A stretch of DNA of 64,000 bases. Source: Echinarachnius parma (taxonomy: Eukaryota; Echinodermata; Echinoidea; Clypeasteroida; Echinarachniidae). How positions within the stretch are numbered: the stretch's first letter is position 1; each line of letters begins with the position of its first letter. The translations under genes and the position numbers were made by a program. This document shows, in pieces, positions 1 to 64,000 of the stretch. The notes beneath the pieces are model-generated. The model saw only the letters and a list, made by a program, of their open reading frames with translations, was not told where the DNA came from and ran no database searches. The stretch lies in the NCBI GenBank assembly GCA_037951105.1, contig JBAMJV010008234.1, forward strand, positions 30,846-94,845, read 5' to 3'.

Positions 1-2390
1 TATTGTTTGTGACAAAAAAAAGGTGAAAAAAGGTGAAAAAAGGTGAAAAAAGAAGGGGAAACTATACGACTGTGTCGTGAAGTAGGCCTGCACAGATTTG
101 GGAGCAGGCGATTTTTTTACCAACATGTAGTTTCACTTTGACATATCAGACGGAGAATTTACCACCCTCCATTATGGAAACAAACAGTTAATAATCATTA
201 CGAATCAAATGAAAAACAAAAAAAAACGAAGAATAGTTATTACTTTAGTCGATCTATCATGGCTAGTTTCATGGTTTAGCTTGAAAAGTCGAGTGAATTG
301 GATTCGCGATCTCCTGTGTTGTTACGATTCATCCGCGATTTCTCTGAACATTGGCAGCCGCATTACCTATACGGCTGATAGCGCTGGCGGATTTACATTT
401 CCTGCGCGCGCATCAAAACACACGTAACTCGAGTGCACGTGCTAGCTAGCTAGCTAGCTTGCTCCGATCGATCCAGCTGCGTGCATGATATACGAACTGC
501 AATACTGGTACATGATATTTCGCGATCGAGTTCAATTGTTTTGCAAGGGATTTGTTGAGTTCACATCGACGGAAAAAGTATGGATGGGGATGAAGGCTGT
601 TTTGTTGAAATTCTTCATCCATGTTGAACTGTCAGATGTAATTCTAGAGCGAGACTGTAGAAAGTTCAATAACATACAATATATGCATAGTATACGGCCG
701 GGTACCAAATCTGCATACGATCGATCGTGCGCTTGCATGTATTTCGCAATGGACGAAACTTTTACGAAACGAAACAAAACCAAAACAAAACGGTGAGAAA
801 TACACTATTCTATGTAATTATACCAGTTATTGACATATTGAAATGGATAAGAAATATTATATATTGTTATAACAAAGGCAATTCTAGCTCGGAACATGAT
901 CCTACTAGGTAATTTTGTTTTGAAACACAGCTATAATAGATTTGTTTTTCATACTATCTCCGTGTATATGTGAACAACAATTCGGCAAAATGGTGAGTTG
1001 TAAACAGTTATTTTACGGAGATTGACACTTTTTCAATGCCAATAATGACATGAATATTGACATTAGGATATGATTCAGGACATGAGAGGACAACTGTGTG
1101 TCATATATTGATTATTCAGGCAATATTCAATCGTTTTAGAGGGTAGAACTGCGTCCACTATGAACATTTGCGTGTAGACCGCCGTTCGAGCTAGAGCTGC
1201 ACGGAACGCAAAGCCCGGCTCTTACGTCACGCATAGAGCCACTTTGCTGTGCCGATTTCATGGTAAAGGGGAGGGTCAATTCACTAAAATTTTATTTTCA
1301 TAAAACATGAAACTGAACACTTTCATGACATGTTAACTTCACAAATTGCTTTAATAACTCATTCTATCATAAAATAAACCATACAAACTTGATTCTATTC
1401 CCTTTGAATTTCTACTTTAAAGGAATAGGCATAATGTCATTGAAGGTAGGTTAGTCTTACTTCAAGGCGCAGCAGACATTTCTCTAAACTGTCTCTCGTC
1501 ATCCCATCTTCATTTGGTGCGATCATTACACTTTATTTGTATTCCCAAGGTACAAGCCACAATGCAATTTAGGGTCTGAACGACTGGGATGACTCATAAT
1601 CAAAAACTGTAACGGGAGACGAGCCAATGTTAGGGCCGGGCACAATGATAGATGATGTTCAAAGTCATTAGCTAATAAATATATCTCACTCTTCTCCTTT
1701 TCCCATACAGACGATTCATTTAAAAAAAATTAAACAAAATATTAGACCTTGATATAATTTATTAAAGGTATGTACATGAACATGTATTTTTGTCACTGCT
1801 CTCTTGTTGTCTATTATATCAAAACACAAAGTTCTCAAAACGTTTGTTGAAAATACAGTGCACTTTCACCCCCATGCATTTGAAAGTTAGTTGCTGTAGG
1901 TTTGTTTTAAAAAAGTAACCCCTTTACAATGGCACCCTATCTATATATACATTTATCTCCTTCATTTCTTCAACCATGTATAATAAAGAACTTCTATATT
2001 TTTGTTTCCATTGTGTCTGAGAATAACTCTGATAAAAACTTAAACAAAAATACAGCTTAATTACATTTATTCAGGTTTTCAATCCCCCCCCCCCCCCCCC
2101 CGCCCCTAAGACCCTACAAACAAAAACACACATTCACACCCAAAACACAAATTGAAAGATTTTGTAAAAGTATTAAAGGCCAAGTTGAGTTTTGGTAATT
2201 TCCAAAGTGCCCCCCCAACATCGATTGCAACGGATTTGGTTGATTTCAATTCCATATGAAAGATCATCGAAAAAAACATGGGAAATAATAATAATTTCCA
2301 TTCAAATGCTCTAATTGTTGTGAAATTTGCTTTCAAAATATCATATAAAAGTGGTTGACGCCCGGGTATCACTTTTTAGAACCGCTAGTG

Positions 2391-2826
2391 CGAGGCACTA
2401 GCGTTCTATGTTCTCCTAATAAAAAACTGAAACCAAATATTTGTGTGCACGCTAATTGTGCTTAAAACTATACATATGATACGGTACTTACCAGCAATTT
2501 ACTCTCCAATATGTGATCCAACTACCGGGTGGATTAAGATTATGATTTTTCCTTCCATTCCGCAAAAAATCAGTGATATATGCGCCTCATGGACCAGTCT
2601 CTCCGTGTGTTAGCGCGACTGTGAACGAAAGGCGAACGAATGCGAATGGGGCTTGCGAGTTGCGTCAACGGCAGTGTTGGAGTCATACTTCTATGGTTGC
2701 GATACATAATATACACGTACTACTGTATAGTATTACCGCACACAGTGACTGCACTACAGTCCCGTATTACCGCACGCTGCACTATACAGTCCCGTATTAA
2801 TTAGGACCTACAACGCTAGTGCTTCG
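2391..2826. mobile_element. Short inverted-repeat element with GC hairpin end
   Basis: The left end GCACTAGCGTT (2395-2405) and the right end AACGCTAGTGC (2811-2821) are reverse complements, with similarity continuing inward for about 28 bp. The left end also forms a perfect 9 bp hairpin, CGCTAGTGC-GAG-GCACTAGCG (2383-2403). No coding capacity. The class is unknown; it abuts a truncated TTAA-family repeat. Confidence 0.5.
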
Positions 2827-3012
2827 CGCCGTGTTAATTTGACACTTCGAGTTGTAACGGCTCTTTTTGAATGATAACAGGGGTTTTACTTTGTCGTTTG
2901 TAATTGTGTATACTTTTCGAGCATGGTGAAGTTATAACTATTAGTTTGTATCGTAATCGTGCAGGTTTTGGTTACTAAAGTTAAGTTTGACCAATACTCA
3001 ACTATCCCTTTA
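2826..3012 (+). mobile_element. TTAA-family MITE, copy 1 (5' truncated)
   Basis: Retains the right-hand part of the family found eight times here: GGCTCTTTTTGAATGATAAC, the GAGCATGGTG segment, and the terminus CTCAACTATCCCTTTAA. The left terminus is missing. Confidence 0.8.
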
Positions 3013-3030
3013 ACGTTGACCACTTCCTCA

Positions 3031-3601
3031 TTAAAGGACAATGAAATCCAGACAAATTGTTGTATGCACTATAAACAACTAAATATAATGAATAGTCTCT
3101 GAAAATTTGAGCACAATCGGTCAAAAAATAAGAAAACTATGGCTCTTTGAAAAGAGCCATGTATTTCTTCGAGTGACTCAAATTGGCAACGCACTCTGGC
3201 AAAGTTGTGGACAACTCCCCATACATTTTGTACACAAAATTTCAGTTTTGTTCAATTTTCTCAAAATTTGCGTTTACCCTTCGTTCGAGTTCAACATATG
3301 TTTTGTAGAATGCTTTTATACATAACATATCATGAGTTGGGGGAATGGAAAAATACGACTATGAAGAAAACTGTAAAAATGGGAACATTTGTGTACAAAA
3401 CATATGGGGAGTAACTTTGTCCACACACTTATCAGAGTGCGTTGCCAATTTGAGTTGCCCATAGGAATAAATGGACATCTTCAAAGAGCCGTAGTTTTCT
3501 TGGTTTTTACCCGATTATGCCCTAACTTTCAGAGATTATTCTTCTTAATCTCTTCAAGACTATGAAAGCAACATTTTGCTTGGGTTTTCATTGCCCTTTA
3601 A
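3031..3601. mobile_element. TTAA-flanked MITE with long inverted repeats
   Basis: Begins TTAAAGGACAATGAAA and ends as its near reverse complement TTGCCCTTTAA. Terminal inverted repeats extend roughly 190 bp each, including matching blocks TCAAATTGGCAACGCACTCT (left) and its complement (right). No transposase. TTAA at both ends suggests TTAA-specific insertion (piggyBac or Kolobok superfamily); the superfamily is inference. Confidence 0.8.
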
Positions 3602-5264
3602 TGCACACAAAGTTTTGAATACTCAAGAATGAGAAGTTCAACTTAGCTGTCAACGCATTGCAATGAGAACAAACATTAAACTGGGTAAGGGCATAAAGCA
3701 CTGATAACTGTCAAGGTAAATATTACCACTGCAAAAAGCAAATAAAGCAGATAAAAGTGAGAAGTGGTGTCTACATGCATATCTCTAAATTTAGATGTGG
3801 AGAATAAAAGAATGTGTTTGAAGTTTTGAACTTCATTGTTGTAATTTCTATTTCCATTATAATTCTTCAAATATTTGACTTCATGTCTGGACAGCGTCCA
3901 AAATAAATAATAGGTCTGACAAAGTTGTTTTATTGACTAGCATAAAACGAAATATGAAAGAAAATCAATTTTTGTAACATTCCATTGAAGATTTATAAAG
4001 GATATGCATTGTCATACATATGTGACTTTTCCTTAATGTATTATGGGATATTCCAAGGAAAAAAGTTTTGCATTGGACCCATAATGCAAATTTAAAGGGT
4101 TTTCATATAAAGTGATGGGGGCATTTCTGGTGCTAAATGGTCCTCCCCACCCCCGTGCATTTTTTTTCACTGAAATGTATAATTTATAATCTTTTCAGTC
4201 TGCTTTTAAATTTCTTTCTACTGAGAGGATTAGAAAGGGGAAAATTATTTTGAAGGGCTAATTTTCATAATCTTGCATTTAACAGCAATCTAAACTTGTT
4301 TTGCATAGATCTTCCAACTGCAACCGTATGTTTAAATGGGACATGTCCAATGTCAAAAAGAACACACTTTTCACTACAAAGAACTATTAATAAAGCGCTT
4401 TTGTACTCAGTCACGATTGATATAAATTTTCGCTTCTAAATATAGCGCTAAATCTAGGGTTTCGAGGGCAGTGTATTATTGATTTGCATATTTATAGATA
4501 TGAGAACTGGCGGTATGCCAGATCATGTGCACTCAACAAACATTTCATCGGAGTACCCATAATGCAATTGGCCATGCCACGCCCCCTAATGTACTCCTTC
4601 GCTATTACAGACCTTGTACATATAATTATAAACCATTCATCCAATACTGATTTTTTTATTTTTTATAATTAGTATGATGAAAGTAAAAACAAGTTTTGTA
4701 TCTCTTCCCTCTTTTTTAATCTTCCTCTATGTCTGCTACTTAATTCAAATTCAAATTTTCAAATTCAAATTTTATTAACACTCTTCATAAAAACATTACA
4801 ATGTACAATTTACATGCCAAAGAGACATTACATAGTAAAAAGTAAAAATTGAAAGAAAAAAAAAAAATTTATATATACAAATACACATTATGGGAGTGTT
4901 TGGAGTAGGCAGAAAGGAGGGAATTCCTTATATGAAAGCCTACCCCATTATACAGATACAAAACAAAATAAACATACGATAGAAACACACGAAAACACAT
5001 GAAAAACGTACTGAGCAAAATATTCATCCGACACTTATTCTCTTCTTTTTTAATCTGATGAATTAACAAAAACATTTTGTATCTGTTCCCTGTTTTTCAA
5101 TCCTGCTCTATAGGTTGTATTACTAAGTGAAAAATACACTAGCAAACCAAGTTCATCCTACTATATTTTTGTTTTTAATCCAATGAAACAATAAATACAT
5201 TTTCTGTCTGGTCATCTTTTTACAATTCTCCTCCAGCTTTGATACCCGTCGACAAACCACTAGC

Positions 5265-5860
5265 AAACAAATTCAAGAAACACAATATTCCACATAATAT
5301 ATTACAACTTTATGCGCCACCGAGTCGCTGAGATGTAATGAAAACCAAAATGCCCCAGTATAAAAACATATTTATTAAAGCAAATCTAATGTTTTCCTCT
5401 ACCACAATTAATTCCAATTTTGTTTCTAAATAATTATATAGCTTTGGTGATAATCACGCTACAAAATGTAGTTAGCGATCAAATTTGAGCAACATAGTTT
5501 CTTAATATATTTTATAGTGTGCCAACTGTATAGCTGTATGAAACAAAAAATCTATTCCTTCATACAAAGACATTCTAGACCAATCTAATGTTCTCGGCCA
5601 CAATCAAGTTTGCTTCTAAATATATATAGCTTAGTGAAGAAAAAAAAATCACAAAACGAATCTGAGCAAATACAATATTCTACAACATTGTACAACTGTA
5701 TGTACCACCAAGACTTTATAAAAGAAGATGTATCATTTAGAATGAAAACCACCATGTCCCTCAGTACAAACACATTTGAGCAAATCTAAATGGTCTGGGC
5801 CACAATCAATAACAAGTTTGCTTCTAAATATAGCGCTAAATCTAGGGTTTCTGGGCAGAG
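5265..5860. repeat. Tandem array, about 198 bp period, three units
   Basis: Related segments beginning near 5383, 5581 and 5780 share CAATCTAATG, CCACAATCAA and TTTCTAAATA words at 198-199 bp spacing. A lone related block (TATAGCGCTAAATCTAGGGT) occurs at 4440 and again at 5829. Confidence 0.75.
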
Positions 5861-7480
5861 AGCCAAGCTGCATATTTACACACCAGTTGGCAGACGGCCA
5901 GTGGAGTTGAATTTGTATGTATACATGCACATATTACAATACCAACTGGTCACCAAATACCCATCCAGGAACCAATTAAACTTGCAGTCACTCCCTACTA
6001 CACCCCCCCCCCCCCCCCCCCCCCACCCCAAGCAAGCTGTTAATACACATGAGTTGGCAGGCGGCCAGTGGAGTTGAAATGTATGGATGCACATTTTATG
6101 ATACAAACTGGTCACCAAATACCCATCGAGGAACCAATTAAACTTGCGTTTTTTGTCACTCCTTACTGCATCCCCCCCCCCCCCCCCCCCCAGCCAAGCT
6201 GTATATTTACAGAGTTGGCAGGCGGCCAGTGGAGTTGAATTGTATGGATGCACATTTTATGATACAAACTGGTCACCAACTACTCAGCAAGGTACCAATT
6301 TAATATATTTGCGTGGTCTGTGACACTCCCTACTACACCCCCCCCCCCCCCCACACACCACCACCACCACCAGAGGTTATATGAATCTGTGTCAACCCTT
6401 CACTGTGCAGTACTGGTAACTTTTGACAAATTCATATGTGGTGATTGTATTATTTAGATATGAACATAATACATTTAATACAACCTGGTCACCAAATAAC
6501 CAGCTAGGTACCAACTACATTTGTGTTTTGTTTTTGTGTCACTCCTACTACATCCCCCCCCCCCCCCCCAAAGGTTTCCATATGAATCTGTGTCACCCGT
6601 CACTGTGCAGTATTGGTAACTTTTGAAAATGCAATTGATGGTGATCATATTATTTAGAAATTTATATGAACATTATACGTTTTTAATACAAACTGGTCAC
6701 CAATTATACCCATCTAGGTACCAATAATATAAATTTAAAAAACAATTTTTTTCCCCTATCAATCCCTACTTCATCCCGAAGGTTATATGAATCTGTGTCA
6801 CCATTCACTGTGCAGTACTGGTAACTTTTGAAAATGTAATTTATGGTGGTCATTATTATTTAGAAATTGATATGAACATCATACATTTAAAACTGGTCAC
6901 CAATATACCCATCTAGGTACCAATAATATTTTTTAAAAAAATTCTCTTTTTTTTTTCTTTTTTTTTCTGTCAATCCCGAAGGTTATATGAATCTGTGTCA
7001 CCATTCACTGTGCAGTACTGGTAACTTTTGAAAATGACCATTTATGGTGGTCATTATTATTTAGAAATTGATATGAACATCATACATTTAAAACTGGTCA
7101 CAAATATACCCATCTAGGTACCAATTATATGATTTTTTTTGTTCTGTTACTCCCTACTTCATCCCCTCAAAGGTTATATGAATCTGTGTCACAATTTGCT
7201 GTGCACTAACAACCTCGAAAGTTGTAACTTTGAACATTGAATTATGATGATCAAATTATCTAGACATGAACATCATAAACTGGACACATAATACCCATCT
7301 AGGTACCAATTTTGCTTGCATTTTTTGTCACTCCCTACTGCTTCATCACTTCTTCAACAGCCCCCAAAGATAAGTGTGAATATGTGCAATCATTCACTGG
7401 GCAGCAGTAACAAGATATTATATAAATGGTAACTTTGGAAAATGTAATTATGGTACAATCAAATTATTTAGACCCGAATG
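5860..7480. repeat. Tandem array, 160-217 bp period, about eight units
   Basis: The anchor AACTGGTCACCAA or a close variant recurs near 5945, 6107, 6268, 6485, 6691, 6892, 7094 and 7271. Each unit also has a tACCCATCTAGGTACCAA-like segment. The first units contain a long poly-C run; later units lose it and gain GGTTATATGAATCTGTGTCA. Units diverge progressively rightward. Confidence 0.85.
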
Positions 7481-8333
7481 TGTACAAATCCATTATCAGT
7501 TTATTTTTATACTTCCTCCACCTAGCCCCCGCCCGCAGATTGATGTGCTGATGTAACATTTACTACCTTTACATTGTCAAAAAATTTAAGTAAAAAAATA
7601 AAATAAAATAATAATTCACTTAAAATATCAAATACATTCTCACCACCCCCATACACAAACACAAACACACACGATCACACTGTATCAACTATAAAACATT
7701 CAAGTTTATTTACAGTATTTGACAAGCCTTGTTCAATTTGAGCACAAAGTTTGGTCATATTTGTCTTCTTTCTTCTTTTGAGCTCCAATCCGTTATTTCC
7801 GCTCCATTTGGTATGGGTTCAGTGCCTATTGACACAAACTTTTTCCATAATAATAGCAATGCATAGGGGACGCACTTTCGTAATGTGATATATGCTCTGT
7901 ATGTACCTTAAATTATGTGTAAACAATCCAATCTGTTATAAAAACATGCATTTGCAAATCTGTCATAATTGTATTATTTTGGTATAAGATGATTATCTTT
8001 GTCATGGATTTCATCTCAATATTGTTGATACATTAATAAGGTGATATGAAATCAAATGACAACTGTACAATTCTGATATATATGAAGACTATATACTATG
8101 TATTTGTAATCTTATTTTTCTAAAAATGTGATCATTCAGTAGGAGATAGGCTCTCAATACTAGCAAGATCTTCATTCAGGGCAAAACAAAATAAAGACGC
8201 AACACTGTATTGCAAACTAAATGCATGCATGAAAATTATTCCAAGATCACGAGATGCAGCTGCTGCCAAATCTGCTATGGGCCACTTGAATATTGCATTT
8301 CCAAGGGTAAAAGAAATGGCTTCTTGCCAGGGA

Positions 8334-8735
8334 TGCGAATATATCATGGGTGGTGGATATCTATCTCAATACATGATAAGGGATAGATTATCAAAGTATT
8401 TTGCAAGATAATGTTGTCTGCAATATCATAGTAATAGTATGTATGTAAACATGGCCAGATTACACGTGGCCGACCCACTTTCATATCTGCAATTATTCAA
8501 TAATATGCTCCAAACGTGTCTGACAAACAAAAAATGATGCAAATATTATGGGTGGTAGATTATCAATCTCAATACATGATAGAGGATAGATTAACAAAGT
8601 ATTTGCAAGATATAATGTATGTTGTCTACAGTATGATAGTATGTATGTAAATATGACCAGATTACACATGTCCCGACCCAATTTCATATCTGCAATGAAT
8701 CAATAATATGCTCCAAATGTGTCAGAAAAACACTA
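8334..8735. repeat. Tandem duplication, about 200 bp, two units
   Basis: Unit 1 (about 8334-8525) and unit 2 (about 8534-8735) share CTCAATACATGATA, GTATGTATGTAAA, CCAGATTACAC and CAATAATATGCTCCAAA in the same order. Confidence 0.8.
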
Positions 8736-8741
8736 TAGGCA

Positions 8742-8862
8742 GTGTCACACACGAGCTAATTAGATAATTGAATTATCTAGATAATTTGTAGCATGTCTGT
8801 CACATTCGTACATGTAGGTGAATTATCTAGATAACTATTATTTAGATAATTGTGTGTGACAT
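8742..8862. mobile_element. Small inverted-repeat element
   Basis: TGTCACACACGAGCTAATTA at the left and AGATAATTGTGTGTGACA at the right are imperfect reverse complements, enclosing AATTATCTAGATAA palindromes. No coding capacity; probably a short MITE. Confidence 0.55.
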
Positions 8863-9150
8863 CAGCTTATAAATGTGTTTTGATATTGGCTAATATACAT
8901 TGTAAGTAAGAGATGGTGAATATTGAAGAGGAACGTCAAATAAAAGGTTACAAATCTTGGGGAAAGTGGCCGCAGCAGTATTGGAAACTTTTTTTTCAAC
9001 AGGGACTTTATGATTTACTTCTTCACTTGTAGACTGGTTTTTCTTATGTTTTCCTTATGTTCGATCGACAGTCTTAGTCCAGTACCAACGCCAAAATCGG
9101 TCAACTCAAATCCAAGTTGAACTCAACCGAGCACGGGCGTAGCGAGTTAC

Positions 9151-9212
9151 GTAATACCTATTCAACTGGGGGGGATGAATGAATAGATCATCCCCCCCAC
9201 TTGAATGGGTAT
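9151..9212. mobile_element. Snap-back hairpin within a short MITE
   Basis: ATACCTATTCAACTGGGGGG and CCCCCCACTTGAATGGGTAT form a hairpin of about 26 bp arms. The flank GGGCGTAGCGAG is typical of short non-autonomous elements and resembles the end of the element at 19947-20146. Confidence 0.5.
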
Positions 9213-9563
9213 CAATGTCATGTCTAGCGACTGTAGCAAACAATGGGAGAACATCAAAGTTCCATGATGTTTTGTTTCGGGCAAAATGGAGCCGAATTAA
9301 AAGTATCCTACTGGTCCATTCCAAACTTGGTCCGCATCATTTAATTTCCTGCTAGTACCTTCCGGATGTCAAACGGATAGGAAACGGAAGGAGAATCGGT
9401 GCAGTGGGGCTAGGTCATTAGATCACAAATTGGACTACTACAGTACTTAGTGTAGCTAGGGGAAGGGGTCAACTGGGCCTATGTGATACACATGAAAATA
9501 AATAGAAATAAATAAGAAATAATATATAAGATGTGTAATATATATGCAAAACAATGTACTTAC

Positions 9564-9637
9564 AAAGTGACCCCAGAGGACCAAATGTCCACTTTGAACC
9601 CTGAGAATACATCCTGTCCGTTGGCGATCTCTGGGGT
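9564..9637 (-). pseudogene. Truncated exon 5 copy (3' half, donor kept)
   Basis: A 74 nt copy of the 3' half of exon 5, 216 bp downstream in transcript order, with the donor ACTTT|GTAAGT. It reads [20 protein letters not shown] then GVT. The three differences I see from exon 5 over the shared stretch are all silent third-position changes (GTC/GTG, ATC/ATT, TCC/TCT). A possible acceptor TTATTAG precedes it; joined directly to exon 4 it would stay in frame but lack most of the activation loop. Confidence 0.85.
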
Positions 9638-9779
9638 CTAATAATATACCAGTCTATCGTTAGAAAGTCTTTAAAATTCTAATTTCAGGCTAATTACAGG
9701 TGCTCCATCAATAATTATATACAATCAATACAAAAAATAATTAAAAAACAAAATGAGGAGAAAGAGACGAAATACTTAC

Positions 9780-9916
9780 AAAGTGACCCCGGAGGACCAG
9801 ATGTCGACTTTGAACCCTGAGAATACATCCTGTCCGTTGGCGATCTCTGGGGGCTGGAAGGCCGGCGAGCCCTGGCTCGTCCGACAGGCGTCATCTTTGG
9901 TGAACTGGTCTAGTAG
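9780..9916 (-). CDS. STK11: STK11/LKB1 exon 5 (activation segment)
   Basis: Encodes residues 219-263 and two bases of the next codon: [20 protein letters not shown], then [20 protein letters not shown] and SSGVT. These are the activation loop, the PPE form of the APE motif, and the helix F aspartate of DIW. Human LKB1 is nearly identical across [18 protein letters not shown]. Length is 137 nt, equal to human as I recall. The acceptor is CATAG|CTACTAG and the donor is ACTTT|GTAAGT. Partial copies sit on both sides. The next exon (human YNITTGLYPFEGDN region) was not found to the left, so the gene is cut by the window edge. Confidence 0.96.
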
Positions 9917-10036
9917 CTATGGATGACAAAGAACAAAAGAAGGAGAGGCGAAAATGCATCAATATTTAAAGAACTGTAAGTAAATTGGTCTAGTACATGT
10001 AGATGTAACAAGACAAAGGAGCTTTAGAGGGGATCT

Positions 10037-10088
10037 GCGAGACCTGGCTCGTCAGACACGCGTCATCTTCGGTAAACTGGTCTAGTAG
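10037..10088 (-). pseudogene. Truncated exon 5 copy (5' part, acceptor lost)
   Basis: About 52 nt matching the start of exon 5, 172 bp upstream in transcript order. It reads LLDQFTEDDACLTSQVS. The bases before it are ATCGGG in place of CATAG, so the acceptor is destroyed. Neighbouring intron sequence is also duplicated. A dead relic. Confidence 0.8.
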
Positions 10089-10879
10089 CCCGATTCAAAA
10101 ACAAAAGAAGAACTGGGGGGGGAACTGTATCAATAGTTTACTAACTTTAACTGGGCTGAAAAAAATAACTTCAGAGGAAAAAGGCACTGTCAATAAACAG
10201 AAAGTCAATAATTCACAAAAATACTTTCAAATGTATTTTATAAAATACAAGGAAGAGATTTAAACAAACAAAAATGCATTTTCACAGAAATTCTGAGAAA
10301 TAAAAATAATCTTTCAGTTGGTTTGCAATTGAAATTTTCATAAAATTAAGAACCAAAAGGCCATTTTAATTGTGAAACTAAATTTGTTAAGACTTTCTTT
10401 AGAGCAAAAATCATATAAAAATCATGTCTTACAAATTACATTGTTTTGGTATACAAAAAGTATGTCCATTTTCTTTCACCAATTTTGATACATCTGTACA
10501 GTTACATTGTATTGTAAGTTATAAAGCTGTAGGCCCTTGATATACATGTATTAAAGAAATCAAGAAACATATAATATGCTTGAAAACTACAAACACCGAC
10601 ATTTTATTCAAGTTTTTGTAAAATACAATGGTCAAAACGTCAGCCTGCATAAACATAAATTGTAGTTATGACCCACGACTGGGAGCTCTTGTAAAGGATC
10701 GTTGAAGCGGTGGGCTTATATCTTGGTTGCAAATCGCCCCAGGCCCTTGATTTCTATAATTGAGAATAATGACTGCGTACTTCGGCCAATTAATCATCAT
10801 TAGTGTGGCAGGTAATATTTATAGACAGCAATTATTCCTTGGTGTAACAATCATCCTTTAGAACAAAGGGTAAATACAT

Positions 10880-12370
10880 ACATGTGTTCCTATCAAGGAT
10901 GTAATTTTGTTAGTCAAACATTTGTCCCTAGTGGGTATTCAGCAAATCCTTAAACATATTGGAATAACTGTGCATAAATGTTCAGTTTCAAGTAAAATTC
11001 TGTATTGACATTGACAATAAAACAAATTTGTGAGTAAATTACTAATTGATCAAGGACTATAACATGTCAGTCCAATATTTGTCACTAGCTTGGCAATGCA
11101 TTTAGTAAATCCTTAAACTAATTGAAATAACTGTAAACTCATGCTGCACAAACTGTCAAGTAAATGTTGATGACATTGCACTCAAATTTATACAAAATAA
11201 CCTTTAAATTATTTCACATTCAATAGATTTGTGGGCAAGATTCTATCAAAGACTAATTCGTCAGTCCAACATTTGTCACTAGCTTTACAATGCATTCAGA
11301 AACGTCTTTGAACTTATTGCAATAAATGTGCATAAATGTGCATATATCATAATGTGCTACATTGACATTGACAATGCACACAAATTTGTCAATATTATCT
11401 TTAAATTATTACAAAATGTATATGTCCAATAGATTTGTGGTAAAGTATTTGTTACAATCCACAAGATTTTCAGTGACTTCCAATAATTTTTCTTTCTCAA
11501 GGATTTACGTGTCAATCATAATTCTCCACCAGCTATGCAACTATTCGCAGTAAATCCTTCAACTAATTGAAACAACTGTGCATACTTGTCAAGTTATGCT
11601 CAAATTTGTCAAAATTATATAAAATTTTACTTTTATTGCAAATAGATTTGCGGGCGAGTTTATGTCAAGGATTTTCTTGCCAATCATAATTCCCCACAAC
11701 CATTCAGTAAAATCCTTCAACTAATTGAAATAACTGTGCACACTTGTCAAGTTCAATTCCATTATAAAAAATATGCTCAAATTTGTCAAAATTACCTCTA
11801 AATGATCTTTTATTAGTCAAGCAAGTATCGTCAAATATATTTGCGGGTGAGTTTACACCATGGATTTATTTTGACAGTTCATCATTTGTCACTGGCTTTT
11901 CAGAAAATCCTTCAACTAATTGAAATAAATGCATACCTGTCAAGTTCAATGCCATTTTGAAAATATGCTCAAATTTGTCAAATTATCTCCAAATGATCTT
12001 CTATTACCCATTCATCATCCAATATATTTTGTGTAGTCTTCATTGTAGTTACTGGCTTTGCAATGTATTCTCTGAAAATACTTCAACTTATTGAAATAAC
12101 TGTACATACTTATCATGAAAATATATTGTCAAAATTATCTCAATGTTATATTAGACAAGTATGTATCGTCAAATAAGACTTGCGGGCGAGTTTCTTTCAT
12201 GGATTTATTTGACAGTTCCAACATTTGTCACTAGCTTTGCAATGTATTCATCAAATCTTTAAACTAATTGAAATAACTGCGTGTTCTGTCAAATGGTAAG
12301 CTTATTAATGGTGCACTCAAATCTATAACATTTATAGAATATAGGTTAACAGCAAATCCTTTGAATCATA
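10880..12370. repeat. Tandem array, 158-248 bp period, about eight units
   Basis: The anchor AAATCCTTAAACTAATTGAA, with small changes, recurs near 10945, 11110, 11303, 11551, 11709, 11906, 12078 and 12253. Units also share TTTGTCACTAGCTTTGCAAT and TTTGCGGGCGAGTTT segments. AT-rich, no frame. Confidence 0.85.
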
Positions 12371-12486
12371 TAAATAAATGAAATGAAATGTAATGTCATT
12401 CAACTTTTAAGTATACACTAACAAATGTGCAATTAATAATACTTATTGGGAGATTTGCATATACATTTGTTTTTTAAGTCTTGGCT

Positions 12487-13399
12487 TTAACCCTAAAAAG
12501 GCCGGGCTATTTGAGGTCTTCAGCAGGCCGGGGGGGGGGGGGGCATTATGGCCCCCCCCCCCCCTAAGATCTCGGCCGCGGGGCGGCCGATCGCCATGAA
12601 AAATTGCACGCATGATAAGTGAAGTGTATAGAATACAATGGTAATTTTAATTTTTTAAGTCTTGGCTTTAACCCTAAAAAGGCCGGGCTATTTGAGGTCT
12701 TCAGCAGGCCGGGGGGGGGGGGGGGGGCCATTATGGCCCCCCCCCCCCCCTAAGATCTCGGCCGCGGAGTGGCCGATCGCCGTGAAAAATTGCACGCATG
12801 ATAAGTGAAGTGTATAGAATACAATTTTAATTTTTTGAAAAATTCATTAATTTGCATATTTATGGTAATTTATGCAAATAAGGTCATAAAATTCATATTT
12901 TTACCCATAAATCATATATTCTTCATAATTAAACTCTGGTTTTCACTACATATATTCTTTAGAGCATTTGGAATAATAATACGACAATTTGGAAGAACCA
13001 GGTTCTTCCTTATGTTGTCTATTGTTTTTATAATTTCTTATGTATTTCTTTGTTTTTTTTACTTATGTATTTTATTGTTTTTGTTTTTTTTATTTCTAAC
13101 TATAATTCAACTATTTTGAACCCCAAAACAAACATATAAAATGTAAACAAGACCAAATAACCAATGATATACTTCCTTTTACGAAAACTGATATTTCCAT
13201 ATGTTTTGTACACAAATCACGAAATTGAGCGATTTTCGGGCTGACAAAAGGTCACGTGACTTCGTAACGGTAGGTCCGATTTTCAAATTTTTTGTTTTAA
13301 AATATGCGCAAGACCCAAAAGAAAAAAGTCACTAAGCAGCGGCGCGTCATCTTACCGCGTTTTGGAGCAATAAAAAAAATCGCGGAGGGGGGGGCCATT

Positions 13400-13430
<31 letters not shown>

Positions 13431-13445
13431 CCTTTTTAGGGTTAA
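12487..13445. mobile_element. piggyBac-like non-autonomous element
   Basis: Flanked by TTAA (12487-12490 and 13442-13445). It begins CCCTAAAAAGGCCGGG and ends CCGGCCTTTTTAGGG, perfect inverted termini. The CCCTA start and TTAA target agree with the piggyBac superfamily. The left 181 bp, including the terminus, is tandemly duplicated (second copy from 12668). It contains palindromic poly-G/poly-C around CCATTATGG and a 29-base C run at 13400-13428. No transposase frame. Confidence 0.8.
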
Positions 13446-14825
13446 AAGATAACTACTAGCTATGGACATGTTTGTATCTTGTAATAATATATCCAGTCAG
13501 AGAAGCTATAAATCATTATCTATAAGAGTGACATAGTTTTGATCCTCCTCACCCTAAGGTAATCTCTCAAACAGAACTTGACATTTACAGTAGTACCCTT
13601 AATTAAATAAAATTGATGAGACATCAAAAATTGGTCTTAAGACAAGTTCCAGGGGGGGGGGGGGGAGAGTAATCTTTTTAATTGTTCAGGCAACAAGATA
13701 TATCCAATAAAACCACACACACACAAATAAAGAATTTCTGATCGGGAAGAACATTGTGGAGCAACAAAACAGAACCTGCAGTCATTTCTTTGTAAATAAG
13801 ACGAGTAATAAATCCAGGCGTTGTGAGGCTACAAACATAAATAGAACAGAAAACGACCGTGTCTGACAGAGTGATTGATGAAAATATAACCCCCCTTACC
13901 GAGAAAGTACCCCTGTTGAGAAAGAGAAGGGCGTAAGTCACTTTTTGTACTTTGGAGATAATCATGGTTAAATTTTGTTAGCTAAGTAGAAGCCAACTGA
14001 AACTTTTATTTTTTAATTTGATGAATGTATTTTCCAAAATTAGGCAAAACTTATTATCTGAAAAAATTCTGCACCACATCTAGAGGCTCGGTACTGCAAG
14101 ATGGTATGCGGAACTCAGTTTAGTCATAAATCGACTTAGCGCCCCTATCGCTCTCACCCGACCAGGTGTAATTTAGATGCAGAACTACCTTCACCCTCTA
14201 CCTCCCTCCACGCTATAAAGTAACCCAAAGTTCATGCAATTTAGGGCAAGGCTTTTCATATTCATGTCACACTCTTCAATGCACTTGAACTTAAAGTACA
14301 TTTAATGTATGCATGCATGCGTTTCAAAACTGCAACATTTTATGGCAAGGAAAAATACAAAGTTATTTTTGAAGGGTTACTTTTCAATCTCGCCTTCAAG
14401 AAAATAGCACTCTAAAATATGTTTTGCGTTGAACTTGATGCAAATTTATGGGCGTCTTTTGGTATTTTTAGGGGCTCTTTTGGGCCTTTCTGGGGCTAAA
14501 TTGTCCTGAACTCCTGTGTATTTGTTTTCACTAATTCATCACTAAAAAAAAGGGACAATTTTGTGAAGAAGAATGTTGCTCGATTTGCCGTCCTTCCAAC
14601 AACGAACTAGAGCTCTGTTGCCACTCCCGTAAGTTCATGTTGTTTTTTACCAATTGTGTAATTTCTATCATGCACAATTGTATAGGCATGTATGCATGCA
14701 TTTCAGACTGACCACATTGAATACATAATGTACAATACTCCCACTCAGATTAATTCCTGGACATTGCTTTTCAACCAATGTATTACACCTCAGCCCCATT
14801 CATACATATTCCTGTTGGTTCTTAC

Positions 14826-14897
14826 CTCTGCAACACCAACGTCTGATATCTTGAGCACACCACCAGTTGTTAACAGCAGGTTGCATGGTTTGATGTT
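14826..14897 (-). pseudogene. Truncated exon 4 copy 2 (catalytic Asp to Asn, DFG to DVG)
   Basis: A further 72 nt copy, another 196 bp downstream, again with the donor intact. It reads [20 protein letters not shown] then GVAE: the position matching catalytic D195 is Asn and DFG is DVG. A possible acceptor is TTCATAAG. The frame is open and both ends would be phase 0. Any product containing this segment in place of the normal one should lack catalysis. More diverged than copy 1, so probably older. Confidence 0.85.
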
Positions 14898-15021
14898 CTT
14901 ATGAACAAACAAATAGCTGTACACCAAATTATATAGTAGTCCCACTCCTTTAAACTCATGTTGGTTTCAACCAATGTATTACACTTCAGCCCCATACATA
15001 CATAATAATGTAAGTTCTTAC

Positions 15022-15093
15022 CTCTGCAACACCAAAGTCTGATATCTTGAGCACACCACCAGTTGTTAGAAGCAGGTTGCTTGGTTTGATCAT
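15022..15093 (-). pseudogene. Truncated exon 4 copy 1
   Basis: A 72 nt copy of the 3' half of exon 4, 196 bp downstream in transcript order, with the donor GCAGAG|GTAAGA intact. It reads [20 protein letters not shown] then VAE. The codon matching the catalytic aspartate is now ATG, preceded by TAG, so TTCATTAG could act as a new acceptor. Its length is a multiple of three and both ends would be phase 0, so an extra exon from here would keep the frame. No expression evidence is available; a relic is the default reading. Confidence 0.85.
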
Positions 15094-15154
15094 CTAATGA
15101 ACAAACAAATAGCTGTACACCAAATTATATAGTAGTCCCACTCCTTTAAACTCA

Positions 15155-15424
<270 letters not shown>

Positions 15425-18313
15425 TCACAGAATTTGAAGAAAAAAATTGCTTATTGTTTTCAATATCCACCTCCCCCGCCTCCAAGCGGGGTGTGGGGGG
15501 GGGGGGGGGGGGGGGGGGGTGGCAGTAGAATTCTAGAAATAGAATCTGAACAAATGTGTATCATGCAACATTGTATGCTGATATTCAATTCAGGGCTATT
15601 ACTGGCGAGAACATGGTTATTTATTTACATTATGAAAATGCAATACTGTAATATCAAAGATATCTGATTTGTTATATGAAAGAATATTAGAACAGTTATT
15701 GTTGTAACTCAGGGAACTTCTACAAATACAACCATTGAGTGATTTCAAGTACGGTGCTGGTGTTGGTGTTGGTGTTAGCAGCCCATATTTGCTGTTAATC
15801 CGAGCTCTAACACCAGCGTTCGGATTAACGACGATACCGATACCAAGTATCGATAGCCTAACACCAGCATATCGATAGCTCGACGCCAATAAATCCGCCC
15901 GAAAAGCACAAAATTGTTGTATATTTCACGTAAAAAAAGCCCGAAATCAATGTACTCTGGCAAAATATACCATGGACGTGAGAGTATTTATGAAGAACTC
16001 TCATTTCTAACATGTACAATTTTACAATAAGCCTTATTTTTTTCAAAAACGTTATTTTTTTAGCGTTTCGGTATGATATTTGCAAGATTTGCGTGACGGC
16101 CTGTGGCTGTGCCATGTCGAATGGCTATGTGCACAATTCAATTGTTTTGAGCTCAAACTTTCGTTCCATTATTTATTCGTAATTGTTCTTAACTAATTGG
16201 GACAAGATCTCAATTTAGTAAGTGTAATCTAGGCTTTTATATTCTAAAGTATAGACTATTCTCAAACAAAATGACCGGTTCATAAAATTGATCTATTACG
16301 TTGACACTTTCACTCATATCTTACTTTTCCTGTTAAGTATTACTGGAGAAAAATAAGAAAAAAAACAACAACCAAAGTATTGTTTTGAATTTAATTTTAA
16401 GTAGTATTATGATCACGGTTTTATCTCAAAAACATTTTCCATATGCAAAACGTAACAAAGAACTAGTCCTAGAGGAGAGTAGCCTACAGCCTAGATCTAA
16501 GTATAAGGTTAGGTAATTTAACAGGTGACTAATAATTTTAAAGTAGACCTAAGAAAAAAAAAACCCGTATCTTACTATCTTAGTATAAATAATTAGAGGA
16601 TTATGTTATATTCTGATCTTAATTAAGGGTATTTCATTTTATCTTTTGTTTATTGACCGTGATCATTGTTGAAGTCTACTGATCGACCGACACTGCTTGA
16701 AGCATCAATTAGCCAGATCTTATTTAATAATCATACCATTATTAATATTAGTTTATAATGTAAATATTGGCACTGCCATTATTATTAGTCTAATTGTTTG
16801 CTAAATTTGTATTTTACAGATTTGAAACTTTGGATATAAAGATATGTCACATATTTTAAAAAGGAAACAAGGGTTAATTTAGAGAACTTATAGTTATATT
16901 ATAGTAAAACTAAAAATAAGTTGAACGAACAAGTTATTACTAGCAGCAGCAATAGCACAGGTAGCCCCAGTCATACGAGCTAGCTCTGCATAGCCTCCAC
17001 GGTTCTACCTAGGGCTCGGGGCTAGGCCTAGACTGAGGTTTATGACTTAACCTAAACTAGACCTTCTGGAGTGTAATTCTCTACTCATGTCCTAGTCTCT
17101 AGATACTAGCTCTAGTCTAGAGCTTAGGCTAGCACTTCGATCGATTGTACTAATTCCTATTAAAATTATAAAAAGTATCATTCTAATCATAAATCTAGGG
17201 CGGTGTATAAACTTGTCTTGCTATTATAGTATTGCTAATTTTTTTAATCTTACATAAGTACGAGCAAAAGGTAGTACTAGGCTTACTACAATACAAGATA
17301 TGCCTAGATGTCTAGATTTAGGCCGCACTTTAAAGTTGACTAGCCTAGCCCTAGCCTCTAGTACTACCTCTAGGTCTGGCTATGCCGGCTGCAAGCGTCA
17401 TAAATAGTTACTCCGAATTCTAGTTTAGTAACAATTTGTACTAGTTTGACCTACACTAGAGTAGAGACAGAGTAAGGCAATTGTCTAGTCTCTATTTGAG
17501 TGTGAATTTATTAAACCAGCGAAATGATAGGGCTAGGCCAGGCCCCAGGCCAGGCTATATTGTATTTTTACTTTAGGATTTAAGCTATTAACATTTCTGC
17601 TACAGTACAGGGAAAATTCACAATTTATATTATTACCATACTACTACTATACTATTTAGCTTAGTTATAAAAACTATTATAATTTACTGAACTAATAAAA
17701 TAGCTGCAACACCACTACCAATAACCAAGTACCGTCCATAGAGTGCCTCAGACTCAGTAAAACAGACAACAAAATTAAACAAAATCATTTGGTACATGTC
17801 TAACTTTCTAGAGAGTCTATTAAGTCGAATTTCTAAGCCGATCAAATCTTGATTATCATATCAATCATGACATTAAATTTAAAATGAAGTGATGAAGTCC
17901 TAGTCTCTAGACTCGAGTCTAGACCTCATTCAGAGTCAGACTCAGTCAGACTCAGAGTCAGTCCTACTCTAAAATCTAAATCGAGTTGAAGTCTAAGGTA
18001 AGTAATATCGATATAATTCTAATTTACAAGTGACTTACATTACATGACACAGTCCGTCTATTTTCAGCAAATTGATGATAGAAAATCCAGTTGGAAAAGT
18101 AAATGATACTGCTAGCACATTATTATTGGTATTGATCCACGTCAATATGCACTTGTTTACTATTTACGTTAACGATAACGATTACCGTACGTTATGGAAT
18201 TGCAATTCAAGTTGTGCATTAATGTTTACGTTTATTTTGAATTTCGAGTACACAATTACAATTACAATACCCTAATTAATTAGCATAAATTAGACTCGAG
18301 ATCAGACCTTGTA

Positions 18314-18662
18314 TGGATTTATCAACTCACATAATTATCCAGGGCATACTTTCCATAACAAATTTATCCTGAGATAAATTGCGTTTATCATAAGATGTAG
18401 CGAATACGATTAATTGTTGTTTTTCATCATGTATGTGGTACTAATATTGTCTACTGCTATATTGCCAATACTACTTCATGTAATACAAAAATCATTAGTA
18501 ATAGCAGCATGAAGTAGTATTACGTAGTTGACAATATTAGTACCACATACATGATGAAAAACAACAATTAATCGTATTCGCTACATCTTATGATAAACGC
18601 AATTTATCTCAGGGTAAATTTGTTATGGAAAGTATGCCCTGGATAATTATGTGAGTTGATAA
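18314..18662. repeat. Large near-perfect inverted repeat
   Basis: The left arm (about 18317-18480) and right arm (about 18508-18662) match with about one mismatch over the outer 135 bp, diverging only near the centre; the loop is about 27 nt. It lies inside the hAT-like element and directly abuts a second palindrome. Confidence 0.9.
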
Positions 18663-18775
18663 AGCTTTTACGAGTTTTGTATAGTATTTCTATTTATCAT
18701 CATTTGTTGTACGATATATTATATCGTACAACAAATGATGATAAATAGAAATACTATACAAAACTCGTAAAAGCT
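18663..18775. repeat. Perfect palindrome, 56 nt arms
   Basis: The arm from AGCTTTTACGAG to GTACGATATA (18663-18718) is matched without error by 18720-18775 around a single central base (18719). A perfect, spacerless palindrome of this size suggests a recent origin or an assembly artefact. Confidence 0.95.
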
Positions 18776-19730
18776 GTGATATAATGTCACGGTTTGCAGT
18801 TCATAGTCATACTAACTAATTTGTAGATCTATCTGTCCTCTTTTAATTTGCAACCCACAATTAAACACCTATCATGTAAGTAGAATTTGATAAATGTACA
18901 TCAAAACATTTTAAAATCAGTAAACTATCCTTCTTTACAATACCGCCAGCTGATCATTGACCTCTAAAATCGCTAACACCGAACTTGAAATGACGAGTTT
19001 CTTAATCCCTAGGGTTTGGTGTTAGTGAATAGGGAAATTGCATGCAAATTGTTAACACCGACTGCGGAGCTCGGTTCAGCAGACGACGCTCGACACCAAC
19101 TACCGGATGCGGAAGTTGGAATGCCGTCACGGATCCGAGGTCAAATCTCTAACACCGAGGCATTTCAAGTACGGTGCTAGAGGCTGGTGTTAGTGTTGCG
19201 ATAACACCAACACCAACACCAGCACCGTACTTGAAATCACCCATTGTCTTACACCATTACTCCGCAAAAAACAAATTACTTAATTTTCTGTGTTCTTTTT
19301 AAAGCTCCCAATGGATCATGCTAAATTTGTACTGCTAATGTTCATTACCTCATCTCTCTCTTCTTTACATGTAGTGCTTATGAATTGGTAATAGTCCCTA
19401 ATGGCTCGGAAAAATGATGAAAATTGGAATTGGTAAGTCACAGTTGAACTGCTAGCAATATTACTAAAGTCTATGAATAATGGAGATTTAGTCATTCGCT
19501 CATAAATGATGATTTAGATGTAGATGTAATGCAAATCTCAACAACATACATGTACATAGGTTTTGTAGTGTGCATTCGTGGGAAAAGGTTTATTGAAGAT
19601 GATGAATAAAGAAACAGATTTGGAGTTTTAAATAGGACGAAAAGTAGAATAATAAAAGGTGTTATGACTCAGAAGAACCTATCAAAGACAGGCATCTGTA
19701 CTTATACTGTGAACTAAAAAAACAAATCAC

Positions 19731-19815
19731 AGTTAATGTTTTTTAAATATGTCTTGAAAGTAAAACAATACTGTTTTACTTTCAAGACCTATTTAAAGAC
19801 ATACATTGTTAATAG
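19731..19815. repeat. Snap-back inverted repeat
   Basis: GTCTTGAAAGTAAAACA and its complement TGTTTTACTTTCAAGAC are separated by about three bases, with weaker pairing further out (AATGTTTTTTAAATAT and TTTAAAGACATACATT). Confidence 0.8.
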
Positions 19816-19946
19816 CAGAATAGACATTGAATAGACAATGTGGCACAATGGAAACAAATAGAAAAACACTTTGCAAATGAATGTCTGCTCTCCCCTTTGC
19901 AAAGCCTCGTTAAAAAAATAAGAAAATAATGGACGAATGGACAGTC

Positions 19947-20146
19947 AGTGGTGTAAGCCAGGAATTCTGCAAAGGGGGGGGGGGGGGGGGAGCTCCAACA
20001 ATTAAAAAAACAAAAATCCCCCTTCTACCAGCTAACAAGCAATCAAGCCAATCAAGTTCAAAACAAATTTGCCTGAGGATGAGGGGGCGCCTCAGGACCA
20101 GAAGACCCCCCCCCCCCTCCCTCATACACACTCGCTACGCCACTGT
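19947..20146. mobile_element. Short MITE with CAGTGG ends
   Basis: Starts CAGTGGTGTAAGCCAG and ends CTCGCTACGCCACTG, imperfect inverted termini. It contains a poly-G run and a complementary poly-C run that can pair. No coding capacity. Confidence 0.65.
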
Positions 20147-20419
20147 GGGCAGTGGGCAGTAGTGTATAAAGATGGGAGCATTCAGGCAAGTGCATGCAGG
20201 GAAGGGTAATCAAATTAATGGCCCAGGGGAGGGCAGCCAATGAGAGAGAAAGACAAAAACACTGCCCTCGGATGTTACTTGTTGTACCATGCATGTATCA
20301 TGATACAAGAAAAAAAGCTGCATCACTTTGGTGATCCCTCGCACCTTATCCTTTGGGTTTGTGTCCTTCTGAGTTCTGACCATCACAAGCATTGTAAAGG
20401 GACAAACAAACAGCACAAG

Positions 20420-20500
20420 GGCTTTCCGGCTCAGTTGGTAGAGCACTGGTTGAGCCAACTTTAGCAATCACGAGGCATCAGGTTCGAATCCCGACCTATT
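20420..20500 (+). repeat. tRNA-derived SINE head, unit 1
   Basis: Pol III A box GGCTCAGTTGGTAGAGCACT (20428-20447) and B box GGTTCGAATCC (20481-20491) at tRNA spacing. The acceptor-stem strands do not pair, so this is a SINE or tRNA pseudogene. Confidence 0.75.
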
Positions 20501-20696
20501 TCCTAAATGCTAATTTTCATTTATAAAAAGTAAAAGATTTGCATATTCTTTCTTCATCAAATTAATAATCGTGCTCCATAGTTTTAAGCCATGGTTTACA
20601 TTTAACCCATTCGGAACTGGTCTCAACAATATGCGGGCTTGGTTTTATGTAGAATACAATGTTGTAGCAAAATCAGTCAGTCCTTAACGGGTTAAG

Positions 20697-20770
20697 GAGC
20701 TTTCAAGCTCAGTGGTTAAAGCACTGGTCTAGAAATCCTACAGTCTCGGGTTCATATCCTAACATGTGCG
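20697..20770 (+). repeat. tRNA-derived SINE head, unit 2
   Basis: A box AAGCTCAGTGGTTAAAGCAC (20705-20724) and degraded B box GGGTTCATATCC (20748-20759). The downstream tail resembles that of unit 1. It ends about 75 bp from the exon 3 donor. Confidence 0.65.
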
Positions 20771-20844
20771 GATTCCCAATTTTTCTGTGCTAATTGTTAT
20801 TTTTCAAATCTCATTTTCATTACAAGATCAAGTTGAAAACTTAC

Positions 20845-20934
20845 CCATGAGCTTGCCAGGCGGGGAACTTCTTGGCAGTGGCTGAATCCAGCATGTCCTG
20901 CAGGCCACTCACGCAATACTCCATGAACAGATAC
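20845..20934 (-). CDS. STK11: STK11/LKB1 exon 3 (hinge, start of C-lobe)
   Basis: Encodes the last base of M144, residues 145-173 and two bases of G174: the hinge segment [17 protein letters not shown] followed by [10 protein letters not shown]. Human LKB1 reads MEYCVCGMQEMLDS here. Length is 90 nt, equal to human as I recall. The acceptor is TTCACAC|G, ending in AC, with the U12 branch element TTCCTTGAC at 20944-20952, about 10 nt from the junction. The donor is GG|GTAAGT, an ordinary U2 site. A truncated copy lies 194 bp upstream in transcript order. Confidence 0.96.
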
Positions 20935-20964
20935 GTGTGAACAGTCAAGGAACAAATCAGGCAT

Positions 20965-21060
20965 TTTATAATAATAGTAATAACAACAATAATGATAATG
21001 ATAATATTAATAATAATAATAATAATCATAATAATATTAACCATAATCATAATAATAATA
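20965..21060. repeat. (AAT)n-rich microsatellite
   Basis: Imperfect AAT/ATA repeats lying exactly at the broken end of the exon 3 copy, so probably involved in the duplication breakpoint. Confidence 0.85.
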
Positions 21061-21128
21061 ACTTCTTGGCAGTGGCTGAATCCAGCATGTCCTGCAGACC
21101 ACTCACGCAATACTCCATGAACAGATAC
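21060..21128 (-). pseudogene. Truncated exon 3 copy with a second U12 acceptor
   Basis: First 69 nt of exon 3 duplicated 194 bp upstream in transcript order, with one mismatch to the real exon across the shared coding part. The U12 branch element TTCCTTGAC (21138-21146) and the AC acceptor (21130-21129) are intact. The copy breaks off in AAGAAGTT at an (AAT)n tract, so it has no donor. Read on, it meets TGA four codons after AAG AAG. Use of this acceptor would probably truncate the kinase. Near-identity suggests a recent event. Confidence 0.9.
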
Positions 21129-21516
21129 GTGTGAACAGTCAAGGAATTGAACCAGACATTTTATATTATCAAAATAAATAAATAAATAAATAAATAATAC
21201 TAATACTAATAACGACAAGTATGATCTTGGTCTTATTGGTCTTGTCCATGATCAACACCCCCCCCCCCTCCCTGCCCCCGCTAACACAACTAAACAAGTG
21301 TTCTCTGCTTCTGCATGATTGGTTTGGCCACGAACACTTGTGAATCTTGTCATTTCATCTATAAAAAATTATGTGTCATAAAAGAGTACTGTAGCTAGAA
21401 AAAAGACAGGACAAAGGATGATCATTGAGTTATATACAATAAATATCCTTGATAAGCAGTAATTGGGAAATCTATAAATTTTCACAAATCTATTCTATAA
21501 TGTTCCAAAAGGATAT

Positions 21517-21600
21517 ATTTTTTGCTTCTCGTCATTCTGTAGGACGTCGACGAGCTGAATGATGTTGGGATGGTGAAGTCTCTTCAGAAGCTGGATCTCC
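21517..21600 (-). CDS. STK11: STK11/LKB1 exon 2 (ends at a U12 AT-AC donor)
   Basis: Encodes the last base of codon 116, residues 117-143 ([20 protein letters not shown] then QNDEKQK) and two bases of the codon for M144. This is the alpha-C helix region, including the conserved Glu that pairs with the ATP-binding lysine. Length is 84 nt, equal to the human exon as I recall it. The acceptor is TTGCAG|G. The 3' end is followed by ATATCCTTTT, the consensus U12 AT-AC donor, and not by GT; only this boundary gives the conserved QK-M-Y junction with exon 3. Identification is near certain. Confidence 0.96.
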
Positions 21601-21861
21601 CTGCAACAACAAACAAAGAAAAAAAGGAGGAAATTATATTTAAATACAATTAATAAACTTTTTTTTTTTTAAATGATGCTCATTTTGATTTATTTGATAA
21701 AACTAGGCATGCATTACAACTGACAATAAACACATTTTATTGTCAAGTGCTTAGAGATGATTATCAATCATATTAGGCGCTATATAAACCGCAAACATTA
21801 TTTTTTTTTTTTTTTGCAGTAGATGGTGGCAAAATTGGTGTCAAAGAAGAGGAAAAGCAAA

Positions 21862-21905
21862 GAATGATGTTGGGATGAAAAAGCCTCTTTAGATGCTGAA
21901 TCTTC
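21862..21905 (-). pseudogene. Truncated exon 2 copy
   Basis: About 44 nt resembling the first half of exon 2, 305 bp upstream in transcript order, with the acceptor TTGCAG|G kept. It reads KIQHLKRLFHPNII against [14 protein letters not shown]. It ends before the U12 donor, so it cannot be a complete exon. More diverged than the exon 3 copy. The conserved glutamate of helix alpha-C has become lysine. Confidence 0.8.
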
Positions 21906-22404
21906 CTGCAACAAGGAACACACAAACAAGAAAAGAAAATGAAAGGAGATAATTGAATATGTATACCACAAATAAATTAGATGGACAGATGGCCATGGGA
22001 TTTATATTAGGCCGTCATTTGCTTTGCTTATTTTCATTTATGTAAATTTATTTCTAGTCAGTTTCCATATCTTTGAAATAATATGTAGTGACCTGTTGCA
22101 ATAAATACTCCAGGTGATGGAATAACAATTCTTTTTAATAAAGGAAATGGTGGAATGATCGGTGTCAATACCAGAGGAAGTGCATAGAAGTGGGCAACCC
22201 TAACCCTAATCCTAATCCTAAACCAAACCCTAACCTTCGCTTAAACTATAACCTGGAAATAAACCCTCAGAGCAATAAAATTGTTGCTGAGCATATCTAC
22301 TTGTAGTAAATAGTGTCATAATTTGTTCAACCCCTTTCATGGTTTTGTTGTGATAAGGTTCAATTCTGGGTTAAGGACAGACTATTGATTTGCACTTGTG
22401 AATA

Positions 22405-23308
22405 AGCCTGGGTCGGAACGGACGGAATACCGGAATCCGTCCGGTGTGTGCGTGTTCCGGTTTTGTTTTCTCCATTCCAGTATTCTGATGAAAATCACGG
22501 AAAACCTCTTTTTCCTCAAAAATTCATATTTTGTAGTAGAAAACTAACAGAAGAAAACAAATGACAAAAAAGTACAAGAAAGACGATGTCGAATGCAACT
22601 TACAACGACAAGAAATCCGCTGCGTTTATATGAAAGCCGATCTAGCGAGTACTACTACGATCGACTAGTACCATATGTCATCAAACGTTTCTCAAACGTT
22701 GACATCCAGTCCGTCCTCTATCGGTACTAAAGCTCCGACACAGCCCGCCATATCACTCGTATACTTTGTGTGCAGGTTATGGGTCTATTTTCTTGCGCGA
22801 GATCGATCCGCCGGGAATTGGGGAAATCCCCAGCGGATGGATCTCGCGTAGGAAAATAGACCCTATAGCCTGCACGCAAAGTATACAAGTGTTAGTGTTG
22901 ACTTATTCGTGTCGCCGTTATTAGCTTCAGTTCATGCAGTTTCGAGCGAGTTAGAAAATGTTCGAGATATAATCAGCGCATTTTTTTTTTGTTGCTGTTT
23001 TTGCAGGTAATTGTTCTCGTATTTATTTTAAAAGCCATACAAACATGTAAGTAAAATAAGAGACATTCGTTCCTTTTCGGCACTTTTTAAGAGTGCAACT
23101 TGCTTGCAAGGTCAAGGCAGTTGAGTTGGCCTGTCTCGCAGCGCGGGGCCTGCATGCCTGCGCTGCCGAAACCATGGCAGACCTTCTAGTACGTGTTCGT
23201 TCCGTATCATTCATTGGCAGATTTTTTTTTATCGGAATACCGGATTCCGACCGGCACAACACCGGCGGATTCCGGAACAAAAAAATTCCAACCTGACTCA
23301 GGCCTACT
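22405..23308. mobile_element. 0.9 kb inverted-repeat element
   Basis: The left end AAGCCTGGGTCGGAACGGAC, with GGAATACCGGAATCCGTCCG, and a right end complementary to it (GGAATACCGGATTCCGACCG, then CCTGACTCAGGCCT) form imperfect terminal repeats. It contains a smaller inverted repeat at about 22757-22893 (GGGTCTATTTTCTTGCGCGA and its near complement). No transposase frame. Confidence 0.65.
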
Positions 23309-23779
23309 TGTGAACACAGAACACCATTTATAATGTAGGCTTCTGCCCTGAAAAAGAAAACAAAACCACATTTAAAACCAAATTTGAAACCAAACGGAGC
23401 AGAACACATAAGGTTTTTATTGATTGAAGTAACCAGTGTAACAGACAGCTTAGGCCAATGCTAGAAATTTACTTCTTTTTTTCTTCTTGTGGCCCAGCTG
23501 GGCAAGTAGAATCAAGAATTATTCAATGTTAGTGGCCCAAAAGCTTATTCTGGTGGGCCCCAAACAAAGAAAAACATTGTAAAGTAGGTAATATTTTGGT
23601 TGCCTATAAGATATAGGCGAGTGAAATTTGGATTAATGAGATTTTGGTAGCCCAAAGCAAATTTTTTTTAATTTTTTTTTAGTGGCCCCGGGCCAGTGGG
23701 CCTGTGCCACTTTCGAGCGCTGCAAACTTGCTGAAAAATAATAAACTGGGGGTCATGGCGCTTCAGTAACAATAGGTCA

Positions 23780-25040
23780 CAATCTCACACTACATGTATA
23801 TTTCTAGCCAATCGATACCTAAACTGACATTTACAAAAAGAAATGATGATAATAACACGCACAAGAGTTCAAGGTGAAATACAGTCTGTCAACAAAAAAT
23901 GCACCTTTAGCCAATCAATACCTAAACTGACATTTAAAAAAACAAAAAAACAATACAGGGTGGCCCAAAAAAAACGGAACGGGGCACTTCCCAAAATATA
24001 ATACCAGAATGTTTATGTTCATCGGATAGGGTGTCCTTTCCAATGAAAAACAATACCAAGAACAGTAATTTTGGTCAGGTCGTTTTTGTTTCAGGACGCA
24101 GTGAGTGAGACCATGTCAGGTGCCGATTTATGTCGATTTCGACCTAGTCAATGCCAGTTTAACCACACTCCTTGCCCGTAATACCATTCAGCGACCAGGC
24201 CCATTCTCTCGGCACACGGCTGAGTGCACATTAACAATAGTGCGCGATGCTCAACGATATGAACGGCGGTTCGTGCGATTCATCAAGCGCTGGCTCAATG
24301 CAAATTGACAAAAAAGAGAACCTGACATGGTGTCACTCACAGGGCCCTAAAACAAAAACTACACAACCAAATTGACTGTTCTTGGTATCGTTGTTCATTT
24401 GAAAAGAAACTCTATCCGATGGACATAATACATGTGTTACTTTATTTTCGGAAGTGCCCCGTTCCGTTTTTTTTGGGCCACCCTGTATTAACAGACAAGT
24501 TCAACACAAAAGGCATTTTGTCAAGTAACAATGCACGCTTGTCAGTCAATACCTAAAGTAACTGACCTACATGTAGTTACAAAAATAATAATATTACACA
24601 AAAAAAGGATCATGGCAAAATGCATTTTGTCAACAATGCAGGTTTGCCAATCAATACCTAAAACTGACAGAATAAAATAATAATATTATTACCAAACATT
24701 GTTTGTGGCAAAAGGCATTTAGTCAACTACAACAAGTTAAGTTAACAATGCATGTTAGCCAAATAATATTAACAAACAACTGCTTGTGGCAAAAAGGGAT
24801 TTTGTCCACTATAATCAGTTAACAGATGCACGTTTGCCAGTCAATATCTAAACTGACCAAGTACAAAATAATAATATTAAAAACACAAAAAGGTTCATGG
24901 CTAAAAGCATTTTTGTCAACAATTCATGTTAGCCAGTCAATACCTAACCGACCAAGAAGAAAAATTACAATATTAACAAATAAGGGTTCATGGCAAAAGG
25001 CATTCTGTAAACAAAAAATGCATGTCTAAATATAGCCAGT
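23780..25040. repeat. Tandem array, about 100 bp period, interrupted by a MITE
   Basis: The anchor AGCCAATCAATACCTAAACT and variants recur near 23809, 23911, 24540, 24647, 24747, 24835, 24930 and 25034, with CATGGCAAAAGGCATTTTGT between them. The mariner-like element at 23956-24485 splits the array. Confidence 0.85.
23956..24485. mobile_element. mariner-like non-autonomous element (530 bp)
   Basis: CAGGGTGGCCCAAAAAAAAC at the left and its complement at the right, with TA on both sides (23954-23955, 24486-24487), typical of Tc1/mariner. Inverted repeats continue for about 170 bp at roughly 75% identity. The core of about 190 bp has an open frame (24105-24308, starting MRPCQVPIYVDFD) that I do not recognise; it could be a remnant of the parent element or captured sequence. 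Confidence 0.85.
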
Positions 25041-25244
25041 GAATATAATTGAACTAGAGCTTAGATTTGATCTGTATTGTTCATGAATGTTTATGAGCAA
25101 ATGTCATTTACGCCACCATGAAAATGTATTTTTAAATGTATTTATTTCTAAACTGTGTTTCATCTAGCAAGAAAGGCAGCGGGGGAGGAGATTGCATTTA
25201 AACTCCCACAGGTAATATTACAATATTTAAACAAAATCCTTTTG

Positions 25245-25280
25245 TTAAAGGTACACTTGAGTATTGGTACTTCCCTTTAA
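25245..25280 (+). mobile_element. Minimal TTAA-family remnant (36 bp)
   Basis: TTAAAGGTACACTTGAGTAT followed by TGGTACTTCCCTTTAA. It matches the left terminus of the copies at 60630 and 63362, then ends at once in CCCTTTAA, as if almost all the interior were deleted. Confidence 0.7.
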
Positions 25281-25929
25281 TGAAATATTAATATTTTCCG
25301 GTACAAATTTATATTTTATTTTTCTGGGGCTCCTTTTCATGCTAGCCTACATCAAATTTATAGCACACTGAAAAGTGTTTCACATAGCCCTTTATGACAA
25401 ATTACAGGGGATCTTTTTGCATCTCTGGGTCTAAATCGCCAAAGCCTCATGTTTTTTCTTCTTCTTCAATGTATACTATTCATGTTCACTACGAATCCTT
25501 TAATGCCATCTGAGAAAAATGGAGACCAACTAATTGAATTGAATTGAATTCTGAAGGTGAAGTTTAAAATGTCACAATGCATTGCAGATACATTAGATAG
25601 CATGTGCCCCTTTTTGTGAAAACTGTAAGCCATCATGATAATACACAGGTATGGTTCTATGATGTATGCGCTGCACCTGAACATGTGACAAGCTAAAAAG
25701 GTACAAAGTCAGATCTAAAATGCAGATCTATCTATCTGATAATGTACACAAGGCCAAGGCCATAAAGTGACTTTGTGCTAAAGTAGGTATGTCAGTCAGA
25801 ACTCAGGTATTAACCCATTGCCTACATACACATGTACAGTATAAAGAACTTGGTGAGTCCTGTATTAACTCTATGGGAGTGCAAAATGTATAGTAGGAAA
25901 CAGATTTATGTCTTTAAAGGATAATGGGT

Positions 25930-26129
25930 GGGGTGGTGGGGGGGGGGGGGGGGAAACATATATATGCACCCCCCCCCCCCTCCTGCACCCACATCCTCAG
26001 TTTTGTTGTGATAAGCCTCACAAGATCATGTGACGAGCAAAGTACTAAAATGCAGATACCTTAAAAATAAAATACAAAGCCAAGGCCATACAATTAGCTT
26101 ATTACAAATATAATGCACAGCTAGTGGAG

Positions 26130-26160
<31 letters not shown>
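25930..26160. repeat. Cluster of long G/C runs
   Basis: Two purine-rich G runs, a C run near 25970, and an uninterrupted 30-base G run (26131-26160), the longest in the window. Strong G-quadruplex potential. True lengths are uncertain because homopolymers are hard to sequence. Confidence 0.9.
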
Positions 26161-26161
<1 letters not shown>

Positions 26162-26186
26162 TGCCCCCTCCCCTGACATAAACCCA

Positions 26187-26345
26187 AGCACACACATACA
26201 AACTCAAACAACTCAAATACATAAATAAATGAATAAACAAACACGCACACGCACATGCACACGTACACGCATAAGAAACACACCCCAATACGCTCACACA
26301 CACACACAAACACATGAAATACCCACTCACAGAAACACACTAACA
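26187..26345. repeat. CA-rich microsatellite
   Basis: Imperfect CACACA/ACGCAC tract next to the 30-base G run. Confidence 0.85.
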
Positions 26346-26657
26346 CTCACTACCCTACTCTGCGTTCACGTCCCATGCATACTACCTTTGAGAAATAATT
26401 TTAAAAAAGTGGTAATAAAAACTATGTGACATTTCGAAAATTGCTTCACATATTTTGAATACAGTACCGTACCTCCTCCCATTAAGATTCTACTGACTAT
26501 ATCATTGTACGCACTGTGTACAATTATGGCAAGTGCAACTGAAATGTCGCTTCATGTTATGAAGCTGCGCAACAAAAAATGTTGCTTCAGGTTTATGTAC
26601 GGATGGACATGCATGAATTTATGGGGAATGTTAGTGCGTTTGCGGCACTTACTATCA

Positions 26658-26906
26658 CCAAAAAAATACTTTTTTTTCACGAGGGCGATTTTGAAATTTT
26701 TGAGGGGAAAAAACGCCCTCGTGAAATTATTCACGGGGGCTATTTTGGGGCTCACGGGGGTTCTTTTTTTTTTACATCGTTTTCACTGCTCAAGGGTCTA
26801 ATAAATGATTATCATGATTATGCCATGTTTGGTACGTTTCTGGCGCTTTCCGATCATGCAAAAAGATGTTTAAAAAAAAAAATTTAAATAAAAAAATAAA
26901 TAAAAA

Positions 26907-26939
<33 letters not shown>

Positions 26940-27023
26940 CCGCCCCCGTGCCGTGGCTCACGGGGGCGATTTTAAAGGTATCGGGGGCGAATCGCCCCTT
27001 TGCCCCGTGTATTGTTTTGGTTG
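26658..27023 (+). mobile_element. Interspersed repeat with CACGAGGGCG ends, copy A
   Basis: About 365 bp containing TTCACGAGGGCGATTTTGAA, CACGGGGGCTATTTTGGGGC, GCCATGTTTGGTACGTTTCT and CCGTGGCTCACGGGGGCGAT. A second copy lies inverted at 37177-37512. The poly-T tract is longer here. No coding frame. Confidence 0.85.
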
Positions 27024-27261
27024 CTTACTATTCAACAAAGTACAAACAGTAACTTTCTGCTTGGTCTGCCTCAGTAGGTCTACATTGTATTTCTAAAATA
27101 TTGTACACAACCTACTTTTCCGTCACTCCCTTGAGAGCATTCTAGCAATAGCCACAAGCATCTACACTAGGACTATTAGCCAGCTTTATTTTGTGTTACT
27201 TTTATTATGCTCCTTTTTCATGATTAAGAAATTTAAAACTGGCCTATGGCAATATGTATGG

Positions 27262-27806
27262 TTAAAGGGGTAGTACAGTTTTGTAAGGCTGAACTTTAGT
27301 AACCAAACCTGGACAGTAACATTATAAACTAATTAATAGTTATAACTCTACCATGCTCGAAAGGTATACAAAATTACAAACGACTAAGTAAAAAGCCTGT
27401 TATCATTCAAAAAGAGCCATTAAAACACAAGAGGGTGCTTTCTGAAAAGGCATTGGTTTAAACCATTTTTCATACAAAATTATGCATGTGATGTTTTATT
27501 GAAATAATTATTAAATAGAGAGGTCATCAAAAACTATTTAAAAAACACTTTGACAATTTTGAAAAAGTGCAAGCATTTTTTTTTTTTTTTTTTTAAATCA
27601 TCTAATTATTTGGGCCCCAAATAATTATAAGATCAGATATATTTATTGATATTTCAGCCGTTTCTGGGTCGATTTTGACCAAATAAAGTTTATTCTGCCA
27701 TTAAAATTGCATGTTCTCCTCACATTCGACACTCATTTTTTCATAACCTCACACAAAAATTGTGACGTGCAGCGCCCTCTCTACCAAAACTAAACTACCC
27801 CTTTAA
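27262..27806 (-). mobile_element. TTAA-family MITE, copy 2
   Basis: TTAAAGGGGTAGTACAGTTT at the left and TAAACTACCCCTTTAA at the right. The interior carries the family blocks (AAAGAGCCATTAAAAC, TTTGGGCCCCAAATAATTA) in reverse orientation. Confidence 0.9.
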
Positions 27807-28467
27807 TTAATATCCAAATCGCATTATATGTTTATATCCACATTATGTACCATATACTGCATGGTAGCACAACTACATGACCTACAAATCTAATCAGTTA
27901 CCACCATCAAGGAAGTTAGATACACGTGCAAATCTAATCATGTAATGTAAATATATAAACATTAAATTGTTAAAAGGGTATAAAGTTCTCAATATGTAGG
28001 TCATGCGATGTAACTTTTATAATAATAGGTTTGATCTTATACAGCGCATAATAGGATTAAGTACAATCTCTCAGTCTAAGTGATATTATTAATTTTTGCC
28101 TGAAATCTGGGTCTGAAGTCTAAAACATAATAGTATACTAACAAATAAAACCAAATTTAACAAAGCAGTTTGAAAAATGAGACTAACTCCTGGAAAAGCA
28201 AGCAAAGAAGTCATCCTACCCAGCAGACAGACATGATAAACATTGCCTTTGGGGGGTCATAAGTGATAACAGAGTATAGTCAGGGCCTACCAAACTTCAT
28301 GCATAGTTGCATACCAACATGCACAAGTTCCAGATTTCTGTCCATTGTTGTTGCTTTCATTCCCTTGTTGGGTTCTTAGTTCGCAAGGGGGAGGAATCCT
28401 GTCCTTAGATGAACTGATGATGAAATTGGGTCAAGTGTATAGGGTGTGTAATATGTGCTTTCAAGGT

Positions 28468-28700
28468 AACTTGCCGATTGGTCTACAGCCATTTGGTCTA
28501 CTCGCATTCGGTCTACTAGAAAATTAGAAATTTGGGGGCTTATGATTATAATTATGGATTATGATTAGGGTCAGGGTTAGGTTTTGTGTTGGGATCTTGT
28601 GTTTGGAGTTGGGGAAATTGAAGTTAAAGGCATCAGGTAGTACTTAGACCAAATGAGTTGTAGACCAACTGAGTGTAGGACCAAGCGAACATAAACCCTT
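28468..28700. mobile_element. Inverted-motif repeat (TTGGTCTAC)
   Basis: Three TTGGTCTAC-like words at the left (28480-28515) and complementary GTAGACCAA-like words at the right (28648-28680) flank a core with TTAGGGTCAGGGTTAGG. A diverged relative lies at 42455-42600. Possibly a short MITE. Confidence 0.5.
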
Positions 28701-29039
28701 TTCAATGGTCGGGTGGACATACAAGACTGGCGCATGATGATGTCATTTATAGATGATTTGTAGATGTGTGCCGTCTGGTCCTCCCAAACTTCTCTGCCAG
28801 AACCGAGAATACAGGTTCATCCAAAATATCGTACGTTGCTCTGTTCTCACCTACATGTACATGTATGAAGTCATCACAGCGTCAACATGGGCAACTCCAA
28901 ATTTGACGTCCCCAAACCTTATCAAACATAACCCAAACTATAAACCCACCCACTAACCCTAACCTAACCTTCCAAATCTGATTTTGATTCTGATTTTACA
29001 TGTATTGTGTAGACCAAGCTGTGATTTCCAGTCCCAAGT

Positions 29040-29090
29040 TTAGTGTGGGGGGGGGGGGGGGAGGGGGGGAGGGGGGAGGGGGGGGACGAC
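29040..29090. repeat. G-rich tract
   Basis: Interrupted G runs of 6-16 bases totalling about 40 bases; G-quadruplex potential. Confidence 0.85.
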
Positions 29091-30844
29091 TTGGCATTGA
29101 TCAAACAAGTTTGATAACCCATGCACTTTCATAATAAATGACAAATATTGACGTAATGTATAAAGCAAACAAAAATGATTAATAAATTTGTGTCGGTTGT
29201 CAACAGCGTAGTCGACAACAGAATAGAATAGAGATAAATTGCATAAAATTGTAATGAACCTTTGACATTTCTGATATGGGAGAAAGCAGAATTTCACTAC
29301 GGATCATGCAGCGTTATTATAATTACTGCAGCCCATGCCATTAGTGCTGTTAAGTGAATTTGTAAGTTTGTTTGTGCATTTGAGAGGATATCGCTTCAAA
29401 ATACCATAATAATTTGCTTCAGAATCAAGAAAATGAACATTACTACAAGTATGTTATTTGTGTAACTTAACATGAATCAATAATGTTGTACCATTATGCA
29501 GTATGTTCAATAGAACTGTATAAGAATATGCTGTCCACAAAATACCAACAACATGTACATGTACGGTAGTTGTGGTATATTTTAATGTAATTTTCAACTT
29601 GTCGATCTAACAAAAATACAAGGATTTAAATTACTGGGATAGAACCTAACTGTTTTTATTCAGATTAGGGGTGAACAAATCTAGTTTAATCCTTTTTGCC
29701 AACAAACTGGAAAACAGTTCTTGTCTGAACTGAGTTTACACACAGATCAAACAAAACTATCTAGAGTAAATTATGCACGAACTAATCAAATATTTGTAAC
29801 TCCAATGTACAGTACAGTAAGTTTTAAAATTGAACCCAACCCTAATAATGTTGTTTGGCTTGTTTGCAACAGACAACAACAAAGGAGGAACATACAACAG
29901 GGAATGTGTTAATAGGCAAGACATTCAATTCTTGAATGTTATCATTCACATAAAGCCTTACAGGTTATTCACACCTCATTTACTTTAATAGAAGTTAAAC
30001 AAATAATAATACAAAACAGAGCAACATGTACATACATGTGCAATAAGTAGTTGGAAGAGAAGTAACATTCCATCCATGAAGTAGCAGATTTTAATTGAAA
30101 TAGTGTTTCTTTATATTTTTGGAGGTGTAATTTGTAAACTTGTAACACATCAAGATCAAACTAAATCACCCCCCCCCCCCCCCCCCCATATTCCAGTTGT
30201 TTTGAAGGTGTCTTCAAGACAAAATTCAGCAAATCAGACACTGTTTTACACCCAAAAAAAAACAGGAACAAATTCGCCTACGTGTACAAGAATAACCACA
30301 ATTTTAGCATTTTGAGTGCATATTGAACATTCAAAATAAGATTTGAAGCAGGCACAAAAGTTGCTATCTTGTGGCCCTTCACAAAAATGTGCAAACATGG
30401 CCATACCCCTTTTTTCTTTGTCGAACATCACAATGACAAAAATACACCCTTTTAAAAATCTTACTTCTGCAATCATTTAATATTCCCAAGCACGTGCAAA
30501 AATGAACCCCTTTTTTGCAAAAAATGTGAAGGATCACACGTACACAAGGCCAATGAAAAGTAACGGGAATAAATGTAACCCTGATAAATGATTTGTCTTG
30601 CAAATATTCCTTAGGCCACCGAAAATGTGTTGCTTACAAATATGTATGTAAAGTGTATGTTAATTCAATTTTCTATTGTGTAAAATCAAGATGTTGTACA
30701 AGTATATATGCACAATCAAAGCAAAACTTATGGTAAACATATCATTTTATAAACAAGCATGGAAGAATTTTTAAAATATGAATAGCCATCAACAAGCTAA
30801 CTTGTTGTTGCTGATTGATGATGTTGTGTTTTCTTATATATCAT

Positions 30845-30893
30845 ATCATGTCATTATCATTATCATCATTACTATCATTATCATTATTATCGA
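30845..30893. repeat. ATC/ATT microsatellite
   Basis: Imperfect CATTATCATTATCATC tract. Confidence 0.8.
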
Positions 30894-31038
30894 CCTAGAT
30901 TGATAAATCTATCGTTTTCAGGGCCTTTTTACATTTACTGTACTTTCTTAAATACTGCCAACACAACAGTATAAAGAAAGTACACAAAATGTAAACGAGG
31001 CCCTGGAAACGATAGATTTATTGATCTATTATCAACGA
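30890..31038. mobile_element. Snap-back MITE
   Basis: Left arm AATCTATCGTTTTCAGGGCC and TACTTTCTT, right arm the near complement (AAGAAAGTAC and GGCCCTGGAAACGATAGATT). Arms are about 60 bp and the loop about 25 nt. Confidence 0.8.
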
Positions 31039-31504
31039 CTATGATGCATTAATTATACAATTAAAATCAACATACAATTCACATGCACTTTACATGTAGG
31101 CTTCGTGAATGCAAACTCATCAAGAGAAATGGGGTCTGCGGGTGCAGACTACAGAGGTCAACAGTGAACTCCAACCATCAACACTGGTGACTCATGTTGT
31201 CATGCCCCCATCCATAGAGAGATCGAGCCATGTGCTCCCAGTTCCTAGAATACCTAATCAGAGGTTGAATTCAATTGTGTACTGGCATGTGGCTACGATT
31301 TCCTGGAATAACTAATCAACACACACTACAGTATTATCATTGAATGAATGAATGAATGAATATATGAATGAATGAGCCATGTGATGTGATCACGATAGAC
31401 TGGTAATTCTTGGAATATCTAATCATGGGGTCATAACAATCCTCACAATAAATAATAATAATAATATTATGAACATTTATATAGCGCAGCTACTATTATA
31501 CAGT

Positions 31505-33317
31505 TGGGCAATTCCAAGGTAACAGCGTGACGGTAGGAGGGTGTTTCTTACGATGAAAGTCTAAATAATTCACAAAATAAAAATGTCCAGAACCAAATGT
31601 TGATATGCATCTGTTACCACTATCCTACTAATTATTTACAATAGGAAAGAAAATCAAAATTCCCACTAAATTATGAATTATGAATATCAATATCTGCGGT
31701 AACAGCGTGACGGCAAAAAGACATGGGTTTCTTACATGGTAAGAAACTAAGCAAACTCTGTGAACTACAGGAACATTTTGCAATTTTGTCACATTGATTC
31801 TTTGTACTAGACATCAAGCTAGAACATCCAAATAAAAATGTAGAAAAAATCCAATGTTCATAGTAAATATGATATCATAAACGTATCTGTGCACGGTAAC
31901 AGCGTGACGGTAACAGCGTGACCTCTGAATTGTACATGTTATATATATGGGAGATATTGATGAGATGAATTTAGATTATATAATTTTGATGTAGTCATCC
32001 AGAATCTATACAGAACTAGATGAATGGGTAATATAACCCAGATGCTCTGAAATGATGGTTAGCATGACACAAATTTGCAGCCTAGCGCCCTCTATTGATC
32101 AAAAATGTTTTTGGACAAAACTGAAATTCTTATCTTTTTCAGAATTTAGTTTGAGGAACCATCAAATATCAAACCCAAAATACAAACTTAATTGCAACAA
32201 TGAAATATTAGACCTTTGACATCTGACCTTTGACCTTATTTCTCAAATTAGCATACAAATGTTTAATTTTATGTGGCACAGTGCATATCTACAAGTGATT
32301 TGTTTCATGTAACATGATTTCAATGTCAGTAAGTTTTTGTGTTTGAATTGGTAATTATCCGAGTGACCTTTGACCTGTGCTCCAAACATTTTCATAGAAT
32401 TTTCTTTTACCTACAGTACTCTTTCTAACATTAATTCTGGCATTTTTTTGTGAGATAAAAAATAAACTACAATAATTTGACCTGTTGACCTTTGACCCCA
32501 TGACCAAATTCTATAATCAGGTCATCTACTTCACTGAACGCATACCAGTATTAATTATCATGTCATCCTTCAAGGATTCTTGAAATATCTTGAGAATAAT
32601 ATATTTTTTGCATATTAATTAGCTGTGACCTTTGACCTTTGACCTCATGGCCCCAAAATGTATCAGATAATCCATACCTCTGAATACATGTCTTGTACAA
32701 AGTTTGAACAGAATCCATCCAACGATTCTTGAGATATTGCACAAAAAAAGTAGGTTGCGTCACGCTGTTACCCAAAAAGTAACAGCGTGACCAAATTGAT
32801 ATTGCTTAGATTAATTAGTGGTAAAAGATAATGCTGCTATTTAGCATCCATAATATAGCCCTATGGGTGAATGAAGAAGAAACAAAAAATAATTTCATTC
32901 CCATTCATATTTTTCCAGAAATATTAAAAATACCTGTTTTTAGGGTAACAGCGTGACATATAGATGACTATAAATGAAACAGTCACTGAAGCAGAACAAA
33001 GAGCGAAAATGCCGAAATAGATATTTATCTGATAAATTGAAGTAATGTTCTTACCAACGCTGAAAGAACATTTTATGAAAACCTATTTTTGCAGCTCTTT
33101 TAAGCTTAATATTTACAAGTATATTTTGTGAAAATAATTGAAAATTAATTTATGCTAATTAATTCCTATGAAATAATAGTTTACGCCAACATTTTTTTTG
33201 AACAAAATGCATTTCTGAATAGTTTAATCTTTAAGCTTTAATTTGATACCAAATATGTTATGATTCAACGAATTTGAAAAATGGGTGCTTATGTCAATGT
33301 TTGCTTGGAATTGCCCA
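31505..33317. mobile_element. 1.8 kb element with seven exact GTAACAGCGTGAC motifs
   Basis: TGGGCAATTCCAAG (31505-31518) and its exact complement CTTGGAATTGCCCA (33304-33317) bound the region. The 13-mer GTAACAGCGTGAC occurs on plus at 31519, 31699, 31896, 31910, 32779 and 32945, and on minus at 32759-32771. Between them are four TGACCTTTGACC words. No transposase or other recognisable frame. Reading it as one transposable element is inference from the matching ends. Confidence 0.6.
32224..32645 (+). promoter_or_regulatory. Cluster of four DR1-like TGACCTTTGACC sites
   Basis: Exact TGACCTTTGACC at 32224-32235, 32364-32375, 32486-32497 and 32626-32637; the last overlaps a further TTTGACC. This is the reverse of AGGTCAAAGGTCA, a DR1 element bound by HNF4, RXR and COUP-TF receptors. 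Similar words are common in invertebrate repeats, so function is unproven. Confidence 0.4.
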
Positions 33318-33522
33318 GTTGTTAACTGGTGGTGGCTCCGGGAAAAGCACGGAATGTTCCACTCCCGAGGGATTTTAAATGCTATTGAGGGAAGAGTAAA
33401 TAAGTCCCGAGACGTAGTCGAGGGACTTATTTTCTTCACGAAATAGCATTTAAAATCCCGAGGGGAACATTCCATGATTTTCTCCGACAGCAAAGTTAAC
33501 AACTGTTTTATCATCTGAATTG
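33304..33522. mobile_element. Snap-back MITE
   Basis: GAATGTTCCACTCCCGAGGG, ATTTTAAATGCTAT and TAAGTCCC pair with their complements around the centre GAGACGTAGTCGA (about 33409-33421). The outer GTTGTTAAC and GTTAACAAC also pair. Arms are about 90 bp. It overlaps the right end of the 31505-33317 element. Confidence 0.75.
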
Positions 33523-34994
33523 CCATGTAACAGTGCCATGTAATATCCAAAAATATTACATGGCAGCTCATGTACTGTATTTACTAAGTCAGGTGATAAA
33601 AATATATACTCTACTGCGCTTAAATAATGATTTAATTATTATTACCCATGGTCATCAGGTACATTTCAACCCACACAATGATATTGCGTACTTTCTCAAC
33701 TCCCTGGGGAGCATACTAATAGTAGAATGTACATGTATGTGTGCGAGCTTTCTGGGAGTAGATCCATTTCATAATTGCTTTACAATACATACCTTACAGT
33801 ACAGTGAAAAAAAAAATAGGGGTCTGGGCAAAAGCCTAAAAGAGCCCCCATGAAGTTCAATGGAAAACAAAAATTAGAGTGTTATTTTCATGCAGGCAAG
33901 CTTGAGAAGTAGCTCCCGAAAATAAGTATAATTTTTTTCCCCTGATACCTGACATGTAATTATTGGTATGATCATGGAGGTGTTGTGGCACCATCAGATA
34001 GGAATTTGACTCCAAGATAAGTCAATGAACTGATTGGACCCCCCCCCCCCTCCCCCCTCCCCCCCAATAAAGTCCTTCAGCATTTAGAGAGGCTGCCTTA
34101 CCAGTCATGAGGTCAATGCAGCCTCCTCCTGGGTCACATCAACTTTAAAATGGACCCATGTTTTTACTTGCACCATTCACTCCCTATATTATTGTAAATA
34201 CTTAGGGAAATTGTATTTAAACATCAAGGCACCTTCCGTATGGCACACACCACTTCATTCCAGTATAGCTTCCTGTGTGAGCTGCCAAAGGGATTATCGC
34301 ATCAAGTATCAAGCAAGACATTTAATACACATTGTTTTATTACAAACAATGTAAACACGGGTTTAAATTCATGAGTTACTGGATCAGGTGGGTGTACATG
34401 AAGAGCAGGCCAGCTCAGACTAAATATGCTCCAGAGGGAGTTGAGACATTGCACAGCATAACTGTGCAGATTTGAAACATACCTTATGACCACTTGAGGC
34501 AAGGGCAATAGCGGGCCTTTGAATAGGGCACATACAGTAGATAAACGGCATCCTATAAATGATGCGAATCTTGATTTAAAACCATATTTTTCTTGTTACA
34601 TACTCTATGTTTCGGTTTGAACACAGTGCTTCACTGCTTCTGGGCAGTTGTCTCTGAAAAAATGGCCTTCGCATCTAGATCTACACAATTGTTTGTTTTG
34701 CCCATAGTAATAAAAATGCTAAACCCTTCTATAAATAGATCAATTTACATGCAAAATTGCGTATTGAAATATATCTGTGCACAAAGTGTGTGCATAAAAG
34801 GGAAATCTAGACTAAACCGGTATAAACCAGAATTGAAATCCTGCAAATTACAATTAGAGAGAATAATCTCAATTGGCAGTTTGTCCCCCGAGTCCCCTAG
34901 GCTGAAAATGAAGGTTTATATTATGTAGAAAGACATGTGCATTACACTATGTGCATTCAAATCTACACCGTCCATCAAAATGTCCTCTAATTTG

Positions 34995-35037
34995 TCCCCC
35001 AGCACCCCCCCCCCCCCCCCCCCCCCCTCCACTCTCC
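34995..35037. repeat. Poly-C run (23 bases)
   Basis: An uninterrupted C run at 35005-35027 with flanking C-rich sequence. Confidence 0.9.
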
Positions 35038-37176
35038 CAGCCTAAAAGCATGAAAATTGTGATAATGTTGTCATTACACATACAACTGTACATATACTAC
35101 ATGTAGTTATAGTAGTGCTGAACTACACATGTATGCAACCATTTCAAGAGCGTAAAGACACATATTTGGCCAATTCTTTATGCATGTAAATAGGTCGGAG
35201 CCTTATTTATTTTATCCCAAATTTGTAGATTATAATTAGTTCCGGTTTGGGGAATATTTATCAAAAATACAGTAGGAGTAGAATGCTAAATTTGATTTTG
35301 ACATTGCTCCCAAAACTGTATCACGGACAAAAATTAAAATGTATTTTTCTGGGGCTACTTTTCAAGCTTGACTGCGGCTGCACAAAAATAACACTCCAAA
35401 ATTTGATTTCAGTGAACTTCAGGGGCTCTTTTATAAATTTTGAGGGCTCTTTTTAGCATTTCGGGGGCAAATTCGCCCCGAGCTTTAGAGTCCTTCTCTT
35501 TCTCAACCCAATGATATGTGTGTCAAGTGCTGTCAAGTTTTACAACACAAATATGCTAATAAAAAATAAAAGTGTGCTAAATTTGGTTGCTACATTTCTT
35601 CCAAACTTTATACATGTACATGATTATTTCCCAAGTACATGTACAGGACAAAAAGTGACTTTTATAGCATCCTTCTCTCTCTCTCAACCCAATGATTGAT
35701 ATATGTGTGTCAAGTGCTGCCAAGTTTAACAACACAAAAATGTTAAGTATTTTCCCAGGTTATGTGACTTCCTGCTTGTGGCCTGGACGGTGTGCAGTAA
35801 ACCAAAGATCCTGGATAATAAAAAAGTCAAACTTTATGTTCATGTACACATACTAGTTGTAAAATAATGTTTGTAACACATTTGTACTAGTTGTAAAATA
35901 ATGTTTATAACACATTTGATTGTTAAAGGAATCAAGTAACATTGTCCAAATCCTCAAAAATTACTTGGAACTCTAGCGGTTCTCTCATACCTTGGGTTAT
36001 TCATATTGACAATAAAAGTATGGGGCAGCTTTTTTTGTTTTGTTTTTTCCATTTCATTATAAAGATACTTACGATTGAAGAGTTCGGATTTTCAACTATC
36101 CACTGGATAGTCAACACCATGTACAAAGTCAGTGCAATGAGTTAGTGACTATCACTTGAGTTTTAGTCACTGAGATTTATTTCTAGCTGAACAAGATACC
36201 CTTTAATTTCAAATCCTTTAAACATTTTAGTTTTCCCCAAAAAACTGTTTTGGGCCTTTAAATTGCTTGCCTGTGTATTGGAGCACACTGTTTGAGGCAT
36301 GACTTCATGACCAATCTAGTTTCAGTCACTAAAATTAAACTTCTAGCTGAACAAGATAATGATTGCCTATTCCAAAAATTGTCTCTGTATAATGAGCAAT
36401 ACCATTATAACCCACTGTTGTTGGGTGGGCCCGCTCATGTTCGAAGCATGATGTATTCATGATCAGTGGAGTGTTCAATATCACGAATGGTCCCCATACA
36501 GGCCATGTTTACTTTGTTCTTAAAATAGTACATGAACTATTCAAATTGTGGAGCACGTTTTACGGTACAATGCCTTTGAGAAGTTATGTGACTGATAATA
36601 TACTTAGTACGGTGACAAACTATACAAAGGGATATTTGCCAAGTTCAAAGTAGATTTGTAGATTCATAACATGTACTGCACGTACCGCACGAAACATACA
36701 CAATTGTTTAACTCTAATTTAAAACCTTTTTATTATTCAATTCATACATGTCTCACTAGCAATTTGCTCTCTAGATACAAAAGAACACTTCAATTAAAAT
36801 GCAATGTACATTTTGTTCTTTTGTTCTGACAAACTAGCACAAAACGTGTCATTCTATCAAATTTGTCTTCCTTTCATTTACCATATTTGACAATGTATAA
36901 ACATGCATCAAAGCAGCCTGCCCGTACTGACCCCGTTCAAACTCCACAATTCCACTCAGTAAGTAAAGCTATTATACTGCACATTTTGGAAGCTCACTAT
37001 CCCAATAATACAGCGAATAGATAGTTAGATCCGGTTTGCCAAACAATTTAGTGGGAAGATTAATAAGTGGACCATCACATCAGTCAATGAAAATTTAACT
37101 TTTTCTGTAATTTTCTATCATATTTGTCAGTACTATTCCTGACTAGTGCTAAGCTCATTTCTACAGGGGTGGGCTG

Positions 37177-37512
37177 CAACCAAAAAAATACACGGGGGCG
37201 ACGGGCGATTCGCCCCCCGATACCTTTGGAATCGCCCCCGTGAGCCACGGCACGGGGGCGGAAAAAAAAGAAAAACAAAATTTAAACATCTTTTTGCATG
37301 ATCTGAAAGCGCCAGAAACGTACCAAACATGGCAAAATCGGATAGATCACATCATGATAATCATTTGTTAGACCCTTGAGCAGTGAAAACGATGTAAAAA
37401 AAAAAAGAGCCCCGTGAGCCCCAAAATAGCCCTCGTGAATAATTTCACGAGGGCGTTTTTCTCCCTCAAAATTTTCAAAATCGCCCTCGTGAAAAAAAAA
37501 GTCTTTTTTTGG
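37177..37512 (-). mobile_element. Interspersed repeat with CACGAGGGCG ends, copy B
   Basis: Inverted relative to copy A 10 kb away, with the same block order and high similarity (AGCCACGGCACGGGGGCGGA, CGTACCAAACATGGC, AATTTCACGAGGGCG). A related but diverged cluster of TTCGCCCCCGAAAA words lies at 43490-43770. Confidence 0.85.
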
Positions 37513-38384
37513 TTGGTGGGCTGGAATAAAACATACACTGTATATCTATCGAACAACCTTTAGCAGTCTGCATACACCCCTGCCTGGGATTTAAAGACAC
37601 TTTCCTCCATTGGCAAGCCAAAATTGTAAATCTGAGAGATAAATATGACATAGAAATAAATGTAGCCTGAGAAGGTTAGGGCTTGAAGATCATACCCTTT
37701 CTTTGAATAATTGTGTAAAGCGCTTTAATAGAGATGATATTGTATCATATTTGGTGATATTTAAATCAAACCTATATTTATATATTACAAAAGTAGGACA
37801 ATATCTTTAACTCATGAAACAAGATGTACACTTTTTCATTTTGTTTCTACTTAGGTTTATTCCCCTTTAATAACTTTAACTATTTTCAATGACAACATTG
37901 ACAAAAGATACATACATCTGTACAGATGGTTAAAGAAAGAGCTCTAGACCTTGAACATGACTTACGTAAATTGTAGACCAATCGGTCAGAGAACCAATCC
38001 AAACCCCTCGAGCGGCCTCCGTATCACCCCTACCAGGAATGTTATCAATGAAATAGGATACAGAGTGCGATTGTATAACACACGGGTAATATCGGGTATA
38101 TATATCAGGGATACATGTAGTTGCGGGTAATGGATGCGCATGCATCTATTCACTTTACCAAATGTCCCATACGGCAACGATCCCTGAACACAAAATTGGT
38201 GAAATGTAAATTACGTAAAGCTCTAGATTCCTTTAGATAAAGGTTTTTACAGATCTTGAACTTCTTCAATCATCAATTGTTGCGTTTTCTTGTCCATATT
38301 TGGTATTGTTAAATGGTTTGGATGAGGGAATGGGGTTGGGACCTAAATCTGAGAGAAAAGAGGAACATGATAGTGAGTTGATGT

Positions 38385-38640
38385 GTTGATGTGTATGTGT
38401 GTGTTGCATATGTGTGTGTGTGTGTGTATGTGTGAGTAGGTGTGTGTGTTGCTTATGTGAGTGTGCAAGTGTGTATCATGTATGTGTGTTCTGTGTGTTC
38501 TATAAGTGAGTGTGTGTGAACATATATTATGTTTGCGTACATGTGTACATTGTTTTTCAGTGCACGTGATGCGCTTGCCGGCATACATTATAACATGTAT
38601 GTGCTGCTTATAAATGTGTGTGCGCACATGTACATGTGCA
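38385..38640. repeat. TG-rich microsatellite
   Basis: Imperfect GTGTGT/TGTATG tract of about 250 bp. Confidence 0.85.
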
Positions 38641-39403
38641 TTGCAGATTCACTGTGGCCGAGGCACTGTAATTGAAACCATAAATATTCCATGTACATGC
38701 AACTGGTATTGACGGGTCTTTAATTATTTAAAGAGAGAAACGTGAGAGAGGGAGGGAGTGCATCTTTTTTTTCTAGCAGCTGATCTACCACAATAAACCC
38801 ACAACCGTAATGGCACAAACTTTATTAGCATGCATGTTTGTGGTGGGAGGGGACTTTCAGGGGGAAATAAACATACATTTTTGGTGATCACTTTCCAAAT
38901 TTGCAAACATTAGAATAGCACTCTGAAATTTGGTTTGTAAATATCAAATTTAATGAGGATTTATGCGGGAGAGGGGTAAGGAGCTCTTTTGGCCATTTCA
39001 TGGGGCTGCATTTATATAAATTATGCCTTACTCTGCCCAAGACCAACATTTTTTGTTTCACTACTACATGTACATACATATTATACATCATACATGTGTT
39101 ACATACATGTTCAAAGAGAGTTGCACGCAAGCCTGTGGTTAAAACCTCCAAACTTGCATGCATGCCATGATAAGGGGAAATCTCTTCTCTACATACTCAA
39201 AAGATATGAGGCAAAATAAACACACCACAAGTTCGGCCCCTCACCGCGGCATCGACAGCGACACTGTGGGTTGCAATTACTCACACCAATTAGACTTAGA
39301 GAGGAAATGTCCTGAGATGACCTGATCAACCGATGTGAACTCTTGGTTTACATGTACAAGTCTTAACCAATTGCCTTTGGGAACCTGACCAGTGGGTCCT
39401 GTA

Positions 39404-40033
39404 TTAAAGGGGTAGTTTAGTTTTGTAATTTTGTATACCTGTCGAGCATGGTGGAGTAATAACTATTAGTTTATAATGTTACTGTCCAGGTTTGGTTACT
39501 AAAGTTTAGCCTTACCAAAACTGCACATCACAATTTTTTTGTGAGGTAATGAAAAACTGAGTGTCGAATTTGAGAGAACATGCAATTTTAATGGCAGAAT
39601 AAACTTTATTTGGTCAAAATCGGTCCAGAAACGGCTGAAATATCAATAAATATATTTGATCTTATAAATAATTATTTGGGGCCCAAATAATTCGATGATT
39701 TTTTCAAAAAATAAAAAAAATGCTTACACTTTTTCAAAAATTTTCAAAAGCGTTTTTTAAATAAGTGTTGATGATCTATCTACTTATCATTATTTCAATA
39801 GAACATCACATGCATTATTTTGTATGAAAAATGGTTGAAACCAATGCCTTTTTAGAAAGCGCCCTCTTGTGTTTTAATGGCTCTTTTTGAATGATAACAG
39901 GCTTTTTACTTAGTCGTTTGTAATTTTGTATACCTGTCGAGCATGGTGGAGTAATAACTATTAGTTTATAATGTTACTGTCCAGGTTTGGTTACTAAAGT
40001 TTAGCCTTACCAAAACTGTACTACCCCTTTAAC
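39404..40033 (+). mobile_element. TTAA-family MITE, copy 3 (end duplicated)
   Basis: TTAAAGGGGTAGTTTAGTTT at the left, CTACCCCTTTAA at the right. The segment TTGTAATTTTGTATACCTGT through TTACCAAAACTG occurs at both 39424-39524 and 39914-40018. The right-end block has therefore been copied into the left end, probably by recombination between two copies. Confidence 0.9.
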
Positions 40034-40644
40034 TCTATACTGGTGATTGCAAAATCTAGTAGGGAACATGTTTTTAATTAATGTACATGAAATGTAATGA
40101 TGATGCAAATATAATATGAACTTGAACTCAATCAAAAACCAGCTTGTACAGTATGTAGAGCTCTGACAAGGGCAATCCATCCTAGGAGTGGAGAATAAAT
40201 CAATATAATTACAGTCAACATTGCTGCAATATGATAACGATGAATTTCTAATTATTGATTGATGGGGATTTTTAATGACAAAAACAATCATAGGACATGT
40301 ATACAACTGTATTGTGTGCCAGGTGGCATCACCTCCCAAAGATAGTATGTAGGTTATATTGCTATCACTCGCAGCACCTATATGGAGGAAATGAACCTAG
40401 ATGAACTGATGTGACCTGTACATGCCCTAGTAGACTACGTAGTTAACCGACCAAAGGAATTCAGTATTGGCTAATCTTTTGCCATAATTTTGTGTTTTTT
40501 TTAAACTCAAATACATTTATAATTAATTTAATATTTTTACTTTTGATAATTTTAGATTATAAATCATCTCGATAGATGAGACTTAATTCTACTAAATTTG
40601 TGTAAGAAATACTTGTTATTTATGAAACTGAGCAAAGAAATGTT

Positions 40645-40720
40645 GGCTTCACTGGGAATCAAACCCGAGACCTCAGGATCGCTTAACTAGTGTTCGAACC
40701 ACACTAAGCCATAAGGCCCT
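40645..40720 (-). repeat. tRNA-derived SINE head
   Basis: On minus: A-box-like TATGGCTTAGTGTGGTT (about 40698-40713) and B box GGGTTTGATTCC (about 40653-40665). A tRNA-like relic; stems are not convincing for a functional tRNA. Confidence 0.6.
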
Positions 40721-41288
40721 ATTAATGGTGGTACTTCCCTGGAACCCATTTCAATGCTCGTGCTAGTCTGAATCTATAGCATAACATTGTATGCATTATA
40801 CAGACACCATCTTGGACTCTTCAACAATAAGTGGTGGAATCACAACATTGACAACTTACCTGGAAATTACAATGGGTGCCAATTAACTTATCATCATGTA
40901 TTGTGCAAAACAACTTCATCGAGGTACAATGAGATCCTCCAATTTACTTAATCATTATCTCTCGAGACTGGGGAGACTCAAATTTCCACAAATGAGGGAT
41001 TCAGTCACTGCTTTGACTACTTTAGGAAAACAAAAGTTTACAAAATACCTGGAAACCAGTTGGGTGCCAATTTGTATTGCACCTGAATGCAGGGAGCCTG
41101 GGCCTTGGGGAAGCCCAAGATCAGGGTATACATGCAGGCATAGCAAAGTATTCTGGGCTTGAAAACTGAAGTTAGATTGTGAATCTTGGAAAATGTCCCA
41201 CACTTTGGGCAAATACTGTACATACACATTGTACATGTTCAGTTTGGTACCTGAATTTCAGACTGTGAACAAAATCACAATGTAAGTA

Positions 41289-41970
41289 CCGTAAAACTCC
41301 GTGTATAAGGCGCACCCGTGTATAAGGCGCACCTCCAACTTTCTAAAAAAAAAAAAAGGACACCCTGTATTTTTTTTTTTTAGACACCCTGTAGTGCTGT
41401 TGGAATACTTACATCGCTGGTCTAGGGCATATCAAGGGCTTAATGTCAATTGTAGCTTTCATCATCATATGCATTTTTTCACATACAAAATAGTGGTTAG
41501 TACAAAAATTGCACACATTGAGCAATAACACTGGTGCTCATAAATATTCATATTCTTATTCATGAATATTCATAAGCACTTATACTCATTCAATATATGC
41601 AATTTTCTTACTTAACTAACAACTATTTTCAATTATGAGCAAAATTTATAACCACTGGTTAGATAATTGCATATATAATGAGTACCTGCTGCTCACGAAT
41701 GTATGAATATTCATTAGCTGCAGTATTTGCTCAATAAACTTGCAATTTTTAAATTTGTAACCAATATTTGTTTTGTGTGAAAAAAGTATATGTTGCTGAA
41801 TGCTACAACAGACAGCAAGCTTTTGTCATGCTCTACACCAGTGTAATATGCATTGAACATGACTACAGGGTGTCCAAAAAAAATTGGCTATACCTGTGTA
41901 TAAGACGCACCCCCGACTTTGAAATTTTTTCCGACGGAAAAAAGTGCGCCTTATACACGGAGTTTTACGG
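41289..41970. mobile_element. TA-flanked inverted-repeat element (682 bp)
   Basis: CCGTAAAACTCCGTGTATAA at the left and its exact complement at the right, TA on both sides (41287-41288, 41971-41972). Inner blocks GTGTATAAGGCGCACC and GACACCCTGTA also recur in inverted order on the two sides, giving terminal repeats of about 100 bp. No transposase. Consistent with a Tc1/mariner or pogo-type MITE. Confidence 0.85.
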
Positions 41971-41992
41971 TAAAGATGATTTTAACAGATCT

Positions 41993-42153
41993 GGGGCCCG
42001 TTGCAAAAAGAAATTTATACAATCGATTGTAAAGTTGCAATTAATTGTGAGTGCGATCATGTGACCAAATGCGCACATCTGATTGGTTCAAATGCGCAAA
42101 TTTTCTGACTTGCAATTAATTGCAATCGATTACATCTCTTTCTGCAACGGGAC
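41993..42153. mobile_element. Palindromic MITE with GGGCCCGTTGCA ends, copy A
   Basis: Arms GGGCCCGTTGCAAAAAGA, ATCGATTGTAAAGTTGCAAT and the complements TTGCAATTAATTGCAATCGA and TCTGCAACGGGACCC. The centre contains GATCATGTGACC. Confidence 0.85.
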
Positions 42154-42979
42154 CCATGTCCATATGTGTACTTATTTTCACAAACTAAATAAAACAGATA
42201 AGGGCTTCGAAAGGGTTTAAAGCAACTGACACAAATTAAGCCTGATGCTGAAACAGAATACAGAACTTGAGGTGTACATAGTCAGTATGCGTCCCTTTAA
42301 ATGTGAACTGGCCGTGGCCCCCATCCCACAGGGTGAAGCATTCCAGGCAGTGCACCACTAATGGACATATCAATTTATATCTGTACAGGAACTTGTCGCT
42401 TGGTACATGTATGTATACAACCATTTCGTCTACCATCAAGATCAGAATTTTAAAGTTTTTGCCCTTAGGATTAGGATTACTGATTATTAGGATTTTGGGT
42501 CAAGTTTAGACTTGGAAGTTGGAAAAATGGAACAGGAAGTTTCAGGCATCATGTAGACTTCTAGACAAAATATGTGTAATCCAAGCAAACATAAACAGGG
42601 CTGTATACACACCCCTGCCAATGCAGGAATTAATTTTTGATTTTATGCTATTATGGGATACTTTTTCAATCTAATGGATATCACAAAATATTTAACATTA
42701 TAATGTAATTTTAGGGGCTACCTACTGATTTCAGGGGGCTATTTTGAGAATTAGGGGGCAAAATCGCCCTCAGTCCCCATATATTTCCTACGCTGAGTCC
42801 CCAGCCCATCCTACAACGACCTACAGTACACTGAAAGAGAGAGAGGGGCAAAATATCTGACAATTTGTTGCATGGCAAAATGTACACTTAGTGATCACTG
42901 TTATTTTTAGATTGTCACTGACTTTATATAATGAAGGCTTTTATACTGATTACAAAACATGTACTAATTTGAATTTGCC

Positions 42980-43140
42980 GACTTTAAAACTCTTTTGCCA
43001 TATTCCTGGGGGACCGGTCAGGCGTTTAAAGTCAAGACTCCACCAAATTTGGTGGCCACCAGAATTGGTAATTTGGTGGCCGAAGCTCCTTTTTGGTGGT
43101 CCAGGGCCTCTGTTAAACTTCGAGCCCTGCATACAAATAC
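42980..43140. repeat. Repeat with TGGTGGCC words
   Basis: TTTGGTGGCCACCAGAATTG and GGTGGCCGAAGCTCC. A similar GGTGGCT-rich segment is at 51065-51150, with ACCGGTCAGG adjoining both. A diverged dispersed repeat of unknown class. Confidence 0.5.
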
Positions 43141-43549
43141 AATCTTTTCAAAAACAACTTTCTTTTAGAGCTCTTTTAAAAACGATGGTGGGCGAGTGTT
43201 CCATAGTGTGTGTGTGTATGTGTGCATTGGCTCTTGGCCTTTGGGTTTTTTTAAGGGGGGGGGGGGGGGAGGGTTCACGAGGGTGGTAGGTTTGAACATT
43301 TTGGGGAAACGTAGCTCCTGACCCAGGCTTAGGAAGAACGAAAGTTTAACTTTAAAAATGTATTTGCATTGAACTTCTTAAATAGTTGTACAGAGTTCTG
43401 TTGTGGTTTGGAAGGTGTTCCTGCATGCATTTTGTTAGCTGCCAAGCCTGTTAGCTGCCAAGCCTGTGAGCCAGCGAAAAAAATACATGGGGGCAGCGGG
43501 GGAATTCGCCCCCGAAATGCACAAATTCGCCCCCGAAAAAAAAAATTCG

Positions 43550-43555
43550 CCCCCG

Positions 43556-43617
<62 letters not shown>

Positions 43618-43618
43618 G
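43550..43618. repeat. Poly-A next to poly-T
   Basis: An A run (about 26 bases) followed by G and a T run (about 32 bases), able to form a hairpin; embedded in TTCGCCCCCGAAAA repeats. Confidence 0.85.
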
Positions 43619-44824
43619 GGATTTTTCTGTTTGGATTGTGATCAAATGCTTATAAAATGATCACTTACAGCCTTATAGCTTATTAGTAGCCCCTGAAATT
43701 CGAAAAAGAGCCCGGAAATTTGTAGCCCCCGAAAGTTGGAAAAGTAGCCCCCGAAAATGGAGCCCCCGAAATAAAAATATTCATTTTTTCACTGCTGTGA
43801 GCTGCCAAGCCTCTGACCCCCCGAAGCCCTGAGTGGCAGCCAGAGTGCCAATGACCACCAACAATTTAATTTGGCAACAAGAAACTCTTGTATCGGCCAC
43901 CAACAAATATACATACACTGTTCACATCGATTGTGGGAGTCTATCTACAAAGTCTATCTCATATGTTCTTTCAGCTACCTATAAGAAAAGTTGTCACAGA
44001 GAGCCCTGGTAATATGTTTCACTACTCAACGGGTCTCAACCCCATAATACTGTATAGAAAGGGTGCCAATTTACCAACCACTGCCTTCACCCATGGCTAA
44101 AGTATCAAACCATCTGTGACCTACCGTAGGAAACCACAGCTTGGTCCTAGAGTAAAAGGACAAATAAAACTTGGGGTTTGTTTCCCAGGGACCAATTTCC
44201 TCTTGTGGTCCTACTGCATACAGTTTCTTTCCTCTTTCACTTTGGCTTCCAATCATGATTTTTAAAGAATGCAACACATGTCAGCAGCCTAGGAGTGAAA
44301 TGTACAGGGGGAGTGCAAAGTGGAACCATGCGAACAAATGCCCCCCCCCCCCCCCCCCCCCCAATGTATGTTACCAGTTTGCCAGTTCGATAAGAAAGTT
44401 TTCAGCAAATCTCTTGATCAGTTGAAAAACTATTTTTTATGTAGCATCCAGGGTTATCTAATATATAATGTACATCATACTGACAGTTATTGTTTACCAA
44501 AGATGGCATGAAAGATGGGTAAGTACATGTATGGCAATGCCCTCGACCCCCCCCCCCCCCCCCCCCCCTCATTGATGCTTCTGTCCAATATGGGGATAGC
44601 AAACAAAATAATTGTAACAGTTATAATTTAGAGGATCTAGATCTAGCCACATCCCACACCCCAAAAAGAAATGCCAGAAACACACACACACAACACAATC
44701 TTACATGATGTTATGACCGCACTTTCAACTTTGTAGGACAGCTATGTACAGCTAATTAATGACGTGAGTAATGTGCCTAGCTGCTCTTTTGTTACTAGTC
44801 CAACTCCACGGATATACATGTAAT

Positions 44825-44975
44825 AGGCCCTTTTGCAGAAAGAGTTGCAATCAATTGTAAAGTTGCTATTAATTGCAAGTCAGATCATGTGACTGAATGT
44901 GCAAATCTGATAGGTTCAAATGTGCTTATTTTCTGACTTTACTTTCGATTGCAAATGTTTCTGCAACAGCAACAG
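44825..44975. mobile_element. Palindromic MITE with GGGCCCGTTGCA-like ends, copy B
   Basis: A diverged relative of 41993-42153: GGCCCTTTTGCAGAAAGAGT, AATTGTAAAGTTGC, GATCATGTGACTGAATGTGC, then a degraded right arm TTTCTGCAACAGC. Confidence 0.75.
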
Positions 44976-45393
44976 GCACGGCCCTGTGAGGCCTTTGAAG
45001 GTTCATTGCTCAGGCAGTCAGGGATTTTTTCTATGTGATAATATGTCGCTTTTTCTTTTACGACGATACAGAAACACACACACACACACCCACACTCAAT
45101 CATGTGTCATGTTAACCTAACCAGGCTCTGTGCGTAGCACAGAGCCTGGCATATTGAAGTGTGTGTTAGGTGTATCGCTCGTAACAATTATTGGTAAAAA
45201 TAGTATATAAGATACTATACAATTTATATCTGGTTTTATACTTACGACGGATGTTATCCATGGACATCAATGGTCCACTGTCTTGATACATGAGGCTCCA
45301 TTCAGTGTATTTATTCACAAAATTAGGTTTTTATCGTCCAGATTGTGGTAAGAAGCAAAAATTCCAAAATGGTATCCGAATTTGTGTCCACAG

Positions 45394-46046
45394 TGCGCAT
45401 GCGTGAGGTCGCAGGTCAAACTTTGGCGTACGAGCCAAGATGTACTCAATGTTAACCTAACCGCCTGGCATATACATCGCTCGAAATCTTGCAGGAACAT
45501 GTTTGTAGATGGGCGATGAGGTGTTTTATCCTCTTTAAGCAGATTTTTTTTAAATTTTGTTTACTTGTACTGCACCCTAAAATACCTATGTACGACGGCG
45601 CTACACAAAATTGCTATAAAAACAATGATAACCTACCTCAAATTGATTATTTATGTCGATTGTCCTTGTTAGAATCCCGCTGTGCGATGCCGACGGATCG
45701 AAAAAAAAAGCCGGATTCTAACAAGGACGATCGACATAAATAATCAATTTGAGGTAAGTTATCATTCTTTTTATAGCAATTTTGTGTAGCGCCGTCGTAC
45801 ATAGGTATTTTAGGGTGCAGTACAAGTAAACAAAATTTAAAAAAAATCTGCTTAAAGAGGATAAAACACCTCATCGCCCATCTACAAACATGTTCCTGCA
45901 AGATTTCGAGCGATGTAACATGTATATGCCAGGCGGTTAGGTTAACATTGAGTACAGTGGCCTGGCTTATATGTATTAGTCAACCGATCGCCACTTACGC
46001 GCGGAACCGGAATAAAACCTCGCCTATATATCCCAGCATGCATTGC
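45394..46046. promoter_or_regulatory. Promoter-type motifs flanking the inverted repeat
   Basis: TGCGCATGCG (45394-45403) matches the NRF1 site, and TCCCAGCATGCATTGC (46031-46046) is a strong match to the ZNF143 site. Both are typical of CpG promoters. Located in STK11 intron 1 on repeat DNA. Promoter activity is inference. Confidence 0.35.
45441..45956. repeat. Near-perfect inverted repeat, arms about 240 bp
   Basis: The left arm (45441-45677) and right arm (45713-45956) match almost exactly around a 35 nt loop; the main difference is about 7 extra bases near the right arm's end. Both arms carry, reading outward, CAATTTGAG followed by a splice-donor-like GTAAGT (right) or GTAGGT (left). Confidence 0.92.
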
Positions 46047-46754
46047 CGATGACTTTGGAGGCGACAGGACAATTTTGAATATTTGTGCGAAGCCGTTTGG
46101 GATTAATCATCAATTTGAGGCAAGTTATTATTCTTTTCATATAATTTCTATGTAGCGCGCAGATAAAACGCACTTTTGTTCTCTAGAAAAGGTTAACCAA
46201 ATACAAAAAAATTATAATTAAAGGTGATAAAAACACCTCATCGCAAAAACGCTACACCATTTTGATCGTCAGTAATTCACAGCTCTGTGCTACGCACAGA
46301 GCTGATCATAGTTAGTGTCATGTAGGAACAATTTTCTTTGCTTTGCAATTCAACATACATGTGTATTCACTTTACCAACAGGAAAATTCCTGAGATTAGC
46401 CTTGGATTATAGCAAATCAACATTTCCCCCTTGTCTGAAATTGTAATCAAAGATTATAAAAGATAAAAAGAGTGAAAAGTTAAAACAACGTTTGATAGAA
46501 ATGTTTAGAGCGAAATTCAAAAGGGTGACACTTTTTAAATAGAGGGAACAAACATAATGAAAATAAATGAAATATTGTCATTGAAATCTGAATTGAAACT
46601 GAAGTCTGAACAACTTGAACAATCAATGTCAATTAAAAGTAGAACTTTTTTGTATTATTATCTGGAAAATGTTGTTTGTAAAATTGTACTCATCTGAATA
46701 ATTTAAATGAAAATGGTACGACTCTCAGTCTCAATCTTATAATTTTATCAATAC

Positions 46755-47101
46755 CTTTTCACATTCTGCTCTCCATTCGGGATCCTTTTCAGCTTCTTCC
46801 TCTTGAGAATTTTCACGGCTCTCCGGGACAGGGTTTCGGAGTCGAGCGCCTCTTTCACCTTGCCATACGAGCCCTCCCCGAGCGCATCGCCCATCAGGTA
46901 CTTCCCCACCAGCTTCGCACGCTTCCTGCGCGGCTGATAAACAATGTCAGCCGAGTCCACTCGGTGTATGAAAATGTGGGCATCGTCGTCGTCTTGGAAG
47001 ATCGAGAAGTGATCATGTTCGCTCAGCCGCGCCCAGTGCGGTGGGATATGATTCACGTTATCCTCATCAAGGCTTTTAGCGAGCATTTCTGTATCCACCA
47101 T
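46755..47101 (-). CDS. STK11: STK11/LKB1 exon 1 (N-terminus and kinase N-lobe start)
   Basis: First coding exon of the serine/threonine kinase LKB1, which with STRAD and MO25 phosphorylates the activation loop of AMPK and related kinases. It encodes residues 1-115 plus two bases of codon 116. Seen: a divergent acidic N-terminus; the LKB1-specific block [18 protein letters not shown] (46-63), whose basic run matches the vertebrate nuclear-localisation segment; the glycine loop GEGSYGKV (75-82); and the ATP-binding lysine in AVKILK (K97). The start is the ATG at 47101-47099 in a strong Kozak context (ACC ATG G). The frame stays open for 14 codons upstream but offers only a TTG, so this ATG is preferred. 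The donor is AAAAG|GTATTG. The N-terminus is about 19 residues longer than human. Identification is near certain; the exact start is slightly less so. Confidence 0.96.
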
Positions 47102-47260
47102 GGTAATATGCTGAGGTGTTCTTATGGACCAAGAACACACCAAACGAAAGAAACTTTGCGATGCATTTGGAATTTCTGGACGATTTCAACACACAGGTTT
47201 ACATCGCCATGTTGTTTACACGGAGATAAATACAGTCACGTGATTTTAATTCAGCTTTTT
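47102..47260 (-). promoter_or_regulatory. STK11: Probable STK11 5' UTR and proximal promoter
   Basis: Sequence immediately upstream of the exon 1 ATG. On the minus strand it carries CAACATGGCG (47205-47214), a good match to the YY1 site common near animal start sites, and GTCACGTGA (47235-47243), a palindromic E-box of the USF/MiT-TFE type. No TATA box is obvious. Assigning it as promoter is inference from position and motifs; the start site is not determined. Confidence 0.5.
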
Positions 47261-47261
47261 T

Positions 47262-49380
47262 ATGTGGGTACGGTATGCGTACGTGCATTATCGTACATTT
47301 ACAATGGCAATTTGTACAGCAAAGACATGCTCGCGCGAATTAACACACAGTAAAGATATGCGGGAGGGACGGCAATTCCAAGGGGTTATTGCTGCATAGT
47401 CTTTCAAAATAGACCCAGATATTGACGAACTTGTAATTAACAATCTGTCAATGTTATTTTCCAAATCTAAATGAATATTGCCTTATGGTATGTTTAACCC
47501 CTCGTCCCTCGAAGCATTGCAAGTAACACGAATCAATAATATTTGACGAAAATATGGATACTAGAACAGAATAATAATATTTTGTTTAATACATATTATA
47601 TCTAAATTGTCTTCCGAACTAACTGTTGAACAGCAATTAAAGAAAACGTATGATTACATCGTCATATTTTGGTCGGAAAATACGTTGTTTTTTTAATTTT
47701 TTTATTTGGGGTCCGCGAATAAAAAAAATTATAATTAGACCCCACGGGAGATCGCTAACAAAAGGGGATTTAGACTACGCGCGATGCGATGGGAACTTTT
47801 CTTTGTTTACGTTTGTACACTGGGGGTACTGCACGTGCAATGGGGTCCACGTGCAGTGCACACTTCGTGTGTACTTCGTGCCAAACATTTTTTATTTCGG
47901 CTCAAGTATAGCCGTACATGAGTACTATTTTGTTTCGTGTTCATGTTATTACCAATATTAGCGTGCTGTGGATATAATATTGCTTACCTGGAAATTCTCC
48001 CACATGCTTGTATAAATATATACCCTGGAAATGTTGTAATACAGTCAAACCTGTTTTAGCGGCCACCTGTCTATACCAGCCAACCCCAGCCAACCTGCCT
48101 ATCATTAGGCTATATAGTGGCCACCAAAAGTGATCACCTGTACAGCTACACAAACGATGTAAGAAAAACCTGTCTACAGTGGTCACCTGTCTACAGTGGC
48201 CACTTTTCTAATCTGTTTTTTTCCTTAGGTGCTCTCTTTACACAGACCAGTAATAGTGTAATTTGACTGACATAATTAGTAAGAATGGCTATCCACGGGG
48301 TAATGTGGTTTAGTATTGCTTCTCTATACACAAATGATCACATGCCTAGGTAATACATATAATCCAGGGATCGCCGGTAAATTTAAAGGAGTTTTCAGAC
48401 TTTTGCAATTTATTCAAAACTTGTCTCGAATATAATGCTGTTGGGTAGGATGGACTTCTTTGTGAAAGTATAGAGCAGCACCTTTTATCCAGGGGCCGTA
48501 TACTGGGGGGGGAAATTACTTGTTTGTATAAATGTATATATTTTTTTTTCAGTTACGGTTTATAGCAAATCCGGATTCTGAAAAAATGGTATCGTCTGCA
48601 TGCCTATCTTTTGGAAACTTTTCACTGAATTGTTCAGATTATTTGTAAATCGCGGATACTATTGGTTTACTTACTCTACATGGCTGCGGCTCTCAGTTCA
48701 GTTATAGTTTTATTTTATTTTCATTTCAATTCAATCATTAGTATATCATAATATTATGCTCCCTGATTCAACATTAAAATGGGTAAATTAAAACACAGTT
48801 ACATACAAATACTAATGGAGTCTGTGTTCATGATGGTTTCGACTTTCGACCCGATTGAAAAATGGTGTTTGTAACTGACGGCTCTATAAAATAAATGTGT
48901 ACACAAAATATAATATTGTTGATGAGAACGTATGACAGAGCACCAAAATGTATACATCATACATGTATCACACACTCAGCGCTTCATGTTAAACTTACAT
49001 TTTGTATTCCCCGTAATATATTTAAAGGGTGCCACCGCCTAAATTAATATTCTAATAAATGAAAAGTATACATCATTCGGTATATAGTAGTCCAGTCCAC
49101 CAACACGTTCAGGAAAAATGTTGTTGTTTTTTCTAGAAATAAATTATATAATTGGAAAACGCATCACCGTACTAATAATTAAAATTGGGTAAAATAATAA
49201 ATAACCGGAAAAGGCATGTAACAGCATGCACTGTATGTATTTAGGCCAACTGCCAAGACCGAGACGATACAGTCCCTAGAAAAAAAAGAAAAAAAATGAA
49301 TCCCGGATGGCCTATATAATCGGAGGTGTGGTAATCGACTGGCTGTGTTCTAAGAACTAATTAATTAGTGGCGATGGGGT
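47262..49380. other. Intergenic, no gene seen
   Basis: AT-rich sequence upstream of STK11. Apart from the pogo-like fragment I see no repeat, exon or RNA gene that I can support. Confidence 0.6.
48042..48215. mobile_element. pogo-like terminal fragment
   Basis: TA then CAGTCAAACCTGTTTTAGCG, resembling pogo/Tigger termini, followed by CCACCTGTCTATACC and repeated CACCTGTCTACAGTGG words. No matching right terminus found; a fragment. Confidence 0.55.
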
Positions 49381-49494
49381 TAGCTAGGATAGTGGGTATA
49401 GCATGGGCGGACTGATTTGGAGGCATTACATCTTTTCAGTTTTAAAGGGTTTACTCTTAAAAATTGTATTTTGTTTGTCATATCCATAGGCGTA

Positions 49495-49560
49495 TAGGAG
49501 GCGGGGGGGGGGGGGGGGGCGGAGGTTCCATACCACCCCCCCCCCCCCCTCCCTCCCACT
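49495..49560. repeat. Poly-G/poly-C hairpin-forming tract
   Basis: A G run (about 17 bases), a short spacer, then a C run (about 14 bases) that can pair; the flank GGCGTATAGGAGGCG resembles short MITE ends. Confidence 0.75.
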
Positions 49561-49574
49561 TCCCTACCCCCTAG

Positions 49575-49785
49575 AGTTTGGAAAACGACCATATTCGGGC
49601 AAAAAAGCACCTCGAATTCGGGCGAAACCCGTCATATTCTGGCTAAACCATGTCATATTCGGGCAAATCCATATCGTATTCGGGCAAAAACATCATCACC
49701 TTCGGGCAAATCCGACTCATATTCGGGCAAAACCTATCCCATATTCGGGCAAAACCATCACATATTCGGGCAAAATCGTATAAAA
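49575..49785. repeat. Minisatellite, about 23-24 bp period
   Basis: CATATTCGGGCAAAACCAT and variants in eight to nine tandem units. The frame is open in places, but the composition is that of a minisatellite. Confidence 0.9.
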
Positions 49786-49882
49786 CAAAATTGGACATCA
49801 AAGTGGCGAAGACCTTAATTTTTTAATTTTTTTATTTTGCTTGTCAGGTGAAAAATGGAAGGATAATTCGGGCAACGACCTC

Positions 49883-50068
49883 AACCACCACCACCCCCCC
49901 CCCCCCCCCCCTCCCCCCCCCCCCCCCGCCGTAAGCCCATGGTCAAATCAAGTGTTATTTTTTTTCGAATTGTTGCCCCCCCCTCGATGTGTCCCCGGCG
50001 CTACGCCGCAGATGGGACCACCATGCACCCTTGTGTGTGTGTGTGGGGGGGGGGGGGGGGGGGGGGGG
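49883..50068. repeat. Poly-C and poly-G cluster
   Basis: Two C runs at 49883-49927 and a 24-base G run at 50045-50068, with a (GT)n bridge before it. Confidence 0.9.
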
Positions 50069-50187
50069 TTGGGGAAATTTTAAGATAAACACAACTCTTG
50101 GTGTAGCCACATGTCATAATGAAAGTGTGTCAACCCCAAATTGAAAGGAAGAAATGTAAGAGCACATTTTGGGATGTGTTGGTTCCC

Positions 50188-50733
50188 TTTAAAGGGGTAG
50201 TTTAGTTTTGGTAGAGAGGGCGCTGCACATGACAATTTTTTTGTGAGGTAATGAAAAAACTGAGTGTCAAATTTGAGAGAACATGCAATTTTAATGGCAG
50301 AATAAACTTTATTTGGTCAAAATCGACCGAGAAATGGCTGAAATATCAATAAATATATCGGATCTTATAATTATTTGGGGCCCAAATAATTAGATGATTT
50401 TTAGAAAAAAATAAAAAAATGCTTGCACTTTTTCAACAATTTTCAAAAGCATTTTTTAAATAGTTGTTGATGATCTCGCTATTTAATCATTATATCAATA
50501 AAACGATCACATGCATAATTTTGTATGAAAAATGGTTGAAACCAATGCCTTTTAAAAAGCGCCCTCTTGTATTTTAATGGCTCTTTTTGAATGATTACAG
50601 GATTTTTACTTAGTCGTTTGTAATTTTGTATACCTTTCGAGCATGGTGGAGTTATAACTATTAGTTTATAATGTTACTGTGCAGGTTTTGGCTTATAAAG
50701 TTCAGCCTTACCAAAACTAAACTACCCCTTTAA
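50188..50733 (+). mobile_element. TTAA-family MITE, copy 4 (full)
   Basis: TTAAAGGGGTAGTTTAGTTT with TGGTAGAGAGGGCGCTGCAC at the left; GCCTTACCAAAACTAAACTA and CCCCTTTAA at the right. Inverted termini are about 25 bp with TTAA at both ends. With copy 5, the best model of the family. Confidence 0.92.
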
Positions 50734-50831
50734 TGAGGGCCTTGAAAATATTATTACAATCATAATTGTTTCTCCCCGGCGATTATAAGGCTACGGCAAG
50801 GTCGGTTACATGGCTACGGCGTAGGTAGGGA

Positions 50832-50858
50832 TGGGGGGGGGGGGGGGGGGGGGAGGGG
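50832..50858. repeat. Poly-G run
   Basis: G run of about 21 bases following GGGATG. Confidence 0.9.
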
Positions 50859-51244
50859 GCAGTTCCAAACAATACTTTGACGGAAGCAATCCAAAACTTT
50901 AGGGTTAAAAAACAAACAAAAATAGTCAAATCAGTCCGGCAGCGGAATAAGACATGGGCGGTCAATATCCGCGCGCGGATTTTGTCCGACTTGCCAATAT
51001 ATTATTTTTGGTTTCTAATCAAATTTTCAAAAATATGGTTGCGAACAAAACCTAACCCTAACCCGAAATATGGTGGCTATATGTTATATTCGGTGGCTGT
51101 TATATTCGGTGGCCACATTTAGTGGCTTTGATTTGGTGGCTAAAACAACAATCTTCTTAAATTGCACTGCCCATGCAGTCTTATTCCGCGGCCGGACTTT
51201 TTCCACGACCACACCGGTCAGGTCATAACAAAACGATTAATTTT

Positions 51245-52430
51245 ATATCACTTTATTGTAAATTCAACAAATCAACAAGAGTAAACGTGACTATATAATT
51301 ATTATTACAAGGATGGAGGTTATCTATTAGCTAATGATAATTATATAGCGTGGGCAACCGCATTCTAATCGTAAAATGTGCATCAAATAATTCAACCCCA
51401 TTTGTTTTGTTTTTTTAATGTGTCTCATGTCAGGGAGTTTGTGGATTCGAACCGGGCCGGCCGGTTCATAAATATATTATACCGAAGACTTTTGTAATAA
51501 TGGAACCTATAGTCTTTGATAATGAGCTCAAAAAAAAGCATGTGTTTTTATCTTGGGGGTGTTTTTTTCGTATTACTGCTGGTAAACCTTTTTAATATAT
51601 GTCATTATTTGTCCTTGGGGGGGGGGGGGGGTGTATGCTATTGCCCTCTGCCCTCCCCCAACCCCGGCCCCTCCCACATATTACACTAGGACCATTGATT
51701 TCTCGCTGTGGCCACTATACTATGAGAAAATAAGGAAATAACTCATATACAATATATATATATTTAGGGCACAGCCCCCCCCCCCCCCCCCCTCCCCCTC
51801 GTTGCAATCTGCCAATTTTCGTCTTCAACTTCAACGGTGCTGATCGATGTGTCGATCTACCAACGCGCTCTGAGAGTTGGCACTTTACGCCCTCTTGTGG
51901 TAGGGTACGGTCAACACAAGTATTCAGCACTATGATGACTATATCACATTTCTTTTCGTGATGCGTACAAAATACGTGAGCAGATGGGAGAAATAGACAA
52001 AGCAAAATGAACGTAATTTCATTCTTTGTAGTCATACACCAGTGTTTTCGAGGTGTGACCATAACACTAATCTCATTGTTTTGATGAACCGTGAAATATT
52101 GGCTAATTGCGCAGGGAAATGTGTTTTTAAAAACACATTTAATTCATTGATAAACGAAAAGGAAAAGTTGCGTCTAGATGGAATGGATATAAGTGGATAA
52201 TAATGATGTTTTCATTTATAATGTAAAACCAAGATTCCAAAGTGCAATTTTTGTATGACGATGGTCGATAAAACTAATAATTTGTATAAGTAAATAAACA
52301 TTAAAAAATACGCTTATTCAATTCAATATCAATGTAAAGCGCTTAGAGATAATTATCATTCATTATTATTAGGTTCTAATTAGTATAAATCAAAAACATA
52401 CTATTACTATTATTATTATTATTAAATTGT
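51245..52430. other. Intergenic, no gene seen
   Basis: Two poly-G/C runs (51617-51631, 51775-51792) and an isolated Pol III B-box-like GGTTCGAATCC on minus (51446-51456) with no A box. A weak (ATT)n tract at 52402-52425. Nothing else supported. Confidence 0.55.
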
Positions 52431-52504
52431 ATATAATTCAAAATGTCATGTTCATGAAGATGTTGCAAAAATAGGGACCCTGGGAATAAGACCTAAGCAT
52501 ATAA

Positions 52505-53372
52505 ATGACTGCAAGGGCGTCGATTTTCTTCTCATGGTTGGGGGGGATGATCAGGGGGTTTGACCCAATGACGATGCGGAGCATCGTCCACGAGCCGCGA
52601 AGGCGGCGAGGCGATTTTTTTTTGCCGTCCACGAGCCGCGTAGCGGCGAGGCGATTTTTTTTGGCTATTTTGCTAAGAGGGGGGGTTTTGACCCAATGAC
52701 GATGCAGAGCATCGTCCACGAGCCGCGTAGCGGCGAGGCGATTTTTTTGTGGCTATTTTGCTAAGGGGGGGGGGGGGGTTGACCCAATGACGATGCGGAG
52801 CATCGTCCACGAGCCGCGTAGCGGCGAGGCGATTTTTTTTTTGTGGCTATTTTGCTAAGGGGGGGGGGGGGGGGGGGTTGACCCAATGACGATCGGATAC
52901 TGTGTGGGTGATGGCGTTTTTTCTATGCACATCACACTTTCACTTGGCAGCCCAAGGGGGGGGGGGGGGGGGTTTAAACCCCCTAAACCTCCCCCCCCCC
53001 CCCCGTAGATCCGCGCCTGATTTTGGGGCTTGAAATTGTGCAATCTGGAGCATACCTAAGGCATCAATTGCACGTTTTATAAACTTGTTTCTGAGTTACC
53101 GTGTTATAGATAAACACAATTAATGAAATCAAGTTTGCAGAAAACCAAAGGGCGGATCGCACTTCTTTTGCTTATGGAGGAATGAGTAAGGACTTTCTAA
53201 CATAAGACATACGATAATAGCCTCTTCCACAATTACATGCGCCAGTATACTTTTTTTTTTTTTTTTACCCTCCCAAATATTGGGGGGGATGATAATACAT
53301 GCCATCCCCCCCACCTCAAATATTGGGGGGGATATATCCCCCCCATCCCCCCCGTGATCGACGCCCCTGAAT
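52505..53372. mobile_element. Inverted-repeat element containing a hairpin minisatellite
   Basis: AATGACTGCAAGGGCGTCGA at the left and TCGACGCCCCTGAATGACTG at the right are imperfect complements; GGGGGGGATGAT-type segments follow both. The interior holds the array at 52549-52905 and several G and C runs. No coding frame. Confidence 0.65.
52549..52905. repeat. Tandem array with paired GC hairpins
   Basis: Units of about 65-95 bp: TTGACCCAATGACGATGCGG, AGCATCGTCCACGAGCCGCG, TAGCGGCGAGGCGATTTTTT. Each full unit has two perfect hairpins, GACGATGC-GGA-GCATCGTC and GCCGC-GTA-GCGGC. About four units; the last is truncated. G runs between units grow from 7 to 19 bases rightward. Confidence 0.85.
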
Positions 53373-53934
53373 GACTGTGATTATTTGAGAATGATAACAT
53401 CATGCTTTCCTTTAAAATGTTAATCCCATTGCCCACGGCGACCTGGTTTATGCGGCACTTCTGGGAGGAAATAATATTGAATATAAACGTGTGAGTACAC
53501 AGTAACACCCCTTTAAACCCGTAACTAATTTTGGATGTATGTCGCTCAAGTTGAACACTATTTTCGTTACTTTGTCAAATTATTAGGTCCAGTACCCATA
53601 TATACACCCATCACTCTCTCACTCACTGCCTGCATGGTACACATTGTTATTATCAATCTGTTAAACTGCACGTACAATATTTAGTGATTGGATGCCGAAC
53701 TTGACGAACTGCTGACCAAATTTGTGTTAATACACTTATAAAATCCTATAACTTATTTAACTAACAATGTTTTACCATAAAAAATAACTTTTTCATATTA
53801 TAACCATATATACAAACAGAGAATCCATCAATTATCCAAATGTTTTACTACAGGACAGGTACACAAAATAACGAGTTACAAAAACACAACATATACAACA
53901 TAATTATATCACTCAAAGATCTGGTGACGGGTAA

Positions 53935-54120
53935 ATTTTTTTCATTTCATTTAATTTCATTTCATTTCAGTTTATTTACATTCTTCATAAAAACATCAAA
54001 AGATACAATAATTATTACAATAAGTTATACAAAATATATGTCAAATATAATTAAATAGCAAATTAAATCAATTGTGAATGTGGGGCCAACTTGGAAGAGC
54101 ATAAGCCTTATTTGGTGTTG
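53935..54120. mobile_element. Retroelement-like 3' end
   Basis: (ATTTC)n followed by AGTTTATTTACATTCTTCAT and AAAAACATCAAAAGATACAA. Related ends occur at 4743-4810 (after a CAAATT repeat) and 61590-61660 (after CAGTT repeats). A short microsatellite joined to a conserved segment suggests a LINE or SINE tail read on minus. Confidence 0.45.
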
Positions 54121-54604
54121 ACCCCGGTTAAGAAAGAAACATATTATAATGCAAATTGCTAGTAATAACAATAATAAATCAGGATAAATAGCATTTTTCA
54201 GAGTGACATGTTTTTAAATGAGTACTACCGTATATCTTCTATAACAAGCTTAAAAATATATAATATAAAAACAAAAAGGACACATTGAAAGTAGCGAGTT
54301 AGCGAACAAAAAAACTGTTTCTTGAAGGACAAACAAAAAATAACATATACAACATCACAACAAAAAAACCAAGAGAGATTGATAATCCACTATACACTAT
54401 AACGGAGATACGTGAATGATATCAAAACAAAATAGTATTATATCGAAATACATTGAGAAAAAATGAGGGAAAAAACACTTAAATGATGAGGTCACACTAA
54501 GTGGTGGAACTAAAAGGAATGGATCAGTCGGTCAGAATCAGATGGTATCACCATATCCCGTATTGATATCACTGGTGTGCAAATGGGGGTATGGGATGCA
54601 GCCC

Positions 54605-54635
<31 letters not shown>

Positions 54636-54698
54636 AAAAAACACAAACAAAAACACAACAACAACAACAATAACAATAACAAACAAACAAACAAACAA
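54605..54698. repeat. Poly-C, poly-A and (AAC)n tract
   Basis: C run (about 20 bases), A run (about 16 bases), then imperfect AAC and CAAA repeats. Confidence 0.9.
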
Positions 54699-54887
54699 TT
54701 GGGACATTATTTAACTCAATTGTATTTCATTTTGTTAAGTATAATACTGAGAGGTTTATGCTTATATATGAAAGTTTGAAACACTAAACCTTTTTGGGCA
54801 AAAACCCTTAATTTGGGGCAATATTGAATAAATGAAAATGAGCAAAGAACATTTTTTTAGTTTAGGGTATTTTTTCAACTTTTTAGG

Positions 54888-55433
54888 TTAAAGAGGTAGT
54901 TTAGTTTTGGTAGAGAGGGCGCTGCACATCACAATTTTGTTGTGAGGTAATGAAAAACTGAGTGTCGAATTTGAGAGAACATGCAATTTTAATGGCAGAA
55001 TAAACTTTATTTGGTCAAAATCGACCCAGAAACGGCTGAAATATCAATAAATATATCTGATCTTATAATTATTTGGGGCCCAAATAATTAGATGATTTTT
55101 AGAAAAAAATAAAAAAATGCTTGCACTTTTTCAAAAATTTTCAAAAGCGTTTTTTAAATAGTTGTTGATGATCTCGCTATTTAATCATTATATCAATAAA
55201 ACATCACATGCATAACTTTGTATGAAAAATGGTTGAAACCAATGCCTTTTTAAAAAGCGCCCTCTTGTGTTTTAATGGCTCTTTTTGAATGATAACAGGC
55301 TTTTTACTTAGTCGTTTGTAATTTTGTATACCTTTCGAGCATGGTGGAGTTATAACTATTAGTTTATAATGTTACTGTGCAGGTTTTGGCTACTAAAGTT
55401 CAGCCTTACCAAAACTATAAACTACCCCTTTAA
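54888..55433 (+). mobile_element. TTAA-family MITE, copy 5 (full)
   Basis: Closely similar to copy 4 over its whole length, from TTAAAGAGGTAGTTTAGTTT to AAACTACCCCTTTAA. Confidence 0.92.
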
Positions 55434-56137
55434 AATTATCTCAATTTTGGGCAAACCAATCTAAAATAGGGGCAAAATCTTTAAATTTCTTGCGAATATA
55501 TTGAGTAATTTGGGTCAACCAAATGGTCAACACAAGAAGGATCATGATACAAATTATAATTACTTGAGCAAAAGGACCCCAACCCCCTAAAATAACATTG
55601 CACATTGCACATTTAGTAAAAAATGATCTCAAATTCGGGCATACTCATTTCAATTGGGAAATGAATAGTTTTTATACACACTATTAGTACTTTGGGTCAA
55701 CAAAACGATTACTCAAGATAGGAAGAAGAAGAATTATAATTATTTAAACAAAGGCTTTCAGCCGCCATTAAAATGATGAATACTCAGAGCTATAAAGCAT
55801 TCCAGGAAAAAAATAAATCCGCTCTGATCCTCCTGAACATCATTCGCTATCATCGTGCACCATCCTTTGGTCACGTGACGTCACTAAGACGGCTCAATTT
55901 CGCACATTCAAGATCAACACACTATAGGCGTTTGCACTCCGTTGTACACCATCGGCATATTGTTGGTTATAAATCCATGCAACGAATATCAAATGCCCGG
56001 TCACCGCATGGATTAAAAATTATTTTTCGTATTATGGGATAAATGATCCTAGATTTATTCCCTATACGATATGATAGAAAGCAGTTGGCAATAATTATGA
56101 TATCGGTCGTTACAAAGTCTGCAGGATATGACGTTGT

Positions 56138-56326
56138 TGTGAAGGTCATTGAGTTTATGCGAAAAGCCTTTCTGATATCGATTTGTTTGTTATTTCTATA
56201 CGTCATTTGTCCGTAGTTGTCCTTACATCCTTGGAACGTGTCCGTGAATGTTGCAGACATTATAATGACGTAGAAATCGTTCCCCAAAACGCTTTTCGCA
56301 TAAACATAATGACCTTCACTATAACT
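56138..56326. repeat. Inverted repeat, possible MITE
   Basis: GTGAAGGTCATTGAGTTTAT and GCGAAAAGC at the left pair with GCTTTTCGCATAAACATAAT and GACCTTCACT at the right; inner CTATACGTCATT and AATGACGTAGAA also pair. A palindromic GTGACGTCAC (CRE-like) lies nearby at 55875. Confidence 0.7.
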
Positions 56327-56595
56327 TATCATATTTCCGCTTCTTCAACATACGAGTGATATTTTATGTAATTTTCCTATCAAGTCTACGCATTAGTTTT
56401 CAGTTGTTTTGTCATTGTATATTTTCCTCTTACTCTTTATTATCTACTTCAATTACAAGTCATTCCATTAAATCAATTACTTTATCTCCCTAATCATTAT
56501 CCTTATTATCAGGGCGCACGGGTGTAATTCAGGCTTTTCGGTTTTTTTAAATAATGACGTCATTTTTTTTTCAGAAAATAAATCAGAAACAATAC

Positions 56596-57292
56596 TTAAA
56601 GGGATAGTTGAGTTCTGGTAAGGAGAGTACAGTTTTAGTGAAACTGAATTTTAGTAACCAAAAATTGCATCATTACATTACAAACTAATAGTTATAACTA
56701 GAAAGGAACACAAAATTACAAATGACGTAGTAAAGATCATTTTTTTTTTCTTTTTCCAAAGATATTTATTTTCTCCAAACAATAACAAAATAACAATCAA
56801 TAACAAGATTAATATATAAAATAATTTGCATGTTTACATAATTGTATATAATATGATCTTACATTCATCTAAATAGTTATCATTCAAAAAGAGCCGTTAA
56901 AACGTAAGAGGGCGCTCTCTAAACACTCATCGGTTTCAACCATTTTGAATAAAATATTGTGCATGTGATGCTTTGTTGAATAGTGAAGATAGAGAGAAAT
57001 AACCAATAACTATTTAAATACCTATTTTGTAACTTTTTTGAAAAGAGGAAGCATTTTTTTGAATTTTTAACGGCTGGTTCAAAATTCTCTAATAAACCCG
57101 GGCCCCGGGTTTATTACAAATTGTTATATTTATGGATATTTCAGCCGTTTCTGAACCGATTTTGATCAAACAAAGATGATTTTATTGTTTAAATATTATG
57201 CTCTTTCAAATTTTACACTCAGTTTTTCATTACCTCACAAACCAATTAAGTAGTCTAGCGCCCTCTCTACCAAAACTCAACTTTCCCTTTAA
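56596..57292 (-). mobile_element. TTAA-family MITE, copy 6 with an insertion
   Basis: TTAAAGGGATAGTTGAG at the left, CAACTTTCCCTTTAA at the right, family interior in reverse orientation. About 140 bp of unrelated AT-rich sequence (about 56737-56877) interrupts it. More diverged than copies 4 and 5. Confidence 0.85.
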
Positions 57293-57672
57293 GTTGTTAT
57301 TATCTGTATTTTTATGTTGGATTTGGCATTAAGGTAATGCTATCTTCCATAATAAGCCCAAATTCTGGATAAATCTGGTAAATGATGTCTTTTTTTGATT
57401 ATTCAGTGCAAAGCATGGAGATCTGGAATCCTGTAGACAAGACCAATACAAAATATGTATTCTTCGTTCAAGGCTCATTTTATTAATTTTCCGCTGCATC
57501 AATTTTTAAAAATTTTTTTCTGTTGATAGATCTACCATGATATAGAGATATATCAAAAAAATAGGAAACTTCATGCAATCGTTTATATTTTATCTTGGAT
57601 TGAAATTATGGTGTGTAGTGTGTAAGCCTATGGGGATAATATTTACTACCGTGTGTCCATCATCACCACTAC

Positions 57673-58018
57673 AATTATATTCTACTCTTCTTCCTCCTCC
57701 TCCTCCTCCCTCCTCCTCCTCCTCCTCCTCCTCCTCCTCCTCCTCCTCCTCCTCCTCCTCCTCCTCTTCCTTCTTCTTCTTCTTCTTCTTCTTCTTCTTC
57801 TTCTTCTTCTTCTTCTTCTTCTTCTTCTTCTTCTTCTTCTTCTTCTTCTTCTTCTTCTTCTTCTTCTTCTTTCTTCTTCTTCTTCTTCTTCTTCTTCTTC
57901 TTCTTCTTCTTCTTCTTCTTCTTCTTCTTCTTCTTCTTCTTCTTCTTCTTCTTCTTCTTCTTCTTCTTCTTCTTCTTCTTCTTCTTCTTCTTCTTCATCT
58001 TCTTCTTCGTCGTCACTT
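57673..58018. repeat. Giant (TCC)n(TTC)n polypyrimidine tract
   Basis: About 100 bp of TCC repeats, then roughly 230 bp of nearly pure TTC repeats with a single extra T near 57871. The plus strand is all pyrimidine for about 300 bp. Long open frames here are artefacts of the repeat. H-DNA forming potential. Confidence 0.97.
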
Positions 58019-58365
58019 TCATCATCATCAGCCCAATTGTGAAAATCTTCCTCCTACCATCATCATCATCCATCGTTAAAAGCATCATCTCATCATCATC
58101 ATCGTCGTCGTCAACACCACCACAATCATCATCATTATCATCACCATCTGGCCATCATCATTATCATCACCATCTGGCCATCATCATCATCGTACAACAA
58201 CAACAGCAACAACAACATCATCGTCATCATCATCATCGTCATTCAGTCATCATCATATTCGGTCATAAGCATCAGCATCATTATCATCATCATCATCACC
58301 ATCATCATCACCAGCACCACCAGCATTATCATCATTATCATCCTCATCCTCATCACCATTACCAT
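58019..58365. repeat. (CAT)n-type microsatellite field
   Basis: Imperfect ATC/CAT, CAA and CAC triplets continuing from the TTC tract, including two copies of CATCATTATCATCACCATCT. Confidence 0.92.
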
Positions 58366-58839
58366 CTCTTGACACAAGTACATACTAATATCGATATTTC
58401 TTGATTTTTTCATTCTCTTCCCTATGTCCTTCGCTTATAATGACCCCCTTTCAGTTCACATTTCCCCATCAGCTACTGAGTTGGCGATGTTTCGTTAACC
58501 TTCCAATATTCATGTAAGCAAACATCCCCTATGTACTGCCGGGCACGCGCTAAAACTCACTGCTCGTTAAAACACAATACCAGTGGTGGTGGCTGAAATC
58601 CAATGTAATGACTCCTTTCATAATCATAATGATGTAACGTTATCTATTTTTTCCCTTAAACATAATAATTCGTCAAGAATTATATATTCATGTATATGGT
58701 TCAATGTTTGTCCGTCGGGCGATGATGTGTCGCCTACTATATTTGCCTTGTGGCCAGCGCGTTATCATACCGAGAAAATTCATGCCTTTAATGCGTGAAA
58801 ATGTATTTTTATACCGTCGGTACATAAAGTCGGGATATT

Positions 58840-59710
58840 TTTCTTTTCACGTCCCAAGCTATTTCGAGCGCCTCGTCCAGGCACGCCGGACGTCACTGTG
58901 ACGTCATAACGAAGGGGGCACGCGAACGGCCCGATATCGGCTCGCGACTCGCGAGCGAAACATGTAAACACGATATTACGGCTCGCGCCCGTAGCGTACA
59001 TCGTGCATGGCACACGAACACTCACACACATACACACGCACACCCACCCACACACACAATTCACCGCCGCATTTAATTGACCTACAACAGGCGCCGAATT
59101 TTTGTTGGTTGGGGTCTATGAATGGCGGCAAAATTTTTGATCGCAACTTTTGTCCACCTTTCTGGTTTAATCTTACAGGAAATCGTTCACATTTCTTCGA
59201 GACTATAGAGGAAGAGAATTAATTCTTTGAAAATGTGAATTTCCGGTTTTTATACCAGCGATCTGGACGCAAGAAGGGGGCAAATCATACGCACCGTGTG
59301 CGTGTGCGTGTATGAACGGCGACAGCGGCGTATTCATGTAAGTATGTTGGCGAGTGTGTGTGTGTGTGTGCATTTTTTGTACGGATGTGGGGAACGTAAT
59401 ATAGCTCCCCGGTTGGTTGGTTGGTTGGTTGGTCGGTTGTAGTAGTAGTAGTGTGTGGTAAATGCTCGCCAGCAGCTGCTAGGTCGAGATAAACCCAGTC
59501 CCGTGCCGTCTTTGTTGCGAGTACCCTTCTTTGTTCCTCCTTTTTTGGGAGGTCTGGATTATTAATACCCCGTTATTTGGACCTGGCACGCGAATGGCAC
59601 ACGAACTGTGACGGTGCCGGTGAGCGGACGTGGATTTTTATTCCAGCGCAGGCCCCGTCTAGCCCCCCAACGAAGCGTAGGAACAAAGATGATTCTGGTA
59701 TTCGAAAGGT
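58840..59710 (+). promoter_or_regulatory. CpG-rich block, candidate promoter with first exon
   Basis: CpG density is clearly above the AT-rich surroundings. It contains TGACGTCA (58901-58908, full CRE), CTCGCGACTCGCGAG and many CG words. At 59689 an ATG opens a short frame (ATG ATT CTG GTA TTC GAA AG) ending at a good donor AG|GTGAGC (59708/59709). This could be the first coding exon of an unidentified plus-strand gene beyond the window. Without a second exon it stays speculative. Confidence 0.35.
59012..59455. repeat. Short microsatellites in the CpG-rich block
   Basis: CACACA at 59020-59060, TGTG at 59350-59370, (GGTT)n at 59410-59435 and (AGT)n at 59440-59452. Confidence 0.85.
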
Positions 59711-59929
59711 GAGCTGAGATGGTGATATATTTTTTCTTATTCCTTTTTTTCTGTGTGTCTTCAATGCATGCATCGCATCTGATGATTGTGCTGTACTCTG
59801 AATGCGAATGTGCAGCACGGAGACGCCATTTACAACACACAACTATAGTAGTAATTACAGTCACTGCATGCAACATACAATCATCATAATTATACCGGTG
59901 CCTGTGCATTGCATTCCAAATTTACACGC

Positions 59930-60560
59930 GTTATAATTATATATTGTATTGTGGTCCAATTTTATACAAAAAAAGTGTCTACCTTTTGTATAGTAATTGA
60001 ACATTATAAAAGTGTAAAATTGTTATATTCTTTATTTGATGTATTATGTAACTTGAATTACACATAATAATACAGGGCATTCCAAAATTTTCACGCGTTA
60101 GCACTGTACATGTGTGGGGTATTATACAGTATATACAAAAAGCGTCTACCTTGTGTATCTATAATAATTGAAAATTATAATATTAGTGTAACATTGTTGG
60201 CCCATAATCATTGCAGACTTTTTTTTTTATATAATGTAACTTGATTTACATCATCATAATAATAATACCGGCGCCCGTGCATTGGCCATTGCATTCCAAA
60301 TTGTGCGTTATCAATGGGTCATACTAATTACATGTGTGTATATAAATACTAAGCATAAATAGTGGGTAGATTATTAAATTTCTTCTTACATAATTGTAAT
60401 TTCTTTATGTGATATAATTATCATGTTAATTACATAACATAATTTAGCGGCGCCCACACATCGCATGCATGACTGTGTATAGCAAAAGCAGTTATATAAT
60501 AATGTATAGTTTTGATGAGTTGCAATATAATATATGATTATAATGATTATTATGATTACA
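59930..60560. repeat. Diverged tandem repeat, about 160-190 bp period
   Basis: CATTCCAAATTTACACGCGT near 59911, a similar CATTCCAAAATTTTCACGCG near 60079, and CATTCCAAATTGTGCGTTAT near 60292. TACCGGTGCCTGTGCATTGC at 59893 recurs as TACCGGCGCCCGTGCATTGG near 60265. Three to four degraded units. Confidence 0.65.
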
Positions 60561-60629
60561 ATTTATAAATGTATTTCATTAAAGTATATAAAATACATTT
60601 TAGCAGTTTTATGAACTCTTCCGAAATAT

Positions 60630-61144
60630 TTAAAGGTACACTTGAGTATTGGTACTTCCCAAAACGCCCCTTGACACTAAATCGGTTGGTTTTAATTATA
60701 TTGGAAAGTTCCTTGAATAAAACATGTAAAATGAGAATCATTCCCTTTCTATTTGATTTCAAGATATTTTATTCACAAGTCTACCGGCCGGGGGACATTT
60801 TGACTTTTTAGAAAAATACAAAAAATTGTTTATAGACTACTTTGAAAAAAATCTAAATATGTTTTAAAATAGTTGTTGATGATATCTCTATTGAATCATT
60901 ATTTGAACAGAACATTAAATGCACAATTTTGTATGAAAAATGGCTAAAACCAATGAGTTTTTAGAAAGCGCCCTCTTCAGTTGTAACAACTCTTTTTAAA
61001 AATGATAACAGGGTTTTTACTTAGTCGTTTGTAATTGTGTATACCTTTCGAGCATGGTGGAGTTATAACTATTAGTTTGTACCGTAATGATGCAGGTTTT
61101 GGTTACTAAAGTTAAGTTTGACCAATACTCAACTATCCCTTTAA
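60630..61144 (+). mobile_element. TTAA-family MITE, copy 7 (variant ends)
   Basis: TTTAAAGGTACACTTGAGTA at the left and CAATACTCAACTATCCCTTT at the right; interior blocks as in other copies (TTGTATGAAAAATGGC, GAGCATGGTGGAGTTATAAC). Represents a second subfamily with copies 1 and 8. Confidence 0.88.
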
Positions 61145-62176
61145 CTCGTTATGTGTGTATTATAAACAGGAAACGGAGACCAATATAATGGATTTAGAGT
61201 ATAATATCTTTGTTTGACAATTGCAAATAAACATAATCATCATAAAATGGTATACAATTTTTTTCGATGAACACATTTGTGGCCTATTTCGGGAGAAAAT
61301 ATTAAAGAAATTGATATTGTGCGACATGTATTTAATTTTCATTTAATTTAGTTTATGTTCATCTTCAACAGAATATTACAAGGCCTATAACAATTATGCT
61401 ACCAAACATTTTACATTTAACATTTTGCACGTGTGCAAGTCAACATGAATGATATATGTACAATGTAAAGTAAACACAGCCATGTCCATATGCCCATTCA
61501 TTTAGAAAGATGATTAGAGTTGTAGTATACATGTAATTACATGTGTGCACAATATTATATACTACATGTTCATGAATGTAACTTGTACAATTCAGTTCAG
61601 TTCAGTTTATTTCAAATCCCTTTAAAAAATACAATGGAATATATATACATTGGAAACAAAACAAAAAACAATATTCAAGAGCATACAAAACATGACATCT
61701 AAAATCTACACACATCAATACAAGAACATGAGAAATATAGTAAGAATAAGAGCAGTGGATGTGAGGTCAAGGCATTTCCCTTTGTTTACCTACATGTACA
61801 ACAATTTGAAACAAAATGCGGCTGAAATAACAAATTGTTCGAAAATAAGTTTCGATCTAAAAATGTAAAGCACAAAATCAAGTGGTTATTGATTTAAAAG
61901 TACAAAGCACCTGATCGCCTGAATTACAATATTGACAAATTGGAGACACAAACAAGTTAATAGCATGTAAGCATAAACGTTTATTATGAGAACGATACAC
62001 ATACATTATAACAACTTTACAAGTATAGCTGTAGTGTTCGTGTAAATTATATTTACTGGTTCAAAAATTATTATTCCATATAATGTTATTACTCAGTGAT
62101 GCTGGTATGGTTCATAGTACTATAGGCCTCAGTTATATATATGGGAAATATAAATAGTAAGTAGAAGTAGTAGTAA

Positions 62177-62274
<98 letters not shown>

Positions 62275-63361
62275 ATACAACAACATCATGTAGCTGGTGT
62301 TATTACTATATTTTGAAAGTAAGAAAGCTTAGAACTTCAATCTTATAAAATAATTAGTTTCAGAGAACCATTTAATACGATTTAAAAGTCATTTGTAATT
62401 GTGTTGAAATGGGGATAGAAATATCACTACACTAGTTTGATAGTTATACTCAGTGTAACTCGAATTTGAACCAGATAGTGATCAACTTTCGTTACAGTTG
62501 ACAAAACTATGGGATTCATTGATATTAAGAAACAAATTATTTTCAAAAGTGTCTTCAAATAGTGCAATTCGATACAAACAATATGCCCGATTCCTATAAT
62601 GAGCACCATAACGACCCAATTTAGAGATATTTATAGGTAGTATACCCCGAAACATTGACTATCAACTCCCGATGCGCTGCTTTAGACATCATAACGGGAT
62701 GTTGTTTGTTTAGATGTTATGCAATTTTGTTTATATGAAAATGTACGTAGTAATCTATTTTTGTCAACTTCAAATACTAGAATTGTCACTTGTCAGCCAC
62801 TTATAATTTATATTTAGATTTTGTGAGCTTTGTAGAATGGCTAAAATGAAATGATAAGTACTAATTATAAGTAAAGATGAATCGCGTTTCCTTTCTTATT
62901 TTTCTCGAATAACTATATTTGTAATCATAATTTGATAATCACACCCCTACGATCGGAAATATCTGTATACACAGTCATGTACATGTACATTACTCATGAA
63001 GCTATATCAATACGGTAAGTAATTTGATATCATTGAAATTATTTATTGATTTTATATTGCAACACGTTTATTAAACTTTGTTTTTGTTTTAATCCAACCA
63101 AAAGTAAACAGATTAATTTGGATAATGTGAATAGGTCTATATGCGTAAATCCTGTGAAAAACAAAAAATCATAATAATAATTATATACAACAAACCAATA
63201 TTATTCTAAATCCATGATATGTGAGCTTACGATAAACATATAATTTTAGATAATTATATATCTAATTCTGATATCAATCGATTCCACAAAATGGGTTTCT
63301 AACTAATATGTTTATATCAATTACATCATTCCAGCCACACAGTGGATTACGTTTACTATAA
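61145..63361. other. AT-rich intergenic, no gene seen
   Basis: Besides the TAG microsatellite and a CAGTT repeat tail near 61590 I see no supported feature. Open frames are short and not protein-like. Confidence 0.6.
62173..62273. repeat. (TAG)n microsatellite
   Basis: About 33 uninterrupted AGT triplets. Confidence 0.97.
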
Positions 63362-63889
63362 TAAAGGTACACTTGAGTATTGGTACTTCCCGAACATTGA
63401 TACTAAATTGGTTGGTTTTCATTCCATTTAAAAGTTCATCGAATAAAACATGTGAAATGAGAATCATTCCCTTTCGAATGTTCTCATAGTTGTACAATTT
63501 GATTTCGAAATATTTTGTTTAATTATCGTCTGGCCAGGCGATATCTTGACTTTTTAACAAAATACATAAAATGCTAATACATTTCTTTCAAAAAAATAAA
63601 AAGAGGTTTTTAAATAGTTGTTGATGATATCTCTATTTAATCGTTGTTTGAACAGAACATCACATGCACAATTTTGTATGAAAATTTTTTGAAACCAATG
63701 AGTTTTTAGAGAGCGCCCTCTTGAGTTGTAACGGCTCATTTTGAATGATAACAGGGTTTTTACTTGGTCGTTTGTAATGTGTATACCTTTCGAGCATGGT
63801 GCACGGAGTTATAACTATTAGTTTGAAATGTTATTGTGCAGGTTTTAGTTACTAAAGCTCGGCCTTACCAAACTGTACTACCCCTTTAA
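63362..63889 (+). mobile_element. TTAA-family MITE, copy 8 (hybrid ends)
   Basis: The left end TAAAGGTACACTTGAGTATT is of the copy 7 type; the right end CTGTACTACCCCTTTAA is of the copy 4 type. It has a four-base insertion in GAGCATGGTGCACGGAGTTA. Confidence 0.88.
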
Positions 63890-64000
63890 TGTTACTAAAT
63901 TGTGAATTAGGCTATAGTTTACGTTTCCGTACTTAGTATCTATAGTTCATGTAGATTAATATATTGTCTCTAGTCCAATTACAATAACATATCAATAGGC

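Follow-up and report, generated by a model that had tools for sequence, protein, structure and literature searches.

Truncated copies beside STK11 exons of Echinarachnius parma as probable products of genome-wide small tandem duplication

Why should the exons of one tumour-suppressor kinase gene lie next to broken copies of themselves? The question is raised by the STK11 locus of Echinarachnius parma (assembly GCA_037951105.1), of which we analysed a window of 64,000 nucleotides (contig JBAMJV010008234.1, positions 30,846 to 94,845; coordinates below are those of the window). Comparison with human STK11, together with PDB hits, identifies the gene as a true STK11/LKB1. Specifically, the protein encoded by exon 1 has STK11 as its top PDB match (E 5.8e-36), with the first non-STK11 protein at 1.4e-5, and exons 2–6 and 8 align with a human STK11 query that is for the most part approximate. 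The boundaries of exons 2–5 were refined by splice sites. An Rfam scan of the window at gathering thresholds and a tRNA search of the window each returned nothing, and Pfam, applied to 10 of the 39 ORFs, gave a single meaningful match and no other gene, the match being Pkinase, below cut-off, in the STK11 exon-1 ORF. The exons in the window are:

46754..46972, minus strand: STK11 exon 1, kinase-coding part (the exon reaches further upstream); 73 aa at 82% identity with human STK11, E 7e-35
21517..21600, minus strand: STK11 exon 2, 84 bp, followed by the U12-type donor ATATCCTT; human STK11 match and splice sites
20845..20934, minus strand: STK11 exon 3, 90 bp, with TTCCTTGAC and an AC acceptor ahead of it; human STK11 match and splice sites
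15218..15350, minus strand: STK11 exon 4, 133 bp; human STK11 match and splice sites
9780..9916, minus strand: STK11 exon 5, 137 bp; human STK11 match and splice sites

Partial copies had been noted beside exons 2, 3, 4 and 5, and alignment recovers all six of them on the strand of the gene:

21862..21905, minus strand: exon 2, truncated upstream copy with acceptor and exon start kept; score 74.5 against a null maximum of 31; 8/44 exon bases differ
21060..21128, minus strand: exon 3, truncated upstream copy whose flank carries a U12-like branch motif and an AC acceptor; alignment, offset 194; 1/69 exon bases differ
15022..15093, minus strand: exon 4, near truncated downstream copy with donor kept, within a 196-bp array; alignment; 1/69 exon bases differ
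14826..14897, minus strand: exon 4, far truncated downstream copy with donor kept; alignment; 7/81 exon bases differ
10037..10088, minus strand: exon 5, truncated upstream copy with exon start kept and acceptor AG lost; alignment; 5/52 exon bases differ
9564..9637, minus strand: exon 5, truncated downstream copy, 74 bp, donor kept, frame-compatible, AG directly in front; alignment; 4/76 exon bases differ

Exon-centred searches over ±3 kb scored 74.5 for exon 2, 180 for exon 3, 192 and 171 for exon 4, and 146 and 88.5 for exon 5, well over the maxima of 27–31 reached by 60 shuffled queries per exon, which eliminates chance similarity as the source of the copies. A third exon-5 fragment at 9980–10020 scored 23.5, below the 95% null value of 24.5, and was not counted. 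Outside the window, exon 6 is accompanied by five partial copies and exon 8 by one, while exons 1 and 7 have no copy above the null (exon 1 searched within 3 kb and 1.2 kb). Altogether, six of the eight STK11 exons carry partial copies; the expectation that every internal exon does so is borne out inside the window, but not for the gene as a whole, which we followed to exon 8. Dispersed homologues, as transposon-borne copies might have, were sought with two queries: one spanning the exon-4 region matched its own contig only, in three places, and a query spanning exons 2–3 matched elsewhere only through two short intronic parts, mainly an ATA microsatellite, among the 40 of 1357 candidates that were scored.

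The arrangement of the copies points to how they were made. In accordance with the original observation, upstream copies (exons 2, 3 and 5) keep the exon start and downstream copies (exon 4 twice, exon 5) keep the exon end, a rule that follows necessarily when a tandem duplication starts or stops within the exon. On the kept side, homology continues into the intron for exons 2 and 3, both exon-4 copies and the upstream exon-5 copy, while on the other side it ends inside the exon. Five of the six copies in the window thus combine same orientation, adjacency and flank homology on the kept side, as small tandem duplication with one breakpoint inside the exon predicts; the exception is the downstream exon-5 copy. 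In a hand-made table, the ratio of homology to period, which would be 1 for a true head-to-tail duplicate, is 0.23–0.79 in the five exon events and 0.22–2.0 in 14 others, and the exon-4 copies tile at 196 bp.

Duplication in the window extends well beyond exons. We found 45 local direct pairs, against none in 10 block-shuffled windows, and many of the clusters involve no exon. Duplicated regions in the window include:

14769..15298, unstranded: 196-bp tandem array containing the 3′ half of exon 4 and both exon-4 copies
5337..7339, unstranded: intronic cluster of local direct duplications, units of about 162 and 201 bp, exon-free
8341..8732, unstranded: intronic tandem duplication, period 202
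10890..12280, unstranded: intronic array whose units, about 157–196 bp long, have diverged
12470..12834, unstranded: intronic tandem duplication, period 181

In 20 arbitrary 10-kb stretches of the 1.2-Gb genome, taken as the first 10 kb of contigs picked by hand rather than by a random generator, local direct duplications occupy a mean of 11.9% and a median of 8.8% of the DNA and are present in 19 of the 20. On the STK11 contig, the figure rises to 22–23% in the three 10-kb pieces richest in duplications. A locus unusually prone to duplication, as had been proposed, therefore finds some support against the mean, but two of the 20 arbitrary stretches are denser still.

Furthermore, such fragments are not peculiar to STK11. 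As a control, we took 20 kinase exons of other genes, namely every PF00069 match no longer than 340 bases, ranked by E-value and ending with C4239, except for C4441, a twin of C3786. Truncated same-strand copies lie within 1.2 kb of 12 of the 20, or of 8 of 15 after five near-identical (haplotype) pairs are merged; on the reverse strand, none of the 20 has a copy. In most of the control exons with copies, homology on the kept side extends into flanking sequence, and several control exons carry arrays of three to four copies; at one locus (L035) the upstream copy derives from the exon middle, contrary to the orientation rule. The proviso that similar copies beside most exons genome-wide would make the locus ordinary thus largely describes what the kinase exons show. 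At the control rate of 8/15, the probability is 0.09 for six of the seven internal STK11 exons and 0.19 for six of all eight, so STK11 is not unusual, and its description as striking finds no support in the comparison.

We conclude that the fragments are very probably passive products of small local tandem duplication that operates throughout the genome. A segment, often of 155–220 bp, would be copied head to tail; if the segment begins or ends within an exon, that exon would stay intact and gain a truncated neighbour in the intron. Such an event would be tolerated because the intact exon remains and the mRNA stays as it was; a duplication adding an entire exon of odd length or disrupting the frame would presumably be purged. 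The copy would subsequently drift neutrally, and with the parent exon nearly static it should remain traceable for longer than a duplicate made of intron alone; exons would thus look more affected than they are, and part of their excess would be explained. What we observe are the copies and their geometry, how often other exons have them, and codon changes that agree with neutrality; the molecular route may be template slippage, or else end joining with fill-in at staggered breaks by Pol alpha-primase/CST or by Pol theta. The duplication junctions are eroded by divergence, and their chemistry is no longer readable.

Judging from their sequence, the copies look neutral. Pooled over the copies, 12 of 24 codon changes are synonymous, against 43% expected for a neutral copy of a constrained exon (p = 0.54). 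The same share departs from purely random changes (p = 0.019), which counts against passive duplication. The exon/intron substitution ratio, 0.51, compares with an expectation of 0.64 if the tolerated share is taken to be 0.27. In addition, reading run on into or out of each copy reaches a stop. The suggestion that exon fragments are retained for a reason, that is, by selection, is therefore unsupported.

In human disease genes, partial intragenic exon duplications with a breakpoint inside an exon leave one intact and one truncated exon. The outcome here is alike, except that these duplications are old and inherited, occur several to a gene and are frequent across the genome. Small tandem duplications, made at DNA breaks by CST/Pol alpha-primase and end joining, with Pol theta as an alternative, are described in PMC8355091 as the commonest type of short insertion (<100 bp) in the human genome. 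Those events resemble ours in being head-to-tail, local and independent of a mobile element; the units here are mostly larger (155–220 bp for 16 of the 30 STK11-contig events) and often present in two to four copies. Likewise, PMC3188502 describes local duplication among fly binding sites that lie less than 50 bp apart and are maintained by selection. Similar neighbouring segments that arise by local duplication and diverge by point mutation are common to that account and ours, but here the pieces are 100–200 bp of exon and intron and bear no sign of selection. Among the matches listed in a literature search, none concerned truncated exon copies beside many exons. What appeared to be an oddity of a tumour suppressor thus becomes a measurable property of a genome, in which about a tenth of the sampled DNA lies in recognisable local duplications and roughly half the 15 kinase exon groups have truncated copies beside them. 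Exons would serve as slow-decaying probes of tandem duplication, and counts of their fragments could be used to estimate when and on what scale it has acted; annotation of such genomes should expect pseudo-exons adjoining real ones.

Exons, or transcribed exon–intron borders, may themselves be preferred sites of tandem duplication, for example through chromatin, R-loops or replication, in which case the fragments would mark an exon-tied hotspot; we regard this as possible, if somewhat doubtful. Copies are more frequent beside kinase exon groups than beside arbitrary 250-bp segments (8/15 versus 81/400, p = 0.006), and all four internal exons in the window are affected (P 0.0003–0.001 in a position test, or 0.003–0.019 given the 5–25 kb density, with exon borders that differ by at most 4 bases from those refined afterwards). 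Periods of 155–220 bp account for 12 of 21 events of period ≥60 at kinase loci and for 16 of the 30 STK11-contig events, versus 15 of 56 in arbitrary stretches; this size class was set once the window had been viewed, in a hand-made table listing 19 events, and was used at the other loci afterwards, with an arbitrary log-uniform null. However, when only more recent copies are compared, the excess is not significant (5/15 exons versus 60/400 segments, p 0.07), the count is inflated by the slow decay of exon copies, and the control consists of kinase exons only. By rough arithmetic, slower decay would lift 20% to about 32% only; it accounts for the exon excess in part, and a real exon preference is possible.

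An extension of this idea, which we consider unlikely, is that duplication is size-selected, with units near one nucleosome repeat or Okazaki-fragment length (155–220 bp), favours exons and steadily copies exon ends into introns as raw material for new splice sites or short alternative exons, the candidate being an STK11 exon 5b. Quite improbable, in our judgement, is that STK11 is a special hotspot apart from the rest of the genome: six of its eight exons are affected, exon 6 five times, and its contig holds the three pieces at 22–23%, but the control rate, the two denser arbitrary stretches and the arrays at several control exons all argue against it.

The downstream exon-5 copy deserves separate comment. 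Its homology spans 83 bp and ends at donor position +7, beyond which intron homology is undetectable (shuffle p 0.11–0.19); it is therefore not a clean head-to-tail duplicate, and its lack of the intron homology that a simple tandem duplication predicts counts against passive duplication. As a functional exon 5b (9564–9637), it would keep the frame and remove 21 activation-segment residues, presumably yielding an inactive LKB1. Consistent with such a role, its 74 bp match the length class of exon 5 modulo 3, an AG stands in front in the right phase, the donor is intact, the frame is open, three of four codon changes are synonymous and homology is confined to exon and donor. Yet the pyrimidine share ahead of the AG is 0.47, against 0.74–0.79 at the four parent acceptors, three of four is a small number that is not significant alone, and the other five copies have stops or the wrong frame, which makes a functional exon very improbable. 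We also considered a nested insertion, in which a new copy would have split an old exon into the left and right exon-5 fragments; the fragments differ at 5/52 and 4/76 bases, too few to decide, and the downstream intron homology is absent.

Least credible of all is an assembly artefact: the assembly does hold separate haplotypes, with near-identical kinase pairs and with exon 1 also at 98% on contig C6730, which is 95,150 bases long and seems to stop in intron 1, but the exon parts of the six copies are 1.4–18% divergent from their parents, which speaks against a doubled assembly, the copies lie within one contig at short spacing, and control copies are present in both members of four of the five near-identical pairs.

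Finally, STK11 intron 2, as read off the sequence, has the donor ATATCCTT, the branch-like motif TTCCTTGAC and an AC acceptor, and is of U12 type by the U12 consensus. Human STK11 intron 2 is likewise a U12-type AT-AC intron, according to PMC12366057, whose references include Hastings 2005. The E. parma intron differs in having an extra branch motif and AC acceptor upstream, beside the truncated exon 3.

Exons 1-5 of an STK11/LKB1 gene lie within the window on the minus strand, and exons 6, 7 and 8 were found in the first 30,000 bases of the contig, which we added to the analysis beyond the window. The exon 1 protein matches human STK11 (E 5.8e-36), as do exons 2-5, in order. Splice sites give exons 2-5 lengths of 84, 90, 133 and 137 bp, identical to those of the human exons. 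Intron 2 starts with ATATCCTT and ends with TTCCTTGAC...AC (window 21517-21510 and 20934-20945), which match the consensus motifs of U12-type AT-AC introns. Judged by these motifs, STK11 intron 2 here is a U12-type AT-AC intron. PMC12366057 gives human STK11 intron 2 as U12-type, and the AT-AC type is common to the human gene and this one. The upstream truncated copy of exon 3 holds a second branch-like motif and AC acceptor.

Alignment to the parent exons confirms all six partial copies originally claimed; they score 74.5 to 192, the maxima for shuffled queries being 27 to 31:

21862-21905, minus strand, upstream copy of exon 2
21060-21128, minus strand, upstream copy of exon 3
15022-15093, minus strand, downstream copy of exon 4
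14826-14897, minus strand, downstream copy of exon 4
10037-10088, minus strand, upstream copy of exon 5
9564-9637, minus strand, downstream copy of exon 5

As described, the three upstream copies preserve the exon start and the three downstream copies the exon end. In five of the six, homology passes the preserved exon edge into the intron and, at its other end, stops inside the exon, bearing out the proposed small tandem duplication. The exception is the downstream exon-5 copy, whose 83 bp of homology stop 7 bases past the exon; intron homology further beyond it was not detected (p 0.11-0.19). The claim that every internal exon is affected holds for exons 2-5 and extends to exon 6, with three upstream copies, each truncated near exon base 52, plus two on the downstream side (8214-7110 of L005, the locus carrying this exon), and to exon 8, with one upstream copy; it fails at exon 7, for which a search gave no copy above the null. 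A search for exon 1 fragments found none. With fragments beside 6/8 exons examined, the earlier observation is right and, for the gene as a whole, even understated. A weaker possible third exon-5 fragment, of the exon start (window 9980-10020), scores under the 95% null. An ATA microsatellite (window 20968-21061) lies between exon 3 and its copy, and tracts similar to it gave most of the 110 matches to an exon 2-3 query.

Local direct pairs with offsets of at most 700 number 45 in the window, covering 11.6% of it and 28.8% of its 5-25 kb part; ten block-shuffled windows contain none. Several duplication clusters are entirely intronic. For 4/4 internal exons to be affected, P ranges from 0.0003 under independent placement based on non-exonic duplications to 0.001 under a rigid shift when the whole window is considered; for the 5-25 kb part it lies between 0.003 and 0.019. 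These statistics alone would have left the STK11 locus interesting.

The genome control used the window's own assembly (1.2 Gb, 14,790 contigs). Local direct duplications in 20 arbitrary stretches, the first 10 kb of hand-picked contigs, have a mean of 11.9% and a median of 8.8%, and occupy 3 to 23% of nine STK11 contig pieces. The suggestion of an unusually duplication-prone locus is sustained in part: three pieces reach 22-23%, but 2/20 arbitrary stretches are denser. Length and E-value were the sole criteria for selecting 20 exons of other kinase genes; 12 of these have truncated copies on the same strand at most 1.2 kb away (8/15 groups once five near-identical pairs are merged), and a reverse-strand control on the same exons gave 0/20. 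Given the 8/15 rate, P is 0.09 for 6/7 internal STK11 exons and 0.19 for 6/8 exons. This result comes close to the one that the earlier observation named as making the locus ordinary. Exon fragments are a common feature of the Echinarachnius parma genome, and STK11 as a special case is therefore not supported.

The keep-start/keep-end rule fits 7/8 positive kinase groups (judged by eye, on domain matches rather than exact exons); kinase locus L035 goes against it, since its upstream copy derives from the middle. Domain searches agree independently with this control: a partial second match adjoins a fuller one on contigs C1746, C333, C7072 and C12035 (kinase family) and C1237 (myosin). The near-identical kinase locus pairs L036/L037 and L032/L033, probably haplotypes, differ in the set or spacing of detected truncated copies, and these arrays may be polymorphic.

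Arbitrary segments carry copies in 71/400 (90 bp), 74/400 (130 bp) and 81/400 (250 bp) cases, the last being a smaller share than the 8/15 exon groups (p 0.006). For recent copies only (identity of at least 0.90 for exons and 0.84 for segments), the counts are 5/15 and 60/400 (p 0.07). If copies of constrained exons lose their resemblance more slowly, 20% would rise only to ~32% by rough arithmetic; this leaves part of the exon excess unaccounted for, and a true preference for exons may underlie it.

Retention of the fragments for a reason, as the original prediction offered, is not borne out. Specifically, 12/24 changed codons in the six window copies are synonymous, against expected shares of 0.43 for a neutral copy beside a constrained exon (p 0.54) and 0.27 for all-random changes (p 0.019). 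Substitutions number 26/391 in exon parts and 37/286 in intron parts (microsatellite part and gaps excluded), a ratio of 0.51 against an expected 0.64 (tolerated share 0.27 assumed). Both data sets fit neutral copies beside constrained exons. In addition, run-on into or out of each copy reaches a stop: after 43, 26 and 32 codons when it starts in an upstream copy and heads for the donor of the parent exon, and after 65, 65 and 46 from exons 4 and 5 to the downstream copies' donors. The length class of the exon-4 copies would break the frame. Only the downstream exon-5 copy (9564-9637), among the six, is frame-compatible with AG directly in front, preceded by a low pyrimidine share (0.47 versus 0.74-0.79); its splicing in would drop 21 activation-segment residues.

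Periods of 155-220 bp, a class chosen after seeing the window events, account for 12/19 window events in a hand-made table, 16/30 on the whole contig, 15/56 in arbitrary stretches and 12/21 at 15 kinase loci (22 events including one below 60). They lie near the nucleosome repeat or Okazaki length; any link is speculation. Two 110-bp copies, 97% identical (window 39417-39526 and 39910-40021), lie 493 bp apart without head-to-tail contact. Near-perfect large inverted, palindromic self-matches, possibly foldback or MITE-like elements, occur at window 3029-3603, 18318-18775, 23952-24489, 41374-41883 and 45441-45956, and a long TCC/TCT/CAT triplet repeat tract at 57692-58359.
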